Source: an uncultured Porphyromonadaceae bacterium (GTDB lineage Bacteria; Bacteroidota; Bacteroidia; Bacteroidales; Muribaculaceae). Taken from it: a stretch of 61,667 nucleotides of DNA. Both the position numbers and the translations under genes were made by a program. The DNA lies in contig CAMWLC010000010.1 in the NCBI GenBank assembly GCA_947174995.1, positions 1 through 61,667 of the forward strand, given 5' to 3'. Positions 1 through 61,667 of the stretch are shown here, one piece after another. Under the pieces are notes generated by a model that saw only the letters and a list, made by a program, of their open reading frames with translations, did no database searches and was not told the DNA's origin. Each line of letters opens with the position of its first letter. The first letter of the stretch is position 1.

Positions 1-93
1 TAAACTTAAATCAGTAAACATACAAAACCGAGTCAACCTTTTTCAGGAACAGACAAGTTATGACTGGTAGGATTATTTTTAACAGTCTAAGTA

Positions 94-124
94 TTTGGAG
101 ATTGGAGGGAAATTCGTAACTTTG
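94..124 (+). promoter_or_regulatory. Bacteroidota-type promoter of a putative small RNA
   Basis: The -33 element TTTG (94-97) is followed after 19 nt by the -7 element TAACTTTG (117-124), matching the Bacteroidota consensus TAnnTTTG. No ORF follows. A strong terminator-like hairpin lies about 165 nt downstream, so the promoter appears to drive a short non-coding transcript starting near 131. Confidence 0.6.
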
Positions 125-130
125 TAGTAG

Positions 131-325
131 CCGATTGTATCAAATCGGTGCAGAACATTGAAATTGTGTGGTGACAGATTAGTGGAGAATAGTCCGCAAC
201 AGCTCTCTAATTAGTTCATCATCAGTGCTATAATATAATGATTCCGGAGCTCTCCGGGGTCACAACAAGAAAAGGCAAGATGCCGCAAAGCACTGAAATC
301 ACTTGATTCTCAGTGCTTTTTCTTT
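131..325 (+). ncRNA. Putative small non-coding RNA, about 195 nt
   Basis: This stretch is bracketed by a consensus promoter (94-124) and an intrinsic-terminator-like hairpin with a T-rich tail (287-325), and holds no credible ORF on either strand. Visible secondary structure includes a 6-bp hairpin at the predicted 5' end (131-148, arms CCGATT/AATCGG), a hairpin with arms CCGGAG/CTCCGG (244-257), a GGCA/TGCC hairpin (274-284), and a long-range pairing GTGAC (171-175) with GTCAC (259-263). I do not recognise the family. The length and closed-stem shape would allow a 6S-like RNA, but I cannot confirm this. The 5' end is inferred from promoter spacing. Confidence 0.5.
287..325 (+). terminator. 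Rho-independent terminator of the putative small RNA
   Basis: Arms AAAGCACTGA (287-296) and TCAGTGCTTT (310-319) form a 10-bp stem. An inner AATC/GATT pairing (297-308) extends it. A T-rich run follows on the + strand. Confidence 0.7.
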
Positions 326-362
326 TTGCCAAGTTGCAGAATATTGGGCACAAAATTGGAAG

Positions 363-378
363 ACATCGCACGCGATGT
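363..378. repeat. Short intergenic palindrome ACATCGC-AC-GCGATGT
   Basis: A 7-bp stem with a 2-nt centre. It has the same size and architecture as the ACGTGGC-NN-GCCACGT palindrome that follows 37 bp later, and is likewise flanked by CCTACA. It may be a sequence variant of the same intergenic repeat family. Confidence 0.5.
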
Positions 379-415
379 GCCTACATTTCTGACGGTATAT
401 CAGCCGATTGCAGGA

Positions 416-431
416 ACGTGGCGTGCCACGT
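416..431. repeat. Intergenic palindrome ACGTGGC-NN-GCCACGT, copy 1
   Basis: A perfect 7-bp inverted repeat with a 2-nt centre. Near-identical copies occur at 11151-11166, 30757-30772 and 30856-30871, all outside genes. Flanks are partly shared (GCAGG or GCAG before, TC after), which points to a dispersed REP-like repeat and not to chance. Confidence 0.7.
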
Positions 432-471
432 CAGCATATCACACCGATAATTGTGCCATGATAAATTAGAG

Positions 472-502
472 TTGGTGATATTAAAAATTATTGGTATCTT
501 TG
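472..502 (+). promoter_or_regulatory. Promoter of the large secreted-protein pair
   Basis: The -33 TTG (472-474) and -7 TATCTTTG (495-502) are 20 nt apart. This places the transcript start near 509, downstream of a possible TTG start codon at 491. It supports the ATG at 644 as the true start, with a leader of about 135 nt. Confidence 0.65.
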
Positions 503-643
503 CACTCGGATTATATGCGATTGGGTCGGTGGTTCCCGACATCATCCCACGACCATTCTCACATATATGAAGCCGGACAGGAATCCGAATCTCCGACAAC
601 TAACATCAATCAACATCATAAAATCAAAATATTCAAACGAATA

Positions 644-3600
644 ATGGGAAAGAAAAATTTCTTTTTGTTCTCTTCCGTTTTGGTTTTGTTTCTTACCGTC
701 CCGCTCTGCACCGATATGGCGATGGGCAGACGAAAAGGAAAGCACAAAATCTCGGCCGCGCTTCAGCGAGAGCTTACACTACGGGCCATGGAAGACTCTC
801 TGCTCAGTCAAGTGCCTGTCGAGGACCTGCTTGACGATGAGGTGTACCAGAAATTAGCCTATGAAGGATGGTCCGTGCCCGAGATCATCCGCATCATGAA
901 GACGGCGACAGCCGACAAGGCCAAGGCACACCAGAAAGGGGGCTACGGCACATATGCCAAGCGCTGGCTGCCGGATTATGCCCTGATGCCAGGCAACGAT
1001 TCACTCTATCAGGTGATCGACACTACCTATACCGCGGCCATGCGCCGCAGCATAGAGCGCACCGTGCCAGAAGATCTGCTCAATAAATACTGGCCACCGC
1101 TTGAATATATCCCTCCCAGGATGCGCGATGCCTCAGACCGTCGCAACCCCGGATACTTCCGCCAGCCCAAGTTCAAGCCCAGTTGCGGACGCATACGTTC
1201 GGTGGCCGTACACCCCACCGATCCTGACCGCCTATATGTCTACCCGGATGGTGCCGGCCTGTTCAAGACCGACGACCTGGGGCGGCACTGGGTGAACATC
1301 ACCGACCGTATCCCCAACCGTTCCGACCGGGCGCAGGTCACTTCCTACGGTATCCCCGTGGACCCCGACAACTGGGATCATGTGTTCGCTTTCGCCAACA
1401 ATTCCACCGTCTACGAGACATGTGACGGCGGCGAGTCATGGCGCAAGATTCAGGGCGCCACACACAAGAGTTTCAAGCGCGCACACTGCTTCCGCGACAA
1501 GGCCGGCAACCTCAAGTTTCTCGGTTGCACACGCGGCACCAATATATGGACGACCAGCACCGTATGGATCAGCGAGGACACTTGCAAGACATGGACAGCC
1601 CTCGTTATCCCGGATTCGCTTAAAGAAGTACACCCCACCACCGGTGTAAGGGGGGTATGGTTTCAGGAGATGTTCACCGACCCCTCCGACCGCGACAGAA
1701 TCTACCTGCCCACCTCGCGCTCCATATTCTACTTCGACGACGGAGCCAAGAGCGAGATCGTCAACGGACAGCGTGTCTACAATATCAAGCGTCTCCACTT
1801 CACCGTGCACGATGAGGCGGGCAACCGTCTGCTCCCCACCTTCCCGAACGATTTGGGGGGCGATGTGAACAACACCGGCATCTTCCCCTGCCCCGCCACG
1901 GCACCGGGCAATATGCAGATCAACCCCAACAATCCGGATCAGTGGTGGTTCGCTACGGGCACGAGCCTGGTCGGCAATGCATCGGCCATCTACCGCAGCG
2001 AGGACCATGGCAAGACATGGGTGCGTCTGCACGACATAGCATTCGGTGTAGGCAACTACTGCACCTACGGCAACGAGCTGGCCGGCACATGGCTGGGCGG
2101 CTTCGGCGTGAATTTCGCCGACACCACCAAGGTCTACGGGTGCGCCATGAGCTCGGCAAAATCGGCAGACGGCGGCCGGACCTTCAAGGGTTTCGGCTGG
2201 ACGGCCCGCCTGAAAGCCCAGCATCCTGACGACGGGAAATGGTATTACGTCTCCGCCGCAAGTCATAATGCCGACAATCACTTCATAGCTTCTCACCGCT
2301 CGGGTCGCATATTCCGCTGTTCCGATGGCGGTATGCTCTGTCTTGACAAGGACTACAACGACGGCGAATGGTTCAATATCGGCGGTGATCTGGGAGGTAT
2401 GCTCTTCTACCATATAGGTGTCAACGAGTTTGGCGACCACACGATAATGGGCAATACCCAGGACCTCAACGGTCAGACCTACCGCTACGGCCGCTGGGGC
2501 ACCTCCTACGGATACGAGGGGAGCGAGGCCTGGATAAATCCCTACACCAGCACCTGCTACGTATCCGGTCAGGGTCTCTTGGGATGGGACGCCAACTCCG
2601 TGCAGCTGGACTCCTGGCGCACCGCCACCACCAAGGCCGATGTCGTGACCGGCTCATGGTTCTTCACCCGCAGCGGCGGAGGCACCGAGGGCAAAAGTTT
2701 CAACCGCTGCGACGACTACGGCCAGTCGGCGGTCAATCTGGAGACGATCCTGGGTGAGAAAGTCGGCGTAGTGGGCAAATTCGGTCTCTGCCGCGACAAG
2801 GGCCGATGCACCGTATACGTCATCACCGCCTCCAACACCCTGAAGCGCTCCATCGACGCGGGCGACACCTTCGAGCCGGTGATGCCCGGGGGGACGCCGC
2901 TCAAGTACACCAATGCATCCATAGCCACCGACCCCGACAACAGCGATATAGTCTACATCGCACAGCCCGGCAAGGTATTCCGTCTCGATGTAACAGACGG
3001 CAGGACCACGGATCTCAGCACCGGGCTGCCAAGCGGCCTGGCATGTACGCAGCTGATGTTTCACGAAGGTAGCGGCGACCTCTACTTCTATAATGCCGGC
3101 AGCGGCACCATCTACATCCTCGAGTATGACAAGACCACCGGACAATATGCCGATGCATGGCGTTTCTGGGTGAAGGGATTCAACGGCGGTAAGAGCCGCA
3201 ATGCGGTGATCAACTACACTTCGCAGGAGATGGCGATATCAGAATATGGCATATCGGTGTGGTGTGCTGATCTCGAGCACCCCTCGGACCGCTTTTTCGA
3301 GAACGGTTTCCCCCTCCGCGAACTATCCTTCAAGGATGGCCGCCACACCATAGGCATCGACACGGAGTGGACCATACCACTGTATTACTACTACAAGTGG
3401 ACTGTCAACGGCGAGGATGTCAACAACCCCTATCAGTATCTGCGCCGAAAGCTTGAACCCGGCGACAGGGTACGCCTGGAACTCACACTGCGCGAGTCGC
3501 CGGACGTTGTCACCACTTCCGCAGAGTTCATCGTTCCCGCCACCGGCAACAAGGAGGAGGTCAACCCCGGGGATACCCGCCGGGAGATGGCTTCCGCACC

Positions 3601-6600
3601 CCGCCGCGTAGGAGAGTCGGGAGGCGTGTCTTACGACAATCCTGTTATCAAAGTCCCCGGCCACTATATCTACTCCAATGGCAAAGGGCGTGTGGACCTG
3701 GGATACATGGACTACTTCTTCGGCGATTTCACCATTGACTTCTGGGTGAAACCCCTCTCCGATGGCTCGCTGCTTGGCAACACCAGCGCTACCGGCAACC
3801 CCAAAGGCTTTGAAATCAAGATAGACGCCGGAAACCTCAAACTCACATACTATCCCCGCAACGTAACGGGGCAGCCCTACTATGAGGAGCCGATACAGCA
3901 GTCAGCCACACTGACGGCTCCCATCGAGTACTCCAAGTGGAGCCATGTGGCCATCACACATCAGCGTTACGGCGAAGTCGCAATATATATCAACGGCGAG
4001 AAACTCGCTTCCGGGTCCCGTATACTGTCGGAGGAGGGCACGCTCAACAATGCCGTGGCGCTCTCGCTCTTCGCCGACGCCATCGAACGTCTGCCCATCG
4101 AGGCATCCTTCGATGAGCTCAAGATATGGACCAAAGCACTGGACGAGGATCAGATACGGCGTGAGATGTATTCCACCAACGCCGGAAACAAAGACGGTCT
4201 GGCTGCTTATTACCCCTTCAACGGAGGTTCGCTTGAGAACGATGTGGAGGCTTTCTCACGACACGGCATACGCTCGCGCATCCGCGCCGAGGTGCAGCAT
4301 CAGCCCATGAATATACCTATATGCGCCAAGGAAGTGATATATGAAAGCATCAACGGCGTGCCCGCCCACACCTTCAGCAAGGGAGACAAGGCCGTACTCG
4401 GCATGACAGCCACGGGGCACCCCGCCGCACAGGCAGATGCCGGATCCGAAGCCGCAACCGGAGCCGACCTGACAGGCTCTTTCGGAGTATATGTATACGA
4501 TGCCTCGCAGTGGCAGAACGAAGAGGATAACCTCGACACCGACTACTTCGACTACTATCCTCTGGGTTATCTTGTGCACCCCTTCGGCGGCACGGATCTC
4601 AGCGAGAACATAGATCTGGAATTCCACCCCTACGAGGGTGAGTTCGACCCTGACAAGCTTTACCGCCTGTATGTCGCCGATGCGAATGTCGAGAAACAGG
4701 TGTGGGAAAAGAAGGGGAGCGTGAAATATAACGCGCAGACCGGCGGTGTGACCGTATCGGGCATATCTCTGGCCGATATCGCGGACAAGAAAATACTTGT
4801 CACCACCACGCGTCCCTCTATCGAAATAAAAATCGACGGAATCGGCGAAGACGGCATTCTCTCGGTATACGATGATTCCAACTCGACATTCAAGATGACG
4901 GCCAACGTCCTTGCAAACCTCGCTACACCCGCCGATGTGTACAATATCGAGTCAGACGGTATCCTACGTCCCAGCGGCCTTTACTTCGTGGGCGAGTCCG
5001 CCACCGGTGAACTGCGCCTGGACCTCAGCAAACTCGGACCGCTGAACACCACCGTACGCTCCACCCTCCGGAGCAACGACAATGCCGTGCCTCTCGACAG
5101 CACCGGTCGCATGCGTCCGTCGCTTATTCCGCTGACCGTGGATGTGCGCAACCGCATATCCCCCCGTCCCCTCGGCACGGGACTGCGTCTGAACAGGGCT
5201 GTGGCCGAAATCGGAAATCTCACCGACTACAAGGCTCTGATGAACTCGAACAACTTTACCGTGATGGGCTGGGTACGTGTCGATGATCCCGTCATCATAA
5301 ATACCGGTGGATACAGCCTTATGACATGGCGCGACAGCGGCAACCGAGGAAACGGACTCATGCTCAACAAGGGCAAGCTATGTGGCGTGGTGAACTGGGT
5401 CAAACTTTCCCAATCCTCAATGGGCATCACACCCGAGGACCTGGGCAACTGGGTGCATCTGGCCTTTGTGGTGACTCCCACTCAGATCAAGTACTACAAG
5501 AACGGCATAGAGGAGGTCATCAACTACAAGGTCAACCCCATCAATACCGGCGTGGGTCCCTTCTGTCTCGGAAAGACCACCGCGGCCGGCACCAAGGGCA
5601 ACGACAACTTCGACGGAGCCTTCGAACAGGTGGCCGCATGGAGCCGCTCCCTTACCAAGGATGAGATCGTCAAATACATGTATTCCACCGTGCCCCTCGA
5701 TGACCCGGGCCTGATGGTATTCTCCAACATGGACTTCTTCGACGAGCACGACATTCCCCGCGACTGCTACAATACGGGCGAGATCAAGATCACGCCCACG
5801 GCAGCCCTCGCCGGAGAGGGTCACTTCAACGAAGTGTCCACAGTCCCCTACGATGCGCGTGCCATAGTGGACGCCACAGCACAGGAATCGCCCGTATCAC
5901 TCGATTTCCCGGCCGGCAAGGGACGCCAGGCCTCTGTGGCCACATTCCGCGGGGCACCTTACTGCTATCTCAACCATGATTTCCAGGAGTATGTGCCCCT
6001 GAATCAGGAGTTCTACGGAATAACGTACACCGATCCCCTCACCGCCGCCAAGATGCCGCAGACCGATGAGACTGTCAATGTCACCTACCGTCACCATGCC
6101 ATCTCCGGGGACGACCTGCTGGCTGTGGCCCTGCGCCGCACAGGCACCTTCGAGCATCTGTCGGGATTCATCCACGCGACAAATGTGACCGATGGCGAGG
6201 CCACCTTCAGCGTGCCCGCAAGCTACCTGACCGAGGCCTCGGAGATGATGTTCTTCACGTATCCCGCACCCGACGGTTCCGGCACTCACCGCCCGGCCAA
6301 CATACAGCTGGCTCTGGGACGCTCGATCTTGTCAAACGTGACATATGAAAACGATAAACCTGTCATTGTGTTGCAACAGGATATGAACACCATCCCCGTG
6401 ATAGCCGATATCATCGGTCTGGGCTCCTCGGCCGGCTCCTCCGTGAGCATCAAACTGGACAATGACAGGATCGCTTCCCTGTCGCAGGACAAGATAGACT
6501 TCTCGGCGGTGGAGAACCTCTTCAATATCACCATCGACCGTGAGAAAATCGATCCCTTCAAGATCAATACCGTAACCCTTGACCTCGAAGGCCCTGTAAA

Positions 6601-7996
6601 GTCCAATGTCCTGGAAATCGGGTTCTGTCTCTCCCCCTACGTCCATCTGACTCTGGAAAACGGCGAGGCACGCGAAGTGGTGACACCAATCGAGCCGGAG
6701 CCCGAGGAGTCCGGCGAAATAGAGCAGCCAGGCGACGAGGATCCGATCAGGGCACGGCTCCGCGCCCTGGCAAAAGAGACAGCCTCGCAGCCTGCCAATT
6801 CCTACCGCTCCTCCACTCCTGTGGCAAATCTCGAAATCAGTGCCGAACTCAAGGAGGGCTACCTTCCCCCCGATACCCGCGTGGAGCTCGAGGTGATAAG
6901 CGATATGCCAACTTCATTCAGTTTAGGCAACGGAAACCTGCTCAACGACCAGGCCGTGAGGATCGGGGATCTCCGTCACTACGATTCACCCCACGGCAGC
7001 TACCACGAAGGATGGAACCTGGTGGGCAACCCCTATCTGACCAACATCAACCTCACCAAGGAGCAGAACGTGAAGTTCGATCCGTCGCATGTCACAAGAT
7101 TCCTTTATCACTGCGATGCCGAGACAGGCAACTATGAAGTGTTCGACATGACCAGCTACAATGCCGGTCAGCTTATTGTGCCCTTCCAGTCCTATTTCGT
7201 GCAGACTATGGTCGACGGCGCCGAGTTCACCGTCACGCCCGTGGCCAAGGAGGTGACACCCACGAAGCATACACGTGCCTATACCGTAAACGAGAAGAAA
7301 GAAATCTCCCTGGCCCTGATGGCCGACGGCAAGACGTATGACCGGGTGTCGATACTCCTCGACAACGATGCCTCCGATGAGTTTGTGACCGGAGAAGACG
7401 CAGCGAAGATGTGGAACATCACGGGCTCCTCACCCGAAATATGCGCCATGACCATCGACGGCAAGGAGGCGGCCATCAACAGCGTCGACGCCTCCGCAGT
7501 CAACGACATACCGCTACTGGTCAAAGGAGCGCCCGGGCGTGCCATGATACTCGAATGTACCGCCCTGACTGGTTTCGGCGACATACCCGTCAGAATACGT
7601 GACAACGTCACCAAGGAGGAATGGGTGCTCGAGCCCGGCACGGACATATCCTTCACCCTCCCGTCCGCAGTGACCTACCGGGATGACGCCGATGACGCCG
7701 ATGATGAGCCGGAAGGAAAGGACCCGCGCTTCACCGTGATACTCAACGACTATACAACCGGTATGGACACCGGCCTCGCCGATAACGGATACAACGTTTA
7801 CGTCACCGACCGCACATGTACCGTCACCGGCCTCCATGGCGACTCCACCGTAAGTATTTTCACCGCCAACGGTGTGAAAATGACACAGCAGCACACACAC
7901 GCCCCATCCTTCAGTCTGGACCTCGAAAGCGGAGTGTTCATCGTCACGATTCACGAGAACGGCAAAGATTATGTCTCAAAAATAATGGTACAGTAA
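644..7996 (+). CDS. Giant secreted Asp-box propeller/LamG protein with T9SS sorting domain
   Basis: I place the start at the ATG at 644 because it begins a clear signal peptide (about residues 1-27) and lies downstream of the promoter; the frame stays open to a TTG at 491. The product is about 2450 aa. Residues ~175-820 carry several Asp-box (BNR/VPS10-like) repeats of the form S-x-D-x-G-x-T-W, for example IYRSEDHGKTW near residue 449, indicating a beta-propeller. Two LamG/concanavalin A-like domains lie at about 1005-1195 and 1505-1692. The last ~70 residues form a typical T9SS type A sorting domain ending GKDYVSKIMVQ. It is probably exported through the T9SS and anchored on the cell surface or released. 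Asp-boxes occur in sialidases and in non-catalytic binding propellers; I see no basis for naming a substrate. The next gene follows after 5 nt and is probably co-transcribed. Confidence 0.85.
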   Translation: MGKKNFFLFSSVLVLFLTVPLCTDMAMGRRKGKHKISAALQRELTLRAMEDSLLSQVPVEDLLDDEVYQKLAYEGWSVPEIIRIMKTATADKAKAHQKGGYGTYAKRWLPDYALMPGNDSLYQVIDTTYTAAMRRSIERTVPEDLLNKYWPPLEYIPPRMRDASDRRNPGYFRQPKFKPSCGRIRSVAVHPTDPDRLYVYPDGAGLFKTDDLGRHWVNITDRIPNRSDRAQVTSYGIPVDPDNWDHVFAFANNSTVYETCDGGESWRKIQGATHKSFKRAHCFRDKAGNLKFLGCTRGTNIWTTSTVWISEDTCKTWTALVIPDSLKEVHPTTGVRGVWFQEMFTDPSDRDRIYLPTSRSIFYFDDGAKSEIVNGQRVYNIKRLHFTVHDEAGNRLLPTFPNDLGGDVNNTGIFPCPATAPGNMQINPNNPDQWWFATGTSLVGNASAIYRSEDHGKTWVRLHDIAFGVGNYCTYGNELAGTWLGGFGVNFADTTKVYGCAMSSAKSADGGRTFKGFGWTARLKAQHPDDGKWYYVSAASHNADNHFIASHRSGRIFRCSDGGMLCLDKDYNDGEWFNIGGDLGGMLFYHIGVNEFGDHTIMGNTQDLNGQTYRYGRWGTSYGYEGSEAWINPYTSTCYVSGQGLLGWDANSVQLDSWRTATTKADVVTGSWFFTRSGGGTEGKSFNRCDDYGQSAVNLETILGEKVGVVGKFGLCRDKGRCTVYVITASNTLKRSIDAGDTFEPVMPGGTPLKYTNASIATDPDNSDIVYIAQPGKVFRLDVTDGRTTDLSTGLPSGLACTQLMFHEGSGDLYFYNAGSGTIYILEYDKTTGQYADAWRFWVKGFNGGKSRNAVINYTSQEMAISEYGISVWCADLEHPSDRFFENGFPLRELSFKDGRHTIGIDTEWTIPLYYYYKWTVNGEDVNNPYQYLRRKLEPGDRVRLELTLRESPDVVTTSAEFIVPATGNKEEVNPGDTRREMASAPRRVGESGGVSYDNPVIKVPGHYIYSNGKGRVDLGYMDYFFGDFTIDFWVKPLSDGSLLGNTSATGNPKGFEIKIDAGNLKLTYYPRNVTGQPYYEEPIQQSATLTAPIEYSKWSHVAITHQRYGEVAIYINGEKLASGSRILSEEGTLNNAVALSLFADAIERLPIEASFDELKIWTKALDEDQIRREMYSTNAGNKDGLAAYYPFNGGSLENDVEAFSRHGIRSRIRAEVQHQPMNIPICAKEVIYESINGVPAHTFSKGDKAVLGMTATGHPAAQADAGSEAATGADLTGSFGVYVYDASQWQNEEDNLDTDYFDYYPLGYLVHPFGGTDLSENIDLEFHPYEGEFDPDKLYRLYVADANVEKQVWEKKGSVKYNAQTGGVTVSGISLADIADKKILVTTTRPSIEIKIDGIGEDGILSVYDDSNSTFKMTANVLANLATPADVYNIESDGILRPSGLYFVGESATGELRLDLSKLGPLNTTVRSTLRSNDNAVPLDSTGRMRPSLIPLTVDVRNRISPRPLGTGLRLNRAVAEIGNLTDYKALMNSNNFTVMGWVRVDDPVIINTGGYSLMTWRDSGNRGNGLMLNKGKLCGVVNWVKLSQSSMGITPEDLGNWVHLAFVVTPTQIKYYKNGIEEVINYKVNPINTGVGPFCLGKTTAAGTKGNDNFDGAFEQVAAWSRSLTKDEIVKYMYSTVPLDDPGLMVFSNMDFFDEHDIPRDCYNTGEIKITPTAALAGEGHFNEVSTVPYDARAIVDATAQESPVSLDFPAGKGRQASVATFRGAPYCYLNHDFQEYVPLNQEFYGITYTDPLTAAKMPQTDETVNVTYRHHAISGDDLLAVALRRTGTFEHLSGFIHATNVTDGEATFSVPASYLTEASEMMFFTYPAPDGSGTHRPANIQLALGRSILSNVTYENDKPVIVLQQDMNTIPVIADIIGLGSSAGSSVSIKLDNDRIASLSQDKIDFSAVENLFNITIDREKIDPFKINTVTLDLEGPVKSNVLEIGFCLSPYVHLTLENGEAREVVTPIEPEPEESGEIEQPGDEDPIRARLRALAKETASQPANSYRSSTPVANLEISAELKEGYLPPDTRVELEVISDMPTSFSLGNGNLLNDQAVRIGDLRHYDSPHGSYHEGWNLVGNPYLTNINLTKEQNVKFDPSHVTRFLYHCDAETGNYEVFDMTSYNAGQLIVPFQSYFVQTMVDGAEFTVTPVAKEVTPTKHTRAYTVNEKKEISLALMADGKTYDRVSILLDNDASDEFVTGEDAAKMWNITGSSPEICAMTIDGKEAAINSVDASAVNDIPLLVKGAPGRAMILECTALTGFGDIPVRIRDNVTKEEWVLEPGTDISFTLPSAVTYRDDADDADDEPEGKDPRFTVILNDYTTGMDTGLADNGYNVYVTDRTCTVTGLHGDSTVSIFTANGVKMTQQHTHAPSFSLDLESGVFIVTIHENGKDYVSKIMVQ

Positions 7997-8001
7997 CCCC
8001 C

Positions 8002-11000
8002 ATGAGGACAATAACTGAATATACCCTTGTGCTGGCCCTGTCGGCGATATTGATGTCGCCGGCGGCGGTCGCCGCACAGGAAGTGAAAGTGCTGACTGTC
8101 TCCGCAGCCAACACTTCGGCAAACATAAAGGCCGAAATCAAAGACGCCACTGCAGGCGATATCACCGAGGTGGTCGGGCGAACATTCCGTATGTCCACCG
8201 GAGAATCGACTACGCGTACCGGCTTCGAGACCATAGGCGACAACTATATCTCGGTAGACCTCGACACCTCTCCGGGCAACGACTACTTCTACCGCCTCGA
8301 AGTGACATTCAAGGACGGGACCACCTGCGTCACCGACTGCTTCAACGCCGGCATGACGGAAGGCGCCGTATGGCTCTCCGACTTGGAGCCGAGCGCCACG
8401 ATCAATGCCAAGGTCGGATACGACAAGGTGCCTGACGGCGACAGGATGATACAGATACACCCCGCATCAGTTTTCGAGAAAGGCGTGTCCCTGCGCTCCA
8501 CCACCGGCAACACGAACCAACAAGGCTACGTGACCTTCAATACAGCACGTCAGAACCAGTATGGCGTCAATTTCGAATACATGAAGTTCACCATGGGCCT
8601 GCAGGCCTATGCCTCCGGCACGAACGATGACGGCACCCCTGCGGCATCCAACGGTTACTCACGTATCGAGTTATGGATCAATGGTGTGAGAAGCGGTTCT
8701 TGTGCAACCTATTTCGCCTACTCCAATCCCTCCCGCGGCAGCAAGGTGTATTATCACGACCGCACGGAGCCCAACGCTGCAGGCATAAATACCGTGCAGA
8801 TAAGGGTACAGAACTCCAGCACCAACTTTGACAACAACATCGTCAACACCGGTGCGGCCAGACTATACTATACCGTTCCGCAGTCAGAGCATGAGGCACA
8901 GACCATAACATTCGACACCCCCGGGGGTATCATACACAAGGCCTCCCCCGAGGTTGCACTCAGCGCATACGCCTCCGGGCGGACTCCGGTATTCTACTCG
9001 ATCATACAGGGCAAGGAGATAGCCACCCTGGAGGGAAATATCCTGCGTCCGATAGACGGCAAGGGGGGTGAGGTGGTCGTAGAGGCTTTCACCTTCGGCA
9101 ACGACACCTACGGTATGGCTACCGCCACACAGACCTACAAATTCAACTTCGGGCCTACGGTGGAGTATCTTAGCACATACAGTCCTTCAAACGACCCCGG
9201 TGACAACACACTCTACCTCTACGTCGAGCCTCAGGGAAAGATGATAGAAAAACTGCAGCTTGACCTCTACGATGACGTGCGCAGTTTCAACTCTTTGGGC
9301 ACTGTAGATCTGATCGCCGGCGGACTTGAGAACTATGCCACAGCCATCCCCTGCGTTTATGCCATACCCGCCAGCAACAACGGGGATGGGAATATAGTGC
9401 ACCGACTCACATACAAATTCTCCGGTGAGGACGAGGTGACGGGCCGGCTGTTCGACGGGGCCGAACCATTCGTGTACATGTCCGACCTCAGCAATATCAA
9501 CGTGCGCGTGGGATACAACAAACCATACTACGACGAGGGGTATGGCAGCACCGAGACAAACAAACTCGCACTCAGAAACTCCAAATACACCTACGGCAAA
9601 GGCTACGGCGTGCACGCCGCCGGATATATCGAGACACCCGCCTCGCTGGATCTCTCGCAGTTCAGCCGCTTCCGTGTCGATGTGGGCGGACAGGCCATCG
9701 CCAACACTTCCCGCGGCCGTATAGGATTCAATCTCTACAACGGCGTCTCGCAGGCTTACCTCAGCACCGGAAACGTGACCTGGGATAATGTATACGAATG
9801 GGACTTCCCGCTCCAATCCACCGGTACGGGAAAGACTCTGAAAATTGAGTATACCGATGGCGGCGACCGCAACGCCAACGATGTGGTGTGCATCGGCGCT
9901 CCGCGTTTCTACTACCCCTGCGAGCCTCATGCACCCCAGACCATCGAGTGGCAAGAGGAGGAAATCGTCCACAACTACACCACCACCACCCTTCCCCTCA
10001 CGGCAAAGACTTCCAGCGGACTGCCGGTGATATACCGCGTGATAAGAGGTAATGCCTACGGCAGCATTGTCGAAAACGACAAGCTCAAGCTCGTGCTTCC
10101 CAAGGAAGACTTCGATGAAATAGAAGTCCTCGTGGAGGCTTACCAGCCGGGAGACAATGAATATGCCCCCTCTCCCGTCGCACAGTGCCGCTACCGTCTG
10201 CGCAGATCTGTAGTGATAAAGAAAGACGAGCGTGTCGAGCTCCTTGGCGGACACGATATTGACGAACTAATCATCTTCGCCGACGGCAAGTCCTCGGGAC
10301 AGGCCGTCGTGAGCAGCGGGGTGGTCAACATCGACAAGCTGGTGCTGAAATACACCTTCACCCCGGGCGTATGGCACCATATAGCTTTCCCCTCCGACCT
10401 GAATCTGGAGAGTGTCAGCGACCTCAAGGAGAAGGGTCTGGTCTTCTCTGACGACGAGGAAGCTCCCGGCACATACATCATCCGGGAATACAGCACGCAG
10501 TCGCGTGCCGATGACCCAGATGGTAATCCCTGGCACGATCTGGCCGCTCCCGTGGTGGAGGCTCAGAAGGGATACATCATGAAGGTCAACACCGCCGAGC
10601 CGATGGAGATCACCTTCGACATGCATAATGTCGCCCTGGACTTCGAGTCGTCCATCCGCGGTATGCGCCTGTCCGTGGATATGAGCGCATGCATGCCCGA
10701 AACCCATCATACGATCTATATCAGGCCGAAGAACGTCCGCGGCAACACCCTCCGTGTGGACATGCGTTACGTGCCCACCGATTACTCCGGGATGCCGCTC
10801 AACCACGCATACGCCCTCAAGGAGATGCGTGTGACGCGCACTCCCGTGCGCGGAGGCATACGTCTCACGCTCTCCGAGCAGAGTCCCTGCCGCGTGGGTA
10901 TCTACGACAAAAAGGGCAAAAAACTCCTGAAGGCCGTCAATTACGTGGCCCCCATGCAGATCGACATCTCCGACCTCAAGCCAGGAAAGTATCTCCTCAC

Positions 11001-11046
11001 CGTCGCTTACGGTCCGGCATACCGTGAGATGCTCGTAGATCTCTGA
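8002..11046 (+). CDS. Large secreted protein with two NPCBM-like domains and T9SS-like tail
   Basis: The ATG at 8002 is followed by a signal peptide (MRTITEYTLVLALSAILM..., cleavage near AAAQ) and lies 5 nt after the preceding stop; the same frame is open further upstream but only as a shadow of the first gene. The product is 1014 aa. Two related modules, about residues 126-295 and 493-640, resemble NPCBM/NEW2 carbohydrate-binding modules: the second has YGKGYGVHAAG followed by alternating beta strands and ends CIGAPRFYY. The C-terminal ~70 residues (RVGIYDKKGKKLL... GKYLLTVAYG) look like a T9SS/Por secretion tail. No catalytic domain is recognised. It probably works with the giant upstream protein as a surface glycan- or matrix-binding partner. 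Confidence 0.8.
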   Translation: MRTITEYTLVLALSAILMSPAAVAAQEVKVLTVSAANTSANIKAEIKDATAGDITEVVGRTFRMSTGESTTRTGFETIGDNYISVDLDTSPGNDYFYRLEVTFKDGTTCVTDCFNAGMTEGAVWLSDLEPSATINAKVGYDKVPDGDRMIQIHPASVFEKGVSLRSTTGNTNQQGYVTFNTARQNQYGVNFEYMKFTMGLQAYASGTNDDGTPAASNGYSRIELWINGVRSGSCATYFAYSNPSRGSKVYYHDRTEPNAAGINTVQIRVQNSSTNFDNNIVNTGAARLYYTVPQSEHEAQTITFDTPGGIIHKASPEVALSAYASGRTPVFYSIIQGKEIATLEGNILRPIDGKGGEVVVEAFTFGNDTYGMATATQTYKFNFGPTVEYLSTYSPSNDPGDNTLYLYVEPQGKMIEKLQLDLYDDVRSFNSLGTVDLIAGGLENYATAIPCVYAIPASNNGDGNIVHRLTYKFSGEDEVTGRLFDGAEPFVYMSDLSNINVRVGYNKPYYDEGYGSTETNKLALRNSKYTYGKGYGVHAAGYIETPASLDLSQFSRFRVDVGGQAIANTSRGRIGFNLYNGVSQAYLSTGNVTWDNVYEWDFPLQSTGTGKTLKIEYTDGGDRNANDVVCIGAPRFYYPCEPHAPQTIEWQEEEIVHNYTTTTLPLTAKTSSGLPVIYRVIRGNAYGSIVENDKLKLVLPKEDFDEIEVLVEAYQPGDNEYAPSPVAQCRYRLRRSVVIKKDERVELLGGHDIDELIIFADGKSSGQAVVSSGVVNIDKLVLKYTFTPGVWHHIAFPSDLNLESVSDLKEKGLVFSDDEEAPGTYIIREYSTQSRADDPDGNPWHDLAAPVVEAQKGYIMKVNTAEPMEITFDMHNVALDFESSIRGMRLSVDMSACMPETHHTIYIRPKNVRGNTLRVDMRYVPTDYSGMPLNHAYALKEMRVTRTPVRGGIRLTLSEQSPCRVGIYDKKGKKLLKAVNYVAPMQIDISDLKPGKYLLTVAYGPAYREMLVDL

Positions 11047-11061
11047 TTCACCGAATATCAA

Positions 11062-11110
11062 TGTAATATAAGAATCGGCAGCTTTAAAAGCTGCCGATTT
11101 TTATATTACA
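11062..11110. terminator. Bidirectional terminator between convergent genes
   Basis: A 13-bp perfect stem (11073-11085 with 11087-11099) carries outer 9-bp arms TGTAATATA/TATATTACA separated by a 2-nt mismatch. A-rich and T-rich sides suit termination in both directions, for the secreted-protein operon (+) and miaB (-). Confidence 0.8.
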
Positions 11111-11150
11111 GGATTATTTTGCAGGCTCGAAAGATTTCGCAATCATGCTG

Positions 11151-11166
11151 ACGTGGCGCGCCACGC
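11151..11166. repeat. Intergenic palindrome ACGTGGC family, copy 2
   Basis: The core CGTGGCGCGCCACG (11152-11165) is a perfect palindrome; the outermost pair is mismatched (A/C). It lies between convergent genes, as do two of the other three copies. Confidence 0.65.
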
Positions 11167-11199
11167 CCTTACTTTACGGATTGATTTACGGATGGGGAA

Positions 11200-12564
11200 T
11201 TATACAGGTTCGCCCAGGAGGGTGGCGGAGGTGGCGGAAGTGATACGCACTTTCACGAAGTCGCCGGGACGATGGTCGCCGCGAGGAAAGACCACGGCCT
11301 TGTTCTGCGAGGTGCGCCCCACGAGCTGCTCGCTGCTGCGCTTCGAGGGAGCCTCGGCAAGGACCTCGAAGGTCTTGCCCACATCGCGGAGGTTGCTCTC
11401 CAGCGAAAGCTCGTTCTGCAGGGCTATCATACGGTTGAGACGCTCTATCTTCACCTCCTCCGGCACATTGTCGGGAAGATGCTTGGAGGCAAACGTGCCC
11501 GGACGCTCGGAATACTTGAACATGAAGGCCGAGTCAAAGCCCACCTCGCGCATCAGCGAGAGGGTCTGCTGAAAATCCTCCTCGCTCTCGTTATGGAAGC
11601 CCGTGAACATATCGGTCGAAATTCCCGCGTCGGGAAGGATGCGGCGTATGGCCGCCACACGGTCGAGATACCACTCGCGGGTGTACTTGCGGTTCATGTC
11701 CTTGAGCACGCTGTCGCTTCCGCTCTGCACGGGCAGATGGATGTGACGCGCGATGTTGGCGTGGCGTGCCATAGCCTCCAGCGTGGAGTCGTCCATATCC
11801 TTGGGGTGGGAGGTGGTGAAACGCACGCGCATGTCGGGGGCAGCCTCGGCCACCATCTCCAGCAGGTCGGCGAAACGCGTTATCCTACCCTCTTCATCCT
11901 TGAAGCTGTATGAATCCACGTTCTGGCCCAGCAGAGTCACCTCTTTGAACCCTCGTGCCCGCAGGTCCGAAAGCTCGCGCAAGATGCTCTGCGGCTCCCG
12001 CGAGCGCTCGCGTCCGCGCGTGTAAGGCACGATGCAGTAGGAGCAGAAATTGTTGCATCCGCGCATGATGGAGATGAATCCCCCCACCCCGCCGCCGATG
12101 CGGCGCGGAAGCACATCGCGGTAGGTCTCCGTGGTGCTCAGTTCGATATTGATGGCCTTCTCCCCCGTTTCCGCGGCTCCGATGAGATTGGGGAGATCGA
12201 GATATGCGTCGGGACCGGCCACGACATCCACGCCGTAGTCATCGATGAGCTTCCGCTTGAGGCGCTCGGCCATACATCCGATGACGCAGATGATGATCTG
12301 CCGCCCCAGACGCCGGCGCAGTGCCTGCCAATAGGAGATGCGGCCGTAGATCTTCTGCTCCGCGTTGTCGCGTATGGAGCAGGTGTTGATCACCACGGCG
12401 GCGGCCTGTGTATCCGTTTCCGTCAGGGAATACCCGGCCATCTCCATCATCGAGGCCACCACTTCGGAATCCGCCACATTCATCTGGCATCCGTAGGTCT
12501 CGATGCGCACTTTGCGGGAGGCAGTGCATTTTTTATCGTTATTCGGTAAAAAAAATGGCTTCAT
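11200..12564 (-). CDS. miaB: tRNA-2-methylthio-N6-dimethylallyladenosine synthase MiaB
   Basis: This radical-SAM methylthiotransferase converts i6A37 to ms2i6A37 in tRNAs. The 454-aa product has the N-terminal UPF0004 domain with three cluster-ligand cysteines (C26, C62, C97), then the radical-SAM motif RGCNNFCSYC with C170, C174 and C177, and a C-terminal TRAM-like region ending SATSATLLGEPV. The length fits the family and the domains are intact. It is transcribed divergently from the CoA-transferase gene; its predicted promoter (12600-12630) overlaps that of its neighbour. Confidence 0.95.
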   Translation of the reverse strand: MKPFFLPNNDKKCTASRKVRIETYGCQMNVADSEVVASMMEMAGYSLTETDTQAAAVVINTCSIRDNAEQKIYGRISYWQALRRRLGRQIIICVIGCMAERLKRKLIDDYGVDVVAGPDAYLDLPNLIGAAETGEKAINIELSTTETYRDVLPRRIGGGVGGFISIMRGCNNFCSYCIVPYTRGRERSREPQSILRELSDLRARGFKEVTLLGQNVDSYSFKDEEGRITRFADLLEMVAEAAPDMRVRFTTSHPKDMDDSTLEAMARHANIARHIHLPVQSGSDSVLKDMNRKYTREWYLDRVAAIRRILPDAGISTDMFTGFHNESEEDFQQTLSLMREVGFDSAFMFKYSERPGTFASKHLPDNVPEEVKIERLNRMIALQNELSLESNLRDVGKTFEVLAEAPSKRSSEQLVGRTSQNKAVVFPRGDHRPGDFVKVRITSATSATLLGEPV

Positions 12565-12589
12565 TTTCTTGTAATTCGGTTTTTATCAT

Positions 12590-12630
12590 TAATTTTGTGC
12601 AAATTTACCATTAAAATCTAAGCGTTACAA
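12590..12630. promoter_or_regulatory. Interlocked divergent promoters of miaB and the CoA-transferase gene
   Basis: On the + strand, -7 TAATTTTG lies at 12590-12597 with TTG at 12569-12571 (18-nt spacing). On the - strand, -7 TAAATTTG lies at 12600-12607 with TTG at 12628-12630 (20-nt spacing). The two -7 elements are 2 bp apart, so polymerase probably cannot occupy both at once. The miaB -33 element abuts the start codon of the neighbouring gene at 12631. Confidence 0.6.
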
Positions 12631-14133
12631 ATGAGTATCCCTTTTATTACAGCTGAAGAAGCTGCCTCTCACATTAAAAACGGAGACAATGTGGGGTTCT
12701 CCGGCTTCACCGCCTCCGGTACTCCGAAAGTTGTAACTGTAGCCCTCGCCAAGCGTGCGAAGGAACTCCATGAAAAAGGCGAACCTTTCAAGATCAATCT
12801 CTTCACCGGCGCCTCGACCAACGATCATGTAGACGGCGAACTTGCACGTGCGGACGCCATCGCCATCCGCACCCCCTATCAGAGCCACCCGGACGCGCGT
12901 AAACTCGCCAACTCGGGCCACATGAACTACTTCGACACCCATCTCTCCCACGTCTCGCAGGATCTGCGCTACGGATTCTACGGTGACATCGACGTGGCCG
13001 TGATCGAGGTGACCGAGATGAGCCCCAACGGCGAGCTGATTCTCGGAGCCGGTCTGGGCATGACCCCGACCCTGGCGATGATGGCAAAAAAGGTCATCAT
13101 CGAGTACAGTTCATACTATCAGACCTCATTCCGCGGCTTCCACGACAACTACGTGCCCCTGGATCCCCCCCACCGCCGCGAGATCCCCATCTACAAGCCC
13201 TCCGATCGCATCGGCAGCACCGTGGTCAAGGTTGATCCGTCCAAGATCATCGGCGTGGTTCCCTCCAACGCCTCGGAGAGCATCAAGCCCTTCACTGCCA
13301 CCGACGAGGTGACGCAGCGCATCGGCGACAACGTTTGTCACTTCCTGGCCGAGCAGCTCCGCATGGGCAAGATGCCCAAGGAATTCCTCCCCATCCAGTC
13401 AGGCGTAGGCAACGTGGCCAATGCCGTGCTCTACGGTCTGGGCGAGAACCCCGACATCCCGCAGTTCGAGATGTACACCGAGGTGATCCAGGATGCCGTG
13501 ATGAAGCTCATGGAGGAGGGAAAATGCAAGTTCGCATCCACCTGCGCACTTACATTCTCCGACGACGCCATGCTTGAGTTCATGGGCAACATCGACTTCT
13601 TCCGCGACAAGATCCTGATGCGTCCCGGCGAGATCTCCAACTCTCCCGAGGTGGTGCGCCGACTGGGCCTCATAGCCATGAACACCGCCCTGGAGGCTGA
13701 CATCTTCGGCAACGTCAACTCCACCCACGTGCTCGGCACGAAGATGATGAACGGAATCGGCGGCTCGGGCGACTTCTGCCGCAACGCCTACCTCTCCATC
13801 TTCTCCTGCCCCTCGATTCAGAAGGGTGGCAAGATTTCGGCCATCGTCCCGATGGTGTCTCACGTCGATCACAGCGAACACTCCGTCAAGGTGCTCGTCA
13901 CCGAGCAGGGTGTGGCTGACCTCCGCGGCAAGGATCCGCGCCAGCGTGCAGAGACCATCATCGAGAACTGCGCCCACCCGATGTTCAAGGAGCTGCTCTG
14001 GGATTACGTCAAGCTCGCCACTAAGAGCGGTATCCCCCACACTCCCCACTACCTCAAGGCCGCTTTCGCCTTGCACCAGACCTTCATGGAGTGTGGCGAC
14101 ATGAGCCAGACCGACCTCGCCCGTTTCGAGTGA
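12631..14133 (+). CDS. Acetyl-CoA hydrolase/transferase family protein (probable succinate:CoA transferase)
   Basis: This 500-aa class I CoA-transferase covers the full length of the acetyl-CoA hydrolase/transferase family. The active-site glutamate is visible in MYTEVIQD (E284), which forms the glutamyl-CoA thioester in this family. Other conserved stretches are GFTASGTPK near residue 24, PNGELILGAGLGMTP near 132, and IGGSGDFCRNAYLS in the C-terminal half. In Bacteroidales such enzymes interconvert succinyl-, propionyl- and acetyl-CoA during succinate/propionate and acetate production; substrate specificity cannot be read from sequence alone. The gene is monocistronic, with a promoter interlocked with that of miaB and a long perfect hairpin downstream. 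Confidence 0.88.
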   Translation: MSIPFITAEEAASHIKNGDNVGFSGFTASGTPKVVTVALAKRAKELHEKGEPFKINLFTGASTNDHVDGELARADAIAIRTPYQSHPDARKLANSGHMNYFDTHLSHVSQDLRYGFYGDIDVAVIEVTEMSPNGELILGAGLGMTPTLAMMAKKVIIEYSSYYQTSFRGFHDNYVPLDPPHRREIPIYKPSDRIGSTVVKVDPSKIIGVVPSNASESIKPFTATDEVTQRIGDNVCHFLAEQLRMGKMPKEFLPIQSGVGNVANAVLYGLGENPDIPQFEMYTEVIQDAVMKLMEEGKCKFASTCALTFSDDAMLEFMGNIDFFRDKILMRPGEISNSPEVVRRLGLIAMNTALEADIFGNVNSTHVLGTKMMNGIGGSGDFCRNAYLSIFSCPSIQKGGKISAIVPMVSHVDHSEHSVKVLVTEQGVADLRGKDPRQRAETIIENCAHPMFKELLWDYVKLATKSGIPHTPHYLKAAFALHQTFMECGDMSQTDLARFE

Positions 14134-14332
14134 TCTCACCCGGACTCACCACATACCGCATCCCGCAGACCTGCACAGCGTCTGCGGGATGCAGTGTAAA
14201 ATCAGCGGCAAAAACAAGCCCAAAACCTTGGAAAACCGGTATAATATATTTTCCTTGGCAAATCAACCATTGGGATTTTGAACATACCTCGCTATCTGTC
14301 GGAGTATTAAACAGAGTACTATCAGCACAATA

Positions 14333-14408
14333 GAGGAGGCCTCCCATAAACTGACCCCTGAAAGTCATTTGTTTAACTTTCAGGGGTCAGTTTATGGGAG
14401 GCCTCCTC
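14333..14408. terminator. Very long perfect hairpin between convergent genes
   Basis: Two perfect 33-bp arms (14333-14365 and 14376-14408) are separated by a 10-nt loop (CATTTGTTTA). The outer ends read GAGGAGGC/GCCTCCTC, shared with hairpins at 30818-30840, 30891-30911 and 38048-38125. It lies between the CoA-transferase gene (+) and the GH31 gene (-), whose stop is 4 nt away, so it probably terminates both. It is far longer than an ordinary terminator and lacks a clear T tract, so it may also be a repeat element. Confidence 0.75.
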
Positions 14409-14412
14409 AGCT

Positions 14413-16851
14413 TTATTTGGCGGTCAGCTCGGTGACACCGTATTCCCAAGGGAGCCGCAGCCACAGCGTGCGCGTGGCGGCGTCGTAGCTCCAGCCGCTC
14501 TGGCGGATGGCTTTCACCGATACACATTCAGGCATAGGCACTCCGTTGGAGGCGGTCACGGTCTTCGGTTTCTTCACGCCGATTACCTCGAAGGTCAGCT
14601 GCCGGAAGGGGGGCATGCCTTCATAGCCGTTACCCGAACTGCTCAGGCGGATATGCACTTCCCCTCCCTGGTCGCATCCGGAGAAGGTGGTCAGCTGATA
14701 GGCCCCGTCCTCGAGCGATGTAGGAGACTTGCGGTCGTCATCAAAAAGGGTGTATTCCGTCCACTCCTTGGCCGGGAAGAATTTCACGGTCAGGGTCGAG
14801 GGGTCATATTGCGTGACATTATCGATGGGACGGTCATACTGCGGTATGAACGCGCCCCGGCGCACGAAGAGGGGCAGACGGTCAAGAGGAGCCTTGACCG
14901 TGGCCGTGGTGCCTCCGCGGTAGCTCAGCGAGGGATTCCACCAGTCGATCCAGTGCCCTTCAGGGAAGAGCACCTTGCGCTGGCGCGCCCCCTTGGTGAG
15001 CACGGGAGCCACGAGCACATCGTCACCCCAGAGATATTCGTCCTGCACGTCGGAATACTTCTCCTGCGTGTCGCCCCGGAAATTCAGAGGGCGCGCCAGG
15101 GGGAGTCCCTGCGAGGCGTTCTCGTATGCGAGCGTATAGTTGTAGGGAAGCCATTCGTAGCGCATCTTGATATACTTCTTGAGTATATCCTCGGATGCGG
15201 GATAATGGTATGGCTCCGCCTTCACGGTGGAGTGCGTGCGAAGCATGGGGGTGAAGGCTCCCATCTGGAGCCATCGCACATACAACTCCTCGTCCGTAGG
15301 GTGGGCGGGATCCACGGCGAAGCCCCCGACATCGCTGCTCATGTATCCCAAGCCTGAGAGTCCGGCGGAGAGCATGAGGTTGATCTGAGGCACGAAGCCT
15401 CCCCAGGAACGGGAGACGTCCGTGGTCCAGGGAAACACGCCGTAACGCTGCAGACCCGCCGTGCCGCCACGCATCATCAGCATGGGGCGCATGTCGGGAT
15501 AATCCTTGCGCAGACCCTCGTGGATGATACGCGACCACTCGTTGCCGTAGACGTTGTGATACTGCTCGGCCGTCATGCCGTTGGCATGGCGTATGGTGGA
15601 GGGATGTACCTCCGGCTCGCCCAGGTCGCCCCACCATCCGGCCACACCCTCGGAAGTGAGGTCACGGTATCGGTCCCAATACCAGGCGCGGGTGGCGGGA
15701 TTGCTGACATCAAACATTCCGGCCTCGCCGACCCAGGTGGTCACGTCATGCGGACGCCCTTCGTCATCACGCGTCAGCATATCTCCGGCGGCGAGGATGT
15801 TGTAGTTGTCGATGGCTCCCTGCTTGTTGATATAAGGCTGGGAGATGAGCACCATATTGACCCCCTTGGTCTTGAGGTCGGAAAGCATCTTGCGGTGGTC
15901 GGGCCACTGCTCCTTGTTCCACTCCAGACGTCCCATGTCCTCCTCCTTGCCATACCAGTAGAGGTCGAGCACCATGCCGTCCACGGGATAGCCCCGTGTC
16001 TTGAGCGTATCGATGACACCTTCGGCCTCGGCCTGCGTGCGGTAGCCGTACTTGGAGGTGATGTATCCCAGGGTCCAGAGCGGGGGGAGGTGCTGGCGTC
16101 CCGTGAGACGCGTCAGGCCCTCTGTGGCTCCGGCCATGTCACCCTCGCCGTCGATGAAGTAGTAGGAGAGGCCGAAAGGGGACTCGGCGCGGTAGAGGAG
16201 CGTGTCTGAGCCGAGCTGCAGGGAGGCGCGGGTGTGGTCGTCGAAGAGGATGCCGTAGCCGCGGTCGCTGACTATGTATGGCACGGAGATGCCCATCTGC
16301 GAGATGCGCGGGTCTCCGGCGGTGTAGCCGTAGTTCTGGCGGTTGTACATGCTCAGCGAGTCGCCGTTGAGGCGCATGCGGTGGCCGCGCTCACCGGCTC
16401 CGTAGTAGTTGTCACCCTCGGTGGCGAGCAGCGAGACGGTCTTGATGTCCGGGTCGGAGTTATCCACTCCCCCGGCCTCGGCGAGAAGCAGAGATCCATT
16501 GGAGTTGAGAAACGACACCTTGCCCGTCCGGCGGTCAACCGATGCCGTGGTGACGGGTGAGGAGATGAAGATGGTGGCGGGTGTGGCCGTGATCTTCACT
16601 CCGGGGGCTTCCGGCTCCAGCACGGCGCTCTGTGAACGCAGGAACTGCGGCGCGGGGGTGCCCTGCGGCAGACGCGTGACGCAGAATATGTCATCGGCCA
16701 CGGGGAGCACGCACACTGTGCCCTTAGGGGTCGATACGTATATACTGCCGTCCGCTCCCGTGGTGAAGGCACCCGGAGCGGGGCTCTGCGCCGCTCCGGC
16801 CGCGATGGCGAGTCCGGTGGCGGCGGTCAGGGAAAGCAACAGCGTCCTCAT
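14413..16851 (-). CDS. Secreted GH31 glycosidase (alpha-glucosidase/alpha-xylosidase type)
   Basis: The 812-aa product has a signal peptide (MRTLLLSLTAATGLAIAAGA), an N-terminal galactose-mutarotase-like beta domain with DNYYGAGERG near residue 147, the (beta/alpha)8 barrel from about residue 255 and a C-terminal beta domain. The predicted nucleophile is D409 in WWGDLGEPE and the acid/base D478 in PWTTDVSRSWGG, both in the expected GH31 positions. GH31 enzymes cleave non-reducing alpha-linked glucose or xylose, or transglycosylate; which applies here is unknown. It is probably periplasmic. The start codon overlaps the stop of the upstream dehydrogenase (ATGA), so translation is coupled to a cytoplasmic polyamine enzyme, an unexpected partner. 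Confidence 0.9.
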   Translation of the reverse strand: MRTLLLSLTAATGLAIAAGAAQSPAPGAFTTGADGSIYVSTPKGTVCVLPVADDIFCVTRLPQGTPAPQFLRSQSAVLEPEAPGVKITATPATIFISSPVTTASVDRRTGKVSFLNSNGSLLLAEAGGVDNSDPDIKTVSLLATEGDNYYGAGERGHRMRLNGDSLSMYNRQNYGYTAGDPRISQMGISVPYIVSDRGYGILFDDHTRASLQLGSDTLLYRAESPFGLSYYFIDGEGDMAGATEGLTRLTGRQHLPPLWTLGYITSKYGYRTQAEAEGVIDTLKTRGYPVDGMVLDLYWYGKEEDMGRLEWNKEQWPDHRKMLSDLKTKGVNMVLISQPYINKQGAIDNYNILAAGDMLTRDDEGRPHDVTTWVGEAGMFDVSNPATRAWYWDRYRDLTSEGVAGWWGDLGEPEVHPSTIRHANGMTAEQYHNVYGNEWSRIIHEGLRKDYPDMRPMLMMRGGTAGLQRYGVFPWTTDVSRSWGGFVPQINLMLSAGLSGLGYMSSDVGGFAVDPAHPTDEELYVRWLQMGAFTPMLRTHSTVKAEPYHYPASEDILKKYIKMRYEWLPYNYTLAYENASQGLPLARPLNFRGDTQEKYSDVQDEYLWGDDVLVAPVLTKGARQRKVLFPEGHWIDWWNPSLSYRGGTTATVKAPLDRLPLFVRRGAFIPQYDRPIDNVTQYDPSTLTVKFFPAKEWTEYTLFDDDRKSPTSLEDGAYQLTTFSGCDQGGEVHIRLSSSGNGYEGMPPFRQLTFEVIGVKKPKTVTASNGVPMPECVSVKAIRQSGWSYDAATRTLWLRLPWEYGVTELTAK

Positions 16852-18050
16852 GCCTCAAGCTCGATGTCTTCGTCAACGATTACATGCCAGGGCAGTCCGT
16901 TGGCGGCCAGGGTCTCCAGGAAGGGATCCGGATCGAACTCCTCTACGTTGTGCACGCCCGGCTTCACCCACTTTCCGGTCAGGAACATCATGGCTCCCAC
17001 CATGGCAGGCACACCCGTGGTGTAGCTGACGGCCTGCGCCCCGGTCTCCTTGTAGGACGCCTCGTGAGAGCAGTTGTTGTAGATATAGTAGGTCGATTCG
17101 TTGCCCTCCTTATCAAGACCGCGGATACGGCATCCGATCGAGGTCTCGCCCGTGTAGTTCTCTCCGAGCGAACCGGGATCGGGAAGCACGGCCTTGAGGA
17201 ACTGAATGGGCACTATCTCCCGGCCGTTGTACATCACCGGGTCTATACGTGCCATGCCTATATCCTGGATTACACGCAGATGGGTGAGGTATTCCTGGCC
17301 GAAAGTCATCCAGAAGCGGGCGCGGCGGATAGTGGGGAAGTTCTGCACGAGCGACTCCAGCTCCTCATGATAGAGCAGGTATGACTCACGCTCGCCGATA
17401 TTGGGATAATTGAGGGGACGGTGGATTTCCAGATTCTCCGTTTCCACCCACTTGCCATCCTCCCAGTATTTACCTTTCTGGGTGATTTCGCGGATGTTGA
17501 TTTCGGGATTGAAATTGGTGGCGAAGGCCTTGCCGTGGTTGCCGGCATTGCAGTCCACGATGTCGAGATAGCGCATCTCCGAGAAGTGATGTTTGGCGGC
17601 GTAGGCCACGAAGACAGCCGAGACACCGGGGTCGAAACCGCATCCGAGGATAGCGGTGAGTCCGGCCTTCTCGAAGCGCTCGCGGTAGGCCCACTGCCAG
17701 GAATACTCGAAGTGGGCCTCATCCTTTGGCTCGTAATTGGCCGTGTCGAGATAGTTCACCCCCGTCTGCAGGCAGGCCTCCATGATGGTGAGGTCCTGAT
17801 AAGGGAGGGCCACATTGATGCAGATGTCGGGACGGTGGCGGCGGAAGAGTTCCACGAGTTCCTCCACGGAGTCGGCGTCCACGCGGTCAGTGACAATGTT
17901 GGGGGAGCCTATGCTTGCCGCCAAGCGGTCACATTTCTCCTTGGTGCGCGAGGCGATGACGATCTCGTCAAACACCTCGGGATGCCGGGCGCACTTGTGG
18001 GCCACTACCGTGCCCACGCCTCCGGCGCCGATAATCAGTACTTTTCCCAT
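16848..18050 (-). CDS. Saccharopine dehydrogenase family; probable carboxynorspermidine dehydrogenase
   Basis: The 400-aa protein starts with a Rossmann dinucleotide-binding motif (VLIIGAGGVGTVV) and follows the saccharopine-dehydrogenase fold, with ILGCGFDPGVSAVF near residue 155 and a C-terminal catalytic domain containing NNCSHEASY and TGVPAMVGAMM. The length and these motifs fit carboxy(nor)spermidine dehydrogenase, which reductively condenses aspartate semialdehyde with a diamine in the alternative spermidine pathway common in Bacteroidota; the carboxyspermidine decarboxylase partner is not in this window. A lysine-pathway role is less likely. It is the first gene of a two-gene unit with the GH31 gene (4-nt overlap). 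Confidence 0.82.
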   Translation of the reverse strand: MGKVLIIGAGGVGTVVAHKCARHPEVFDEIVIASRTKEKCDRLAASIGSPNIVTDRVDADSVEELVELFRRHRPDICINVALPYQDLTIMEACLQTGVNYLDTANYEPKDEAHFEYSWQWAYRERFEKAGLTAILGCGFDPGVSAVFVAYAAKHHFSEMRYLDIVDCNAGNHGKAFATNFNPEINIREITQKGKYWEDGKWVETENLEIHRPLNYPNIGERESYLLYHEELESLVQNFPTIRRARFWMTFGQEYLTHLRVIQDIGMARIDPVMYNGREIVPIQFLKAVLPDPGSLGENYTGETSIGCRIRGLDKEGNESTYYIYNNCSHEASYKETGAQAVSYTTGVPAMVGAMMFLTGKWVKPGVHNVEEFDPDPFLETLAANGLPWHVIVDEDIELEA

Positions 18051-18112
18051 TGATGTATTATATTTTGATTGAATTTATTCTATTGCTTAACGTACTCTTT
18101 GGTTTGGAGTGG

Positions 18113-18499
18113 AAGTAGTTCTTAAAAATAAAACGATAAGTAAGTGTTCAAATTTAAACGATATAATCAAAAGTAAGTGCTCACTTGATCTTTTATACAA
18201 TCTGCGGCTTCTTTTTTGCCGCTTTCAGCTTGTCGCTCAGTCGCATAGCTCGCTATGCTCCCTCTCTCCGCACAGAAATCGTCTAAAAAACAGGCTCGCA
18301 TATTGTATAAATTAAATTTGAACACTTACTTATTTGTTTTAATGCAGCTCTATGAAATCTTGAACCATAAAATTTGCTGTTTTTGGCCGCTTTGAGCTTG
18401 TCATTCAGTCGAATACATACGTATTCTCCCTCATTCCGCACTCAAATCGCCTCAAAAACATCTAAATTTTATGTGTTCATTTATTTTTAAGAACTACTT
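18113..18499. repeat. Nested inverted-repeat element with two diverged palindromic modules
   Basis: A 387-bp AT-rich non-coding element in the gap 18051-18624. The outer arms are a perfect 20-bp inverted repeat (18113-18132 and 18480-18499, starting AAGTAGTTCTTAAAAA). Inside are a perfect 22-bp inverted repeat (18136-18157 and 18312-18333) and a 12/13-bp pair (18194-18206 and 18297-18309) around module 1. Module 2 has its own 10-bp arms (18366-18375 and 18464-18473). Each module contains AGCTTGTC, then TCAGTCG running into a 16-nt palindrome, TCCCTC and TCCGCAC. The palindromes differ (GCATAGCTCGCTATGC at 18243-18258, GAATACATACGTATTC at 18411-18426) but both keep pairing. No transposase or ORF is present. 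It could be a MITE-like element or a structured regulatory element. Confidence 0.75.
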
Positions 18500-18624
18500 G
18501 CTTAATGCAATGAATTTACAAAATTAACAAATCCCCGTTATTTAAACAATACCGCATCCCCATTATCGTTGAAATTTATAGCGGGCCAGGGGTAATGGAG
18601 GGACGGGGTCTTATCAATCTGTGT

Positions 18625-19299
18625 ATGAGAATCGACATACTGACCGTATTGCCGGAGATGCTTGAGTCTCCGCTCAACTGCTCGATACTGAAGCGGGCCC
18701 GCGACAAGGGGCTGGCCGAGATCGTGGTGCACAATCTGCGCGACTACACCACCAACAAGCACCGCAAGGTGGACGACTACCCCTTCGGCGGAGAGGCCGG
18801 GATGGTGATGCAGATCCAGCCCGTGGACGCCTGCATCTCACGGTTACGCTCGGAGCGCGGCTACGATGAGGTGATCTTCATGACCCCCGACGGCGAGACA
18901 TTCTCGCAGCCCATAGCCAATCAGCTCTCGCTTCTTGAAAACATCATCATACTCTGCGGGCACTACAAGGGTATCGACTACCGCATACGCGAGCACTTCG
19001 TGACCCGCGAGATTTCCATCGGTGACTACGTGCTCACGGGCGGCGAGCTGCCGGCGGCCGTGGTGGCGGATGCGGTGGTAAGGCTCATCCCCGGCGTGCT
19101 GGGCGACGAGCAGTCGGCCCTTTCCGACAGCTTCCAGGACAATCTGCTGGCTCCCCCCGTCTACACGCGTCCGGCAGTATACAACGGGTGGGAAGTGCCC
19201 GAGGTGCTCCTTTCGGGCCACGAGGCCCGCATAGCCCAATGGCGATATGACCAGGCCCTGGAACGCACCCGCCGTCTGCGTCCCGACCTGCTTGAATAG
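18625..19299 (+). CDS. trmD: tRNA (guanine-N1)-methyltransferase TrmD
   Basis: This SPOUT-class enzyme forms m1G37 in tRNA. I start at the ATG at 18625 ([12 protein letters not shown]), the family's usual N-terminus; an in-frame start 30 nt earlier adds an unrelated extension. The 224-aa product has [14 protein letters not shown] near residue 50, the knot residues [12 protein letters not shown] near 110, and [14 protein letters not shown] near 130, all diagnostic. It stands alone between the inverted-repeat element and a long bidirectional terminator. Confidence 0.95.
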
Positions 19300-19311
19300 T
19301 CATCATGACTT

Positions 19312-19363
19312 ATAAACTCCGCGCCCCCGGCAGGATATATCCTGCCGGGGGCGCGGAGTTTAT
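19312..19363. terminator. Long GC-rich bidirectional terminator
   Basis: A perfect 52-nt palindrome (26-bp arms) centred on ATATAT, with a GC-rich stem and AT-rich base, lies between the convergent trmD and the ECF sigma gene and suits termination on both strands. Confidence 0.85.
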
Positions 19364-19389
19364 TCCACTACGGCTGAGGGAAACGCTGA

Positions 19390-19896
19390 TCAGCGATAAT
19401 CCTGCAGCATGCCCTGCAGACGCTTGCGGGCAAAGAATATGCGGCTCTTCACGGTGCCGAGCGGAAGACCCATGCTCTCGGCTATCTCGCTATACTTGTA
19501 GCCGGCCACATACATCGTGAAGGGCACCTTGTACTCATCCGAAAAGGACTGGATCGCCTCGGAAATCTCCTTTGCGGCGAAAGAACCCTCCGGAGTGGTC
19601 AGACCCGACTCCTGCGAAAGATTGAGATGATAGAGATCCTCGGTGCTGTCGATCACCGTGGCGCTGCGCACCTGACGACGGTAATTGTTGATGAAGATAT
19701 TGCGCATGATGGTGAACACCCATCCCTTGAAGTTGACATTGTCCACATACTTGGACTCATTGTCAAGCACCTTGAGCGTGGTGTCCTGCACCAGATCCTG
19801 CGCAGCTTCACGACTTGAAGTCAGCTGACATGCAAAACTCATAAGGTTGGCCTGAAGGCCGATAAGTCTCTGCTTGAAGGTAATCGAATTTGCCAT
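19390..19896 (-). CDS. ECF-family RNA polymerase sigma factor
   Basis: The 168-aa protein has the sigma-70 region 2 (AQDLVQDTTLKVL, VNFKGWVFTIMRNIFINNYRR) and region 4 (VAGYKYSEIAESMGLPLGTVKSRIFFARKRL) of extracytoplasmic-function sigma factors. It aligns end to end with the sigma factor at 27998-28504 (shared FKGW..TIMRNIFINNYR and the same C-terminus K/QDYR), so the two are paralogues. No anti-sigma gene flanks it; its neighbours are the convergent trmD and the divergent surface protein gene, with a 449-nt gap upstream. The regulon is unknown. Confidence 0.9.
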   Translation of the reverse strand: MANSITFKQRLIGLQANLMSFACQLTSSREAAQDLVQDTTLKVLDNESKYVDNVNFKGWVFTIMRNIFINNYRRQVRSATVIDSTEDLYHLNLSQESGLTTPEGSFAAKEISEAIQSFSDEYKVPFTMYVAGYKYSEIAESMGLPLGTVKSRIFFARKRLQGMLQDYR

Positions 19897-20155
19897 AGTG
19901 GAAAGGTTTTTTTAATGTTTTTTCGTTGTTGTTATGACCCTATAACGCAGCGAAAACAATTTTTATCCTGTTTGTAATATTTTTTTAATCAATTGACCCT
20001 AAATGTAATAATTCCTTAACAATCGCAACATTTCTGCAACAAAAAGTCATCCCTGACTACACCTTCCCGCACTCCCGGCCCGGCGGGAGCGCACATAATC
20101 TATACCTGACGACGCCTGACAACACATAAATTTGTATAAATTTTTCGGGCCGGAA

Positions 20156-20189
20156 TTTGCGCAAGTTTAAAAAATTTAGTGTACTTTTG
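20156..20189 (+). promoter_or_regulatory. Promoter of the starch-binding-like protein gene
   Basis: The -33 TTTG (20156-20159) and -7 TACTTTTG (20182-20189) are 22 nt apart. The transcript would start near 20196. Confidence 0.6.
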
Positions 20190-20195
20190 CATCCG

Positions 20196-20345
20196 AAACG
20201 CGGCTTACGCCCTTTTTCAGGGATTCCTTACCCCGAACCTGCTTCATCGAATTTAATCCAATTAGACCGAAGACGCGTGCGGTGAAACAAGGGACCCGTT
20301 GGCTTGTAAGATACAACTAATCAACCATAATATCAACCAATCAAA
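20196..20345 (+). promoter_or_regulatory. Long (about 150-nt) untranslated leader
   Basis: This is the region between the predicted transcript start and the ATG at 20346. It contains a CCCT-TTTTC-AGGG hairpin near its 5' half and no small ORF I would defend. It is not a riboswitch class I recognise. The rest of the gap, 19897-20155, is AT-rich and shows no gene. Confidence 0.35.
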
Positions 20346-22958
20346 ATGAAGCGTTCATTACTTTTATGTATGTTGGCAGCAGTCGGCACGATGGCCGGCT
20401 ATGCCAAGACGGTTTATTTCGAAAGACCTTCGGGAGTAACCCAGTCTACGACAATAAACAAATACGCCTGGACCGGAGAAAACAAATTCTATGGCGACTG
20501 GCCCGGTCAGGCGATCTCCGGCAGCACCTCCACAATCGACGGCAAGATCTACCTCGTGGAGGAGATTGCTGATGAGGCAGAAAACCTGATCTTCAACTGG
20601 GAGGGCAGCGGTCAGACCTCTGACCTTAAAGTTGTAGATAACGGAGTCTATAACATAACCGGCCTTATCGGAACAGTCGTAAACGGTCATTTCCAGACCT
20701 ATGAAAGCCCGAAGATCCGTTACTACTTCGAGAATACCGACAACTGGGATAAGGTATACATCCATACATGGAATCCCAGTGCCTGGGGTTTAGGGTGGCC
20801 CGGCAAGGAACTCACGGACACCGAGGAGTTGCTCAACGGTAAGACCTACTACTATGCAGAGGTACCTGAAGACACCCCCCTCAAGAACATGATCTTCAAC
20901 AACAACAACGGTTCTCAGACCGGGGATATCGTGGGAAGCAATGTGGTGCCTTTCGGCATTTATAATCCGTCCGGATACACCGGCATGACCAAGGATGACA
21001 TCACGGCCCCCTTCGAAGGCACACAGCTCTACTTCCTCAACGACCTCAACTGGAAAACCGTATACGCATACGCATGGAGCGGTGACGGCGATAATGTTAC
21101 GCACTACAACGGCGCATGGCCCGGAAATCCCATAGCCACAACCGAGACCGTTGACGGCAATGAGGTGCTCGTGGCTAATTTCCCCGGCGCCGAGAATATC
21201 ATCTTCTCCTGCTTCGACGAAACCCACAACCATTCCGAGGCATACGACTGGGAGAAGACCCGCGACCTCGTGTATGAACCCGGCATGATATATCGTGCCT
21301 CCATCACTGTCATCGACAACAAACCCGAGAAACTCTACGTGATAGGCGGAGGAACCGGATGGAACATCAACTCCGAGGATGTGGTCCTGACACCCGATGC
21401 CGACGACAGCTACATCTACACCGGCGATGTCAAGGTTTCCGGCGAGGAGTTCCGCATCTACACGAATCATGACGGCGACTGGGATACCGGTTCCTACGGC
21501 AGCGGCGCTCCTGAAAATCAATACAGAGACATAACGTTCACCAAAGGCCTTTATTCCGGTAAGGCTGAGAAGGGAAACAAGGGTAACTGGAAACTGCCTA
21601 TGGGCTACAAAGACAAGATCGTGAAGTTTACCTTCAACTATATTGACGGCACCTTCACAATCTTCGATCCCTCCGTCATCTCGGTCAAGGAGCTTCTCCA
21701 CGGCGAGGCCCCCGTGGCTCCCGCCGAGGGCGATTATGAGGACAAACAGGCCTTCGTAGAAGCCGGTGACAATGACGGACTCGCCACAATCTCCATCGTG
21801 CTTGAGGCCGGCGTGCACATCAACCGTGCCTGCGCGGAGCCCGCCATCCTCTATAACGACGGCAAAAAGGTATTCGAGGTTTCCGCTATGGCAGATCCCA
21901 AGGAAATCATGGCTGACAAGCACATCGGCGTGCGCTGCATCAGCGGCAACAGCTTCGACGGCGGCACCGACGAACCCAGCACCTTCCAGGTGGTGTTCTC
22001 CCTTGAGGATGAGGATGTCCTCGTGTTCAAGGGTGAGAATGAGCTCCGTTTCCCCGACGGCTTCTTCATGCTCGGAGGTGAGCGCGAAATCAAGAGCGTG
22101 ACCGTAGACGACGAGGTGGTGGAATATGAAAGCTGGACCGGCGGCACATCCGTCAAGGGTGGTTCCTTCGTATGGAACGTAAAGAATGCCGATCGTCCTG
22201 CCGTAACCCCCATCACCCACAACGAGGGTGTGGAGGACGCCGTAAAGGTCGAGACCTCCGGTGGCCTCTCTGTGGAAATCAAGAAATATGGTGAGCACCA
22301 GCACTTCGCCCACTTCACCGTAAGCGAAGTGTATGGCGACAACGAACTCAACCGCACACTCGCACGTGGAGCCTCCTCGCTGAGCCTCCTCAACACGAAT
22401 CCCGGCACTCTCCACAAGGTGACCTACCACTTCCATGCCGACAACTCCGAGGAGACCGTTGACAAGTCCAATTGGGTGCGCGACCACAACGGACAGGTGT
22501 GCGAGAACACTCTGTACGCACTCACCCAGCCCACCGGCATCGTCTGCGACCTTGGCAAGAACACCCTCAGCATGATGGCCGGCAAGGGCACCGTGATCCT
22601 CTACACTCTCGACGGCAGCGAGCCTGACGTGAATCTCCTGCAGGGCATCGCCACGCAGTCCGAGAACAGCACTTACGTCTACAAAGTGGAGGACAACAAT
22701 CCCGTCATTGACCTCTCGGAAAACGATATGCCCGAGAATCCCGAAGTGAAGGTGGTGGCTGCCGCCGCCAATCCCGAGACCGGCGAATACGTGGTCAATC
22801 CCGTTTATCAGGACATCCAGACATCAGTATCCTCCATCGAGGCTGCTGAGGGCGAGGCCGTTTACTTCAACCTCCAGGGCGTCCGCGTGGATAACCCCGC
22901 CGATGGCGTCTACATCCGCGTAGCCGGCGGCAAGGCCATGAAGGTGACTGTAAAGTAA
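20346..22958 (+). CDS. Secreted multi-domain starch-binding-like protein
   Basis: The 870-aa product has a signal peptide (MKRSLLLCMLAAVGTMAGYA), then three successive aromatic-rich modules at about residues 20-125, 125-220 and 225-325. Each repeats a W..VY.(Y/H).W.....WPG pattern (VYIHTWNPSAWGLGWPGK; VYAYAWSGDGDN), typical of CBM26-like starch-binding modules. Residues ~325-440 (LYVIGGGTGWN) resemble a SusE/SusF-type domain. A chitobiase-like strand TVILYTLDGSEPD lies near 750, and the last ~32 residues (VYFNLQGVRVDNP... GVYIRVAGGKAMKV) form a T9SS-like tail. It probably binds alpha-glucans at the cell surface; no catalytic domain is visible. It is not in a sus operon here. Confidence 0.82.
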   Translation: MKRSLLLCMLAAVGTMAGYAKTVYFERPSGVTQSTTINKYAWTGENKFYGDWPGQAISGSTSTIDGKIYLVEEIADEAENLIFNWEGSGQTSDLKVVDNGVYNITGLIGTVVNGHFQTYESPKIRYYFENTDNWDKVYIHTWNPSAWGLGWPGKELTDTEELLNGKTYYYAEVPEDTPLKNMIFNNNNGSQTGDIVGSNVVPFGIYNPSGYTGMTKDDITAPFEGTQLYFLNDLNWKTVYAYAWSGDGDNVTHYNGAWPGNPIATTETVDGNEVLVANFPGAENIIFSCFDETHNHSEAYDWEKTRDLVYEPGMIYRASITVIDNKPEKLYVIGGGTGWNINSEDVVLTPDADDSYIYTGDVKVSGEEFRIYTNHDGDWDTGSYGSGAPENQYRDITFTKGLYSGKAEKGNKGNWKLPMGYKDKIVKFTFNYIDGTFTIFDPSVISVKELLHGEAPVAPAEGDYEDKQAFVEAGDNDGLATISIVLEAGVHINRACAEPAILYNDGKKVFEVSAMADPKEIMADKHIGVRCISGNSFDGGTDEPSTFQVVFSLEDEDVLVFKGENELRFPDGFFMLGGEREIKSVTVDDEVVEYESWTGGTSVKGGSFVWNVKNADRPAVTPITHNEGVEDAVKVETSGGLSVEIKKYGEHQHFAHFTVSEVYGDNELNRTLARGASSLSLLNTNPGTLHKVTYHFHADNSEETVDKSNWVRDHNGQVCENTLYALTQPTGIVCDLGKNTLSMMAGKGTVILYTLDGSEPDVNLLQGIATQSENSTYVYKVEDNNPVIDLSENDMPENPEVKVVAAAANPETGEYVVNPVYQDIQTSVSSIEAAEGEAVYFNLQGVRVDNPADGVYIRVAGGKAMKVTVK

Positions 22959-22975
22959 TCCCCTGACAATACTGC

Positions 22976-23018
22976 AAAAAACGGGATGCAGATGGGTTTC
23001 CATCCGCATCCCGTTTTT
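22976..23018 (+). terminator. Rho-independent terminator
   Basis: Stem ACGGGATGC (22981-22989) with GCATCCCGT, extended inward by GATGG/CCATC, is followed by a run of nine or ten T. Confidence 0.9.
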
Positions 23019-23045
23019 TTTTGCGGCATTTCTACACCGCAATTA

Positions 23046-23075
23046 TTGATAATTGCGGCGAATTTGTTAATTTTG
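23046..23075 (+). promoter_or_regulatory. Promoter of the FtsB-coaX-lptC-CorC cluster
   Basis: TTG (23046-23048) and TAATTTTG (23068-23075) are 19 nt apart. The transcript start would be near 23082, which rules out an upstream ORF start at 23021 and supports the ATG at 23096. Confidence 0.65.
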
Positions 23076-23095
23076 TGGTCTTAAGTAGTGCCGGA

Positions 23096-23407
23096 ATGTC
23101 GAAAACAGCCAAGAAAGCCAGTTTCTGGGTGCGCCGCCGCTCCCATATCCCTCTCCTGCTGGTGGGGGGCCTCGTCGTGGCCCTGCTCTTCTTCAACGAG
23201 GATGCCTCGGTGTCGCTCAATATGGAGTATGAGCACCGCATCAACTCCCTCAAGCGCGAGATCAAGGAGTGCCGCGATTCGGCCGCATATTACCGCCTGC
23301 ACCGCGAGGCTATAGAATCCGGCGGCAGCGACCTGGAATACATAGCCCGCGAACAATACCGGATGCAACGCCCCACGGAAGATGTATTCCTGCTGTCCGA
23401 CAACTGA
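23096..23407 (+). CDS. FtsB/DivIC-like septum formation initiator family protein
   Basis: The 103-aa product, starting at the ATG just after the promoter, has a short basic cytoplasmic N-terminus, one transmembrane helix (IPLLLVGGLVVALLFF, about residues 22-37) and a periplasmic heptad-rich segment (MEYEHRINSLKREIKECRD...), then YIAREQYRMQRPTEDVF. This is the usual layout of FtsB/DivIC divisome proteins. It heads a cluster with coaX, an outer-membrane protein, lptC and a CorC-like protein. Confidence 0.8.
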   Translation: MSKTAKKASFWVRRRSHIPLLLVGGLVVALLFFNEDASVSLNMEYEHRINSLKREIKECRDSAAYYRLHREAIESGGSDLEYIAREQYRMQRPTEDVFLLSDN

Positions 23408-23434
23408 CACCCCCCTCTCCCAAACATCCAAGTC

Positions 23435-23902
23435 ATGAAAAAAAGACGTTCAGCCCAACCCGCCACACTCACCCCCGAAGAGTCAGCCCGGCGTGAGAGC
23501 AGACTAAAGAAAATAGAAAATACTGCCACATTCGGCCTGCTGCTCGTGTGTGTCGGCATGGCCGCTCCTCTATTCAACCTCATGAATGTTCCCTCTCCCA
23601 TCTTCATGTGGATATTCGCCGCAGGAGCCCTCATATTCACCGTGGCCCGCCTCTGCAATGTGGCGGACCCTGCCGACACGCTGCGTATCCGCCGTCTGCG
23701 CCGGCTCGAGTTCTGGGCCGGTATGGCCTTCTGCATAGCCTCCGGCCTCTGGTTTTACAACTATCAGCGTCTCGGCTCCTTCGGCGGTTCCCTCGCCGTG
23801 ATACGCCCCACGGTGGTGTTTGTCATCGCCGGAGCGGCAATCCAGGTCATCGCGGCGTGGCTCATACATTCCGCCCGAAACAAACAGTCCTCCCAGTCAT
23901 GA
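23435..23902 (+). CDS. Small four-helix membrane protein of unknown function
   Basis: The 155-aa product has a charged N-terminus (KKRRSAQPATLTPEESARRESRL, quoted only as a basic region) and four predicted membrane segments at about residues 32-50, 56-72, 92-107 and 122-144. I do not recognise a family. It starts 27 nt after the FtsB-like gene, and its stop overlaps the coaX start (ATGA), so it belongs to the same operon and probably has an inner-membrane role. Confidence 0.75.
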   Translation: MKKRRSAQPATLTPEESARRESRLKKIENTATFGLLLVCVGMAAPLFNLMNVPSPIFMWIFAAGALIFTVARLCNVADPADTLRIRRLRRLEFWAGMAFCIASGLWFYNYQRLGSFGGSLAVIRPTVVFVIAGAAIQVIAAWLIHSARNKQSSQS

Positions 23903-24738
23903 ACGCCATCCGCCCGAATCACGGCTCCCGGATTTCCCCGGAACGCGACACGTCGACGGTGCTCACCGTGGACCAGGGCAACACGGCCATTAAGCTCGAC
24001 CTGTGGCAGGGCGCCCCGGAAGAGGAATGGACCCATGTCGACCATCTCGCCATCTCTCCGGACGAGACGGACGCCATACTCGCATGGATCGAGGCCCACG
24101 CCCCGCAGGGGGGTATATACTGCTCGGTGGGCCGCATGGACGTGCGACTCATAGAGACTCTCAGGTGTCTGCTCGGCGACCGTCTGTTAGTGCTCACCCA
24201 CTCGGTGCCCCTCCCCATCGGAGTGCGCTACGACACCCCCTCCACCCTGGGAGCCGACCGCGTGGCGGCGGCTTGCGGTGCGCACGCCCTGCTCCCCGGG
24301 CGCGACTGCGTCATAGCCGACGCCGGCACCGCCCTCACCGTCGACCGCCTCACTGCCGACGGTTTCTTCGCCGGCGGAACCATCTCCCCCGGACTCTCCC
24401 TGCGCCTGCGCTCCCTCCACGACCACACCTCCCGCCTCCCCCTCCTCTCCACGGCCGACATCGATCCGGCCGACATTCCCGCCCTGGGCTACGACACGCG
24501 CACCTCCATACTCTCCGGTGCGATCAGGGGCGCGGCAGCCGAGATAGCCCTCGCCCTTCCCCGCGGAGAGGCCCCGCTGCTTATCCTCACCGGAGGAGAC
24601 GCCCCGCTGCTCGCCCCCATCGTGCGCTCACTCCTCCCCGACTCCGCGACAATGCTTGCACTCCCGCGGCTCATGAGCCGCGGGCTCCTCTCCATATACT
24701 TCCACAATGAAGCTAACCCCAACGATGACAACCCATAA
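23899..24738 (+). CDS. coaX: Type III pantothenate kinase
   Basis: This enzyme catalyses the first step of coenzyme A synthesis. The ATG at 23899 overlaps the preceding stop by 4 nt; the frame is open further upstream but only as a shadow. The 279-aa product has the ASKHA motifs LTVDQGNTAIKLDLW near residue 22 and IADAGTALTVDRL near 135, plus TPSTLGADRVAAACGAH, diagnostic for CoaX. The 3' end overlaps the next gene by up to 32 nt. Confidence 0.92.
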   Translation: MNAIRPNHGSRISPERDTSTVLTVDQGNTAIKLDLWQGAPEEEWTHVDHLAISPDETDAILAWIEAHAPQGGIYCSVGRMDVRLIETLRCLLGDRLLVLTHSVPLPIGVRYDTPSTLGADRVAAACGAHALLPGRDCVIADAGTALTVDRLTADGFFAGGTISPGLSLRLRSLHDHTSRLPLLSTADIDPADIPALGYDTRTSILSGAIRGAAAEIALALPRGEAPLLILTGGDAPLLAPIVRSLLPDSATMLALPRLMSRGLLSIYFHNEANPNDDNP

Positions 24739-25993
24739 CAGAATCATCCTCCTCCTCGCCATCCTGCTGGGCGCGACCTTCGGCTCGCACGCCCAGAACG
24801 TCACCACACCCTACTCCATGTATGGCTACGGCATCCTCGGAGACCGTGCTACCTCCATGCAGACCCAGATGGGGGGCGTGGGATACGCCATGCGCTCCGG
24901 CCGGCAGATAAACGTGATGAACCCCGCCTCATACGCCGCCATAGACTCCCTCACGTTTCTCTTCGACATGGGGGCCGACCTCTCCCTGCTCTGGAGCCGC
25001 GAGGGGGACGCACGGCAGCACTCCACAGGAGGAGGCCTGCAATACGTCACCATGCAGTTTCCCCTCTCGAAGCATTTCGGAGGCTCGATAGGTATGGTGC
25101 CCTACTCCTCCGTGGGATACGCCTTCGGCAGCGATGTAACCCACGGCGCCCTTGAAAACCAGGGTTCGGGAGGCATCAACGAGGCATACCTCGGCGTGGC
25201 GGCGCAATATTTCGGCGCCTCCCTGGGAGTCAACGTCTCATACCGCTTCGGCAACATCATCAACGACTTCTACGCCACCCCCTCCACCCAGGGCCAGACC
25301 CTCACGGAACACGTGATGCAGATACGCGACTGGGACATCGTGATAGGAGCGCAATACTCATTTCCCGTCTCCCGTTTCGACCGTATGACCCTCGGCCTGA
25401 CCTATTCACCCAAGAAGTCCATGCACGGCGACACATGGGTCACCATCCAGGAGCTCCAGGCCACATCCGTGCCCGACACCGTGGGTAGCATGGGGATCGG
25501 AGGCCATTACTACTCCCCCAACACCGTCGGAGCCGGTGTGAGCTACACACACGAGCGTGCCTCGCGCCTCACCGTCGAGGCCGACCTGACCTGGCAGCAG
25601 TGGTCAAAGGCCAAATACTCCGCCATCCCCGACAGCCGCGACCCGCGTCTCGAGGCCTTCCGCGGCATGGAGTTCGCCGACCGTCTGCGCTATGCCCTCG
25701 GAGCGGAGTATGTGCCGCGCGTGCGCGGCTCCTATTTCCAGCGCATGGCTTTCCGCATGGGAGCCTCCTATACCGACGACTATCTACGCATCCAAGGCAA
25801 CCGCATGAGGGAGTTCGGCATCTCCTGCGGCCTGGGATTCCACACCATCCAGGACAAAACGATGATCAACCTCGGATTTGAATGGAAAAACCGGCGCTGC
25901 CATCCCGAGGCCATGCTGACCGAAAACTACTTCAACATAACGCTCGGCATCAACTTTAACGAGGTGTGGTTCTGGAAACGCAAAATCAAATAA
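24707..25993 (+). CDS. Outer-membrane beta-barrel protein, function unknown
   Basis: A 428-aa protein with signal peptide (cleavage near SHAQN) followed by TTPYSMYGYGILGD and about fourteen alternating amphipathic strands, ending FNEVWFWKRKIK with an aromatic-rich final strand typical of outer-membrane barrels. It looks like the uncharacterised OMP that often sits between coaX and lptC in Bacteroidales. Start choice is uncertain: the ATG at 24707 overlaps coaX by 32 nt, and an in-frame ATG at 24725 would overlap by 14 nt. The stop overlaps the lptC start by one base. Confidence 0.8.
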   Translation: MKLTPTMTTHNRIILLLAILLGATFGSHAQNVTTPYSMYGYGILGDRATSMQTQMGGVGYAMRSGRQINVMNPASYAAIDSLTFLFDMGADLSLLWSREGDARQHSTGGGLQYVTMQFPLSKHFGGSIGMVPYSSVGYAFGSDVTHGALENQGSGGINEAYLGVAAQYFGASLGVNVSYRFGNIINDFYATPSTQGQTLTEHVMQIRDWDIVIGAQYSFPVSRFDRMTLGLTYSPKKSMHGDTWVTIQELQATSVPDTVGSMGIGGHYYSPNTVGAGVSYTHERASRLTVEADLTWQQWSKAKYSAIPDSRDPRLEAFRGMEFADRLRYALGAEYVPRVRGSYFQRMAFRMGASYTDDYLRIQGNRMREFGISCGLGFHTIQDKTMINLGFEWKNRRCHPEAMLTENYFNITLGINFNEVWFWKRKIK

Positions 25994-26589
25994 TGTCTCC
26001 ACTTGGCATGAGGCTGCGCCACACCCTGCATTTGGTACCCCTCCTGTCGGTGCTGCTCCTCGCGGCGGTCTCCTGCCGCGAGGATGACCGTATCGCCACG
26101 GCACGCTCCATCCATCCGCGCGGCATGCCCACCATGACCACCCGCAACGTCTCCACCCTCATCTCCGACTCCGGCATAACGCAATACCGCGTGGTCTCCC
26201 CACTCTGGAAGGTGTATGACGAGGCCGACACCCCGAAATGGGTGTTTCCCAAGGGAATCTTCCTCCAGAAATACGACCCCGCCTTCCGCGTCATAGCCAC
26301 CGTGGCCGCCGACTCTGCCACATATCTCTCCAAGGCGAAGATATGGCGGCTGGACGGTCATGTGGAAATCCGCAGGATACCCAAGGATATCTTCATGTCC
26401 GAGCGCTTCTTCTGGGACACACGACAGCACCGCATGTACAGCGACACCTTCATCCACATCGAGACGGCCACGCACGTGCTCGAGGGGGTGGGCTTTGAAT
26501 CAAACGAACACCTCACCGACTACCGCATCCTCCGGCCGCAGGGCATCTTCCCCGTAGACCGCGACGCACTCAAGAATCCGGAACCATGA
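25993..26589 (+). CDS. lptC: LPS export protein LptC
   Basis: The ATG at 25993 (TAATG overlap with the previous stop) gives 198 aa. The N-terminus is a lipoprotein-like signal (LLSVLLLAAVSCRED), followed by beta-strand repeats typical of the OstA/LptC fold: VSTLISDSGITQYRVVSPLWKVYDE and KAKIWRLDGHVEI. LptC bridges the inner-membrane LPS transporter to the periplasmic LptA bridge. It overlaps the next gene by 4 nt. Confidence 0.85.
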   Translation: MSPLGMRLRHTLHLVPLLSVLLLAAVSCREDDRIATARSIHPRGMPTMTTRNVSTLISDSGITQYRVVSPLWKVYDEADTPKWVFPKGIFLQKYDPAFRVIATVAADSATYLSKAKIWRLDGHVEIRRIPKDIFMSERFFWDTRQHRMYSDTFIHIETATHVLEGVGFESNEHLTDYRILRPQGIFPVDRDALKNPEP

Positions 26590-27848
26590 CCCTCATCACA
26601 GCCATCATCATCACAGCCATCGCCATACTCCTCTCGGCCCTCTTCTCAGGCTCGGAGATAGCCTTCGTGCAGTCAAGCAAGGTGCGCATGGAGATCGACG
26701 CCGCCCGCGGCGGCCTCACCGACCGCATCCTGCGCCGCTTCTCGCGCAAGGAGGATATGTTCATATCCACACTCCTGGTGGGCAACAACGTGGTGCTCGT
26801 CATCTACGGCATCACATTCTCCATCATCATCAATCCCCTCCTCGAGCGCTGGCTCCCAGGCGAGGCACTCGTGCTCATCTGCAACACCGTCCTCTCCACA
26901 GCCATAATCCTGCTGGCCGGAGAGTTTCTCCCCAAGACTGCCTTCCGCATAAACCCCAACTTCATGATGCGCCTCATGGCCCTCCCTCTCTTCCTGATAT
27001 ACATAGTGCTCTACCCTGTGTCGAAATTCATCTCTTGGATCTCCAAGGGACTGATGCGCCTCTTCGGACTCTCAGGGGGCGAGGACGTCCACACCCTCAT
27101 CACCATGGAGCAGCTCGACGACTATCTGGAGGAGACCATCTCCACCTCACATGACCGCAAGGAGGTGGAAAACGAAGTCAAGATATTCCACAACGCCATA
27201 GACTTCCGCGACACCCAGATAGGCGACTGCATGAAGCCGCGCAACGAGATCGTGGCCGTGGAAATCGACTCCACCACACGCCAGGAACTCATCAGCAAGT
27301 TCATCGCCACGGGACTGTCGAAGATAGTGGTCTTCCGGGGCGACATCGACGATGTGGCCGGATACATACACGTAGCCGAGCTATTCAATCCCGAGGGTGA
27401 CTGGCGCGACCGCATCAAGCCCGTGATATTCACGCCCGAGACAATGCTGGCAGACAAGATGATGTCGCGTATGCTCGGCGAGAAGCGTTCCCTGGCCATC
27501 GTCATAGACGAATTCGGAGGCACGGCCGGACTCGTCACGCTGGAAGACCTGGTGGAAGAGATATTCGGCGAAATAGAGGACGAGCACGACCGCTCCCGCT
27601 CCCTTGTGAAGCAGGTGGCCGACAACGTGTATGAGATAGCCGGACGCGCCGAGATAGAGAGCCTCAACGAAGAATATGGCCTTGACATCCGCGAATCCGA
27701 CGATTACCACACCCTGGCGGGCTTCATAATCGACCATCTGGGGGCCCTCCCCTCCGACGGAGAGACATTCGAATACGGCCCCCTGCGCTTCACTGTCCTC
27801 AGGATGTCAGCCACACGCATAGAGTTGGTGCGCGTCGAGAAAGTCTGA
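26586..27848 (+). CDS. CNNM/CorC (hemolysin) family membrane protein with CBS pair
   Basis: The 420-aa product has an N-terminal DUF21/CNNM membrane domain (helices at about residues 1-24, 60-80, 92-112 and 128-150), including LLSALFSGSEIAF and LLAGEFLPKTAFR, then two CBS domains (MKPRNEIVAVE... and IVIDEFGGTAGLVTLEDLVEEI) and a C-terminal CorC_HlyC domain. Family members handle Mg2+/Co2+ efflux; in gliding Bacteroidota the related GldE has been tied to gliding. Its specific role here is unknown. It ends the cluster that starts at the FtsB-like gene. Confidence 0.9.
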   Translation: MTLITAIIITAIAILLSALFSGSEIAFVQSSKVRMEIDAARGGLTDRILRRFSRKEDMFISTLLVGNNVVLVIYGITFSIIINPLLERWLPGEALVLICNTVLSTAIILLAGEFLPKTAFRINPNFMMRLMALPLFLIYIVLYPVSKFISWISKGLMRLFGLSGGEDVHTLITMEQLDDYLEETISTSHDRKEVENEVKIFHNAIDFRDTQIGDCMKPRNEIVAVEIDSTTRQELISKFIATGLSKIVVFRGDIDDVAGYIHVAELFNPEGDWRDRIKPVIFTPETMLADKMMSRMLGEKRSLAIVIDEFGGTAGLVTLEDLVEEIFGEIEDEHDRSRSLVKQVADNVYEIAGRAEIESLNEEYGLDIRESDDYHTLAGFIIDHLGALPSDGETFEYGPLRFTVLRMSATRIELVRVEKV

Positions 27849-27903
27849 CACACATACTCCGACGCCGGCAAAAAGCCGGAGTAACAATTTTCCGGGTCAA
27901 AAG

Positions 27904-27936
27904 TTGCGGAGAAATCAAAAAAAATGTTTATCTTTG
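27904..27936 (+). promoter_or_regulatory. Promoter of the second ECF sigma gene
   Basis: The -7 element TATCTTTG (27929-27936) is a perfect match. A TTG lies at 27904-27906 with 22-nt spacing, slightly long. Confidence 0.55.
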
Positions 27937-27997
27937 TGTCGCAAAACTCAATTCAAACTCTCTCATGACCCTCATCTCTCCGCAAACCATAGACTTA

Positions 27998-28504
27998 ATG
28001 AACGCAAAACAGACTTTCCGGGCAGCAGTGCTCAACATGCAGAACAATCTTCTTTCTTTCGCCCTAAAGCTGACCCTGGATCGTGAGGAGGCCCGCGACC
28101 TCGTGCAGGAGACCAACCTCAAGGCCCTTAACAACGAAGACAAGTTTGTCGACAACGCCAACTTCAAGGGGTGGATGCTGACAATCATGCGCAACATCTT
28201 CATCAACAATTACCGCAAGGACACGCGCGAGAACACCATCGTGGACACCACCGAGGATTCCTACCACATCAACATGTCGCAGGAGGCCACGGGAGACACC
28301 CCCGAGAGTTGCTACGCCATGTCTGAAATCTCGCAGCTCATCGAGCAGTTTCCCAAAGACTACCGCGACCCCTTCACGATGCACCTTGCCGGATACAAAT
28401 ACGAGGAGATAGCCGATGACCTCACCATGCCCCTCGGCACGGTCAAGAGCCGCATATTCATCACCCGCAAACGCCTGCGCGAAATCCTGAAGGACTACCG
28501 CTGA
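27998..28504 (+). CDS. ECF-family RNA polymerase sigma factor (paralogue)
   Basis: 168 aa from the ATG at 27998, chosen because MNAKQTF aligns with the N-terminus of the paralogue at 19390-19896; an in-frame ATG at 27965 would add 11 residues. Region 2 (ARDLVQETNLKAL, NFKGWMLTIMRNIFINNYRK) and region 4 (AGYKYEEIADDLTMPLGTVKSRIF) are intact. No anti-sigma factor is adjacent. A consensus housekeeping-type promoter drives it and a strong terminator follows, so it is a stand-alone gene. Confidence 0.9.
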   Translation: MNAKQTFRAAVLNMQNNLLSFALKLTLDREEARDLVQETNLKALNNEDKFVDNANFKGWMLTIMRNIFINNYRKDTRENTIVDTTEDSYHINMSQEATGDTPESCYAMSEISQLIEQFPKDYRDPFTMHLAGYKYEEIADDLTMPLGTVKSRIFITRKRLREILKDYR

Positions 28505-28518
28505 ACATATATCACATA

Positions 28519-28559
28519 CTCCCTCCCACAGCAAAATCCGGTGGGAGGGAGAATTTTTT
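28519..28559 (+). terminator. Rho-independent terminator
   Basis: A perfect 11-bp stem CTCCCTCCCAC (28519-28529) / GTGGGAGGGAG (28541-28551) is followed by AATTTTTT. Confidence 0.9.
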
Positions 28560-28686
28560 GTCATTTATCCACACCGGTGCATTGCCTCCGTTGTCACACT
28601 TCATCGGAATGATGACATTTTGCCAATATTGTTAAAAAACATTTAATTTTCCGTCAAAATATTATGAGATTCCGAATAAATTTGCT

Positions 28687-28694
28687 TACCTTTG
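28687..28694 (+). promoter_or_regulatory. Promoter -7 element upstream of the FN3-type secreted protein gene
   Basis: TACCTTTG matches TAnnTTTG, 28 nt before the ATG at 28722. No convincing -33 TTG is at the right distance, so the call is partial. The gap 28560-28686 shows no gene. Confidence 0.45.
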
Positions 28695-28721
28695 CCGTTA
28701 GATAACCAATTTTATTCGCAA

Positions 28722-30641
28722 ATGACTAAAACCTACGCATCATTGCTCGCCTCCGGCGTGCTCATGCTTTCCGGCCTGGCCTACGCCGGAACAGTGCATA
28801 ATCTCCCGCTCCCGGCAGTGACTGCCGATGAGGGAGAGCAGACTGAGCCCCAGACTCCCTACGCTCCCGAAATAGATCTCTATTTCGACATCGTGGATGG
28901 CGAAGGAGTCGTGGTCGGCACCCTCTACGCCCCCACCATGCTCCAGTATGACTGGATGACCGGCGCTCCGGAACGTCCCATCGAGGGCACTATGACGATC
29001 CGCCTCGTAAGAACCTGCTATGAGCTTGATGTCCAGAACGAACTCGTGAAGGAATGGACGGACGTGAAACCCGACCAGAAAATCGAGTGGACCGACAAGA
29101 CCATGGCCATAGGCGAGGCCTGGACCTACCGCGCAATCGCTATCGTGGACGGCAAGGAATCCGATTCCTGGAACGGCACGCTGGGCACATACACCGGTAT
29201 CCGTCCCCTCCCCGTGGAGAACTTCGAGGTGACCGCCGAAATGGGATCCGCTCCCGTGACCGTGACCTTCACAGTACCCGACGGAGTGCTTGATGCCGAC
29301 CTCTTCCCCGACATCAAATACGTACCGCAGCGCGTATACGTCACCCGCCAGTTCCAGGCAGTGGGCGAATGGGACAATTCCGATCCCGAACTCGTATGGC
29401 AGCAGGACAATCCCGCTTTCAACGAGCCTTACACCTTCCTTGACGACAACAATGGCGAGGCCATGCCCGAAGGCACCTACAGCTACAATGTCTTCGTCAC
29501 CTGGCAGTGGGGCACGAGCCTGGAGCAGTCAAAGCGTGTCGGTCTCTTCCTGGACGCTCCCGACACTCCCAAGAACATCAAGGCTGTCGCCGTCGAGGAT
29601 GGCGTAGAGGTGACATGGGATGCCGTCACCGAGCCCAAGGGTGTCGGATTCCTCGACCCCGAATCGGTAATGTATGACGTATACCGCTACTACGGCTACA
29701 ACGACACCGAGCTCGTCGGCGAGGACATCAAGGGAACCTCCTTCCTCGACAATCTCGAAGGCATCGAGAAGCAGATGGAGATACGCTATGAGGTGATGGC
29801 CAAGAACGGTACGGGCTCATCTCCCTGGGCCGGCACGAGCAACGACATCGTGGTTGGTCCCCCGGCTTCCCTCCCCTTCACGGACACCTTCTCCTCTCAG
29901 GACAACTGGGGCAACTACGGATATTCCGATATGCTCTGGAGCCAAACCACCCTTGAGGGCACTGCCTCCTGGATGATCGGCGAGAAAGCCTCCTACTACG
30001 ATGAGAACTGGAATGCCAACTATGTACGCCCCACCGAAAGCAAGGGTCTTGCATACACCACTTTCGCCTCCTATCAGCCCACAGGCGTGATTGCCCTCAC
30101 ATCGGGCGCCATCGACTTCACGGGCCACGATGCAGGTGAGGTGACATTCAGCTACTACACCAACCCCGCAGGTCTCGTAAGCCTCGAAGTGGAGATACTC
30201 TCCGATTTCGATCCCTCGGAGGGAAGCGAGGTATCACCCTATTACGCACCCGCTGAAGGAGTTATCCCCGCCACTACCGACGACTCGAAGACCGCCGTGA
30301 TATGGACCGGTTCCAACAAGGGCGATGCCGAGGGCTGGCAGACCGCTACCGCCAAGTTTGACGGCTTCGGCCCCTACGATAAGATCTACCTGCGCTTCAA
30401 GGCCACCGAGACCGAGGCACCCGCCGACGGCCTCTTCATCCCCGCAGCAGTGCAGTCCGTAACACTTGACGCCACTGACGAGTACAACGCCGTGCAGGGT
30501 CTTGACGCCGAGGCTGTCTCCAGCGAATACTATTCGCTTCAGGGCATCCGTCTGGCCGCACCCGTCAAGGGTCAGCCCGTCATCCGCCGCAGCGTGATGC
30601 CTGACGGTAGCGTGCGCACCGGCAAGGTGATCGTGAAGTAA
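28722..30641 (+). CDS. Secreted FN3-repeat protein with T9SS-like C-terminus
   Basis: The start is the ATG at 28722, which begins a signal peptide (MTKTYASLLASGVLMLSGLAYA). The 639-aa product has at least two fibronectin type III-like segments, one around residues 280-370 (PKNIKAVAVEDGVEVTWDAV), then a jelly-roll-like region at about 380-600 (LPFTDTFSS... ending LRFKAT) resembling choice-of-anchor J domains, and a short C-terminal tail YYSLQGIRLAAP... GKVIVK like T9SS tails in this genome. It has no recognisable catalytic site and is probably surface-displayed. It is followed by its own terminator. Confidence 0.75.
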   Translation: MTKTYASLLASGVLMLSGLAYAGTVHNLPLPAVTADEGEQTEPQTPYAPEIDLYFDIVDGEGVVVGTLYAPTMLQYDWMTGAPERPIEGTMTIRLVRTCYELDVQNELVKEWTDVKPDQKIEWTDKTMAIGEAWTYRAIAIVDGKESDSWNGTLGTYTGIRPLPVENFEVTAEMGSAPVTVTFTVPDGVLDADLFPDIKYVPQRVYVTRQFQAVGEWDNSDPELVWQQDNPAFNEPYTFLDDNNGEAMPEGTYSYNVFVTWQWGTSLEQSKRVGLFLDAPDTPKNIKAVAVEDGVEVTWDAVTEPKGVGFLDPESVMYDVYRYYGYNDTELVGEDIKGTSFLDNLEGIEKQMEIRYEVMAKNGTGSSPWAGTSNDIVVGPPASLPFTDTFSSQDNWGNYGYSDMLWSQTTLEGTASWMIGEKASYYDENWNANYVRPTESKGLAYTTFASYQPTGVIALTSGAIDFTGHDAGEVTFSYYTNPAGLVSLEVEILSDFDPSEGSEVSPYYAPAEGVIPATTDDSKTAVIWTGSNKGDAEGWQTATAKFDGFGPYDKIYLRFKATETEAPADGLFIPAAVQSVTLDATDEYNAVQGLDAEAVSSEYYSLQGIRLAAPVKGQPVIRRSVMPDGSVRTGKVIVK

Positions 30642-30715
30642 AGGAAAACACACAAATGAGAAGGGCTACGCAAGAGTCCTCTCCTACATCCTGCTTCTGA
30701 CTCTCTCCCCCGTTT

Positions 30716-30750
30716 CGGGACAGCCTCACCGGCTGTCCCGATTCTGTTTT
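30716..30750 (+). terminator. Terminator of the FN3-type protein gene
   Basis: A perfect 10-bp stem CGGGACAGCC (30716-30725) / GGCTGTCCCG (30731-30740) is followed by ATTCTGTTTT. Confidence 0.8.
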
Positions 30751-30756
30751 GCAGGG

Positions 30757-30772
30757 ACGTGGCACGCCACGT
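30757..30772. repeat. Intergenic palindrome ACGTGGC-AC-GCCACGT, copy 3
   Basis: A perfect 7-bp stem, same core as 416-431, flanked by GCAGGG before and CTACAT after. Confidence 0.7.
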
Positions 30773-30817
30773 CTACATGACTGTAAGGGAGGCTTCCCCC
30801 CCCCTCAAAAAAACAGT

Positions 30818-30840
30818 AGAGGAGGCCTGAGGCCTCCTCT
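30818..30840. repeat. GAGGAGGC-family palindrome
   Basis: AGAGGAGGCC / GGCCTCCTCT, a 10-bp perfect stem with a TGA loop. It lies in the convergent gap before fabF and shares its arm with 14333-14408, 30891-30911 and 38048-38125. Confidence 0.65.
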
Positions 30841-30855
30841 GCTTGTTTCATGCAG

Positions 30856-30871
30856 ACGTGGCACGCCACGT
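30856..30871. repeat. Intergenic palindrome ACGTGGC-AC-GCCACGT, copy 4
   Basis: Core identical to copy 3, 84 bp away in the same gap, followed by CCCTACA. Confidence 0.7.
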
Positions 30872-30890
30872 CCCTACAAATGTCCGTTGT

Positions 30891-30911
30891 GAGGAGGCAG
30901 CATGCCTCCTC
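30891..30911. repeat. GAGGAGGC-family palindrome next to fabF
   Basis: GAGGAGGCA / TGCCTCCTC, a 9-bp stem with a 3-nt loop, 12 nt past the fabF stop. It may serve as its terminator. Confidence 0.65.
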
Positions 30912-30922
30912 TACGGTGTTGT

Positions 30923-32185
30923 TCAGTCCTTGTACTTCCTGAAGATGATCGAGGCGTTGTGGCCTCCGAAACCGAAGGTGTTGGAGAGCACGGCGTTGAT
31001 GTCGCGCTTCTGCGCCTCGTTGAAGGTGAAGTTCAGATCGTAGTCTATCTCGGGGTCATTGTCTCCCTCCTCATGGTTGATGGTGGGAGGCACGATACCG
31101 TCCTGGATCGCCTTCACGCTGAAGAGTCCCTCAAGCGCACCTGCGGCTCCGAGCAGATGACCCGTCATCGACTTCGTGGAGCTGAGGTTCATCTTGTAAG
31201 CATGGTCGCCGAAGACCTCTTTGATGGCCTTCACCTCGCCACGGTCTCCCACGGGAGTGGAAGTGCCGTGCATGTTGACGTAATCGATGTCCTCGGGCTT
31301 CATGCCGGCGTCACGCAGTGCGTTTTCCATCACCAGACGGGCACCCAGGCCTTCGGGATGGGTGGCCGTGATGTGGTATGCGTCGGCGCTGAGGCCGCCG
31401 CCTACGACTTCCGCATAGATCTTGGCGCCGCGGGCCTTGGCGTGCTCGAGTTCCTCAAGCACGAGGGCAGCAGCACCCTCGCCGATCACGAAACCGTCGC
31501 GCGAGCCGCTGAAGGGACGCGAAGCCCCCTGAGGATCCTCGTTGCGGGTGGAGAGGGCCTTCATGCTGTTGAAGCCTCCCACGCCGGCGGGGAAAACGGC
31601 TGCCTCGGCGCCTCCCGCCACAATCGCGTCGGCCTGGCCGAGACGGATGTAGTTGAAGGCATCGACCAGGGCGTTGTTTGACGACGCGCAGGCCGATACG
31701 GTGGCGAAATTGGGTCCACGGAAACCGTGGTCGATGGAGATGTGGCCGGCAGCGATGTCGGCTATCATCTTCGGGATGAAGAAGGGATTGTATTTGGGTC
31801 CCTGGTCGGCATGCTGCGCATAGTAGCCCGCCTCCTCCTCAAAGGTGTGCAGACCACCGATACCCGCAGCGAAAATCACGCCGACACGGTTCTTGTCGAT
31901 ACCCTCGTTCTCAAGACCGGCGTCCTCGATGGCCTGGTCGGCCGCCTCGAGGGCATACATGGCGTAGAGGTCGAGGGTGCGTAGCTTCTTGCGGTCGAAT
32001 TTTGCCGCAGGATCCCAGTCCTTCACCTCACACGCGAACCGGGTCTTGAACTTCTCGGCATCGAAGTGTGTGATGGGGCCGGCTCCGCTTACGCCTTTCA
32101 CGGCGTTTTCCCACGTCGTCTCGACATCATTGCCAATGGGCGTGAGGGCTCCGAGGCCCGTGACTACAACTCTTTTTAACTCCAT
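30923..32185 (-). CDS. fabF: 3-oxoacyl-[ACP] synthase II (KAS II)
   Basis: Condensing enzyme of fatty-acid elongation. The 420-aa product has the nucleophile C166 in ATVSACASSNNA, and catalytic histidines H306 (MHGTSTPVGD) and H343 (KSMTGHLLGA), in the standard Cys-His-His arrangement. The N-terminus RVVVTGLGALTPIGN is typical. It lies 34 nt downstream of acpP, forming the usual acpP-fabF pair. Confidence 0.96.
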   Translation of the reverse strand: MELKRVVVTGLGALTPIGNDVETTWENAVKGVSGAGPITHFDAEKFKTRFACEVKDWDPAAKFDRKKLRTLDLYAMYALEAADQAIEDAGLENEGIDKNRVGVIFAAGIGGLHTFEEEAGYYAQHADQGPKYNPFFIPKMIADIAAGHISIDHGFRGPNFATVSACASSNNALVDAFNYIRLGQADAIVAGGAEAAVFPAGVGGFNSMKALSTRNEDPQGASRPFSGSRDGFVIGEGAAALVLEELEHAKARGAKIYAEVVGGGLSADAYHITATHPEGLGARLVMENALRDAGMKPEDIDYVNMHGTSTPVGDRGEVKAIKEVFGDHAYKMNLSSTKSMTGHLLGAAGALEGLFSVKAIQDGIVPPTINHEEGDNDPEIDYDLNFTFNEAQKRDINAVLSNTFGFGGHNASIIFRKYKD

Positions 32186-32219
32186 GGCGGTAGGATTTCT
32201 TTTGCCGTCGGAAACTTGC

Positions 32220-32456
32220 TTACGCCTGGTGCGACTCGATGTATGCGATGGCGTCGCCCACGGTGGCGATCTTCTCGGCGTCCTCGTCGGGGATGGTGAT
32301 GCCGAACTCCTTCTCGAACTCCATGATGAGCTCTACGGTGTCGAGCGAATCGGCGCCGAGATCGGTGCTGAAGCTTGCTTCGGGGGTTACTTCCTTCTCG
32401 TCTACAGTGAGCTTGTCTACAATGATGCCCTTTACTCTGGATGCGATGTCAGACAT
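32220..32456 (-). CDS. acpP: Acyl carrier protein
   Basis: 78 aa with the phosphopantetheine attachment site DSL (S37, in [16 protein letters not shown]) and the acidic helical composition typical of ACP. It carries growing acyl chains for FabF, the next gene. Confidence 0.96.
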
Positions 32457-32500
32457 GTCTGTTGTGGTTTTTATGTTATACTTAATTTAGTTTCAGACTG

Positions 32501-32508
32501 CAAAGTAA
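32501..32508 (-). promoter_or_regulatory. Probable acpP-fabF promoter -7 element
   Basis: On the - strand this reads TTACTTTG, one base off TAnnTTTG and identical to the element upstream of korA. No well-spaced -33 was seen. Confidence 0.4.
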
Positions 32509-32625
32509 ATCAATTATTTCCAATTACGGAAATTTTTCAGTAAAAAGTGCACAACTTTTTTCATTTTGTGCATCTCTTTTCTTGAAAAACGGCATCTTTG
32601 AGTGTGTTTAAATACATCCGGCCTC

Positions 32626-33561
32626 CTATCGGCGGATATACTTCCGGCCCTTGAGAATGTAAGGTTGCCCGCTTGCAGGAGCGCCAAGCACGCGACCGGA
32701 AAAATCATACATCCCGCCGTCTGGCGCTTCCGATGGCACACGATCTATCCCCGAGCGGTCCTCCCAAGGCTTGCACACGGCATTTTCCGAGCAGAAAAGA
32801 CCCGGACCCTCTTTGGTACGCACAGCCATGAGAGAGAGGTTGATAAGATTGTATGATTTCGTCTCCCGAAGGGCCGGAGTGTCGTGGTCGGGATACAGAA
32901 AAACTCCAAGCTCATTAAACCGACAGCCGATTCCCTCTATGAAAGATGGGTAATTCTCCGGGAAAGTTTCACTTAAATAGGTGAACACCTTAAGAATCAT
33001 GGTATCCGTTTCCACAAAAGTCCAGCAGTTGATCTCAAACATCTCATTATCCGGACCCTTATATTTGACAGGTATATTGAAATCATATAGAGCATCGGGG
33101 AGAGTAGCTGATACATTCCCGGTGTTGTAACGTTCTACGGGGGGAATGCCTTCGGCCTGATAACCGAAATTGCAGTATACAGCCACAAACCTCACCTGCG
33201 GAGCATCATTCATGTCCACTTTACCGTAGTCTTCAAACACCTCCTTTATCATCGGGTCTACATTCACCCTACGGGCGGCCACGTCTTCATAAAGCACTGC
33301 GATCGGCCGTCCGAATACATTCTCGTATCGCTCGTTCACTACATTGCAGTACATGGCGGTAACTCCCTCCTCGGCACTCGGAATCTTCTCAAGGACGAAT
33401 CCGCAAACAAAAGGCTTGACATCACCCTCGGAATCGGCATATTCCCCCTGGTACCACCACTCCTTGCCATCCTCAAGAAACCGCGTATACTCATATATGA
33501 ACTCTGCACGGGCTGAACATGAAAGCGCCAAGGCCCCTATAATCGCAAGCAAATATCTCAT
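32626..33561 (-). CDS. Secreted protein of unknown function, tandem paralogue 1
   Basis: The 311-aa product has a signal peptide (MRYLLAIIGALALSCSARA), then a region of unknown fold. Residues 1 to about 141 are essentially identical to those of the upstream paralogue (33592-34515), while the second half is clearly diverged but still homologous (shared IEGIGC.F.ELGVFL and CKPWEDR.GI). The C-terminus YDFSGRVLGAPASGQPYILKGRKYIRR (27 residues, described by its ends) is a T9SS-like tail that the sister copy lacks. It is the last gene of a four-gene secreted-protein operon. I do not recognise the family. Confidence 0.8.
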   Translation of the reverse strand: MRYLLAIIGALALSCSARAEFIYEYTRFLEDGKEWWYQGEYADSEGDVKPFVCGFVLEKIPSAEEGVTAMYCNVVNERYENVFGRPIAVLYEDVAARRVNVDPMIKEVFEDYGKVDMNDAPQVRFVAVYCNFGYQAEGIPPVERYNTGNVSATLPDALYDFNIPVKYKGPDNEMFEINCWTFVETDTMILKVFTYLSETFPENYPSFIEGIGCRFNELGVFLYPDHDTPALRETKSYNLINLSLMAVRTKEGPGLFCSENAVCKPWEDRSGIDRVPSEAPDGGMYDFSGRVLGAPASGQPYILKGRKYIRR

Positions 33562-33567
33562 ATCCTT
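33149..33567 (-). repeat. Near-identical direct repeat, copy A
   Basis: Matches 34103-34521 at a constant offset of 954 bp, covering the 5' ends of the two paralogous genes. I count about two differences. Confidence 0.85.
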
Positions 33568-33591
33568 ATTCTATTAATTTCCTCTCATTTT

Positions 33592-34515
33592 TTATTCCAT
33601 ACTCTCTATTTTCATTAAAGCCTTGCCGACATCGACAAGCCTATGACCGGATTCATCCTTCCATGTGCATGAAGGTTTTCCGACAGGCTCCTGAACGGCG
33701 GCAGCAGGATAAATCCCCGTACGGTCCTCCCAGGGCTTGCACACGGCATCTTCCGAACAATAGATCTCCGGACCCTCTTTTGCATGCACGGCCATGAGTG
33801 TGGGTTGAAGAAGGTTGTAAGCGCTTGGTTGCAGAGTCTGATCGTTGTTAGGATCCAGGAAAACACCCAGTTCCTCGAACATACAGCCGATGCCCTCTAT
33901 ATATACCGGTTCATAACTGAATCGTATATCAAATCCGAAGGCCTTTAGAAGCATGGTGTCCGTGTCCGCCATACTCCAGTCCTGGATGCATACGTCCTCA
34001 TTATCAACACGTATATAATTTGCGGGTACATTAAATTCGTAAATTATACCGGGATAGTTATCAGGATCATATACGCCATGCGATGACCCTATGGGGGGGA
34101 TACCTTCGGCCTGATAACCGAAATTGCAGTATACAGCTACAAACCTCACCTGCGGAGCATCATTCATGTCCACTTTACCGTAGTCTTCAAACACCTCCTT
34201 TATCATCGGGTCTACATTCACCCTACGGGCGGCCACGTCTTCATAAAGCACTGCGATCGGCCGTCCGAATACATTCTCGTATCGCTCGTTCACTACATTG
34301 CAGTACATGGCGGTAACTCCCTCCTCGGCACTCGGAATCTTCTCAAGGACGAATCCGCAAACAAAAGGCTTGACATCACCCTCGGAATCGGCATATTCCC
34401 CCTGGTACCACCACTCCTTGCCATCCTCAAGAAACCGCGTATACTCATATATGAACTCTGCACGGGCTGAACATGAAAGCGCCAAGGCTCCTATAATCGC
34501 AAGCAAATATCTCAT
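33592..34515 (-). CDS. Secreted protein, tandem paralogue 2 with subtilase-like chimeric tail
   Basis: The 307-aa product has the same signal peptide and first ~141 residues as paralogue 1. The second half is homologous but diverged up to CKPWEDRTGI. The final ~30 residues then do not match paralogue 1. They match the end of the adjacent protease at 34541-36151: GHRLVDVGKALMKIESME here against GYGLVDAYNALMQVESEEY there. The downstream intergenic DNA is also similar. This copy therefore ends in a remnant of the protease gene's 3' end and lacks a T9SS tail, so its export or anchoring may differ. It starts 25 nt after the protease gene. Confidence 0.8.
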   Translation of the reverse strand: MRYLLAIIGALALSCSARAEFIYEYTRFLEDGKEWWYQGEYADSEGDVKPFVCGFVLEKIPSAEEGVTAMYCNVVNERYENVFGRPIAVLYEDVAARRVNVDPMIKEVFEDYGKVDMNDAPQVRFVAVYCNFGYQAEGIPPIGSSHGVYDPDNYPGIIYEFNVPANYIRVDNEDVCIQDWSMADTDTMLLKAFGFDIRFSYEPVYIEGIGCMFEELGVFLDPNNDQTLQPSAYNLLQPTLMAVHAKEGPEIYCSEDAVCKPWEDRTGIYPAAAVQEPVGKPSCTWKDESGHRLVDVGKALMKIESME

Positions 34516-34521
34516 ATCCTT
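34103..34521 (-). repeat. Near-identical direct repeat, copy B
   Basis: Partner of 33149-33567. The high identity of this 5' block, against well-diverged 3' halves, suggests recent gene conversion. Confidence 0.85.
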
Positions 34522-34540
34522 CTATTTTAATATTTCTCTT

Positions 34541-36151
34541 CTAATATTCTTCACTTTCTACTTGCATTAATGCATTGTAGGCATCAACAAGCCCGTAGCC
34601 GTAGATATTACTCCACGCACCTGAAGGCATGTTCTCACTATATGAAACTTTGCCAATTTTTTTTGCAGTCATACACAGGATGTCCCGAACTTCTTCCTCA
34701 CTCAAAAACGGATTCCTGCTCAACAGCAACGCGGCAGTTCCCGCAACATGAGGACATGCCATGGATGTACCATTCTTTCTTCCATATCCATCAGGTATAG
34801 AAGAATAAATATCTGTTCCCGGCGCTACTACATCCAATCCATTGCCATAACAGGAACCTTCATTAATAATACCACGAGAAGTAACATTTCCTACAGCCAG
34901 CACGTCTTCTCTCAAGGCTGGATACACGACTGCACTATCCTTCCACCCTCCTATCACTACGCCATCAATATTATTCAAAGAGTTATTTACCACTTGTGAT
35001 TGGGGTTTATGATTACCCGCGCTAAACACCAACACACAACCCAAACCGCCTCTGCCGAGTGTGGTGGCATTTATTATGGCATCATCGAGTATTTCACTTT
35101 TAGCACATTCCCATGAGCAAGACAGCACATCGGCACCGTTCATCCAAGCCCAGTTTATAGCATCCGCAAACACAACTCCGGAATTGGGAACATAGTCGGG
35201 ATGCACGCTAATCGAGATCAATTGAGCATCGGGTGCAACCCCGGATATTCCTATTCCGTTATTTCGCGCTGCGGCAGCAATCCCGGCACAGTGTGTGCCA
35301 TGAGGTCTGTATGAATTGTTATCTCCGATGTCATACAGGCTACTGGGTGAGACTCCAAAGGTCGCATCATAACTGACTGGATAAAGATTCTGCTCTAAAT
35401 CAGGATGACTCAAATCAATACCAGAATCAATTATGGCTATTTTAATTCCCCAGCCCGTAGAATAATTCCACGCCCTGCTAATGTTGATATCACACCCTGA
35501 AGCATCTTCATTCAGTAAACTCTTCTGTTCGGAACTATGAGCATCATAACTCAACCCATAATCATTATAAGGATTATCAACAATGAAACCGGGACTTACA
35601 GCTTCGAATATACCGGTCTCATGGATGGCATTTGCGACCTCGACCGGATCTGAAGTGTTTGAATCATTCAAACGCACGATATGCCACGCCGGCATGAATT
35701 TATTTTGTCCCGTATCAGTGCAGTCAAAATCCTCAAGAACTTTAAGAAGTGCAGATGAGTCAATTTTATTCGATAATTTAATATTTACATATCCATCGGG
35801 ATACAGCTCCTGACCTTCAGCAGAGATATAACATGGGTAGGTGCGCACACAAGATTGCAATAAAATATCCGTATCACTCGAGCAAAGATTCTTCTCCCCT
35901 TTTTTGCTTCCGTAACTGATCATCTCCTGGGCAATTTCCATTTTATCCTTCCTTTCTTTGGATAGGACCTGTATTCCTCCGGTTTTTTCCGGGAATGCCC
36001 TTACCATTTTATATGGATGCTGTTGAAGAGGAATTCGCTCATTGTTGTAATAATAGTACGACTGAGGAAACACTTTTATGTATCCTGCCAACACGCACAT
36101 GATTAATAATAATACTCGCATAATTAATATTCTTATTTTAGGTTTACACAT
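34541..36151 (-). CDS. Secreted S8 (subtilisin-like) serine protease
   Basis: The 536-aa product has an N-terminal signal (an in-frame ATG at 36121 beginning MRVLLLIMCVLAG is an alternative start), a pro-region of ~190 residues, and the S8 catalytic domain with the full triad: D242 in IAIIDSGIDLSHPDL, H284 in PHGTHCAGIAA and S463 in GTSMACPHVAGTAA. The oxyanion asparagine sits in VFSAGNHK. No T9SS tail is seen; the protein stops right after the catalytic domain (GLVDAYNALMQ). It is AT-rich compared with most of the window and sits 24 nt after the preceding secreted-protein gene. It may process its operon partners, an inference from position. Confidence 0.92.
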   Translation of the reverse strand: MCKPKIRILIMRVLLLIMCVLAGYIKVFPQSYYYYNNERIPLQQHPYKMVRAFPEKTGGIQVLSKERKDKMEIAQEMISYGSKKGEKNLCSSDTDILLQSCVRTYPCYISAEGQELYPDGYVNIKLSNKIDSSALLKVLEDFDCTDTGQNKFMPAWHIVRLNDSNTSDPVEVANAIHETGIFEAVSPGFIVDNPYNDYGLSYDAHSSEQKSLLNEDASGCDINISRAWNYSTGWGIKIAIIDSGIDLSHPDLEQNLYPVSYDATFGVSPSSLYDIGDNNSYRPHGTHCAGIAAAARNNGIGISGVAPDAQLISISVHPDYVPNSGVVFADAINWAWMNGADVLSCSWECAKSEILDDAIINATTLGRGGLGCVLVFSAGNHKPQSQVVNNSLNNIDGVVIGGWKDSAVVYPALREDVLAVGNVTSRGIINEGSCYGNGLDVVAPGTDIYSSIPDGYGRKNGTSMACPHVAGTAALLLSRNPFLSEEEVRDILCMTAKKIGKVSYSENMPSGAWSNIYGYGLVDAYNALMQVESEEY

Positions 36152-36175
36152 GACTCCCTCAAAACTGTACTATTT

Positions 36176-37669
36176 TTAATACAGCCAAACTTTTTTATTT
36201 TCAATTATCATCCCATCATGCAATAAACAGATAGTATAATAGCCTGAGATAACTGATGTCACATCATATGATTTCTGAGAGTTCATATTTCTGAACACTT
36301 CATTTCCGTACACATCTGTTAACACTATACCATCCCAAGCATTCTCTCCCACAATCACAATAGTTTTATTATCTAATACACTTATTCTTGATACATTATC
36401 TGACAAATTATTGGAATTGGATACTACTTCATAGCTGTTCAGGAAAGAGGGTATCTGCTCACTAAATTTCCTTATGAGCACCTCACCATATCCCACAGAA
36501 GTAGGAGTGTAAGCACTTACACATATTTGCTGAGGAGAGAAACAATAAGTCTGTCTCAAGTAGGCATCCGTGGACTTCATCCCCATACCTGTCACAATCT
36601 CTGAAGGACATTGTATGCTACTTCCAACCACACGAGACGCACCATTTCCTTCAATACGTAACAAAGGGCGCTTATCTGGATCGTACATTTTCATAAAGAT
36701 CTCATAGTCCTCCTGTTGTTCTATCATTGCAGCCGATATCATTGCACAGCTGGTAATTGGGCAGTCATCGTATACCAGTTCAGAATTAATCTTCATATTT
36801 ACTCGACCGGAAACAAAAGATGATTTGGGTTTCAAGGAAACCATATAAAATCCCGATTTAGGTATACGCACCCTTAATCTGGCCGTCTGATTAACAGATC
36901 CTCGTTCTGATTCAGCTCTCCAATTCAGACCCTGCATTTGGGATGAAGTAGGAGGAGCAATCGTATGTGTCACATCAGAATGGCAACGAAATAGAAACAA
37001 ATCTACGAGATGACTTGTATTACTATCGGTAAAAATATCTATAATTTCCCCCTCTTCCCATCTGAACAGTTTACAAAAAGTGTAGGGCACATTGATTTTG
37101 TATACTGTTTCATTAGAATCCGTAAGCAATAACGGTTGTATCAGATCACCATTATACGAATTCACTTCTACCGGAAAACTATGTGGTGTACTGACAGGAT
37201 TCGAACTCTCCAATCTATTTTCCACTGTACCTGAAATCGTGCGTACGCAACCAATATCAGGTAATTCCTGACCAATAACTCCTATGCCCAGAATATTTTC
37301 TCCTTGATTCAAACTAATTGGCATAGGAACCTTTATATTTTGCCATCCGGAAAGGGTAGGACTAATTGATGTAACTCTGGAATTATTTAGATATATATTG
37401 TACTCAGTGAATGAACCGTCTGAATGTCTGGCCGGACATAAAAGAATCTCCAACATCACTGTTTCAGGAGATCCCACACCAATATGGAAATTTTCAATAA
37501 TCTCTTCTTCCAATACAGTACAGGAATTGGAGTAAGACACAATAGGAGCTATTTCAGCGCCATAGATTTCTACTGAAATACAAACATTTACAATTACTAA
37601 AACCAAATATAGTATATTATATATTTTATTTGGAATAAGTCTGTTATATTTTACCAACATTTTTCTCAT
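36176..37669 (-). CDS. AT-rich secreted protein with T9SS-like tail
   Basis: The 497-aa product has an N-terminal hydrophobic segment (about residues 16-37), a beta-rich body containing a jelly-roll-like stretch at about 50-150 (SLNQGENILGIGVIGQE), and a C-terminal ~75 residues (VSRISVLDNKTIVIVG... DVTSVISGYYTICLLHDG) that fit the T9SS sorting fold. No catalytic motif or named family is recognised. It is the first gene of the operon with the S8 protease and the two paralogues. Its low GC and codon use differ from core genes nearby, which suggests acquisition. Confidence 0.75.
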   Translation of the reverse strand: MRKMLVKYNRLIPNKIYNILYLVLVIVNVCISVEIYGAEIAPIVSYSNSCTVLEEEIIENFHIGVGSPETVMLEILLCPARHSDGSFTEYNIYLNNSRVTSISPTLSGWQNIKVPMPISLNQGENILGIGVIGQELPDIGCVRTISGTVENRLESSNPVSTPHSFPVEVNSYNGDLIQPLLLTDSNETVYKINVPYTFCKLFRWEEGEIIDIFTDSNTSHLVDLFLFRCHSDVTHTIAPPTSSQMQGLNWRAESERGSVNQTARLRVRIPKSGFYMVSLKPKSSFVSGRVNMKINSELVYDDCPITSCAMISAAMIEQQEDYEIFMKMYDPDKRPLLRIEGNGASRVVGSSIQCPSEIVTGMGMKSTDAYLRQTYCFSPQQICVSAYTPTSVGYGEVLIRKFSEQIPSFLNSYEVVSNSNNLSDNVSRISVLDNKTIVIVGENAWDGIVLTDVYGNEVFRNMNSQKSYDVTSVISGYYTICLLHDGMIIENKKVWLY

Positions 37670-38047
37670 GTTAAACTAATGTAATTCTTACTTAAGTAAT
37701 GATTCACAAAAATTAATAAATATATGTTATTGAGCCAAGTCGGACACAGAAAAATTAGAGCGAAAGCACAAAGTGATTGAGTAATGATCCAAAGAAGATC
37801 AAAACATAAGTTTTATACGCTATGATATTCATGAACCACATATTTATAAACCACTTATTAAATCAGCATCAAGAATCAATACGAATCAATACAAGATACA
37901 AGATCTTAAAATTTTTACAAAGATATATAAATTAATTATTGAAATTATAATATTTATTGTTAATATTTGTTAACTACAAATCTATAATTCGGAGTAAAAC
38001 CTATGGCAATATGGTGTCGGTTTGATTTAATTTCCGGACTTCCGGGT
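37670..38047. other. AT-rich intergenic region without genes
   Basis: About 380 bp of AT-rich DNA between the secreted-protein operon and the kor terminator. A short GAATCAATAC near-repeat is present around 37875-37890. No ORF or RNA gene is supported. Confidence 0.5.
37918..37925 (-). promoter_or_regulatory. Probable promoter -7 element of the protease operon
   Basis: On the - strand this reads TATCTTTG, a perfect TAnnTTTG. No good -33 is seen, and the leader would be about 240 nt. Confidence 0.4.
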
Positions 38048-38125
38048 TGAAAGTAGAGGAGGCATCCCTGCCTACTCAGTGCTTAGTGCTGTCGTGAGTA
38101 GGCAGGGATACCTCCTCTACTTTCA
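38048..38125. terminator. Long hairpin after korB (GAGGAGGC family)
   Basis: 31-nt arms (38048-38078 and 38095-38125) pair at 30 of 31 positions around a 16-nt loop. The outer part reads GAAAGTAGAGGAGGC. It lies 26 nt past the korB stop and probably ends the kor transcript. Confidence 0.75.
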
Positions 38126-38151
38126 CATCGCGTATGTTGAGGGGGAACGAA

Positions 38152-39174
38152 TCACTTTACTTCCCAGGTTTCGGATGTCTTCATTATCATGTCACGCAGG
38201 TCGGCGAAGCCTTTGCGGGCCTTGACTTCGTTCACCTGGTTTTCAACCTCCGTCTCGTAGGTGGGTGCCTCCACGTCACGGATCACTCCGATGGCGAGGG
38301 GAAGGTCATGGCCGTCCATCATGGCCAGCTGCTGCTGGAGGAAGTTGACGGGGTTGTGGGCGTCATGCACGAGCACATCGTCAATGGTGTAGCCATCCTC
38401 GCCGATAGTGACGGCCTTGAGACCGAAGCCATCCTGCACGAGACCCTTGGTGTTGTCCTTGCCGAAGAGCATCTTCTCGCCGTGGCGCAGATGGATGGTG
38501 TGGTCCTCGCGGAGCTCCTTGTCGGTCATGTAGGCATGGACACGGTTGTTGAAGATGACGCAGTTCTGCATTATCTCCACCACACTGGCACCCTTGTGGC
38601 GGGCCGCAGCCTCAAGCACTTCGAGATTGGTGTCGAGCGAGACATCGAAACTGCGGGCGAAGAAGTTGCCCCGCGCGCCGAAGCAGAGCTCGGCGGGGAT
38701 GAAGGGGTCTTCGGTCGTGCCGTAGGGGCTTGACTTGGTGACGGCACCGCGGTCGGATGTCGGGCTGTACTGTCCTTTGGTGAGACCGTAGATCTTGTTG
38801 TTGAAAAGAAGGATATTGAGGTCGATGTTGCGGCGTATGGCATGGATGAAGTGGTTGCCGCCGATGGCCAGGCCGTCGCCGTCGCCCGAGATCTGCCAGA
38901 CGGTGAGGTCGGGGCGTGCGGTCTTCACACCGGTCGCGATGGCCGCGGCGCGGCCGTGGATGGTGTGCATACCGTAGGTGTTCATGTAGTAAGGCAGACG
39001 CGAGGAGCAGCCGATACCGCTGACCACTACGGTGTTGCGCGGAGCCACACCGAGGCGTGCCATTGCCTTGTGGAGCACATTGAGGATGGCGTGGTCGCCG
39101 CAGCCGGGACACCAGCGCACACTCTGCTCATTCTTGAAGTCGCCGGGGGCGAAGATGCATTTTTCGTTTTCCAT
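38152..39174 (-). CDS. korB: 2-oxoacid (2-oxoglutarate):ferredoxin oxidoreductase, beta subunit
   Basis: The 340-aa subunit binds thiamine diphosphate: WCPGCGDHAIL near residue 21, GIGCSSRLPYY near 53 and the TPP motif GDGDGLAIGG...NILLFNNKIYGLTKGQ at about 97-133. With the alpha subunit it performs ferredoxin-linked oxidative decarboxylation or, in reverse, carboxylation. In Bacteroidales this pair is usually the 2-oxoglutarate enzyme. It lies 8 nt downstream of korA. Confidence 0.92.
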   Translation of the reverse strand: MENEKCIFAPGDFKNEQSVRWCPGCGDHAILNVLHKAMARLGVAPRNTVVVSGIGCSSRLPYYMNTYGMHTIHGRAAAIATGVKTARPDLTVWQISGDGDGLAIGGNHFIHAIRRNIDLNILLFNNKIYGLTKGQYSPTSDRGAVTKSSPYGTTEDPFIPAELCFGARGNFFARSFDVSLDTNLEVLEAAARHKGASVVEIMQNCVIFNNRVHAYMTDKELREDHTIHLRHGEKMLFGKDNTKGLVQDGFGLKAVTIGEDGYTIDDVLVHDAHNPVNFLQQQLAMMDGHDLPLAIGVIRDVEAPTYETEVENQVNEVKARKGFADLRDMIMKTSETWEVK

Positions 39175-39182
39175 GGTGTCTC

Positions 39183-41042
39183 TTATTTTGCTTTTGCGTC
39201 GATGTGCTTGATTACTCCCTCTACGATCTCCTTGACCATGAAGGGCTGTCCCTCCACCTTGTTGATGCGCATGATCTCCTTCATGGGGAGGTGCATCTGA
39301 AGGTAGTCGGCAAACATGCCGGTGTTGAGCTCGGCCACGATCACGTTGTCATACTTGCGGATGAGGTCGAGCGCACCCTTGGGCATGGGGTTGATGTAGC
39401 GGAACTGCACGAAAGCCACATTGCGGCCCTGCGCGTTGAGTTCCTCGCAAGCGGTGTAGAGATGTCCGTAGGTGCCTCCCCAGCCCACGAGCAGGGTCTT
39501 GGCGTCGGGATTGCCGTGAACGGTCAGCTCGGGTATGGAGTCGGCTATGCGGGCGATCTTCTCGCGGCGTATGCGCACCATCTCTTCATGGTTGCGGCCG
39601 TCGGTGGAGATGACGGAGGTCTTAACATCCTTCTCCAGACCGCCTACGCGGTGCATCGCGCCCTCCATGCCGGGCACGGCCCAGTAGCGCACCAGGCTCT
39701 CTTCGTCGCGCAGGAAGGGCTTCCATCCCTTCTCAAGCATCTCGGGGGTGACGAAGTTGGGCTTGATCTCGGGATATTCGTCAGCCTCGGGTATGCGCCA
39801 TGCGGAGGAGCCGTTGGCGATGAAGGCGTCGGTGAGGAGTATCACAGGGGTCATGTGTTCGATGGCTATGCGGGCAGCCTCGAAGGCCATGGTGAAGCAG
39901 TCGGTGGGGCTCACGGCGGCCACAACGCAGAGGGGCGATTCGCCGTTGCGTCCGTAAAGGGCTTGCATAAGGTCGGTCTGCTCCGTCTTGGTGGGAAGGC
40001 CGGTGGAGGGGCCGCCGCGCTGCACGTCGATCACCACGAGGGGAAGCTCGGCCATCACTGCCAGGCCGATACCCTCGCCCTTGAGGGCCAGGCCGGGACC
40101 GGAGGTGGAGGTCACGGCGAGGTGTCCGGCGTAGGAGGCGCCGATGGCGCTGCAGACACCTGCGATCTCATCCTCCATCTGACATGCCTTCACGCCGAGA
40201 TCCTTACGCTTCGCAAGCTCGTGAAGGATGTCTGTGGCGGGGGTGATGGGATACGAGCCGAGGAAGAGTGGGCGTCCGCTCTTCTGCGAGGCCATGATGA
40301 GGCCCCAGGCGGTGGCGGTGTTTCCGTTGACATCGGTATATGTGCCGGGACGGGTCGATTCCGTCTCGATGCGGTAAGTAGGCATCGAGGAGTGGGTGTT
40401 ATGGCCGTAGTCCCAGCCGGCCTGTATCACCTTGGCGTTGGCCTCGTAGATGGCGGGCTTCTTGGCGAACTTGGCCTGGAGCTTGCGCAGCACGCTCTCC
40501 ACCGGGCGGTCGAAGAGCCAGCAGATGATGCCCAGGGCAAGCATATTCTTGCATTTCATTATCGCCTTGGGGTCCATGCCCGAGTCGGCGAGAGTATTCT
40601 TGAGGAGGGTTGTCATCGGGACACCCATCACACGCTTGGGATCTATGCCGAGCTCCTTGATGGGGTCATCGGTGGTGTAGAGGGCCTTTTTCAGGTCTGC
40701 GGGACGGAAGGTGTCGGTGTCGCAGATGATTATGCCACTCGGCTTGAGATACTGGAGATTGGTCTTGAGGGCGGCGGGGTTCATGGCCACGAGCACGTCG
40801 GCCTCATCACCGGGCGTGTGGACACCCTTGCCGATATGGACCTGGAATCCCGACACACCGCTCAGGGAGCCTTGCGGGGCGCGGATCTCGGCGGGATAGT
40901 CGGGAAACGTGGAAATCTGGTTGCCCTCGCCCGCCGACACGTTGGAGAAGATATTGCCGGCCAGCTGCATTCCATCGCCGCTGTCTCCGGAGAATCTCAC
41001 CACTACCCTGTCAAGGGTCTGTACATTGGTGCTTTGTAACAT
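39183..41042 (-). CDS. korA: 2-oxoacid (2-oxoglutarate):ferredoxin oxidoreductase, alpha subunit (gamma-alpha fusion)
   Basis: The 619-aa product starts with the gamma domain (VVVRFSGDSGDGMQLAGNIF, residues ~12-190), followed by the alpha TPP-enzyme domain with GSYPITPATDILHELAK near residue 260, and the transketolase-C-like domain near 500-600 (LLVGWGGTYGHLYTA). This gamma-alpha fusion is the normal form in Bacteroidota. A separate ferredoxin (delta) subunit is not encoded next to it. The predicted promoter is 41071-41101. Confidence 0.92.
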   Translation of the reverse strand: MLQSTNVQTLDRVVVRFSGDSGDGMQLAGNIFSNVSAGEGNQISTFPDYPAEIRAPQGSLSGVSGFQVHIGKGVHTPGDEADVLVAMNPAALKTNLQYLKPSGIIICDTDTFRPADLKKALYTTDDPIKELGIDPKRVMGVPMTTLLKNTLADSGMDPKAIMKCKNMLALGIICWLFDRPVESVLRKLQAKFAKKPAIYEANAKVIQAGWDYGHNTHSSMPTYRIETESTRPGTYTDVNGNTATAWGLIMASQKSGRPLFLGSYPITPATDILHELAKRKDLGVKACQMEDEIAGVCSAIGASYAGHLAVTSTSGPGLALKGEGIGLAVMAELPLVVIDVQRGGPSTGLPTKTEQTDLMQALYGRNGESPLCVVAAVSPTDCFTMAFEAARIAIEHMTPVILLTDAFIANGSSAWRIPEADEYPEIKPNFVTPEMLEKGWKPFLRDEESLVRYWAVPGMEGAMHRVGGLEKDVKTSVISTDGRNHEEMVRIRREKIARIADSIPELTVHGNPDAKTLLVGWGGTYGHLYTACEELNAQGRNVAFVQFRYINPMPKGALDLIRKYDNVIVAELNTGMFADYLQMHLPMKEIMRINKVEGQPFMVKEIVEGVIKHIDAKAK

Positions 41043-41070
41043 GTGATTTAAGGTTAGTCGTATTTTGACG

Positions 41071-41101
41071 CAAAGTAAACACTATTTTTTCAGACAGCCA
41101 A
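41071..41101 (-). promoter_or_regulatory. Promoter of korAB
   Basis: On the - strand, TTG (41099-41101) is followed after 20 nt by TTACTTTG (41071-41078), one base from consensus and the same variant as upstream of acpP. Confidence 0.55.
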
Positions 41102-41106
41102 GAAAC

Positions 41107-41140
41107 GGGGCCGCAAAATTCAACAATTTTGCGGCCCCGC
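41107..41140 (-). terminator. Terminator of the putative DNA-utilisation operon
   Basis: A perfect 15-bp stem CGGGGCCGCAAAATT / AATTTTGCGGCCCCG with a 4-nt loop, 40 nt past the stop of the last nuclease gene and just upstream of the korA promoter. The following T tract is weak. Confidence 0.75.
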
Positions 41141-41179
41141 AGGAATTTGGCTGATTATCAGAATGAATTTGCCTGACTG

Positions 41180-42970
41180 TCAGAAGAGAATTTTGGAGGC
41201 CCCCTTGGGAGTGACCACGATATAGAGTCCGCGCAGGGGACGCGAGGCGTCCACGCGAACCCCGCGCAGGTCGTAGACGACCGTGCCTTCGGGAGCAGTG
41301 AGCTGTCCGTTTTCCACACGCGGCGTGCCATCCGCGCCCGGGGCCGTTACGGCGGAGTTGCCTCCGTCAGCCAGGGCATAGAGGGAGACACGCTCCAGGG
41401 TGGTGGAGGTGTAGGTGGAGAAGCGGGGCTGCGAGGCGTTGTAGAAGATATTGCCGACGCCGGAGCCGAAGGAGATGGTGGCCGTGCCGTCGGGGTCGAC
41501 CGTAATGGTGGTTTCCGAGCCGTCGGGGGCTATCTGCATCTTCTTTGCGGTGGTGGACGAGAGGTAACCCAGGGAGTTGCCAGCTATGTCGGAGACGCCG
41601 ATATACCAGGTGTCGCCGGAGGTGGAGACGGAGGCCGGCTCAAGGGTGAGGACGGCGGTGTTTTCCATCACACCGGTAATGGTATCGTCCTGAGGCTCGG
41701 CTTTCCAGTCGGAGCCGAGGCTCCAGGAGCTGGAGGATTTCGAGACAGAGGTATTCATGACTCCGTGGTTCTTCACGCTGACAAGGATGTACTGTCCGCT
41801 CTCGCTCAGGTCTGCCGAGGATGTGACGAGTCGCCAGGAGGCATCCTTGAGGTCTTCGTTGGCGGGGTTGCGGGCCAGGAGGGTGAGCGTGGCTTCCGGG
41901 GAGGAGAGGGTTAGACCGTCGGCCGCCGCGCGGGTGCGGGCGGTGATGGTGCGCGTGATTCCCTCCTGCGAGGCGGCGGCGATCTCGATGCCCCCCTCAT
42001 ACTTCATTTCCGGTCCCCCGTCGAGGGTGTACCAGATATCGCCCGTGCCCTCGATGGAGAGGGTCATGGTGTCCCACCACCGACCGGAGTAGGTGTTGAG
42101 CGCGGGCATCTCCATACCTGTGAAAACGGGTGATTCCGGACGGTTGATTATGGTCTGCACGGCATCGGAGGCCTCGAAGGGGGCACCGTTGCCCGCTCCC
42201 CAGATAAAGTCCATGAGCCTGGGCATGTCGATAAAGGGGTTGCGGTTGCCCTGTATGCCATATATTGCCTCATTGCGGGCGACCTCGCGGGCATCCACGG
42301 GGTCATCGGCGGCCCACTGCAGGAGCATGTCGTAGGCCCAGGGACGCAGGGTGAGCGCCGAGTTGGAATCATACATATAGGCCGGACTATCCTGCCAGGG
42401 GATGTCGTCGTATATGGTGAACACATAGAAATACGCCCGGGCGAAGTCCCCCTTGTATTCGTCGGCCGGCTCGAAGACGGTGGCGGAGCCTCCTCCGAAT
42501 CCGATGACGGGGACACCGAGCAGGCTCAGGCCGTTGGTCCATGTCAACTGGTCCACGGGGCCCATAGGCCAGTTGGACTTGCGGTTGTTGGCGTCGGAGT
42601 TGGAGGGGTTGAGCAGGTGCAGGTCGCTGTATGCCTCGACACTTCCGCTCTTGCCGCCCCACCAGGAGTTGGGCACGGAGTGCTCGATGTTGAGACCGTT
42701 GTGACCGTTGGCTACCGGCTCCATGACGTTGGAATACATGTCATACCAGATTTCCTTCCCGGCGACGGTGCGGGTGTCGGTAGTGAGGAAAGCCTCCCAG
42801 GTATGGTCGCCGTAGCTGATGACCTTATGGTCGGCTATGGCGCTCTTGACGGCCTGCTTGAGGCGCGTGCCGGTCTTTCCGTAGAGGGAATCGTAGTATC
42901 CTGCCGGGATGGCTGCGGCGGCCGCGAGGGCCACCGTGGCCGCAGGGATGATCATTGAGATGCGTTTCAT
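41180..42970 (-). CDS. Secreted endonuclease I family protein, copy 1
   Basis: The 596-aa product has a signal peptide (MKRISMIIPAATVALAAAAA) and an N-terminal endonuclease I (His-Me finger) domain at about residues 20-270. The general-base histidine H97 lies in LNIEHSVPNSWWGG, with the metal-site asparagine in ANNRKSNWPMG about 35 residues later. A chitobiase-like strand IWYTLDGGPE follows near 315, then an unnamed beta-rich domain of ~150 residues that is also present in copy 2 (GNSLGYL and YNAS.PRF.TYTS), and a T9SS-like tail (VVYDLRGVRVDASRPLRGLY). It probably cuts DNA, perhaps RNA too, at the cell surface. It is the last gene of the operon, 12 nt after copy 2. Confidence 0.9.
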   Translation of the reverse strand: MKRISMIIPAATVALAAAAAIPAGYYDSLYGKTGTRLKQAVKSAIADHKVISYGDHTWEAFLTTDTRTVAGKEIWYDMYSNVMEPVANGHNGLNIEHSVPNSWWGGKSGSVEAYSDLHLLNPSNSDANNRKSNWPMGPVDQLTWTNGLSLLGVPVIGFGGGSATVFEPADEYKGDFARAYFYVFTIYDDIPWQDSPAYMYDSNSALTLRPWAYDMLLQWAADDPVDAREVARNEAIYGIQGNRNPFIDMPRLMDFIWGAGNGAPFEASDAVQTIINRPESPVFTGMEMPALNTYSGRWWDTMTLSIEGTGDIWYTLDGGPEMKYEGGIEIAAASQEGITRTITARTRAAADGLTLSSPEATLTLLARNPANEDLKDASWRLVTSSADLSESGQYILVSVKNHGVMNTSVSKSSSSWSLGSDWKAEPQDDTITGVMENTAVLTLEPASVSTSGDTWYIGVSDIAGNSLGYLSSTTAKKMQIAPDGSETTITVDPDGTATISFGSGVGNIFYNASQPRFSTYTSTTLERVSLYALADGGNSAVTAPGADGTPRVENGQLTAPEGTVVYDLRGVRVDASRPLRGLYIVVTPKGASKILF

Positions 42971-42982
42971 GGCTGCGCGGGA

Positions 42983-44509
42983 TTATCTGATGATGATCTT
43001 GCGTCCGGCGCGGACATATATGCCGGGAGCGGGATTTGCGGTGTCCACACGGCGTCCGCAGAGGTCATACATAGCGTCGTCCTCTCCCAGGGCCGGAACA
43101 GCCGGGATACACTCCACTGCGGTGGAGCCGTTGAGGCGGAAGAGCTGCACGGGCTGCTGGTTGGAGGTGTAGGTGGTGAAGCGCGGTGCGGAAGCGTTGT
43201 AGAGGAGTTTGCCTACGGTGTTGGAGTAGGTGATGGTCGTCTCGGCGGCGGAAACCTCCATCTCCACCGATGTGGAGGGCGATGATGAGAGGGTGACGGT
43301 CTTGGCCTTGGTGCTGTCGAGGTATCCCAGGGAGTTGCCGTCGGTGTCATGGACATGGATATACCATCTGCCCGCTCCGGCGGATTCGAGAGTCAGGATG
43401 GCCGTGCCGTGAGGCAGTGCGCTGATGAGGTCACCCTCGATGCTGACATTGCCGGTGACGTCCATGTAGGTTTTGTTCAGGGTGTAGTCCATGGCCACTT
43501 CCGCTTCCGTGGCTACGAGGATGTAATGGGTGGCGGGAGCCAGTTCGGAGACATTCTTGACACGGCTCCAGATACCGTCAGGCACGGGTTCCGGGTCAGG
43601 TACGGGCTGGGGATCGGGGCCCGGCGTCGGGTCGGGACCGGGTGTCGGGTCAGGATCCGTATTGCCATCAAGATGGAAGGCCTGGTCGGTCTTGGAACCC
43701 CATACGTATTCGGCCAGTTCGGGAATGTCGATGTAGGGGTTGCGGTTGTGCTGCACCTTGTAGATGGCCTCGTTGCGGTCACGCTCCTTCTGGTCCACGG
43801 GGTCATTTGCAGCCCATTCGAGGAGCATCTCGTAAGCCCAGGGGCGAAGCGATGGCCATGCGGAGCCGTCAAACATATAGTTGCGGTCGGAAGAACCGCT
43901 CTGCCATGCTATGTCATCGTAGACGGTGAACATATAGAAATACGTGCGGGCGAAGTCTCCCTTGTATTCATCGGCCGGCTCATAACACCACTTGCTGCCG
44001 CCGCAGGCTCCCGAGGCGGGAGTGCCGACTTTCGTGACGCCGTTGTCGTAGGTGACGCCCTTGCTTGTGGTGTGGACCTTCACCACTATGCCGAGGGGAT
44101 AGTTGGATTTCCAGCTGTTGGCATCCGTGTCGGAGGGATTGAGATGGAAAAGATCCTTGTAGGCATCGTTTTTGGTGCCCCCCCACCAGGAATTGGGCAC
44201 GGAGTGCTCGATGTTCATGCCGGGGTGTCCCTGGGAGACGTACACCACATTGGGGCTGTACATGTCCCACCACGCGAGGCGCCCGTTGACGGTGCGCGTG
44301 TCGGTGGATTCAAAGGCATCCCATGTGCTGTTGCCGTAGCTGATGGCCGTGTGTTTTTTAACCGCGTTTTTTGCGGCTTTTTTGAGGTCACTCTTCTTGA
44401 GGCCCTCGAGAGAAGAATAGTATCCCTCGGGGATGGCTGCGGATGCTCCGGCCACTGTCAGGAGCATCCCCGTGGCCCAGAGTGCGGGGCGGAGAAAATT
44501 GCGTATCAT
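42983..44509 (-). CDS. Secreted endonuclease I family protein, copy 2
   Basis: The 508-aa product has a signal peptide ending near GASAAIPEGYY, and an endonuclease I domain (about 25-290) with H102 in MNIEHSVPNSWWGG and the asparagine in ANSWKSNYPLG. A proline-rich linker of about 30 residues with repeated (P)GPDP units (about residues 285-315) separates it from the beta-rich domain shared with copy 1. The C-terminus MYDLCGRRVDTANPAPGIY...RKIIIR is a T9SS-like tail. The flexible linker suggests a surface-tethered enzyme with freedom to reach a polymer. It lies 37 nt after copy 3. Confidence 0.9.
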   Translation of the reverse strand: MIRNFLRPALWATGMLLTVAGASAAIPEGYYSSLEGLKKSDLKKAAKNAVKKHTAISYGNSTWDAFESTDTRTVNGRLAWWDMYSPNVVYVSQGHPGMNIEHSVPNSWWGGTKNDAYKDLFHLNPSDTDANSWKSNYPLGIVVKVHTTSKGVTYDNGVTKVGTPASGACGGSKWCYEPADEYKGDFARTYFYMFTVYDDIAWQSGSSDRNYMFDGSAWPSLRPWAYEMLLEWAANDPVDQKERDRNEAIYKVQHNRNPYIDIPELAEYVWGSKTDQAFHLDGNTDPDPTPGPDPTPGPDPQPVPDPEPVPDGIWSRVKNVSELAPATHYILVATEAEVAMDYTLNKTYMDVTGNVSIEGDLISALPHGTAILTLESAGAGRWYIHVHDTDGNSLGYLDSTKAKTVTLSSSPSTSVEMEVSAAETTITYSNTVGKLLYNASAPRFTTYTSNQQPVQLFRLNGSTAVECIPAVPALGEDDAMYDLCGRRVDTANPAPGIYVRAGRKIIIR

Positions 44510-44546
44510 TCGTTTGTTTGTCAGTTATATCTGTATTTGAATAGAG

Positions 44547-46292
44547 TTATCTTACGAGTATCCTCACGGGACGCGGCAGAGCCGGAGAGACTATGAAATA
44601 GACTCCGGGTGGGAGCAGGTGTCTTTCACCCTCGCGGGCAGTGAGGTTGAGTATGGTGAGACCGTCGGGGGTGAGCACCGTGAGGGGAGCCTCGTCGGGG
44701 GCGGCCACTACGGTGAAGCCATCCGTCTCGGGAGCTATGGCCAGCGGGAGGAGGTCGATGCCCTCCACTCCGGAGTCGCCGAGGACGGAGATGGTGTTGG
44801 AGCTTTCGGACATGTAGCCGAGGCGGACGCTGCATACGCTGTATGTCTCGGCGACCGCCGGGTCGCGTCCGTCGATAAGCAGGGAGGTGCCGTTGGCTTC
44901 GAGGAGCTCTCCCTCGGAGCCGCCGGGATAGTAGCGCACGCGGTTCACGACATAATAGTCCACGACCTCCGGGGCCATGGTCCAGTTGGCGCGGTATGAG
45001 CGGTCTGTAAGCTCCGTGGGGTCAAGGGCGGTGAGGCGCGAGAGCTGCGGCACGGGACACCCCTCGCCGATGAGCTTCACCGTCACGCTGGTGCCTCCGG
45101 GCAAGCCGCCGTCATAGAGGGCGAGCGTGGCCTCGTAGGAGCGTGTCTCCGTGGGTATGAACATGATGTTGAGCAGATATTCGGCTGCGCTGTTGATGGC
45201 CGAGGGGTTGATGCTTCTCGTGTCGGGCACGAAAGCGTCCCTGTCGGCTCCGCTGACTCGTACCGACAGGGGGGCGGTGAGGTTGGAGGCCTGGATGCGC
45301 AGGGGGGCGTTGATGGTGTTGCCGACGGCCGCCTGTCCGAAGTCAAGGGCCTCCCCGCTGACAGGCATTGTGATTTCGGGGTCGCCCGTTATGGGAGGAG
45401 TGACGTTGCCTCCCTGGTCGGCTATATGGAACACCTCGCCGGTGCGTGTGCCCCAGATGTATTCGGCGAGTTCGGGGAAGTCGATGAAGGGGTTGCGGTT
45501 CCCCTGCTGACTTTGGACTCCGTTGTTGCGGTCGATTTCCTTCTGGCTGACGGGATCGCGCCGCGCCCACTGCAGGAGCATGTCCACGGCCCACTGGCGC
45601 AGCGTGGGCCAGGGTTCGTCGGCATTGAACATATAGTTGATGCACCACGGCAGATCGTCGTAGACGGTGGCCATATAGAAGAAGGCGCGGGCAAAGTCAC
45701 CCTTGTACTCGTCTCCCGGCTCGAAGACCATGCTGCAACCTCCCCCGATGCCGCTCATGGGAGCGCCAACTTTGGTGAGCCCGTTGTCGTAGGTCACGCC
45801 TCCGGTGCGCGTCTCTCCGAGGGGATAGTTGAGCTTGGCCTGGTTTGCCGCTCCATCGGAGGGGTATAGATTCCACATATCGGTATAGGCGGGGGTGTAC
45901 TCCACGTCGCCGTTTCGCTTCCACCATGACTTGGGCACGGCGTGTTCGCGCTGCATCTTGTTGGCCGAGAAGGCGGATGTGCCGCTCTGGCCGTTGCGTA
46001 TCAGATAGATGTTATCGCTATACATCTCCCACCACCGGCGTAGTCCGTCATAAAGTTCGGGGTAGACATCGGTATATATCCAGTTGTTGGGAAGTCCGTA
46101 ATAGTCGAGGCGCGTGTGCGGGCTGACACACTCCTTGGCGGCCTGCTTGAGGCGGCCTGTCTGCTTTCCCTCCATGCGGTCGTAGTATCCGGCGGGATAC
46201 CCGGCGTATGCGTTGGAGGCTCCGGCCAGCAGGGCGGCGAAGAGTATGCCGCGCCAGGACGGGAGAATCTTCAGATCTGATTGCAGGGTCAT
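44547..46292 (-). CDS. Secreted endonuclease I family protein, copy 3
   Basis: The 581-aa product has a signal peptide ending near GASNAYAGYPAGYYD and a more diverged endonuclease I domain (about 30-290), with H117 in QREHAVPKSWW and the asparagine in GAANQAKLNYPLG. Instead of the domain shared by copies 1 and 2 it carries an Ig-like choice-of-anchor D/ASPM-like module (LDFGQAAVGNTINAPL, residues ~315-410), an FN3-like segment, and a T9SS-like tail (LLPPGVYFIVSPA...VRILVR). The different accessory domains argue for division of labour among the three nucleases, not simple redundancy. Confidence 0.88.
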   Translation of the reverse strand: MTLQSDLKILPSWRGILFAALLAGASNAYAGYPAGYYDRMEGKQTGRLKQAAKECVSPHTRLDYYGLPNNWIYTDVYPELYDGLRRWWEMYSDNIYLIRNGQSGTSAFSANKMQREHAVPKSWWKRNGDVEYTPAYTDMWNLYPSDGAANQAKLNYPLGETRTGGVTYDNGLTKVGAPMSGIGGGCSMVFEPGDEYKGDFARAFFYMATVYDDLPWCINYMFNADEPWPTLRQWAVDMLLQWARRDPVSQKEIDRNNGVQSQQGNRNPFIDFPELAEYIWGTRTGEVFHIADQGGNVTPPITGDPEITMPVSGEALDFGQAAVGNTINAPLRIQASNLTAPLSVRVSGADRDAFVPDTRSINPSAINSAAEYLLNIMFIPTETRSYEATLALYDGGLPGGTSVTVKLIGEGCPVPQLSRLTALDPTELTDRSYRANWTMAPEVVDYYVVNRVRYYPGGSEGELLEANGTSLLIDGRDPAVAETYSVCSVRLGYMSESSNTISVLGDSGVEGIDLLPLAIAPETDGFTVVAAPDEAPLTVLTPDGLTILNLTAREGERHLLPPGVYFIVSPALPRPVRILVR

Positions 46293-46320
46293 AGTCGTGC
46301 TATTTCTTTTGATAATGGCG

Positions 46321-46348
46321 GATGACGCTCCCGCGGGGGAGCGTCATC
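46321..46348 (-). other. Intra-operon hairpin
   Basis: 12-bp arms GATGACGCTCCC / GGGAGCGTCATC with a 4-nt loop, in the 100-nt gap between the upstream lipoprotein gene and nuclease copy 3. No T tract follows on the - strand. It could be a processing or stability element that sets nuclease expression apart from the uptake genes. Confidence 0.5.
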
Positions 46349-46392
46349 CTTGGCAGGGACGCGGTCGCCGGGGCGTCGCTTCCCTGGGAAGG

Positions 46393-48093
46393 TCATTCGG
46401 GGAGTTCGTACTCGTTCATGTTTATGCCGGGAGCGCCGAGATACTGCTGATAGCCACCCTTGACAAGGAGACGCATACCAAGCACTTGGGGAGCGTTCTT
46501 GAGACCGAGGGTCTTGCGGGCATCCGTGGTGAGGCGCACGGGCACGCAGAGCGACGGGTCGGTGCATCCGGGCGTCGGGGCGATGACGATGTTGGCGTTG
46601 GCATAGTCGGCGGAGGCATCGGGGAGTCCGAACTTCACTCCGGTCTCGTAAGAACCGCCCTCGACATATCCGACGATATATCCGGCCGTCCAGACACCGG
46701 TCTGGGCGAGCTCCCAGTTGGTGCGTACATACTCGATGGTATAGGGGTCGGTCTTGGTGCCCGTGCCTTGGCCCGTGAAGCCGGGGATTTCAAGACCCTC
46801 TATCTCGAAGTAGCTTGCGGAGCCGGGATTGCCGAGGATACCGGGCACCTCCTTGCCGCCGATGGCGTAGGGGGCGAAGCGTCCGTAGACCTTGATCTCC
46901 TTGCCGAAGTTGACGGGATTGTCGGCGAGGTTGCCGTATTCGCGCAACTGCGATCCGGCGGGGAGTTCGAGAGTCAGGCAGAGGTTGGGGTCGGTGATGC
47001 CGGGAGTCTCGGCCACGAGGAGGTTGTTGTCGGCGTTGTCGGCTCCGTCGTTGAAGATGTATGAGCCGTCATAACCGATGGAGCCCACGATATAGCCCGC
47101 CGTCCAGCCGGAGATACCGTTGGAGCCGAAGGCGAGGGTCTCGGGGATGGTGTAGGGCTTCTCGCGTGTGCCCTTGCCGTCGAAGATCACGTCGTCGGTG
47201 GAGCGCAGGAGAAGCTGCCATCCCTGGATGACGTCTGGCTGCGAGGAGTTGGCCGAGCCGTCGCCATACCACGAGAGGATGCCGCGCACCCGACCGGTGC
47301 CCGTGGGGAGAATATCGTTGTAGAATGTGGAATAACCGGAGTTGCGCACCACCACCTGCTTCGAGGATGACTCGCCGGTGATGTAGCGGTTGACGGTCTC
47401 CTGATAGGGTGCGTAGATTTCCACGCCTCCGTCCACGAAGCTGACGTTGCTGAACTCCACGAGCTGCCCCTGCAGCATTACGCACTCCTCGGAGAGGGCG
47501 GCGATGTCTGCCAGGTCGTCGATGGAGAGGGATATACAATACATGGAGTCGGAGGGTCTCTCGGAGTCAAGACCGATGAAGCGGGTGTCTATGGTGGGAT
47601 TGCCATCAAGCTGGGTGTGGGCCTGGAATTCCGCGAACGACATGAAGGTGAGCTGGTCCTGGCCGTTGTAGGGCTCTCCGAGCCAGCCGAGCTGCATGAG
47701 GTTGTTGTAGCGGCCTATCCAGAGGCCCGTGACATCGATGACCACTTCCTGGCCGAGGTGATACTCGTTGTAGAGACTGGCGCGGCGCACGGTGATGGGC
47801 ATGGCTGCCGTGGCGTCCTGCACCATGAGCGACTGATAGATGTTGCCCGTGGCGTCGGAGGAGATCACGCGTCCCTTGATGATGTAGTGTTCGCCGGTGG
47901 CCTCGTCCTTCACCGGGCAGAGGGTGGCGTTGGTGTCCATGAAGGTCTCCTTGAGCTGGGCGATGGTGGTGTTGGGGACCATCGTGGCGACAGGCGCGGT
48001 GAGCTCGGGGTCGTCGAAGGAGTTCTGACAGCCCGTGGCCACCGTGATGGCCAGCAGCGCGAGACCGGTCCGGAATATTGATTTGAGTTTCAT
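46393..48093 (-). CDS. Surface lipoprotein with DUF5689-like OB-fold and DUF6359-like repeats
   Basis: I start at 48093 (MKLKSIFRTGLALLAITVATGC), which puts a lipobox cysteine at residue 22; the longer frame to 48135 adds 14 residues. The mature 566-aa precursor has a DUF5689-like segment (TIAQLKETF... YIIKGRVISSDATGNIYQSL, residues ~40-310), an OB-fold associated with nucleic-acid-related secreted proteins, then two similar repeats carrying WTAGYIVG (about residues 345 and 485) like DUF6359. It is likely tethered to the outer membrane and binds substrate for the adjacent TonB receptor, taking the place SusD-like lipoproteins hold in glycan loci. The role is inferred from position. Confidence 0.8.
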   Translation of the reverse strand: MKLKSIFRTGLALLAITVATGCQNSFDDPELTAPVATMVPNTTIAQLKETFMDTNATLCPVKDEATGEHYIIKGRVISSDATGNIYQSLMVQDATAAMPITVRRASLYNEYHLGQEVVIDVTGLWIGRYNNLMQLGWLGEPYNGQDQLTFMSFAEFQAHTQLDGNPTIDTRFIGLDSERPSDSMYCISLSIDDLADIAALSEECVMLQGQLVEFSNVSFVDGGVEIYAPYQETVNRYITGESSSKQVVVRNSGYSTFYNDILPTGTGRVRGILSWYGDGSANSSQPDVIQGWQLLLRSTDDVIFDGKGTREKPYTIPETLAFGSNGISGWTAGYIVGSIGYDGSYIFNDGADNADNNLLVAETPGITDPNLCLTLELPAGSQLREYGNLADNPVNFGKEIKVYGRFAPYAIGGKEVPGILGNPGSASYFEIEGLEIPGFTGQGTGTKTDPYTIEYVRTNWELAQTGVWTAGYIVGYVEGGSYETGVKFGLPDASADYANANIVIAPTPGCTDPSLCVPVRLTTDARKTLGLKNAPQVLGMRLLVKGGYQQYLGAPGINMNEYELPE

Positions 48094-48131
48094 TGTGATG
48101 ATTGCTTGTTGATGTGTTGGACTGGAGGGTG

Positions 48132-49160
48132 TCACTGCGGCTTGCTGTATACGCCCGTTACGGTCACTTTGTCAATCTCCCAGGTGCCGGAAAGCTCCTT
48201 GGTGGAGGTGTAGCGGAAGCCAATCCGGATTTTCTTGCCGGCGAAGTCGTCGAGGTTGATGTATCCGGAGTCGCTGAAGGTCCAGCTCGTACCGTCGGGG
48301 AGGATGGGTATCTCCACTCTCTCCCAGTTGTCAGTGCCGGCCACGCACACCATCGTGGAGGTCATCTCGTCGAAGGCCTGCGGGGTGCCGAAATAGTTGG
48401 CGGCCTGATGCACCATCAGGCGGGGTGTGACATAATTGGTGAGGTCGATTTCGGGAGATATCGCCATGGCGTCGGTGACGGCCGCGCTTCCGGAGCGTCC
48501 GCCCGTAGCCACGAGGCCGTACTGCGTGCTGTGCTTCCAGGTGTCGTCGCTCCAAGGTGTGCCTTGGTCGAAGGTGAAGCCCTGCATGTCCGTGGTCAGG
48601 GTGACGGTCCAGACGGTGCGGGAGCCGGGAGGAGCTATCATGCTGGGATCCGGCTCGTGGCCCTCGTCGCCCCATTCGTAGTCCGTGACGCTGCGCACAC
48701 CGTAGGCGCTGCAATACTTGGAGCCGGTGGTGCCGTAGAGACACACGAGCTGTCCCTTGGCTTCGGGATTGCCGGCCAGGTTGAGGGCGTTGCGCACATT
48801 GCCCGAGGGAAGCTGCACGGGGACACACTTCGTCCAGTCGGTCTCGTCGGGAGTGGCGGCTATGAGGATGTTGGTGTTGACTGTGGCGGGGACATCGAAT
48901 TTCGCTGTCTCGGCTTTCAGGACATTGGTGATGTTGACATCTATCCAGCCTACTATATATCCCTTGACCCAGTTGTCGGTGCGGTCGCCGGGGGTGGCGC
49001 CCAAGGAGGCCTGATAGGCGGTCAGGGGGCGGTTCCAGTCGCCGTTGCCTATTCCCCCCTCGGGGAGCACCACCGGGGGCTGGGCGTAGTCGCCCGTACA
49101 GGCCCCTAAGCCGAAAGCCAGGGCGAGGAGCATCAGGACGTGGATTGCTGTATTTTTCAT
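48132..49160 (-). CDS. Surface lipoprotein with DUF6359-like and choice-of-anchor J-like domains
   Basis: The start at 49160 (MKNTAIHVLMLLALAFGLGAC) places a lipobox cysteine at residue 21. The 342-aa product has one DUF6359-like repeat (VKGYIVGWIDVNITNVL, ~65-160), related to those of the next lipoprotein, and a jelly-roll domain (FDQGTPWSDDTW... KIRIGFRYTSTKELSGTWEID, ~195-340) of the choice-of-anchor J type. It lies 33 nt after the TonB receptor gene and is probably its partner lipoprotein. Confidence 0.78.
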   Translation of the reverse strand: MKNTAIHVLMLLALAFGLGACTGDYAQPPVVLPEGGIGNGDWNRPLTAYQASLGATPGDRTDNWVKGYIVGWIDVNITNVLKAETAKFDVPATVNTNILIAATPDETDWTKCVPVQLPSGNVRNALNLAGNPEAKGQLVCLYGTTGSKYCSAYGVRSVTDYEWGDEGHEPDPSMIAPPGSRTVWTVTLTTDMQGFTFDQGTPWSDDTWKHSTQYGLVATGGRSGSAAVTDAMAISPEIDLTNYVTPRLMVHQAANYFGTPQAFDEMTSTMVCVAGTDNWERVEIPILPDGTSWTFSDSGYINLDDFAGKKIRIGFRYTSTKELSGTWEIDKVTVTGVYSKPQ

Positions 49161-49193
49161 TTCAATGGGATGTGTGATTCGGTTTGACATGGG

Positions 49194-51974
49194 TTAGAAA
49201 CGTACGCCTACGTTGAGGAATACGCGGATTCCCTGGGCGTATGACACCTTGTTGGGATACTTGTTGACGTTGTAGTCGGTGTAGTCAAACTTACCGTCCT
49301 GCCAGCCGCGCATCTGGATGTCGCGGTTGTTGAGGAGGTTGTTGACACTCAGGTTGAAGTTGAGCGAGCCCCAGCGGGTGTAGATCATCTTGCCCACGGA
49401 GAGGTTCATTACGAAGGCATCCTTGAGCTTGTCCTGGCGCGTGATCTCGTCGCGGCGGGCGATGTATTCCTCCTCGGAGGTGCAGAACTTCCACAGGCCG
49501 GGCATCTCCTCGTGGCGGGCGTATGCCAGATCATAATAGTTGTCGAGCATCCAGTTGGCGTTCAGCTCGAAAAACCACATGTTGACGTTGTAGTTCACGC
49601 CCACGCTGTATGCCTGCTGGGGAGTGCAGCCGATATGATAGTTCTTGAGGTAGACGGTGCGCTCCACGTCGGCTTCGGCTCCGTTCTCGTAGGAACGCAC
49701 ACCGTTGGGGTTGTTCTTGTACTGGTAGCGGCTAAATGTGCCCAGGGCCTCGATGCTCAGTCCGGTGAGGATCTTGTATTCCATGCCTATCTCGACACCC
49801 TTGTATTCGGTCTGGAGTCCGGAGATGGAGTAGTTCATGAAGCTCTTGAGGTCATAGTCGTAGAAGCCGGTGTGGCGGATGGCGTCCCATACGTGGGTGT
49901 AGAAGCCGGTGATACTTCCGCGGAAGCGGGGATACACCCAGGTGTAGGAGATGTCGCCGGTGAGGAATTTCTCGCTCTTCAGGTCGGGCACGGCTGTGTC
50001 CTTGATGCGCGGGCTGACGTATGAGTCGTAGGGACGCGGGGAGCGGCTGCCACCCTCGGCGTGGGCCACGATGTAGTTGCGGCCGTCGATTTTATATGTG
50101 GCTCCGGCTTTGAGGGCTCCGTTCCAGAAAGTGTATGTGTCGGAATTGCCGTAGGAGTTCTCGGGGGCGCGGCCGTTGCGCATGTTGCCGTGGCGCATGA
50201 AGGAGCTCACGGAGCCTTCGAGACCGTAGTAGACGTTCCAGTGGCGGGTGACGAGCTGGTTCTGCACCCAGAGGCGGGCGTCGTTCCAGCGGATGTTGTA
50301 GTCGTAGCCGAACACCTCGCCCTTCTTGGTGATCATGCGGTCGGGGTTGTTGAGGTCGTTCTGCAGCGAACCGGTGCTGTGGCCGAAGTCACGCTCGGAA
50401 TAGGTGTCGATGTCGCGCCAGAAATAGCCTCCGAGCAGGTCTTCCATCGTCTTGAAGTAGTGGGCATCGGTGTAGTTATAGCTGATACCCCCCTGGAGGG
50501 TCAGGACGTCGTTGATGCGATGGTTGATGTAGGAGTTGAAGAGGAAGGAGGTCAGGTTGCTGTGGTTGTTCTCCAGAATCGTGCTCGACTGGCCGTTGTA
50601 CTGCGGGTCGCGGTCGAAGTTGGTGTTGTTGAGCACGTTGCTTCGGTAGATGTCATCCCAGTTGATCTGACGGAAGGACTTGTCGGACTCCCATTTGTCC
50701 TTGATGAACTCATACTGGGCGAGCTGCGCCTCGTAAAGCGCCGTGCCCTCGTCGGCCGTGGGGGCCCAGAAGGAGGGCATGTTGCGGTAATAGTCCGGGG
50801 AGGGGCTGTAACCGTAATAGTTGAGGCGCGTCTGGGCGTATGCGTTGTGGCGGAAACCGAGGGCGGTGTTTATCACCGTGCCGCGGCGGGGCTTGAAGAT
50901 CCAGTTGAGCGTGGCCGAGGGATCGAAGGAGTTGATGACGCGGGCGCTGCGTTTCTTGCCGTCAAACCATCCCCAGGAGGGGTTGTAGAGGTTGCTTCCC
51001 GCCAGGTCGTAGGCCTCCTGCGTGGTGGTGCCGGCTGTGGCGCGTTCGGTGGGGGCGCCCCAGGTGGTGAGGTTGAGGGAGTGCTTGTCGTTGAATATCT
51101 TCTGCAGCGAGAGGCTATAGCCGAAGGAATTGTAGAAGGTGCCCTCGATGACTCCCTCGGGAGCGTAGCGGCCGATGACACTGGCCGAGAAGGCCCAGCC
51201 GTTGCGCGTCACGCCGGTGGAATACTGGAGCATGGCGCGTAGCATGTAGCTGGAGTTGGTGTAGCTCAGGTTGCCGCGGAAGCCGGGGGCGTATTCGGAG
51301 GCGTAGGTAGTGATGTTGGAGGAACCTCCGATGGCTCCGAAGGCGTAGGCCGCGGCGTCGGAGGCGATGCTGACCGATTTGGCGCGGAAGGCGCTGGAGG
51401 TCATGCCGCCGAAGGTGCTGTAAGAGAAGGAGCCGCGCATCGGGTCGTTGAACTTCAGGCCGTTGACGTAGCCGTTGCTCCAGGTGTTGTCCAGGCCGCG
51501 GTGCTTGAAGTAGACGGCCGAGAAGTTGTAGTTCGCCCCCTGATAGTAGATATCATCGGTGGCTCCCTGGATGGTACCTACGTTCTGGGTCATGCCGTCG
51601 TCGTCGGCGATCTGCTCCTCGTCGAATATGAATGAGTCTGAATCGAGGAGTTCGCCGTCATATCCGGATTCGGTCAGGACGATGTCGCCCAGGTCGAGGT
51701 CACGGTCGAAACGTATGAGTATGTCCTTGTAGAGGTCCTCATATCCGAAGGCCACGATGTTGAGCACGTCGGCTCCGCCTCCGAGGCCGGTGATGACGAA
51801 TGTGCCGTCATCGCCGGTGATTACGAACTTCTCCTGATCGCGCAGCAGGACGTTGGCGTCGGCTATGGGGCGATGGCCCGTGGCACTGACCACGCGTCCT
51901 CTGACTGCGGTCTCCGACACGGCTGTGAGCGATACGCAGAGCAGCGCGGTCAGCAGGGATATTTTCTTTAGCAT
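49194..51974 (-). CDS. TonB-dependent outer-membrane receptor (no SusD partner)
   Basis: I start at the ATG at 51974, which begins the signal peptide MLKKISLLTALLCVSLTAVS; the frame is open to 52022. The 926-aa product has an N-terminal carboxypeptidase-regulatory-like (CarboxypepD_reg) domain (VRGRVVSATGHRPIADANVLL), a plug domain with IQGATDDIYYQG, and a 22-strand-type barrel ending with the terminal strand AQGIRVFLNVGVRF. It is shorter than classical SusC proteins and no SusD gene is nearby. Neighbours are two surface lipoproteins and four secreted nuclease-type enzymes, so the likely cargo is oligonucleotides, nucleotides or nucleosides. That substrate is inferred from context only. Confidence 0.9.
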   Translation of the reverse strand: MLKKISLLTALLCVSLTAVSETAVRGRVVSATGHRPIADANVLLRDQEKFVITGDDGTFVITGLGGGADVLNIVAFGYEDLYKDILIRFDRDLDLGDIVLTESGYDGELLDSDSFIFDEEQIADDDGMTQNVGTIQGATDDIYYQGANYNFSAVYFKHRGLDNTWSNGYVNGLKFNDPMRGSFSYSTFGGMTSSAFRAKSVSIASDAAAYAFGAIGGSSNITTYASEYAPGFRGNLSYTNSSYMLRAMLQYSTGVTRNGWAFSASVIGRYAPEGVIEGTFYNSFGYSLSLQKIFNDKHSLNLTTWGAPTERATAGTTTQEAYDLAGSNLYNPSWGWFDGKKRSARVINSFDPSATLNWIFKPRRGTVINTALGFRHNAYAQTRLNYYGYSPSPDYYRNMPSFWAPTADEGTALYEAQLAQYEFIKDKWESDKSFRQINWDDIYRSNVLNNTNFDRDPQYNGQSSTILENNHSNLTSFLFNSYINHRINDVLTLQGGISYNYTDAHYFKTMEDLLGGYFWRDIDTYSERDFGHSTGSLQNDLNNPDRMITKKGEVFGYDYNIRWNDARLWVQNQLVTRHWNVYYGLEGSVSSFMRHGNMRNGRAPENSYGNSDTYTFWNGALKAGATYKIDGRNYIVAHAEGGSRSPRPYDSYVSPRIKDTAVPDLKSEKFLTGDISYTWVYPRFRGSITGFYTHVWDAIRHTGFYDYDLKSFMNYSISGLQTEYKGVEIGMEYKILTGLSIEALGTFSRYQYKNNPNGVRSYENGAEADVERTVYLKNYHIGCTPQQAYSVGVNYNVNMWFFELNANWMLDNYYDLAYARHEEMPGLWKFCTSEEEYIARRDEITRQDKLKDAFVMNLSVGKMIYTRWGSLNFNLSVNNLLNNRDIQMRGWQDGKFDYTDYNVNKYPNKVSYAQGIRVFLNVGVRF

Positions 51975-52041
51975 GTGGGATGTATAGTTGAAATCGATGT
52001 GGTTGATGTGGTTGGTTATCACGCTTTGGCCGGGACCGGGG

Positions 52042-53100
52042 TCATTTCACCTCCTTGACGAGGAAGATTTCGGTGGGGAAGTGGTCGGAATAGCCGTTTG
52101 TCCAGGCTCCGCCGGAGAATGTGCGGTGGGGGTATCCCTTGTACTGTCCGTCAGGCTGCTTGAGGAACTCTTTGTTAAGCACTTCGGCACCATGGAATTT
52201 CAGGCCTCCGCACCCTTCGAGCAGGTTGTAGTTGATGATGATCTGGTCGAAGAGGTCCCACTGTCCGCGATAGATGTAGGAGCCGATGCCCTTGTCGAGT
52301 TTTTCCCAGAAGGGGTTGAAGTATCCCCCTTCGTGGCAGTCCTTGGCTTTCTTGACGGCTCCCATCACTTCGGCGCAGCTCTTGTCGGAGGGATCGTCAT
52401 TGAGGTCACCCATGACAATGATGCCGATATTGGGGTCGATCTGCAGGAGAGAGTCGGCTATCTGGCGGCTGAGGCGTGCGGCCGCTTCGCGCAGGTAGCT
52501 GCTCTCCGCGCTACCGCCGCGGCGCGAGGGCCAGTGGTTGACGATGATGCCCACACGGCATCCTCCGAGCAGACCCACGACACACATCTGGTCACGCGTG
52601 CGGAAACGCGGTTTGTCAGGTATGGTCAGACGGTGGTTGGTGACGTTGATGAGCTTGAAGAAGCGGGGGTTGTAGAGCAGGCTTACGTCCACGCCACGTG
52701 CATCCGGGGAGTCGTGGTGCACTATCTGGAGATTCCAGTCCTTGATGGCGGGCTGGGCCACGAGGTCACGGAGCACGGTGATGTTCTCTATCTCGCTGCA
52801 TCCTATGACGGCCGGACCCATGGGAGTGGTTTTGGTGGTCATCTGGGAGATGGCGTAGGAGAGGTTGGCGAGCTTGGCGCGGTATTTGGCGCCGTCCCAG
52901 CGGTTCTTGCCCTCGGGCGAGAACTCGTGGTCATACTTGCCGTTGTTGTTGATGGTGTCGAAGAGATTCTCCAGGTTGTAGAAGGCCACTCCGAATGTCT
53001 GGAAGCGCTTCTTCTCCTGGGCATGTCCCGGGAGAAGCGTGACTGCGGCCAGGAGTGCTGCGAGACACAGGGAGGCTATGCGGCGGAGTCTGATGTTCAT
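52042..53100 (-). CDS. Secreted endonuclease/exonuclease/phosphatase (EEP) family protein
   Basis: The 352-aa product has a signal peptide (ending near LLPGHAQ) and the full EEP (DNase I-like) catalytic set: N42/E44 in YNLENLFD, the acidic pair in CSEIEN (E103/E105), H189 in NHWPSR, D232/N234 in MGDLNDDP, and D339/H340 in SDHFP. EEP proteins include DNases, exonucleases and nucleotide phosphatases; here a periplasmic or surface nuclease is most consistent with the operon. It is 43 nt after deoC and 67 nt before the TonB receptor gene. Confidence 0.88.
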   Translation of the reverse strand: MNIRLRRIASLCLAALLAAVTLLPGHAQEKKRFQTFGVAFYNLENLFDTINNNGKYDHEFSPEGKNRWDGAKYRAKLANLSYAISQMTTKTTPMGPAVIGCSEIENITVLRDLVAQPAIKDWNLQIVHHDSPDARGVDVSLLYNPRFFKLINVTNHRLTIPDKPRFRTRDQMCVVGLLGGCRVGIIVNHWPSRRGGSAESSYLREAAARLSRQIADSLLQIDPNIGIIVMGDLNDDPSDKSCAEVMGAVKKAKDCHEGGYFNPFWEKLDKGIGSYIYRGQWDLFDQIIINYNLLEGCGGLKFHGAEVLNKEFLKQPDGQYKGYPHRTFSGGAWTNGYSDHFPTEIFLVKEVK

Positions 53101-53143
53101 GATGGTGGAAGGTTGAGCGTACGGGGTTCGGAGGAATGAGGGG

Positions 53144-54022
53144 TCAGAAATATTTCACTTCGTGGCCCACCATGTCGCTGAGCACTGCGTTGGCAAGAGA
53201 GGAGGCGCCGATGCGGAAGTAGTCCTGGTTGAGCCATTCGTCGCCGAGTATTTCCTTCACGATGGCATAATACTGCAGGGCCTCCTGCGTGGTGCGCACG
53301 CCGCCGGAACACTTGAAGCCCACCTTGCGTCCGGTCTTCTCGTAATATTCCTTGATGCACTGACACATCACCCATGCGGCCTCGAGCGAGGCTCCGGGAT
53401 AGATCTTGCCCGTGGAGGTCTTGAGGAAGTCGGCGTCGCTGTAGAGCGAGAGGACACTGGCCTTCTTGATGGCTTCGGCGGTCTTGAGGGCGCCGGTCTC
53501 GAGGATCACCTTCATGCGGGCCTCCTTGCAGGTGTGCTTGAGTTCTATGAGCTCCTCGCAGAGACCTTCGTAGTCCTGGTCGCGGAACATTCCGACATTG
53601 AACACGACGTCCACCTCGTTGGCTCCGTCGGCCACGGCGAGGGCCACGTCAGCCACCTTGACGGCAGTGAAGGTCTGGCTGGAGGGGAAGCATCCGGCCA
53701 CTACGGCGATGTCAACTCCGGGCACGTCGAGATGGGTCTTGACCACACCGGCGAAGTTGCTGTAAACACAGATGGCCGCTACATTCTTAAACTGGGGATA
53801 GTCGTTGTCGAAGGCGTTGACGCGCTCGGTGAAGGCCGCCACGCTGCGCACGGAGTCCTCGGTGCTGAGAGTGGTGAGGTCGATGGAGCTGAGCAGAAAC
53901 TGATACACCTCGGGGGAGGCGTATTCTCCGGCCTTGGCCACTATTTTCTGCACTTCAGCTGCTACTGCGGCGTCATCGCTGAGCACACGGCTCGAAGCGA
54001 GTGCTTCCTGGTATCTGTCCAT
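53144..54022 (-). CDS. deoC: Deoxyribose-phosphate aldolase
   Basis: This class I aldolase splits 2-deoxyribose-5-phosphate into glyceraldehyde-3-phosphate and acetaldehyde. The 292-aa product has the Schiff-base lysine K201 in ADFLKTSTGK, the second lysine K237 in GFKCSGGVRT, and ANEVDVVFN near residue 134. It is the first gene after the promoter at 54089-54118 and precedes the secreted EEP nuclease by 43 nt. DeoC links DNA-derived deoxyribose to glycolysis, which gives the nuclease/TonB operon a metabolic outlet. Confidence 0.95.
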   Translation of the reverse strand: MDRYQEALASSRVLSDDAAVAAEVQKIVAKAGEYASPEVYQFLLSSIDLTTLSTEDSVRSVAAFTERVNAFDNDYPQFKNVAAICVYSNFAGVVKTHLDVPGVDIAVVAGCFPSSQTFTAVKVADVALAVADGANEVDVVFNVGMFRDQDYEGLCEELIELKHTCKEARMKVILETGALKTAEAIKKASVLSLYSDADFLKTSTGKIYPGASLEAAWVMCQCIKEYYEKTGRKVGFKCSGGVRTTQEALQYYAIVKEILGDEWLNQDYFRIGASSLANAVLSDMVGHEVKYF

Positions 54023-54088
54023 AATTCAAGGTATTGTTTTTGATATTCTATGTTTTGCGTTTGATTGGGCGCTTTTATTCACGATACG

Positions 54089-54118
54089 CAAAATTAATAC
54101 CCCCCGCGCAATAATCAA
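54089..54118 (-). promoter_or_regulatory. Promoter of the deoC-nuclease-TonB operon
   Basis: On the - strand, TTG (54116-54118) is followed after 19 nt by TAATTTTG (54089-54096), a near-ideal Bacteroidota promoter. I see no equally good promoter in the short gaps between the following eight genes. Confidence 0.65.
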
Positions 54119-54144
54119 AACTTCCGGCCCTTTTTTTTCATCCA

Positions 54145-54747
54145 TCACCCATTTTTTAACTTGTCACGCCGCGGAGCGATGCGGTCGGGATTGCGGGCCA
54201 GGAAGGCTTTCCAGGAGGAGGGGCCTTTTGCTATGGCAGGCTTGCCCGTCTCGTAGAAGTGGGTCAGGGCCGCGGCGAGGGCATCCGTGGCGTCAAGGAG
54301 ATCGGGCATCTTGTCGGCGGGGATATGCAGGATGTGTTTGAGCATGTTGGCCACCTGCTCCTTGGAGGCGGCTCCCTGGCCGGTGACGGCCTGCTTGATG
54401 CTCCTTGGGGGGTATTCGCAGATGGGCACGTCCCTCGCGAGGGCGGCGGCCATGGCTACCCCCTGGGCCCTCCCCAGCTTGAGCATGGACTGCACGTTTT
54501 TGCCGAAGAAGGGGGCTTCGATGGCGAGTTCGTCCGGCAGATATTGCGCCACAAGACCGCTGACACGCTCGTAAATCCGCGCCAATCTAAGGTAATGGCT
54601 CTCCATGCGCGACAGCTTTATGACGCCCATGACTATGAGCTCGGGGGTCTTGCCGTTGACACCGAGTATACCGTATCCCATGACGTTCGTGCCGGGATCA
54701 ATACCCATTATGACGCGCTCGTAGCGCCTCACCTTCTCGTCAACCAA
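54145..54747 (-). CDS. ruvC: Crossover junction endodeoxyribonuclease RuvC
   Basis: Holliday-junction resolvase. The 200-aa product has D17 in [13 protein letters not shown], the second acidic residue in [14 protein letters not shown], and the C-terminal acidic pair in [12 protein letters not shown]. The final ~35 residues are a basic tail longer than in the E. coli protein. It overlaps the end of the DUF4286 gene by 8 nt. Confidence 0.93.
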
Positions 54748-55051
54748 GCGGCAGCTCCTCCAGAACTGTGGCGAATGTCATCCCCTCGCCGCCGGCCCAG
54801 CGGGCATACTCCTCGGACAGGTTCTCTGCCGGGCCCTCCCGAAACGACGCCATGTCGGCCTCCGTAGGGCAACGCTTCTGGAGCGACACGCTGAGGGCGT
54901 GTGCGGCAAACTCCGGGTCGCCCGGCACGTCGGCCACCTTCAGCAGCGTGCACCCGATAAATTCCGGAGCCACAAGCCGCTCCTTGAGCCATTTGAGAAA
55001 AGCCTCCTCCCTCACGGGGTCTACGATAAAAGTCAGATTGTATATCTTCAT
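54740..55051 (-). CDS. DUF4286 family small protein
   Basis: 103 aa from the ATG at about 55051 ([12 protein letters not shown]); a GTG upstream (55096) would coincide with the predicted transcript start, so the ATG is preferred. The compact alpha/beta sequence resembles the DUF4286 family (KIYNLTF.VD... FLKWLKE), which is commonly next to ruvC in Bacteroidales. Function unknown. Confidence 0.8.
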
Positions 55052-55106
55052 TGCGGATTTCAAGAATAAAAAAACGGCATGCTTATCACTAAACACGCCG
55101 CCAAAA

Positions 55107-55114
55107 CAAAATTA
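55107..55114 (-). promoter_or_regulatory. Probable DUF4286-ruvC promoter -7 element
   Basis: On the - strand this reads TAATTTTG, just downstream of the tRNA terminator. The -33 spacing is poor. Confidence 0.45.
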
Positions 55115-55132
55115 TGAAAAACATTCAACGCT

Positions 55133-55151
55133 AATGCTGCCGTGCAGCATT
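55133..55151 (-). terminator. Terminator of tRNA-Thr
   Basis: AATGCTGC / GCAGCATT 8-bp stem with a 3-nt loop, 5 nt past the tRNA 3' end, with a TTTTT run about 14 nt further on the - strand. Confidence 0.65.
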
Positions 55152-55155
55152 TCTG

Positions 55156-55229
55156 AGCCTCTTGTCGGATTCGAACCAACGACCCCGAGATTACAAATCA
55201 CGTGCTCTGGCCAACTGAGCTAAAGAGGC
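55156..55229 (-). tRNA. tRNA-Thr (anticodon TGT)
   Basis: On the - strand the 74-nt sequence begins GCCTCTTTAGCTCAG, has the anticodon loop TTTGTAA (anticodon TGT), the T-arm GGTTCGAATCC, and a 7-bp acceptor stem GCCTCTT/AAGAGGC with discriminator T. No CCA is encoded. It has its own promoter and terminator. Confidence 0.93.
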
Positions 55230-55331
55230 AGGCGGGCAAGCGGTCTACACCGCCCTCTCAACCTATAACCCTTGCTACAATCAAGTCCTGGGGGATTCAA
55301 GGGAGACTGGCCCGTAGGGCTCACCCGGGCA

Positions 55332-55362
55332 CAAAATTACAACGAATTTCATTACCCACCAA
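55332..55362 (-). promoter_or_regulatory. Promoter of tRNA-Thr
   Basis: On the - strand, TTG (55360-55362), 20-nt spacing and TAATTTTG (55332-55339). It lies about 100 nt upstream of the mature tRNA, so the precursor has a long 5' leader. Confidence 0.6.
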
Positions 55363-55435
55363 ATTTTTTCGGCAAAAATTTACATTTTCACCGAAATTTG
55401 TTATTCAGGCCCATTTTTTGGAGGGAAAATGGGGC

Positions 55436-57673
55436 TTATTGATGTTTTTTCTGCTTTTTGTCGCGGTTTTTGCGCGGGACGTTGCGGCCATGATGGTCTT
55501 TGCGCTCTTTGCGCGGACGGTTGGGATTGCCGTCGTCGGCGATCAGGGCGAAGTCGAGCTGCTTGCGCTCCAGGTCGGCACGGGCCACCTGCACGCGTAC
55601 TTTGTCACCGAGTGTGTACTTGTTGCCGTGGTTGCGCCCTATGAGGCAGTAGTTCTTGTCGTCATAATCGTAGTAGTCATCATTCAGATCACGCACCGGC
55701 ACGAGGCCCTCACACATGTTCTCGTCAAGCTCCACGTAGAAGCCCCATTCGGTCACACCCGAGATGACACCCTCGTAGATCTCGCCGAGACGGTCTTTCA
55801 TAAACTCCACCTGCTTGTAGCGTATGGAGGAGCGCTCGGCATTGGAGGCGAGCACCTCCATGTCGGAGGAGTGCTGACACTGCTCTTCGAGCTTGAGTTT
55901 GTCGGCAGAGCGTCCGCCGTCGAAGTATCGCTGCAGAAGGCGGTGCACCATCATGTCGGGATAACGGCGTATGGGGGATGTGAAGTGGGTGTAGTATTCC
56001 ACCGCCAGTCCGTAGTGGCCTATGTTGTCGGTGCTGTATTCGGCCTTGGCCATCGAGCGGATGGCAAGCATGGCGAGCATGTTCTCCTCCCCTTTGCCCT
56101 TCACGTCCTTGAGCAGACGGTTGAGGCTCTTGTTGACCTTGCGAGCGCTCCCGTCCGAATCCACTTTGTATCCGAACCGGGAGGCGATGGAGGCGAAGTT
56201 GGAGATCTTCTCGGGGTCAGGGTTGGCATGGACACGGTAGACGAAGTTCTTGGCCTTCTTTCCGCCGCTCACTTTGCCTACGAACTCGGCCACGGCGATG
56301 TTGGCCAGGAGCATGAACTCCTCGATGAGTTTGTTGGAGTCCTTGGCCTCCTTGAAGTAGACGCTGACAGGCTTTCCGTCCTTGTCTATCTCGAATCTGA
56401 CCTCAGCCCTCTCAAACTCCAGCGCCCCGGCGTCGTAACGGCGGCGCCGCAGATGCTTGGCCAGGGAGTTGAGCACATTTATCTCGCGGGCATACTCCCC
56501 CTTTCCGGTCTCGATTATCTCCTGGGCCTCCTCGTATGTGAAGCGGCGGTCGGAGCGTATGACCGTGCGTCCGATGCGGGTGTGGAGCACATTGGCTTTG
56601 TCGTCAAGCTCGAAGATGGCGGAGAAGGTCAACTTCTCCTCGTTGGGCCTCAGGGAGCAGATGCCGTTGCTGAGATGCTCGGGGAGCATGGGGATGGTGC
56701 GGTCCACGAGATATACGCTCGTGGCGCGCTGCTGCGCCTCCTTGTCGATGATGCTGCCGGGGGTGACGTAATGCGTTACGTCGGCGATGTGCACACCGAC
56801 CTCCCAGTTGCCGTTGGCAAGCTGACGGATGGAGAGGGCGTCGTCGAAGTCCTTGGCGTCGCGGGGGTCGATGGTGAAGGTGGTGACGTGGCGGAAATCC
56901 TCACGCTTGGCCACCTCCTCGGGCGTGATGCCCGCATCGATTTTGTCAGCGGCTTTCTCTACGTTCTCGGGATACTTGTAGGGGAGCCCGTACTCGGCGA
57001 GGATGGCATGCATCTCGGCGGTGTTCTCTCCCTTGACTCCGAGGATGTCCACCACTTCCCCGCGCGGATTCATCTCCTCGTCTTTCCAGAGGGTGATACG
57101 GGCTATGGCCTTGTCGCCGGTCTTGCCCCCCTTGAGCTTGCTGCGCGGGATGATGATGTCGGCGGCGAGATGTTTTGAGTCAGTGATGAGGGCGGCGTAA
57201 TTTTTCTCGACTTTGAGCGTGCCGATAAATACCTGGTCCTTGGTTTCGAGAATCTCGACCACCTGTGCCTCGGGATCCTGGCCGCGGCGCGAGGCGGAGA
57301 CTATGACGCGCACCTTGTCGCCGTTGAGGGCGTGCATGGAGTTGCGCTCGGCCACGAGTATCTGCTCGTCGTCGATGATGACGGCGTTCTTGCCGTTGCT
57401 CCGGCGCACGAAGATGCCCTCCCCTTCGGTGCCTCGGTTAGCCTTGGCCTTATAGCGTCCGAGGCCGACCTCGATGATTTCATCGGCGGCAGCAAGTTCC
57501 TCGAGGAGATTTATGATGTCGTTGCGCTGTGCGGGAGATGTGGCGTCGATCGCGAATGCGATCTGCTTGTAGTTGAACGCCTGCTTCTTCTCTTTTTGCA
57601 GGAATTCCATTATCTTGTTCTGGAGGTCGGATTTCTTCATCCGGCCTCCGGAGTAATTCTCTTTATTTCTCAT
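55436..57673 (-). CDS. rnr: Ribonuclease R
   Basis: This 3'-5' exoribonuclease degrades structured RNA. The 745-aa product has an N-terminal winged-helix segment, cold-shock domains, the RNB catalytic domain with TIDPRDAKDFDDALSI (the aspartates that bind Mg2+) near residue 275, SPIRRYPDMMVHRLL near 585, the S1 domain after ~640, and a basic tail (NRPRKERKDHHGRN...). An internal ATG at 57640 (MKKSDLQNKIMEF) is an alternative start. It is the third gene of uvrC - DEDDh exonuclease - rnr. Confidence 0.95.
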   Translation of the reverse strand: MRNKENYSGGRMKKSDLQNKIMEFLQKEKKQAFNYKQIAFAIDATSPAQRNDIINLLEELAAADEIIEVGLGRYKAKANRGTEGEGIFVRRSNGKNAVIIDDEQILVAERNSMHALNGDKVRVIVSASRRGQDPEAQVVEILETKDQVFIGTLKVEKNYAALITDSKHLAADIIIPRSKLKGGKTGDKAIARITLWKDEEMNPRGEVVDILGVKGENTAEMHAILAEYGLPYKYPENVEKAADKIDAGITPEEVAKREDFRHVTTFTIDPRDAKDFDDALSIRQLANGNWEVGVHIADVTHYVTPGSIIDKEAQQRATSVYLVDRTIPMLPEHLSNGICSLRPNEEKLTFSAIFELDDKANVLHTRIGRTVIRSDRRFTYEEAQEIIETGKGEYAREINVLNSLAKHLRRRRYDAGALEFERAEVRFEIDKDGKPVSVYFKEAKDSNKLIEEFMLLANIAVAEFVGKVSGGKKAKNFVYRVHANPDPEKISNFASIASRFGYKVDSDGSARKVNKSLNRLLKDVKGKGEENMLAMLAIRSMAKAEYSTDNIGHYGLAVEYYTHFTSPIRRYPDMMVHRLLQRYFDGGRSADKLKLEEQCQHSSDMEVLASNAERSSIRYKQVEFMKDRLGEIYEGVISGVTEWGFYVELDENMCEGLVPVRDLNDDYYDYDDKNYCLIGRNHGNKYTLGDKVRVQVARADLERKQLDFALIADDGNPNRPRKERKDHHGRNVPRKNRDKKQKKHQ

Positions 57674-57700
57674 CTTGAATTTCGGTCTTTCTTTAAAGTT

Positions 57701-58681
57701 TTAAACACGCCACGAGGGCTGATGGTTTGCTGAGCGGAGTTCCTGCATCTTGCGGTGGAGGTGCTCCTGGCCATCGTATTCGTTGGTGTAGGCCTTGAAC
57801 CATTCGATGTCGGCCTTAGTGAGCATATACACTTTTCTGTCGAGCCTGTGACGCCTCTTGTCGTAGCGCGCGTCTATCTCGTCAAGTGCCCGGTGACGCG
57901 CGTTGACGGGAATCACCGCCACAACCTTGTCACCCTCCGGGGGTGACATACGCGAGGTTTTGATGCGGTATCCGTCGCCGGATTCCACTATGGCTACCCA
58001 ACCCTTGGCATACTCACGATAATAATTCTCGCGTTCCGTGTCCCATACCTGCAAATAGTGTGCCAGCAACGGTGAGTCGCTCGGATATTTCTCTTCAAAC
58101 TGCTTCAGTAGCACATTCAGGCACTCCATGGTCTTGAGGGTGTCGTAGCTCGCTCCGTGGGCATCCGTCTCATTGAAGTCTATGCCTAATTCTCCGGCTG
58201 TGACGCTGAGGCCGCGCCGCGAGTCGAGGGCCACTCCGGCATCGCGTCCGTGGCAGAGCCAGTGCAGGTCGCGGATGTCGATGACGGGTTTGTCGTCGAG
58301 GCCGTGCACGCCGGCGAAGCGCAGGGCCTCTATGTCGTTGTCTATGGCGAAGCCCACCAGGCAGTCGGCCTCGTCGATGAGACGCTGCACCGTGGGGCGA
58401 AACTTGATAAATCCTGGTCTGTGGCGCACCATCGCCGGAGAAATGTGGTGCACCCTCTGAGACCCGGGCCAGTGTGTCTCGTTGCGCGGCTTGAAATACT
58501 CGTGAAAGATTTCCTTGCTCTCCCTTGCCGATGCGGATTCATCAATGGAGTCGGAGACGGACTCATCGGATGAGTCGGCGGTGTGATAGCCGAGAGAGAA
58601 TATGGAGAGTTCAAGAATCTCCTTGATGGCAAATTCGGCGTCAAAGCCTACGAAGCGTATGGGTGTGTTGTTCATGTTCAT
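57701..58681 (-). CDS. DEDDh-type 3'-5' exonuclease with acidic insert
   Basis: The 326-aa product carries RNase T/DnaQ-like motifs: FVGFDAEF (Exo I) at residues ~10-17, VGFAIDNDIEAL (Exo II), and AHGASYDTLKTMECL (Exo III, DEDDh). Between Exo I and Exo II is a low-complexity Ser/Asp/Glu stretch (DSSDESVSDSIDESASARES) not usual for the fold. The C-terminal ~120 residues are an extra region ending in a basic segment. Its start overlaps the uvrC stop (ATGA). The substrate is unknown; repair or RNA turnover would fit its neighbours. Confidence 0.85.
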   Translation of the reverse strand: MNMNNTPIRFVGFDAEFAIKEILELSIFSLGYHTADSSDESVSDSIDESASARESKEIFHEYFKPRNETHWPGSQRVHHISPAMVRHRPGFIKFRPTVQRLIDEADCLVGFAIDNDIEALRFAGVHGLDDKPVIDIRDLHWLCHGRDAGVALDSRRGLSVTAGELGIDFNETDAHGASYDTLKTMECLNVLLKQFEEKYPSDSPLLAHYLQVWDTERENYYREYAKGWVAIVESGDGYRIKTSRMSPPEGDKVVAVIPVNARHRALDEIDARYDKRRHRLDRKVYMLTKADIEWFKAYTNEYDGQEHLHRKMQELRSANHQPSWRV

Positions 58682-60654
58682 ATTTTATCGGAAGCGTTCT
58701 TCTGCTGCGCGGGGTCCGGACGGGAGGCGAAGTGTTCGGCTATCAGGGCAGCTTTGGCCTTGCCCACCACCTGCTCTACCTCGGCTCTGTCGGCCTCCTT
58801 GAGACGCTTCAGGCTCTTGAAATGGCGCATGAGCGTGCCTGCCGTTTTCTCACCTATCCCCTTGATGCCGTCGAGTTCGCTGCTCACCTGTCCTTTGGAG
58901 CGGCGGAGACGGTGATGGGTAATACCGAAACGGTGGGCTTCATCGCGCAGTGCCTGTATAACGCGCAGACTGGGGCTTTTCTTATCTATATATAGCGGAA
59001 GGGTGTCGCCGGGAAAGTAAATTTCCTCAAGACGCTTGGCGATGCCGACAAGGGCCACCTCTCCCCTTATACCCATCTCCTCAAAGGCCTCGACGGCTGC
59101 GCTCAACTGTCCTTTGCCGCCATCGACCACCACTAACTGTGGCAACGGTTCCCCTTCGGCCATCATGCGGGTGTAACGCCGGTGAAGCACTTCCTTCATG
59201 CTTGCGAAGTCATTCGCCCCGACCACGGTTTTGATGATGAAATGGCGGTAATCGCGTTTGGAGGGTTTGCCGTCACGAAACACCACGCAGCTCGACACGG
59301 GATTAGTGCCCTGGATGTTGGAGTTGTCGAAACATTCTATATGGCGCGGCTCCACGCTGAGGCGGAAATCTTTTTTCATGGTCTCCATCAGACGCCGGGC
59401 ACTCCGGTCGGGGTCGAGGACATCGGCCATTTTCTCCTTGTCGTGCATATACTGCCCCACGTTCTTCATGCCGACTTCAAGTATTTTTTTCTTCTCCCCT
59501 CTCTGCGGCACCGTGAATGTCACCCCCTCAAGCTCCACATCGGGCCTGAACGGAACGATTATCTCGGAAAACTCCCGGTCAAACCGGCGTGCTATTTCGC
59601 CGATGGCTATGGAGAGAATCTCCTCGCGGCTCTCGGCGAGACGGCGCCGGAACTCGAGATTGAGACTCTGCACCACGGCGCCGTTGTGCAGGTGCATGAA
59701 GTTGACGTAGGCCGCATCTCCGTTTTCCTCGTATGCAAACATATCGACATCTTCTGTTTCGGTACGCGCTATGACACTCTTGGCGTTATAGCGCTTGACA
59801 GCCTCGTATTTCTCCTTTACCACCTGTGCCTCCTCGAACTTCCAATCCTCACTCAGACGGGTCATCTCAGCCTGCAGGTGACGTTCGAGCTGGAGCGTCT
59901 CTCCGTTGAGAATCTGGCGCACGTGCTGTATGACGGCATTATACTGCTCGCGGTTCACGAGTCCGCGGCACGGTCCTCCGCACTTTCCGATATGGTAGTC
60001 GAGACAGAGCCGTCCCTTCCCTCTCGCCACGCTTTTATCATCGATGAAATGGCGACAAGAGCGCAGAGGATATATCTCGCGTATGAGTTCGAGCACCACT
60101 TTGGCCGACTGCTGATTGGCATACGGGCCGTAATATTTGGCGTCAAGTCCTTTCTCACGGGTCATGAACACTCGCGGAAAAGGCTCTTTTGTCACCACTA
60201 TCCAGGGATATGACTTGTCATCTTTGAGCAGGACGTTATAGCGCGGCTGATATTCCTTGATCATGGCGCTTTCGAGATGCAGTGCGTCCTGTTCTGTCTC
60301 CACCACGATGAAGCGCAGGTCCACGATGTTGCGCACGAGGAGATTGGTGCGGATGGAGTCGTGGCGGCGATTGAAGTAAGAAGACACCCTCCGCTTGAGC
60401 CGTTTGGCCTTACCCACATATATCACCTTGCCATGACGGTCCACATACATGTATACTCCCGGTTTTTCGGGGAGTGATAGTATGCGTTCACGAAGATGTT
60501 TCCCGGGACGATTGTGGTTCAGATCATCCTGGGTGCGGTCGGGGATAAGCTCCAGGCCGAAGCCGCCAAACTCATCTATGTTACGGCCATATCCGGCCAG
60601 GAGTTCGGTCAGCCTCGACTCAGAATCGGGATTTACGGTATCTTCTTTCTTCAT
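58678..60654 (-). CDS. uvrC: Excinuclease ABC subunit C
   Basis: Nucleotide-excision-repair nuclease. The 658-aa product has the GIY-YIG domain (PGVYMYVDRHGKVIYVGKAK, about residues 45-65), a UVR motif near 255 (LSEDWKFEEAQVVKEKYEAV), the RNase H-like domain with ECFDNSNIQG near 440, and a C-terminal helix-hairpin-helix (LDGIKGIGEKTAGTLMRHF). Intact and full length. It is followed with a 4-nt overlap by the exonuclease gene. Confidence 0.95.
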   Translation of the reverse strand: MKKEDTVNPDSESRLTELLAGYGRNIDEFGGFGLELIPDRTQDDLNHNRPGKHLRERILSLPEKPGVYMYVDRHGKVIYVGKAKRLKRRVSSYFNRRHDSIRTNLLVRNIVDLRFIVVETEQDALHLESAMIKEYQPRYNVLLKDDKSYPWIVVTKEPFPRVFMTREKGLDAKYYGPYANQQSAKVVLELIREIYPLRSCRHFIDDKSVARGKGRLCLDYHIGKCGGPCRGLVNREQYNAVIQHVRQILNGETLQLERHLQAEMTRLSEDWKFEEAQVVKEKYEAVKRYNAKSVIARTETEDVDMFAYEENGDAAYVNFMHLHNGAVVQSLNLEFRRRLAESREEILSIAIGEIARRFDREFSEIIVPFRPDVELEGVTFTVPQRGEKKKILEVGMKNVGQYMHDKEKMADVLDPDRSARRLMETMKKDFRLSVEPRHIECFDNSNIQGTNPVSSCVVFRDGKPSKRDYRHFIIKTVVGANDFASMKEVLHRRYTRMMAEGEPLPQLVVVDGGKGQLSAAVEAFEEMGIRGEVALVGIAKRLEEIYFPGDTLPLYIDKKSPSLRVIQALRDEAHRFGITHHRLRRSKGQVSSELDGIKGIGEKTAGTLMRHFKSLKRLKEADRAEVEQVVGKAKAALIAEHFASRPDPAQQKNASDKI

Positions 60655-60674
60655 ATCGGTTTTCTGTGCGTCAA

Positions 60675-60700
60675 GAGTGCGGTCGAAATTGACCGCACTC
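60675..60700 (-). terminator. Hairpin between apt and uvrC
   Basis: GAGTGCGGTC / GACCGCACTC, a perfect 10-bp stem with a 6-nt loop. It may end the apt transcript; no T tract follows, so it could instead be a regulatory or processing hairpin. Confidence 0.5.
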
Positions 60701-60765
60701 CGGTTTGCCGTACAGTTTATTTGTAGCGAGCATTACTCGTAACTGAGCATTACTCACAGCAAGCG

Positions 60766-61293
60766 TTATTCGTAGCGGAGCAGCGAGGTGATCTCCACGT
60801 CTGAAGGAAGGTTGTCGCGGCCGTGGAGGGCATCGAGTTCCACCACGAAGTTGATGTAGATTTTCTTCGGGTTCATGCTTTTCACGAGTTCGTAGCAGGC
60901 CTTCATCGTGCCTCCGGTCGCCAGAAGGTCATCATGAAGCACCACCACATCATTCTCGTTAATGGCATCGCTGTGAAGTTCGATGGTATCTACGCCATAC
61001 TCTTTGGCGTATGATTTCTTGATGGTCACGGAGGGGAGTTTTCCGGGCTTGCGGGCGGGTACGAAACCGGCGCCAAGCTCGTAAGCAAGTATACTTCCGC
61101 CGATGAAACCGCGCGATTCGATTCCCACCACCTTTGTGACGCCACGGTCACGGTAAAGCTCGGCAAGTCCGCGGCTCATCACTTTGAGAGCCTCACCGTT
61201 CTTGATAAGCGTGGTCAGGTCTCTGAACATGATTCCCTTCGAGGGAAAGTCGGGCACATCTCTGATGATACCTTTGAGATCTTCAAGTTCCAT
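60766..61293 (-). CDS. apt: Adenine phosphoribosyltransferase
   Basis: Purine salvage: adenine + PRPP to AMP. The 175-aa product has VVGIESRGFIGGSILA, the PRPP-binding motif VVVLHDDLLATGGTMKA near residue 118, and ARKPGKLP, all typical. Upstream DNA toward the window end is repeat-rich and contains no gene. Confidence 0.95.
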   Translation of the reverse strand: MELEDLKGIIRDVPDFPSKGIMFRDLTTLIKNGEALKVMSRGLAELYRDRGVTKVVGIESRGFIGGSILAYELGAGFVPARKPGKLPSVTIKKSYAKEYGVDTIELHSDAINENDVVVLHDDLLATGGTMKACYELVKSMNPKKIYINFVVELDALHGRDNLPSDVEITSLLRYE

Positions 61294-61308
61294 TTTGTCG
61301 ATTCAATT

Positions 61309-61345
61309 TTTTTTGGTAAGTATTAATTGTTTTTGGTAAGTATTT
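61309..61345. repeat. Short direct repeat TTTTTGGTAAGTATT
   Basis: Two copies 21 bp apart just upstream of apt. Confidence 0.55.
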
Positions 61346-61346
61346 T

Positions 61347-61408
61347 AGAGAGTATATTGTGTCGATTATATTATTTTAGCGAGTATATTGTGTTGATTAT
61401 ATTATTTC
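61347..61408. repeat. 31-bp tandem repeat
   Basis: Two 31-bp units (61347-61377 and 61378-61408) differ at three positions. A partial third copy (AGCGAGCTTATTTT) follows. The gap 61409-61503 shows no gene. Confidence 0.7.
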
Positions 61409-61503
61409 AGCGAGCTTATTTTGAGGTGTAGACATATGTACTACCGGAATTATATTCGATGAAATGGGAGCCTCAGCAGTCACCGATACTTTCAAAACCC
61501 GAA

Positions 61504-61521
61504 TTGTTCCACGTGGAACAA
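61504..61521. other. parS-like palindrome (centromere-type ParB site)
   Basis: The perfect 18-bp palindrome TTGTTCCACGTGGAACAA contains TGTTCCACGTGGAACA, which fits the broad ParB-binding consensus TGTTnCACGTGnAACA. It lies in an AT-rich gene-free region beside apt. In many Bacteroidales mnmG (gidA) is next to apt, so such a site near it is plausible; that gene would lie beyond the window. Confidence 0.65.
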
Positions 61522-61561
61522 GGATTTCACCCATGCTGGATTCTGCGGGATGCACTCCTTA

Positions 61562-61667
61562 TTATATATTATATGATATATAAGATTTATAAGACTTATA
61601 AGATTTATATGATATATAAGATTTATATGATATATAAGACTTATAAGACGTATAAGACGTATAAGAC
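61562..61667. repeat. 9-bp tandem repeat array running off the window
   Basis: About eleven units of a 9-bp motif (TTATAAGAC/TTATAAGAT/ATATAAGAT/TTATATGAT/GTATAAGAC) in phase, with the last units most alike. It reaches the end of the window, so its full length is unknown. No ORF. Confidence 0.75.

Follow-up and report, generated by a model that had tools for sequence, protein, structure and literature searches.

Gene content of the locus

The window, the whole 61,667-nucleotide stretch of DNA analysed here, belongs to an uncultured Porphyromonadaceae bacterium (Muribaculaceae in the GTDB lineage). As shown in Table 1, its minus strand carries eight consecutive ORFs (41180-54022) encoding DeoC, an EEP protein, a receptor, two lipoproteins and three endonuclease I proteins. 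Taking ATG starts, the gaps between them are 43, 67, 33, 38, 100, 37 and 12 bases; positions 51974 and 48093 are the likely starts of the receptor and of the DUF5689 lipoprotein, the longer GTG ORFs being less likely. The short-gapped cluster of eight same-strand genes proposed in a preliminary description of this DNA was borne out, and so were its deoC, EEP and endonuclease I families, supported by the scores with TIGR00126, PF19580 and PF04231.

Table 1. Genes and putative regulatory features of the locus, in the order of transcription.
Feature	Position	Strand	Model or match
Bacteroidota-type promoter, TTG-N19-TAATTTTG, upstream of deoC	54089..54118	-	consensus match
deoC, deoxyribose-phosphate aldolase, 292 aa	53144..54022	-	TIGR00126
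EEP nuclease/phosphatase family	52042..53100	-	PF19580, 366 bits
TonB-dependent-receptor-like outer-membrane protein, N-terminal CarboxypepD_reg domain	49194..51974	-	
Lipoprotein, DUF6359 + choice-of-anchor J domain	48132..49160	-	
Lipoprotein, DUF5689 + DUF6359 (two stretches); partner of the receptor	46393..48093	-	
Hairpin, perfect 13 bp, 4-nt loop, without T-run, at the junction of the DUF5689 gene and the first endonuclease gene	46320..46349	-	
Endonuclease I, weak ASH/Cep192-like stretch, T9SS-CTD-like tail	44547..46292	-	PF04231
Endonuclease I, Pro-rich linker, T9SS-CTD-like tail	42983..44509	-	PF04231
Endonuclease I, T9SS-CTD-like tail	41180..42970	-	PF04231
Terminator-like hairpin after the last gene, perfect 15-bp arms 41106-41120/41125-41139	41106..41139	-	

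DeoC scored 143 bits, above the TIGR00126 equivalog cut-off (117.3), and was the sole PF01791 match of the draft genome. The EEP protein has a signal-like N-terminal segment, as judged by eye, and the motifs NLENLFDT, GDLNDDP and SDHFPTE, whose roles we take to be those usual in this family; searched alone against PDB chains, it gave no match. A reading of the cluster as a defence system was dropped, the eight proteins being without a PADLOC match at E 0.001.

Receptor and lipoproteins

The receptor has an N-terminal domain of the PF13620 type (35.0 bits, cut-off 32.3), and its matches were to CarboxypepD_reg domains; plug and barrel models gave none. Its assignment as a TonB receptor, also made in the preliminary description, is held because relatives match such models (at E 0.01, Plug in 12 and the TonB barrel in 2 of 39 family members), whereas the window protein itself does not. 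The absence of SusD was confirmed, as neither lipoprotein matched a SusD Pfam model at E 0.1.

The gene of the DUF5689 lipoprotein (PF18942, 162 bits) is separated from that of the receptor by one gene. With NF052645, the model of the M949_1556 family, this protein scored 79.5 bits (2.2e-22), under the curated cut-off of 475, so it is a distant homologue outside the M949_1556 subfamily. The namesake of that family is described as an O-antigen gene in the portion of PMC5294843 consulted. At locus L149, a lipoprotein above the NF052645 cut-off adjoins a receptor that probably belongs to the window's clade. Receptors beside M949_1556-family lipoproteins share a full-length profile and a tree with that of the window and may form one clade with it, in a tree with only two distant outgroups and no Riemerella sequence.

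Both lipoproteins had been called OB-fold-like. A test with PF01336 lent this weak support for DUF5689 (4 of 31 domains matched at E 0.05, the best at 0.002) and none for the DUF6359 lipoproteins (0 of 8); searching the PDB with sequence profiles was uninformative, both for the DUF5689 proteins and for the DUF6359/anchor-J lipoprotein. The lipoproteins and the DUF5689 domain are acidic (pI 4.3-4.5), unlike the prediction for non-specific DNA binding. DUF5689 domains from outside the host family have charges from -24 to +3 (-1.2 at L149).

Endonucleases and their export

The three endonuclease I proteins scored 147-156 bits with PF04231, above its cut-off, and contain the EH and N active-site motifs, presumably with the roles of the corresponding residues in Vvn. 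A profile of 15 nucleases matched PDB 1oup/1ouo, and their second half aligns to Vvn; the first endonuclease alone had no match among PDB chains. Different accessory domains had been proposed for the three proteins; their additional parts do differ, with matches that are weak (for the first, Cep192_D4 at 7e-5, below the cut-off). The same profile matched gingipain C-terminal domains with E values from 1.9e-4 to 1.5e-3, the nucleases giving no match to Pfam or NCBIfam sorting domains at E 0.1, and the genome encodes the T9SS protein SprA (609 bits). We take the type IX system to be the probable export route of the endonucleases.

Conservation of the locus

The receptor clade is present across Bacteroidia. 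Reported in Flavobacteriaceae only (PMC8459023), the receptor is also common in the Bacteroidales family of the host and occurs in another family of that order, which widens its range. Of the loci, 40 from the family and 40 from outside it were chosen by hand among the matches so that genera were covered and contig ends avoided, the latter 40 out of 58 non-family genomes in which the match reached 369 bits or more; L001 and L009 are nearly identical (one MAG), and L166 and L006 are one stretch. A DUF5689 gene was found at most 2 kb downstream of the receptor in 90 of the 93 loci examined, and an EEP gene within 2.2 kb in 60 of them.

The order deoC, EEP, receptor, lipoproteins, endonuclease was found in the window and, beyond what chance would give, in 13 other loci, where most gaps are short and the proteins are about 35-79% identical to those of the window. 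Synteny confined to this genome, one of the refuting conditions named in the preliminary description, was thus not observed. All 14 loci that combine deoC and endonuclease I with a co-directional EEP gene form one clade within the host genus (support 0.99). This pattern suggests that deoC and the endonucleases are additions to the receptor pair, which would have joined it once, in the host genus.

Among 101 genomes of the genus, endonuclease I was found in 58 of 58 with the receptor and in 6 of 43 without it, a tally uncorrected for relatedness that rests on at least one endonuclease I entry for each of 64 genomes. Linkage of both genes within 8 kb was seen in at least 42 of the 58, a lower bound because contig ends (e.g., L165) can hide it; the other 16 have endonuclease I with no linkage seen within that distance. 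At the family level, endonuclease I was found in 136 of 149 genomes. Where the receptor match reached 400 bits or more, 110 of 111 genomes had it, as did 26 of the 38 others, and it was also present in 20 of 28 without any receptor match; being so common, it makes co-occurrence informative mainly inside the genus, and the family counts are likewise uncorrected for relatedness. Receptor absences are not firm, since the searches scored few candidates per genome (2, 6 or 8, depending on the search).

Promoter and hairpins

Between 54260 and 40900 on the operon strand, the promoter in Table 1 is the only full match to TTG-N18-22-TAnnTTTG, which we take to be the Bacteroidota consensus; over the whole window and both strands, such matches number 12. 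In the expanded clade, a full match lies at most 160 bases upstream of deoC in 7 of the 14 loci, and 3 further loci have just the TAnnTTTG part there, so the promoter is conserved only in part. Generic scans were uninformative, both for sigma-70 promoters (6 found, 4.5 expected) and for terminators (11 found, 11.4 expected).

The preliminary description had the operon bracketed by this promoter and one hairpin. Both elements are present, the hairpin with a z of -6.3 (surrounding 103 nt), but the bracketing is incomplete, as a second strong hairpin (z -5.8), missed there, lies between the lipoprotein and nuclease genes. A hairpin was found at this junction in 11 of the 14 loci, versus 4 of 68 other junctions. 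Its conserved place argues against one simple transcript, and the hairpin could act as an attenuator or in processing.

Discussion

The locus is best read as a module for DNA import that has become an operon for scavenging DNA, a reading in which we have slightly more confidence than doubt. It starts from what the sequences establish, namely the gene families, the conserved pairing, the single expanded clade, the co-occurrence in the genus and the position of the hairpin. The DNA theme is well supported, since the nucleases adjoin a receptor/lipoprotein pair with counterparts essential for transformation in Riemerella. Of the path from DNA to glycolysis drawn in the preliminary description, this theme stands; that the receptor of the window operon carries DNA, that the operon serves nutrition and that it is read as a single transcript are proposals. 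Points against scavenging are the acidity of the lipoproteins, the presence of ComEC, the wide spread of endonuclease I in the family, the junction hairpin, the partial conservation of the promoter, and that deoC may be a mere housekeeping neighbour.

In the proposed mechanism, the endonuclease I proteins, once exported by the type IX system, would cut extracellular DNA, and the DUF5689 lipoprotein would capture the fragments and hand them to the receptor, which TonB would drive; the DUF6359/anchor-J lipoprotein would be another subunit at the surface. The EEP nuclease would trim DNA in the envelope, and DeoC would bring deoxyribose-5-phosphate into central metabolism, this sugar phosphate being made by salvage enzymes encoded elsewhere. 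The receptor-DUF5689 core would descend from the Bacteroidia-wide pair that Riemerella needs for transformation. The broader proposal, that this pair is a TonB-powered DNA importer across Bacteroidia, rebuilt in one gut genus as a complete DNA-utilisation locus, is more tentative, and we would give it somewhat less than an even chance.

The operon could instead serve natural transformation, the receptor and the DUF5689 protein taking up DNA that would pass through ComEC and recombine, with the nucleases sizing fragments or controlling competence. That the receptor pair is tied to this process is already known: in Riemerella anatipestifer, deletion of RA0C_RS04915 or RA0C_RS04920 brings transformation below detection (PMC8459023). 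The pair is also widespread in the phylum; the preliminary description overlooked this, the known tie to transformation, and that deoC and the endonucleases are additions in one genus. The Riemerella tonBA and tonBB mutants transform less as well, a result that, like the deletions, also speaks for the main reading, with iron supply suggested by the authors as a possible cause of the TonB phenotypes (PMC8383284). The genome encodes the inner-membrane channel ComEC (187 bits), so transformation is possible, and no comEC was found near the receptor, where the Riemerella locus numbers had suggested it, in the loci examined by a single-sequence search with that of this genome. However, keeping DNA long enough to recombine is hard to reconcile with deoC and three secreted endonucleases, and no HHH_3 (ComEA-like) match was found in this 92%-complete draft. 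HHH_3 matched in 133 of 149 family genomes, and the two strong matches scanned were Tex proteins, so the pattern is uninformative on competence, and HHH_3 loss in expanded-operon genomes was dropped as a competence marker. Overall, we consider a transformation operon unlikely.

Somewhat less probable still is the control of extracellular DNA to other ends, be it to remodel biofilms, to escape host DNA nets or to scavenge phosphate; the receptor would then import oligonucleotides rich in phosphate, or a different ligand. The T9SS-like tails and the T9SS gene agree with it, as do the hairpin that parts nuclease from import genes and the placement of nuclease genes elsewhere in some genus genomes (L166-L172). 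Against it, deoC heads the operon throughout the expanded clade, in the window as in the 13 other loci; also counted here is the distant locus L138, with an endonuclease nearby and no deoC. Coincidence, with deoC, usually a housekeeping gene, and the family-wide endonucleases as ordinary neighbours of a receptor for an unrelated substrate, is very improbable given the order kept with mostly short gaps in one clade, a genus co-occurrence that holds also where linkage is unseen, and the action of the Riemerella counterpart in DNA uptake.

A DNA-scavenging operon would bear on how DNA crosses the outer membrane of Bacteroidota, for which a screen in Riemerella gave uptake genes that lack any known counterpart. 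With the receptor/lipoprotein pair placed in an operon of nutritional appearance, transformation would be tied to DNA feeding, the DNA-importer hypothesis becomes testable in non-pathogens, and the locus is a possible marker for DNA-eating gut bacteria.

Comparison with known systems

The nucleases of the window share the PF04231 catalytic domain with the endonucleases EndA and Vvn and, unlike them, are much extended at the C-terminus, with T9SS-CTD-like tails. As here, a single genome can hold several secreted nucleases in marine-sediment DNA degraders, with Bacteroidota among the taxa, according to the portion of PMC8289736 consulted; the terms TonB, deoC and deoxyribose are absent from its main text. 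The Riemerella pair, with a role shown in transformation, likewise joins a receptor-like outer-membrane protein that has a CarboxypepD_reg domain to a neighbouring DUF5689 protein, with no SusD, whereas the window adds deoC and the EEP gene before it, the endonuclease I genes after it, and a DUF6359/anchor-J lipoprotein between its two genes. Polysaccharide utilisation loci of the SusC/SusD type also keep secreted depolymerases together with a TonB-type receptor and surface lipoproteins, but neither lipoprotein of the operon matches SusD, its receptor belongs to a clade well apart in score from other receptors, and its enzymes are of nucleic-acid rather than glycan families. If the proposal of a Bacteroidia-wide DNA importer holds, the locus would be for nucleic acid what such loci are for polysaccharides.

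Organization of the operon

The operon is composed of eight genes in the order deoC, a gene for an EEP-family nuclease, a gene for a TonB-receptor-like protein, genes for a DUF6359/anchor-J and a DUF5689/DUF6359 lipoprotein, and three endonuclease I genes, with ruvC as its upstream neighbour and two genes downstream that we take to be korA and korB. In the draft genome, endonuclease I genes (three) and DUF5689 and deoC matches (one each) are confined to it. A single predicted Bacteroidota-type promoter precedes deoC, with no second full match on this strand within the operon and 12 full matches to the pattern in the whole window on both strands. A perfect hairpin of 15 bp closes the operon. 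The genes, the promoter and the end hairpin thus agree with the preliminary description of eight same-strand genes bracketed by one promoter and one hairpin, but the single hairpin does not, as a second one lies inside.

The synteny search in related Bacteroidales proposed there was also carried out, and the deoC-EEP-receptor-lipoprotein-endonuclease order recurs in 13 relatives, which together with the window are called here the expanded clade. A full promoter match was found within 160 bases upstream of deoC in 7 of its 14 loci. The presumed korA/korB pair also starts after the operon in the relatives' loci L002, L005, L013, L081 and L082.

Elsewhere in the window, a low-GC stretch (2-kb windows of about 50, 44 and 34%, versus mostly 50-63% elsewhere) looks recently acquired; it holds four ORFs, one encoding a subtilase (PF00082) and the other three with no Pfam match at E 0.001.

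Features of the window and their coordinates
Feature	Position	Strand
2501-aa protein, Laminin_G_3 and Sortilin-Vps10-like matches	491-7996	
870-aa protein, two starch-binding CBM26 stretches	20346-22958	
Low-GC stretch, four ORFs	32626-37669	minus (ORFs)
korA/korB pair (presumed)	38152-41042	
Eight genes of the operon	41180-54022	minus
Internal hairpin	46320-46349	
tRNA-Thr adjoining Bacteroidales small SRP RNA	55155-55333	

The internal hairpin, with a perfect 13-bp stem and no T-run, separates the DUF5689 gene from the first of the endonuclease genes. Across the expanded clade, where the near-identical L001 and L009 are both counted, 11 of the 14 loci have a qualifying stem between these two genes (9 or more pairs with G-T allowed, 5 or more of them G-C, loop of 3-12), versus 4 of 68 other junctions. 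This comparison is uncorrected for junction length, and the junction in question tends to be longer than the others. The position is conserved and the sequences vary among loci; by eye, L013 and L082 have hairpins that are imperfect or with a longer loop, and in L080, where the gap is 3 bases, there is no junction hairpin. Most simply, the internal hairpin would be an attenuator or a processing site, separating expression of the nucleases from that of the import genes.

The receptor/DUF5689 pair and its distribution

The window receptor gave only CarboxypepD_reg matches, plus a sub-threshold one to Ntox46, and the TonB-receptor traits missing from it are supplied by its relatives, 12 of 39 matching Plug (best 1e-5) and 2 of 39 the TonB barrel (9.1e-8), while the 39-row profile reached the OprC barrel in the PDB (E 0.001). 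The two lipoproteins each start with a lipobox-like segment in which the Cys is invariant; an OB fold in them is a weak assignment.

Searching with the receptor brought up 13 loci from named Bacteroidales MAGs, of which two are labelled Muribaculaceae. Within this family, the profile matched 121 of 149 genomes at E 1e-20, 111 of them with at least 400 bits. In a phylum draw, 128 of 395 genomes passed at E 1e-10, most weak matches covering the N-terminal domain only; at least 58 genomes beyond the source genome had a single match of 369 bits or more and at least two further ones had the receptor in two pieces (next best match, 129 bits), these counts being lower bounds with two candidates scored per genome. 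Loci were fetched from 40 of the 58 genomes, together with 40 family loci. Up to 2 kb downstream of the receptor, a DUF5689 gene on the same strand is present in 13/13 named, 39/40 family and 38/40 other loci; L085 has it one gene farther away, and in L121 and L154 it was not detected near the receptor. An EEP gene is found within 2.2 kb in 10/13 named, 17/40 family and 33/40 other loci, being divergent in 30 of the 40 outside the family.

Association with deoC and endonuclease I

The receptor is accompanied on its own strand by both deoC, at up to 3 kb, and endonuclease I, at up to 6.5 kb, in 8/13 named, 5/40 family and 0/40 other loci; L086 has deoC without endonuclease I, and L138 the endonuclease without deoC. 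In the receptor tree the window groups with those 13 loci in a single clade (support 0.99), adjacent to a clade of L083 (same genus), L006 and L007, which have EEP, receptor and DUF5689 only; the root of this tree is poorly placed (outgroup of two distant sequences). A second tree had four more genus loci added. L167 and L169 keep deoC, EEP, receptor and lipoproteins but have no endonuclease linked to them. Both are nested in the expanded clade, next to L080 and L165, which suggests that the endonuclease linkage was lost later; L168 groups with the unexpanded clade. L170-L172 are separate endonuclease pairs in genomes without a linked endonuclease.

Among 101 genomes of the genus, 58 have a receptor match and 64 endonuclease I, which is present in 58/58 receptor-positive versus 6/43 remaining genomes (Fisher 1e-21, uncorrected for relatedness); both genes are within 8 kb in 42 of the 58, and linkage was not seen in 16. 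Endonuclease I is frequent family-wide (136/149 genomes), occurring in 110 of the 111 genomes that have a receptor match of at least 400 bits versus 26 of 38 others.

The three window endonucleases all carry the EH and AN-K-N motifs. A profile of 15 endonucleases that includes them matched Vibrio nuclease structures (1oup and 1ouo, 1e-7) in the nuclease region, and also gingipain C-terminal domains (5ag8, E 1.9e-4; 7pq4, 5hfs and 5ag9). With the T9SS gene SprA in the genome (609 bits), these matches make export through the T9SS likely; the standard sorting-domain models of Pfam and NCBIfam gave no match in the endonucleases.

Possible DNA feeding or transformation, and comparison with Riemerella

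The operon is real, conserved and clade-specific, and its core is a receptor/lipoprotein pair that is widespread and linked to DNA uptake; a DNA theme is likely. Feeding on DNA, as a putative role, would account better than natural transformation for deoC and the three nucleases predicted to be secreted. The presence of ComEC in the genome weighs against feeding; HHH_3 had no match in the draft genome, and two strong matches checked in family genomes were Tex. The import of DNA is itself weighed against by the acidic DUF5689 domain, with a charge of -18 at pH 7 in the window and medians of -14.7 and -15.3 in the two locus groups. Among open-licence PMC papers, none of those listed on the use or uptake of DNA together with TonB or SusC described the operon in its title or abstract opening, and full-text searches for DUF5689, alone or with TonB, returned PMC8459023 only.

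According to that paper, RA0C_RS04915 of Riemerella anatipestifer is a CarboxypepD_reg protein of predicted outer membrane location, its neighbour RA0C_RS04920 has DUF5689 and anchor J, and markerless deletion of either lowered transformation from 5.4e-5 to below detection. Mutants in tonBA and tonBB also showed lower transformation, which the authors partly attribute to iron (PMC8383284). In L149, a locus of a relative, a receptor of the window's clade adjoins a lipoprotein with 753 bits for NF052645 (M949_1556 family, cut-off 475); M949_1556 is a Riemerella gene and, in conflict with this link, has been described in PMC5294843 as taking part in O-antigen biosynthesis. Judging by architecture, order and profile, the window pair is probably orthologous to the Riemerella pair. 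PMC8459023 reports the receptor homologue from Flavobacteriaceae only, and its range is now wider, as it was found in both the family and the phylum searches.
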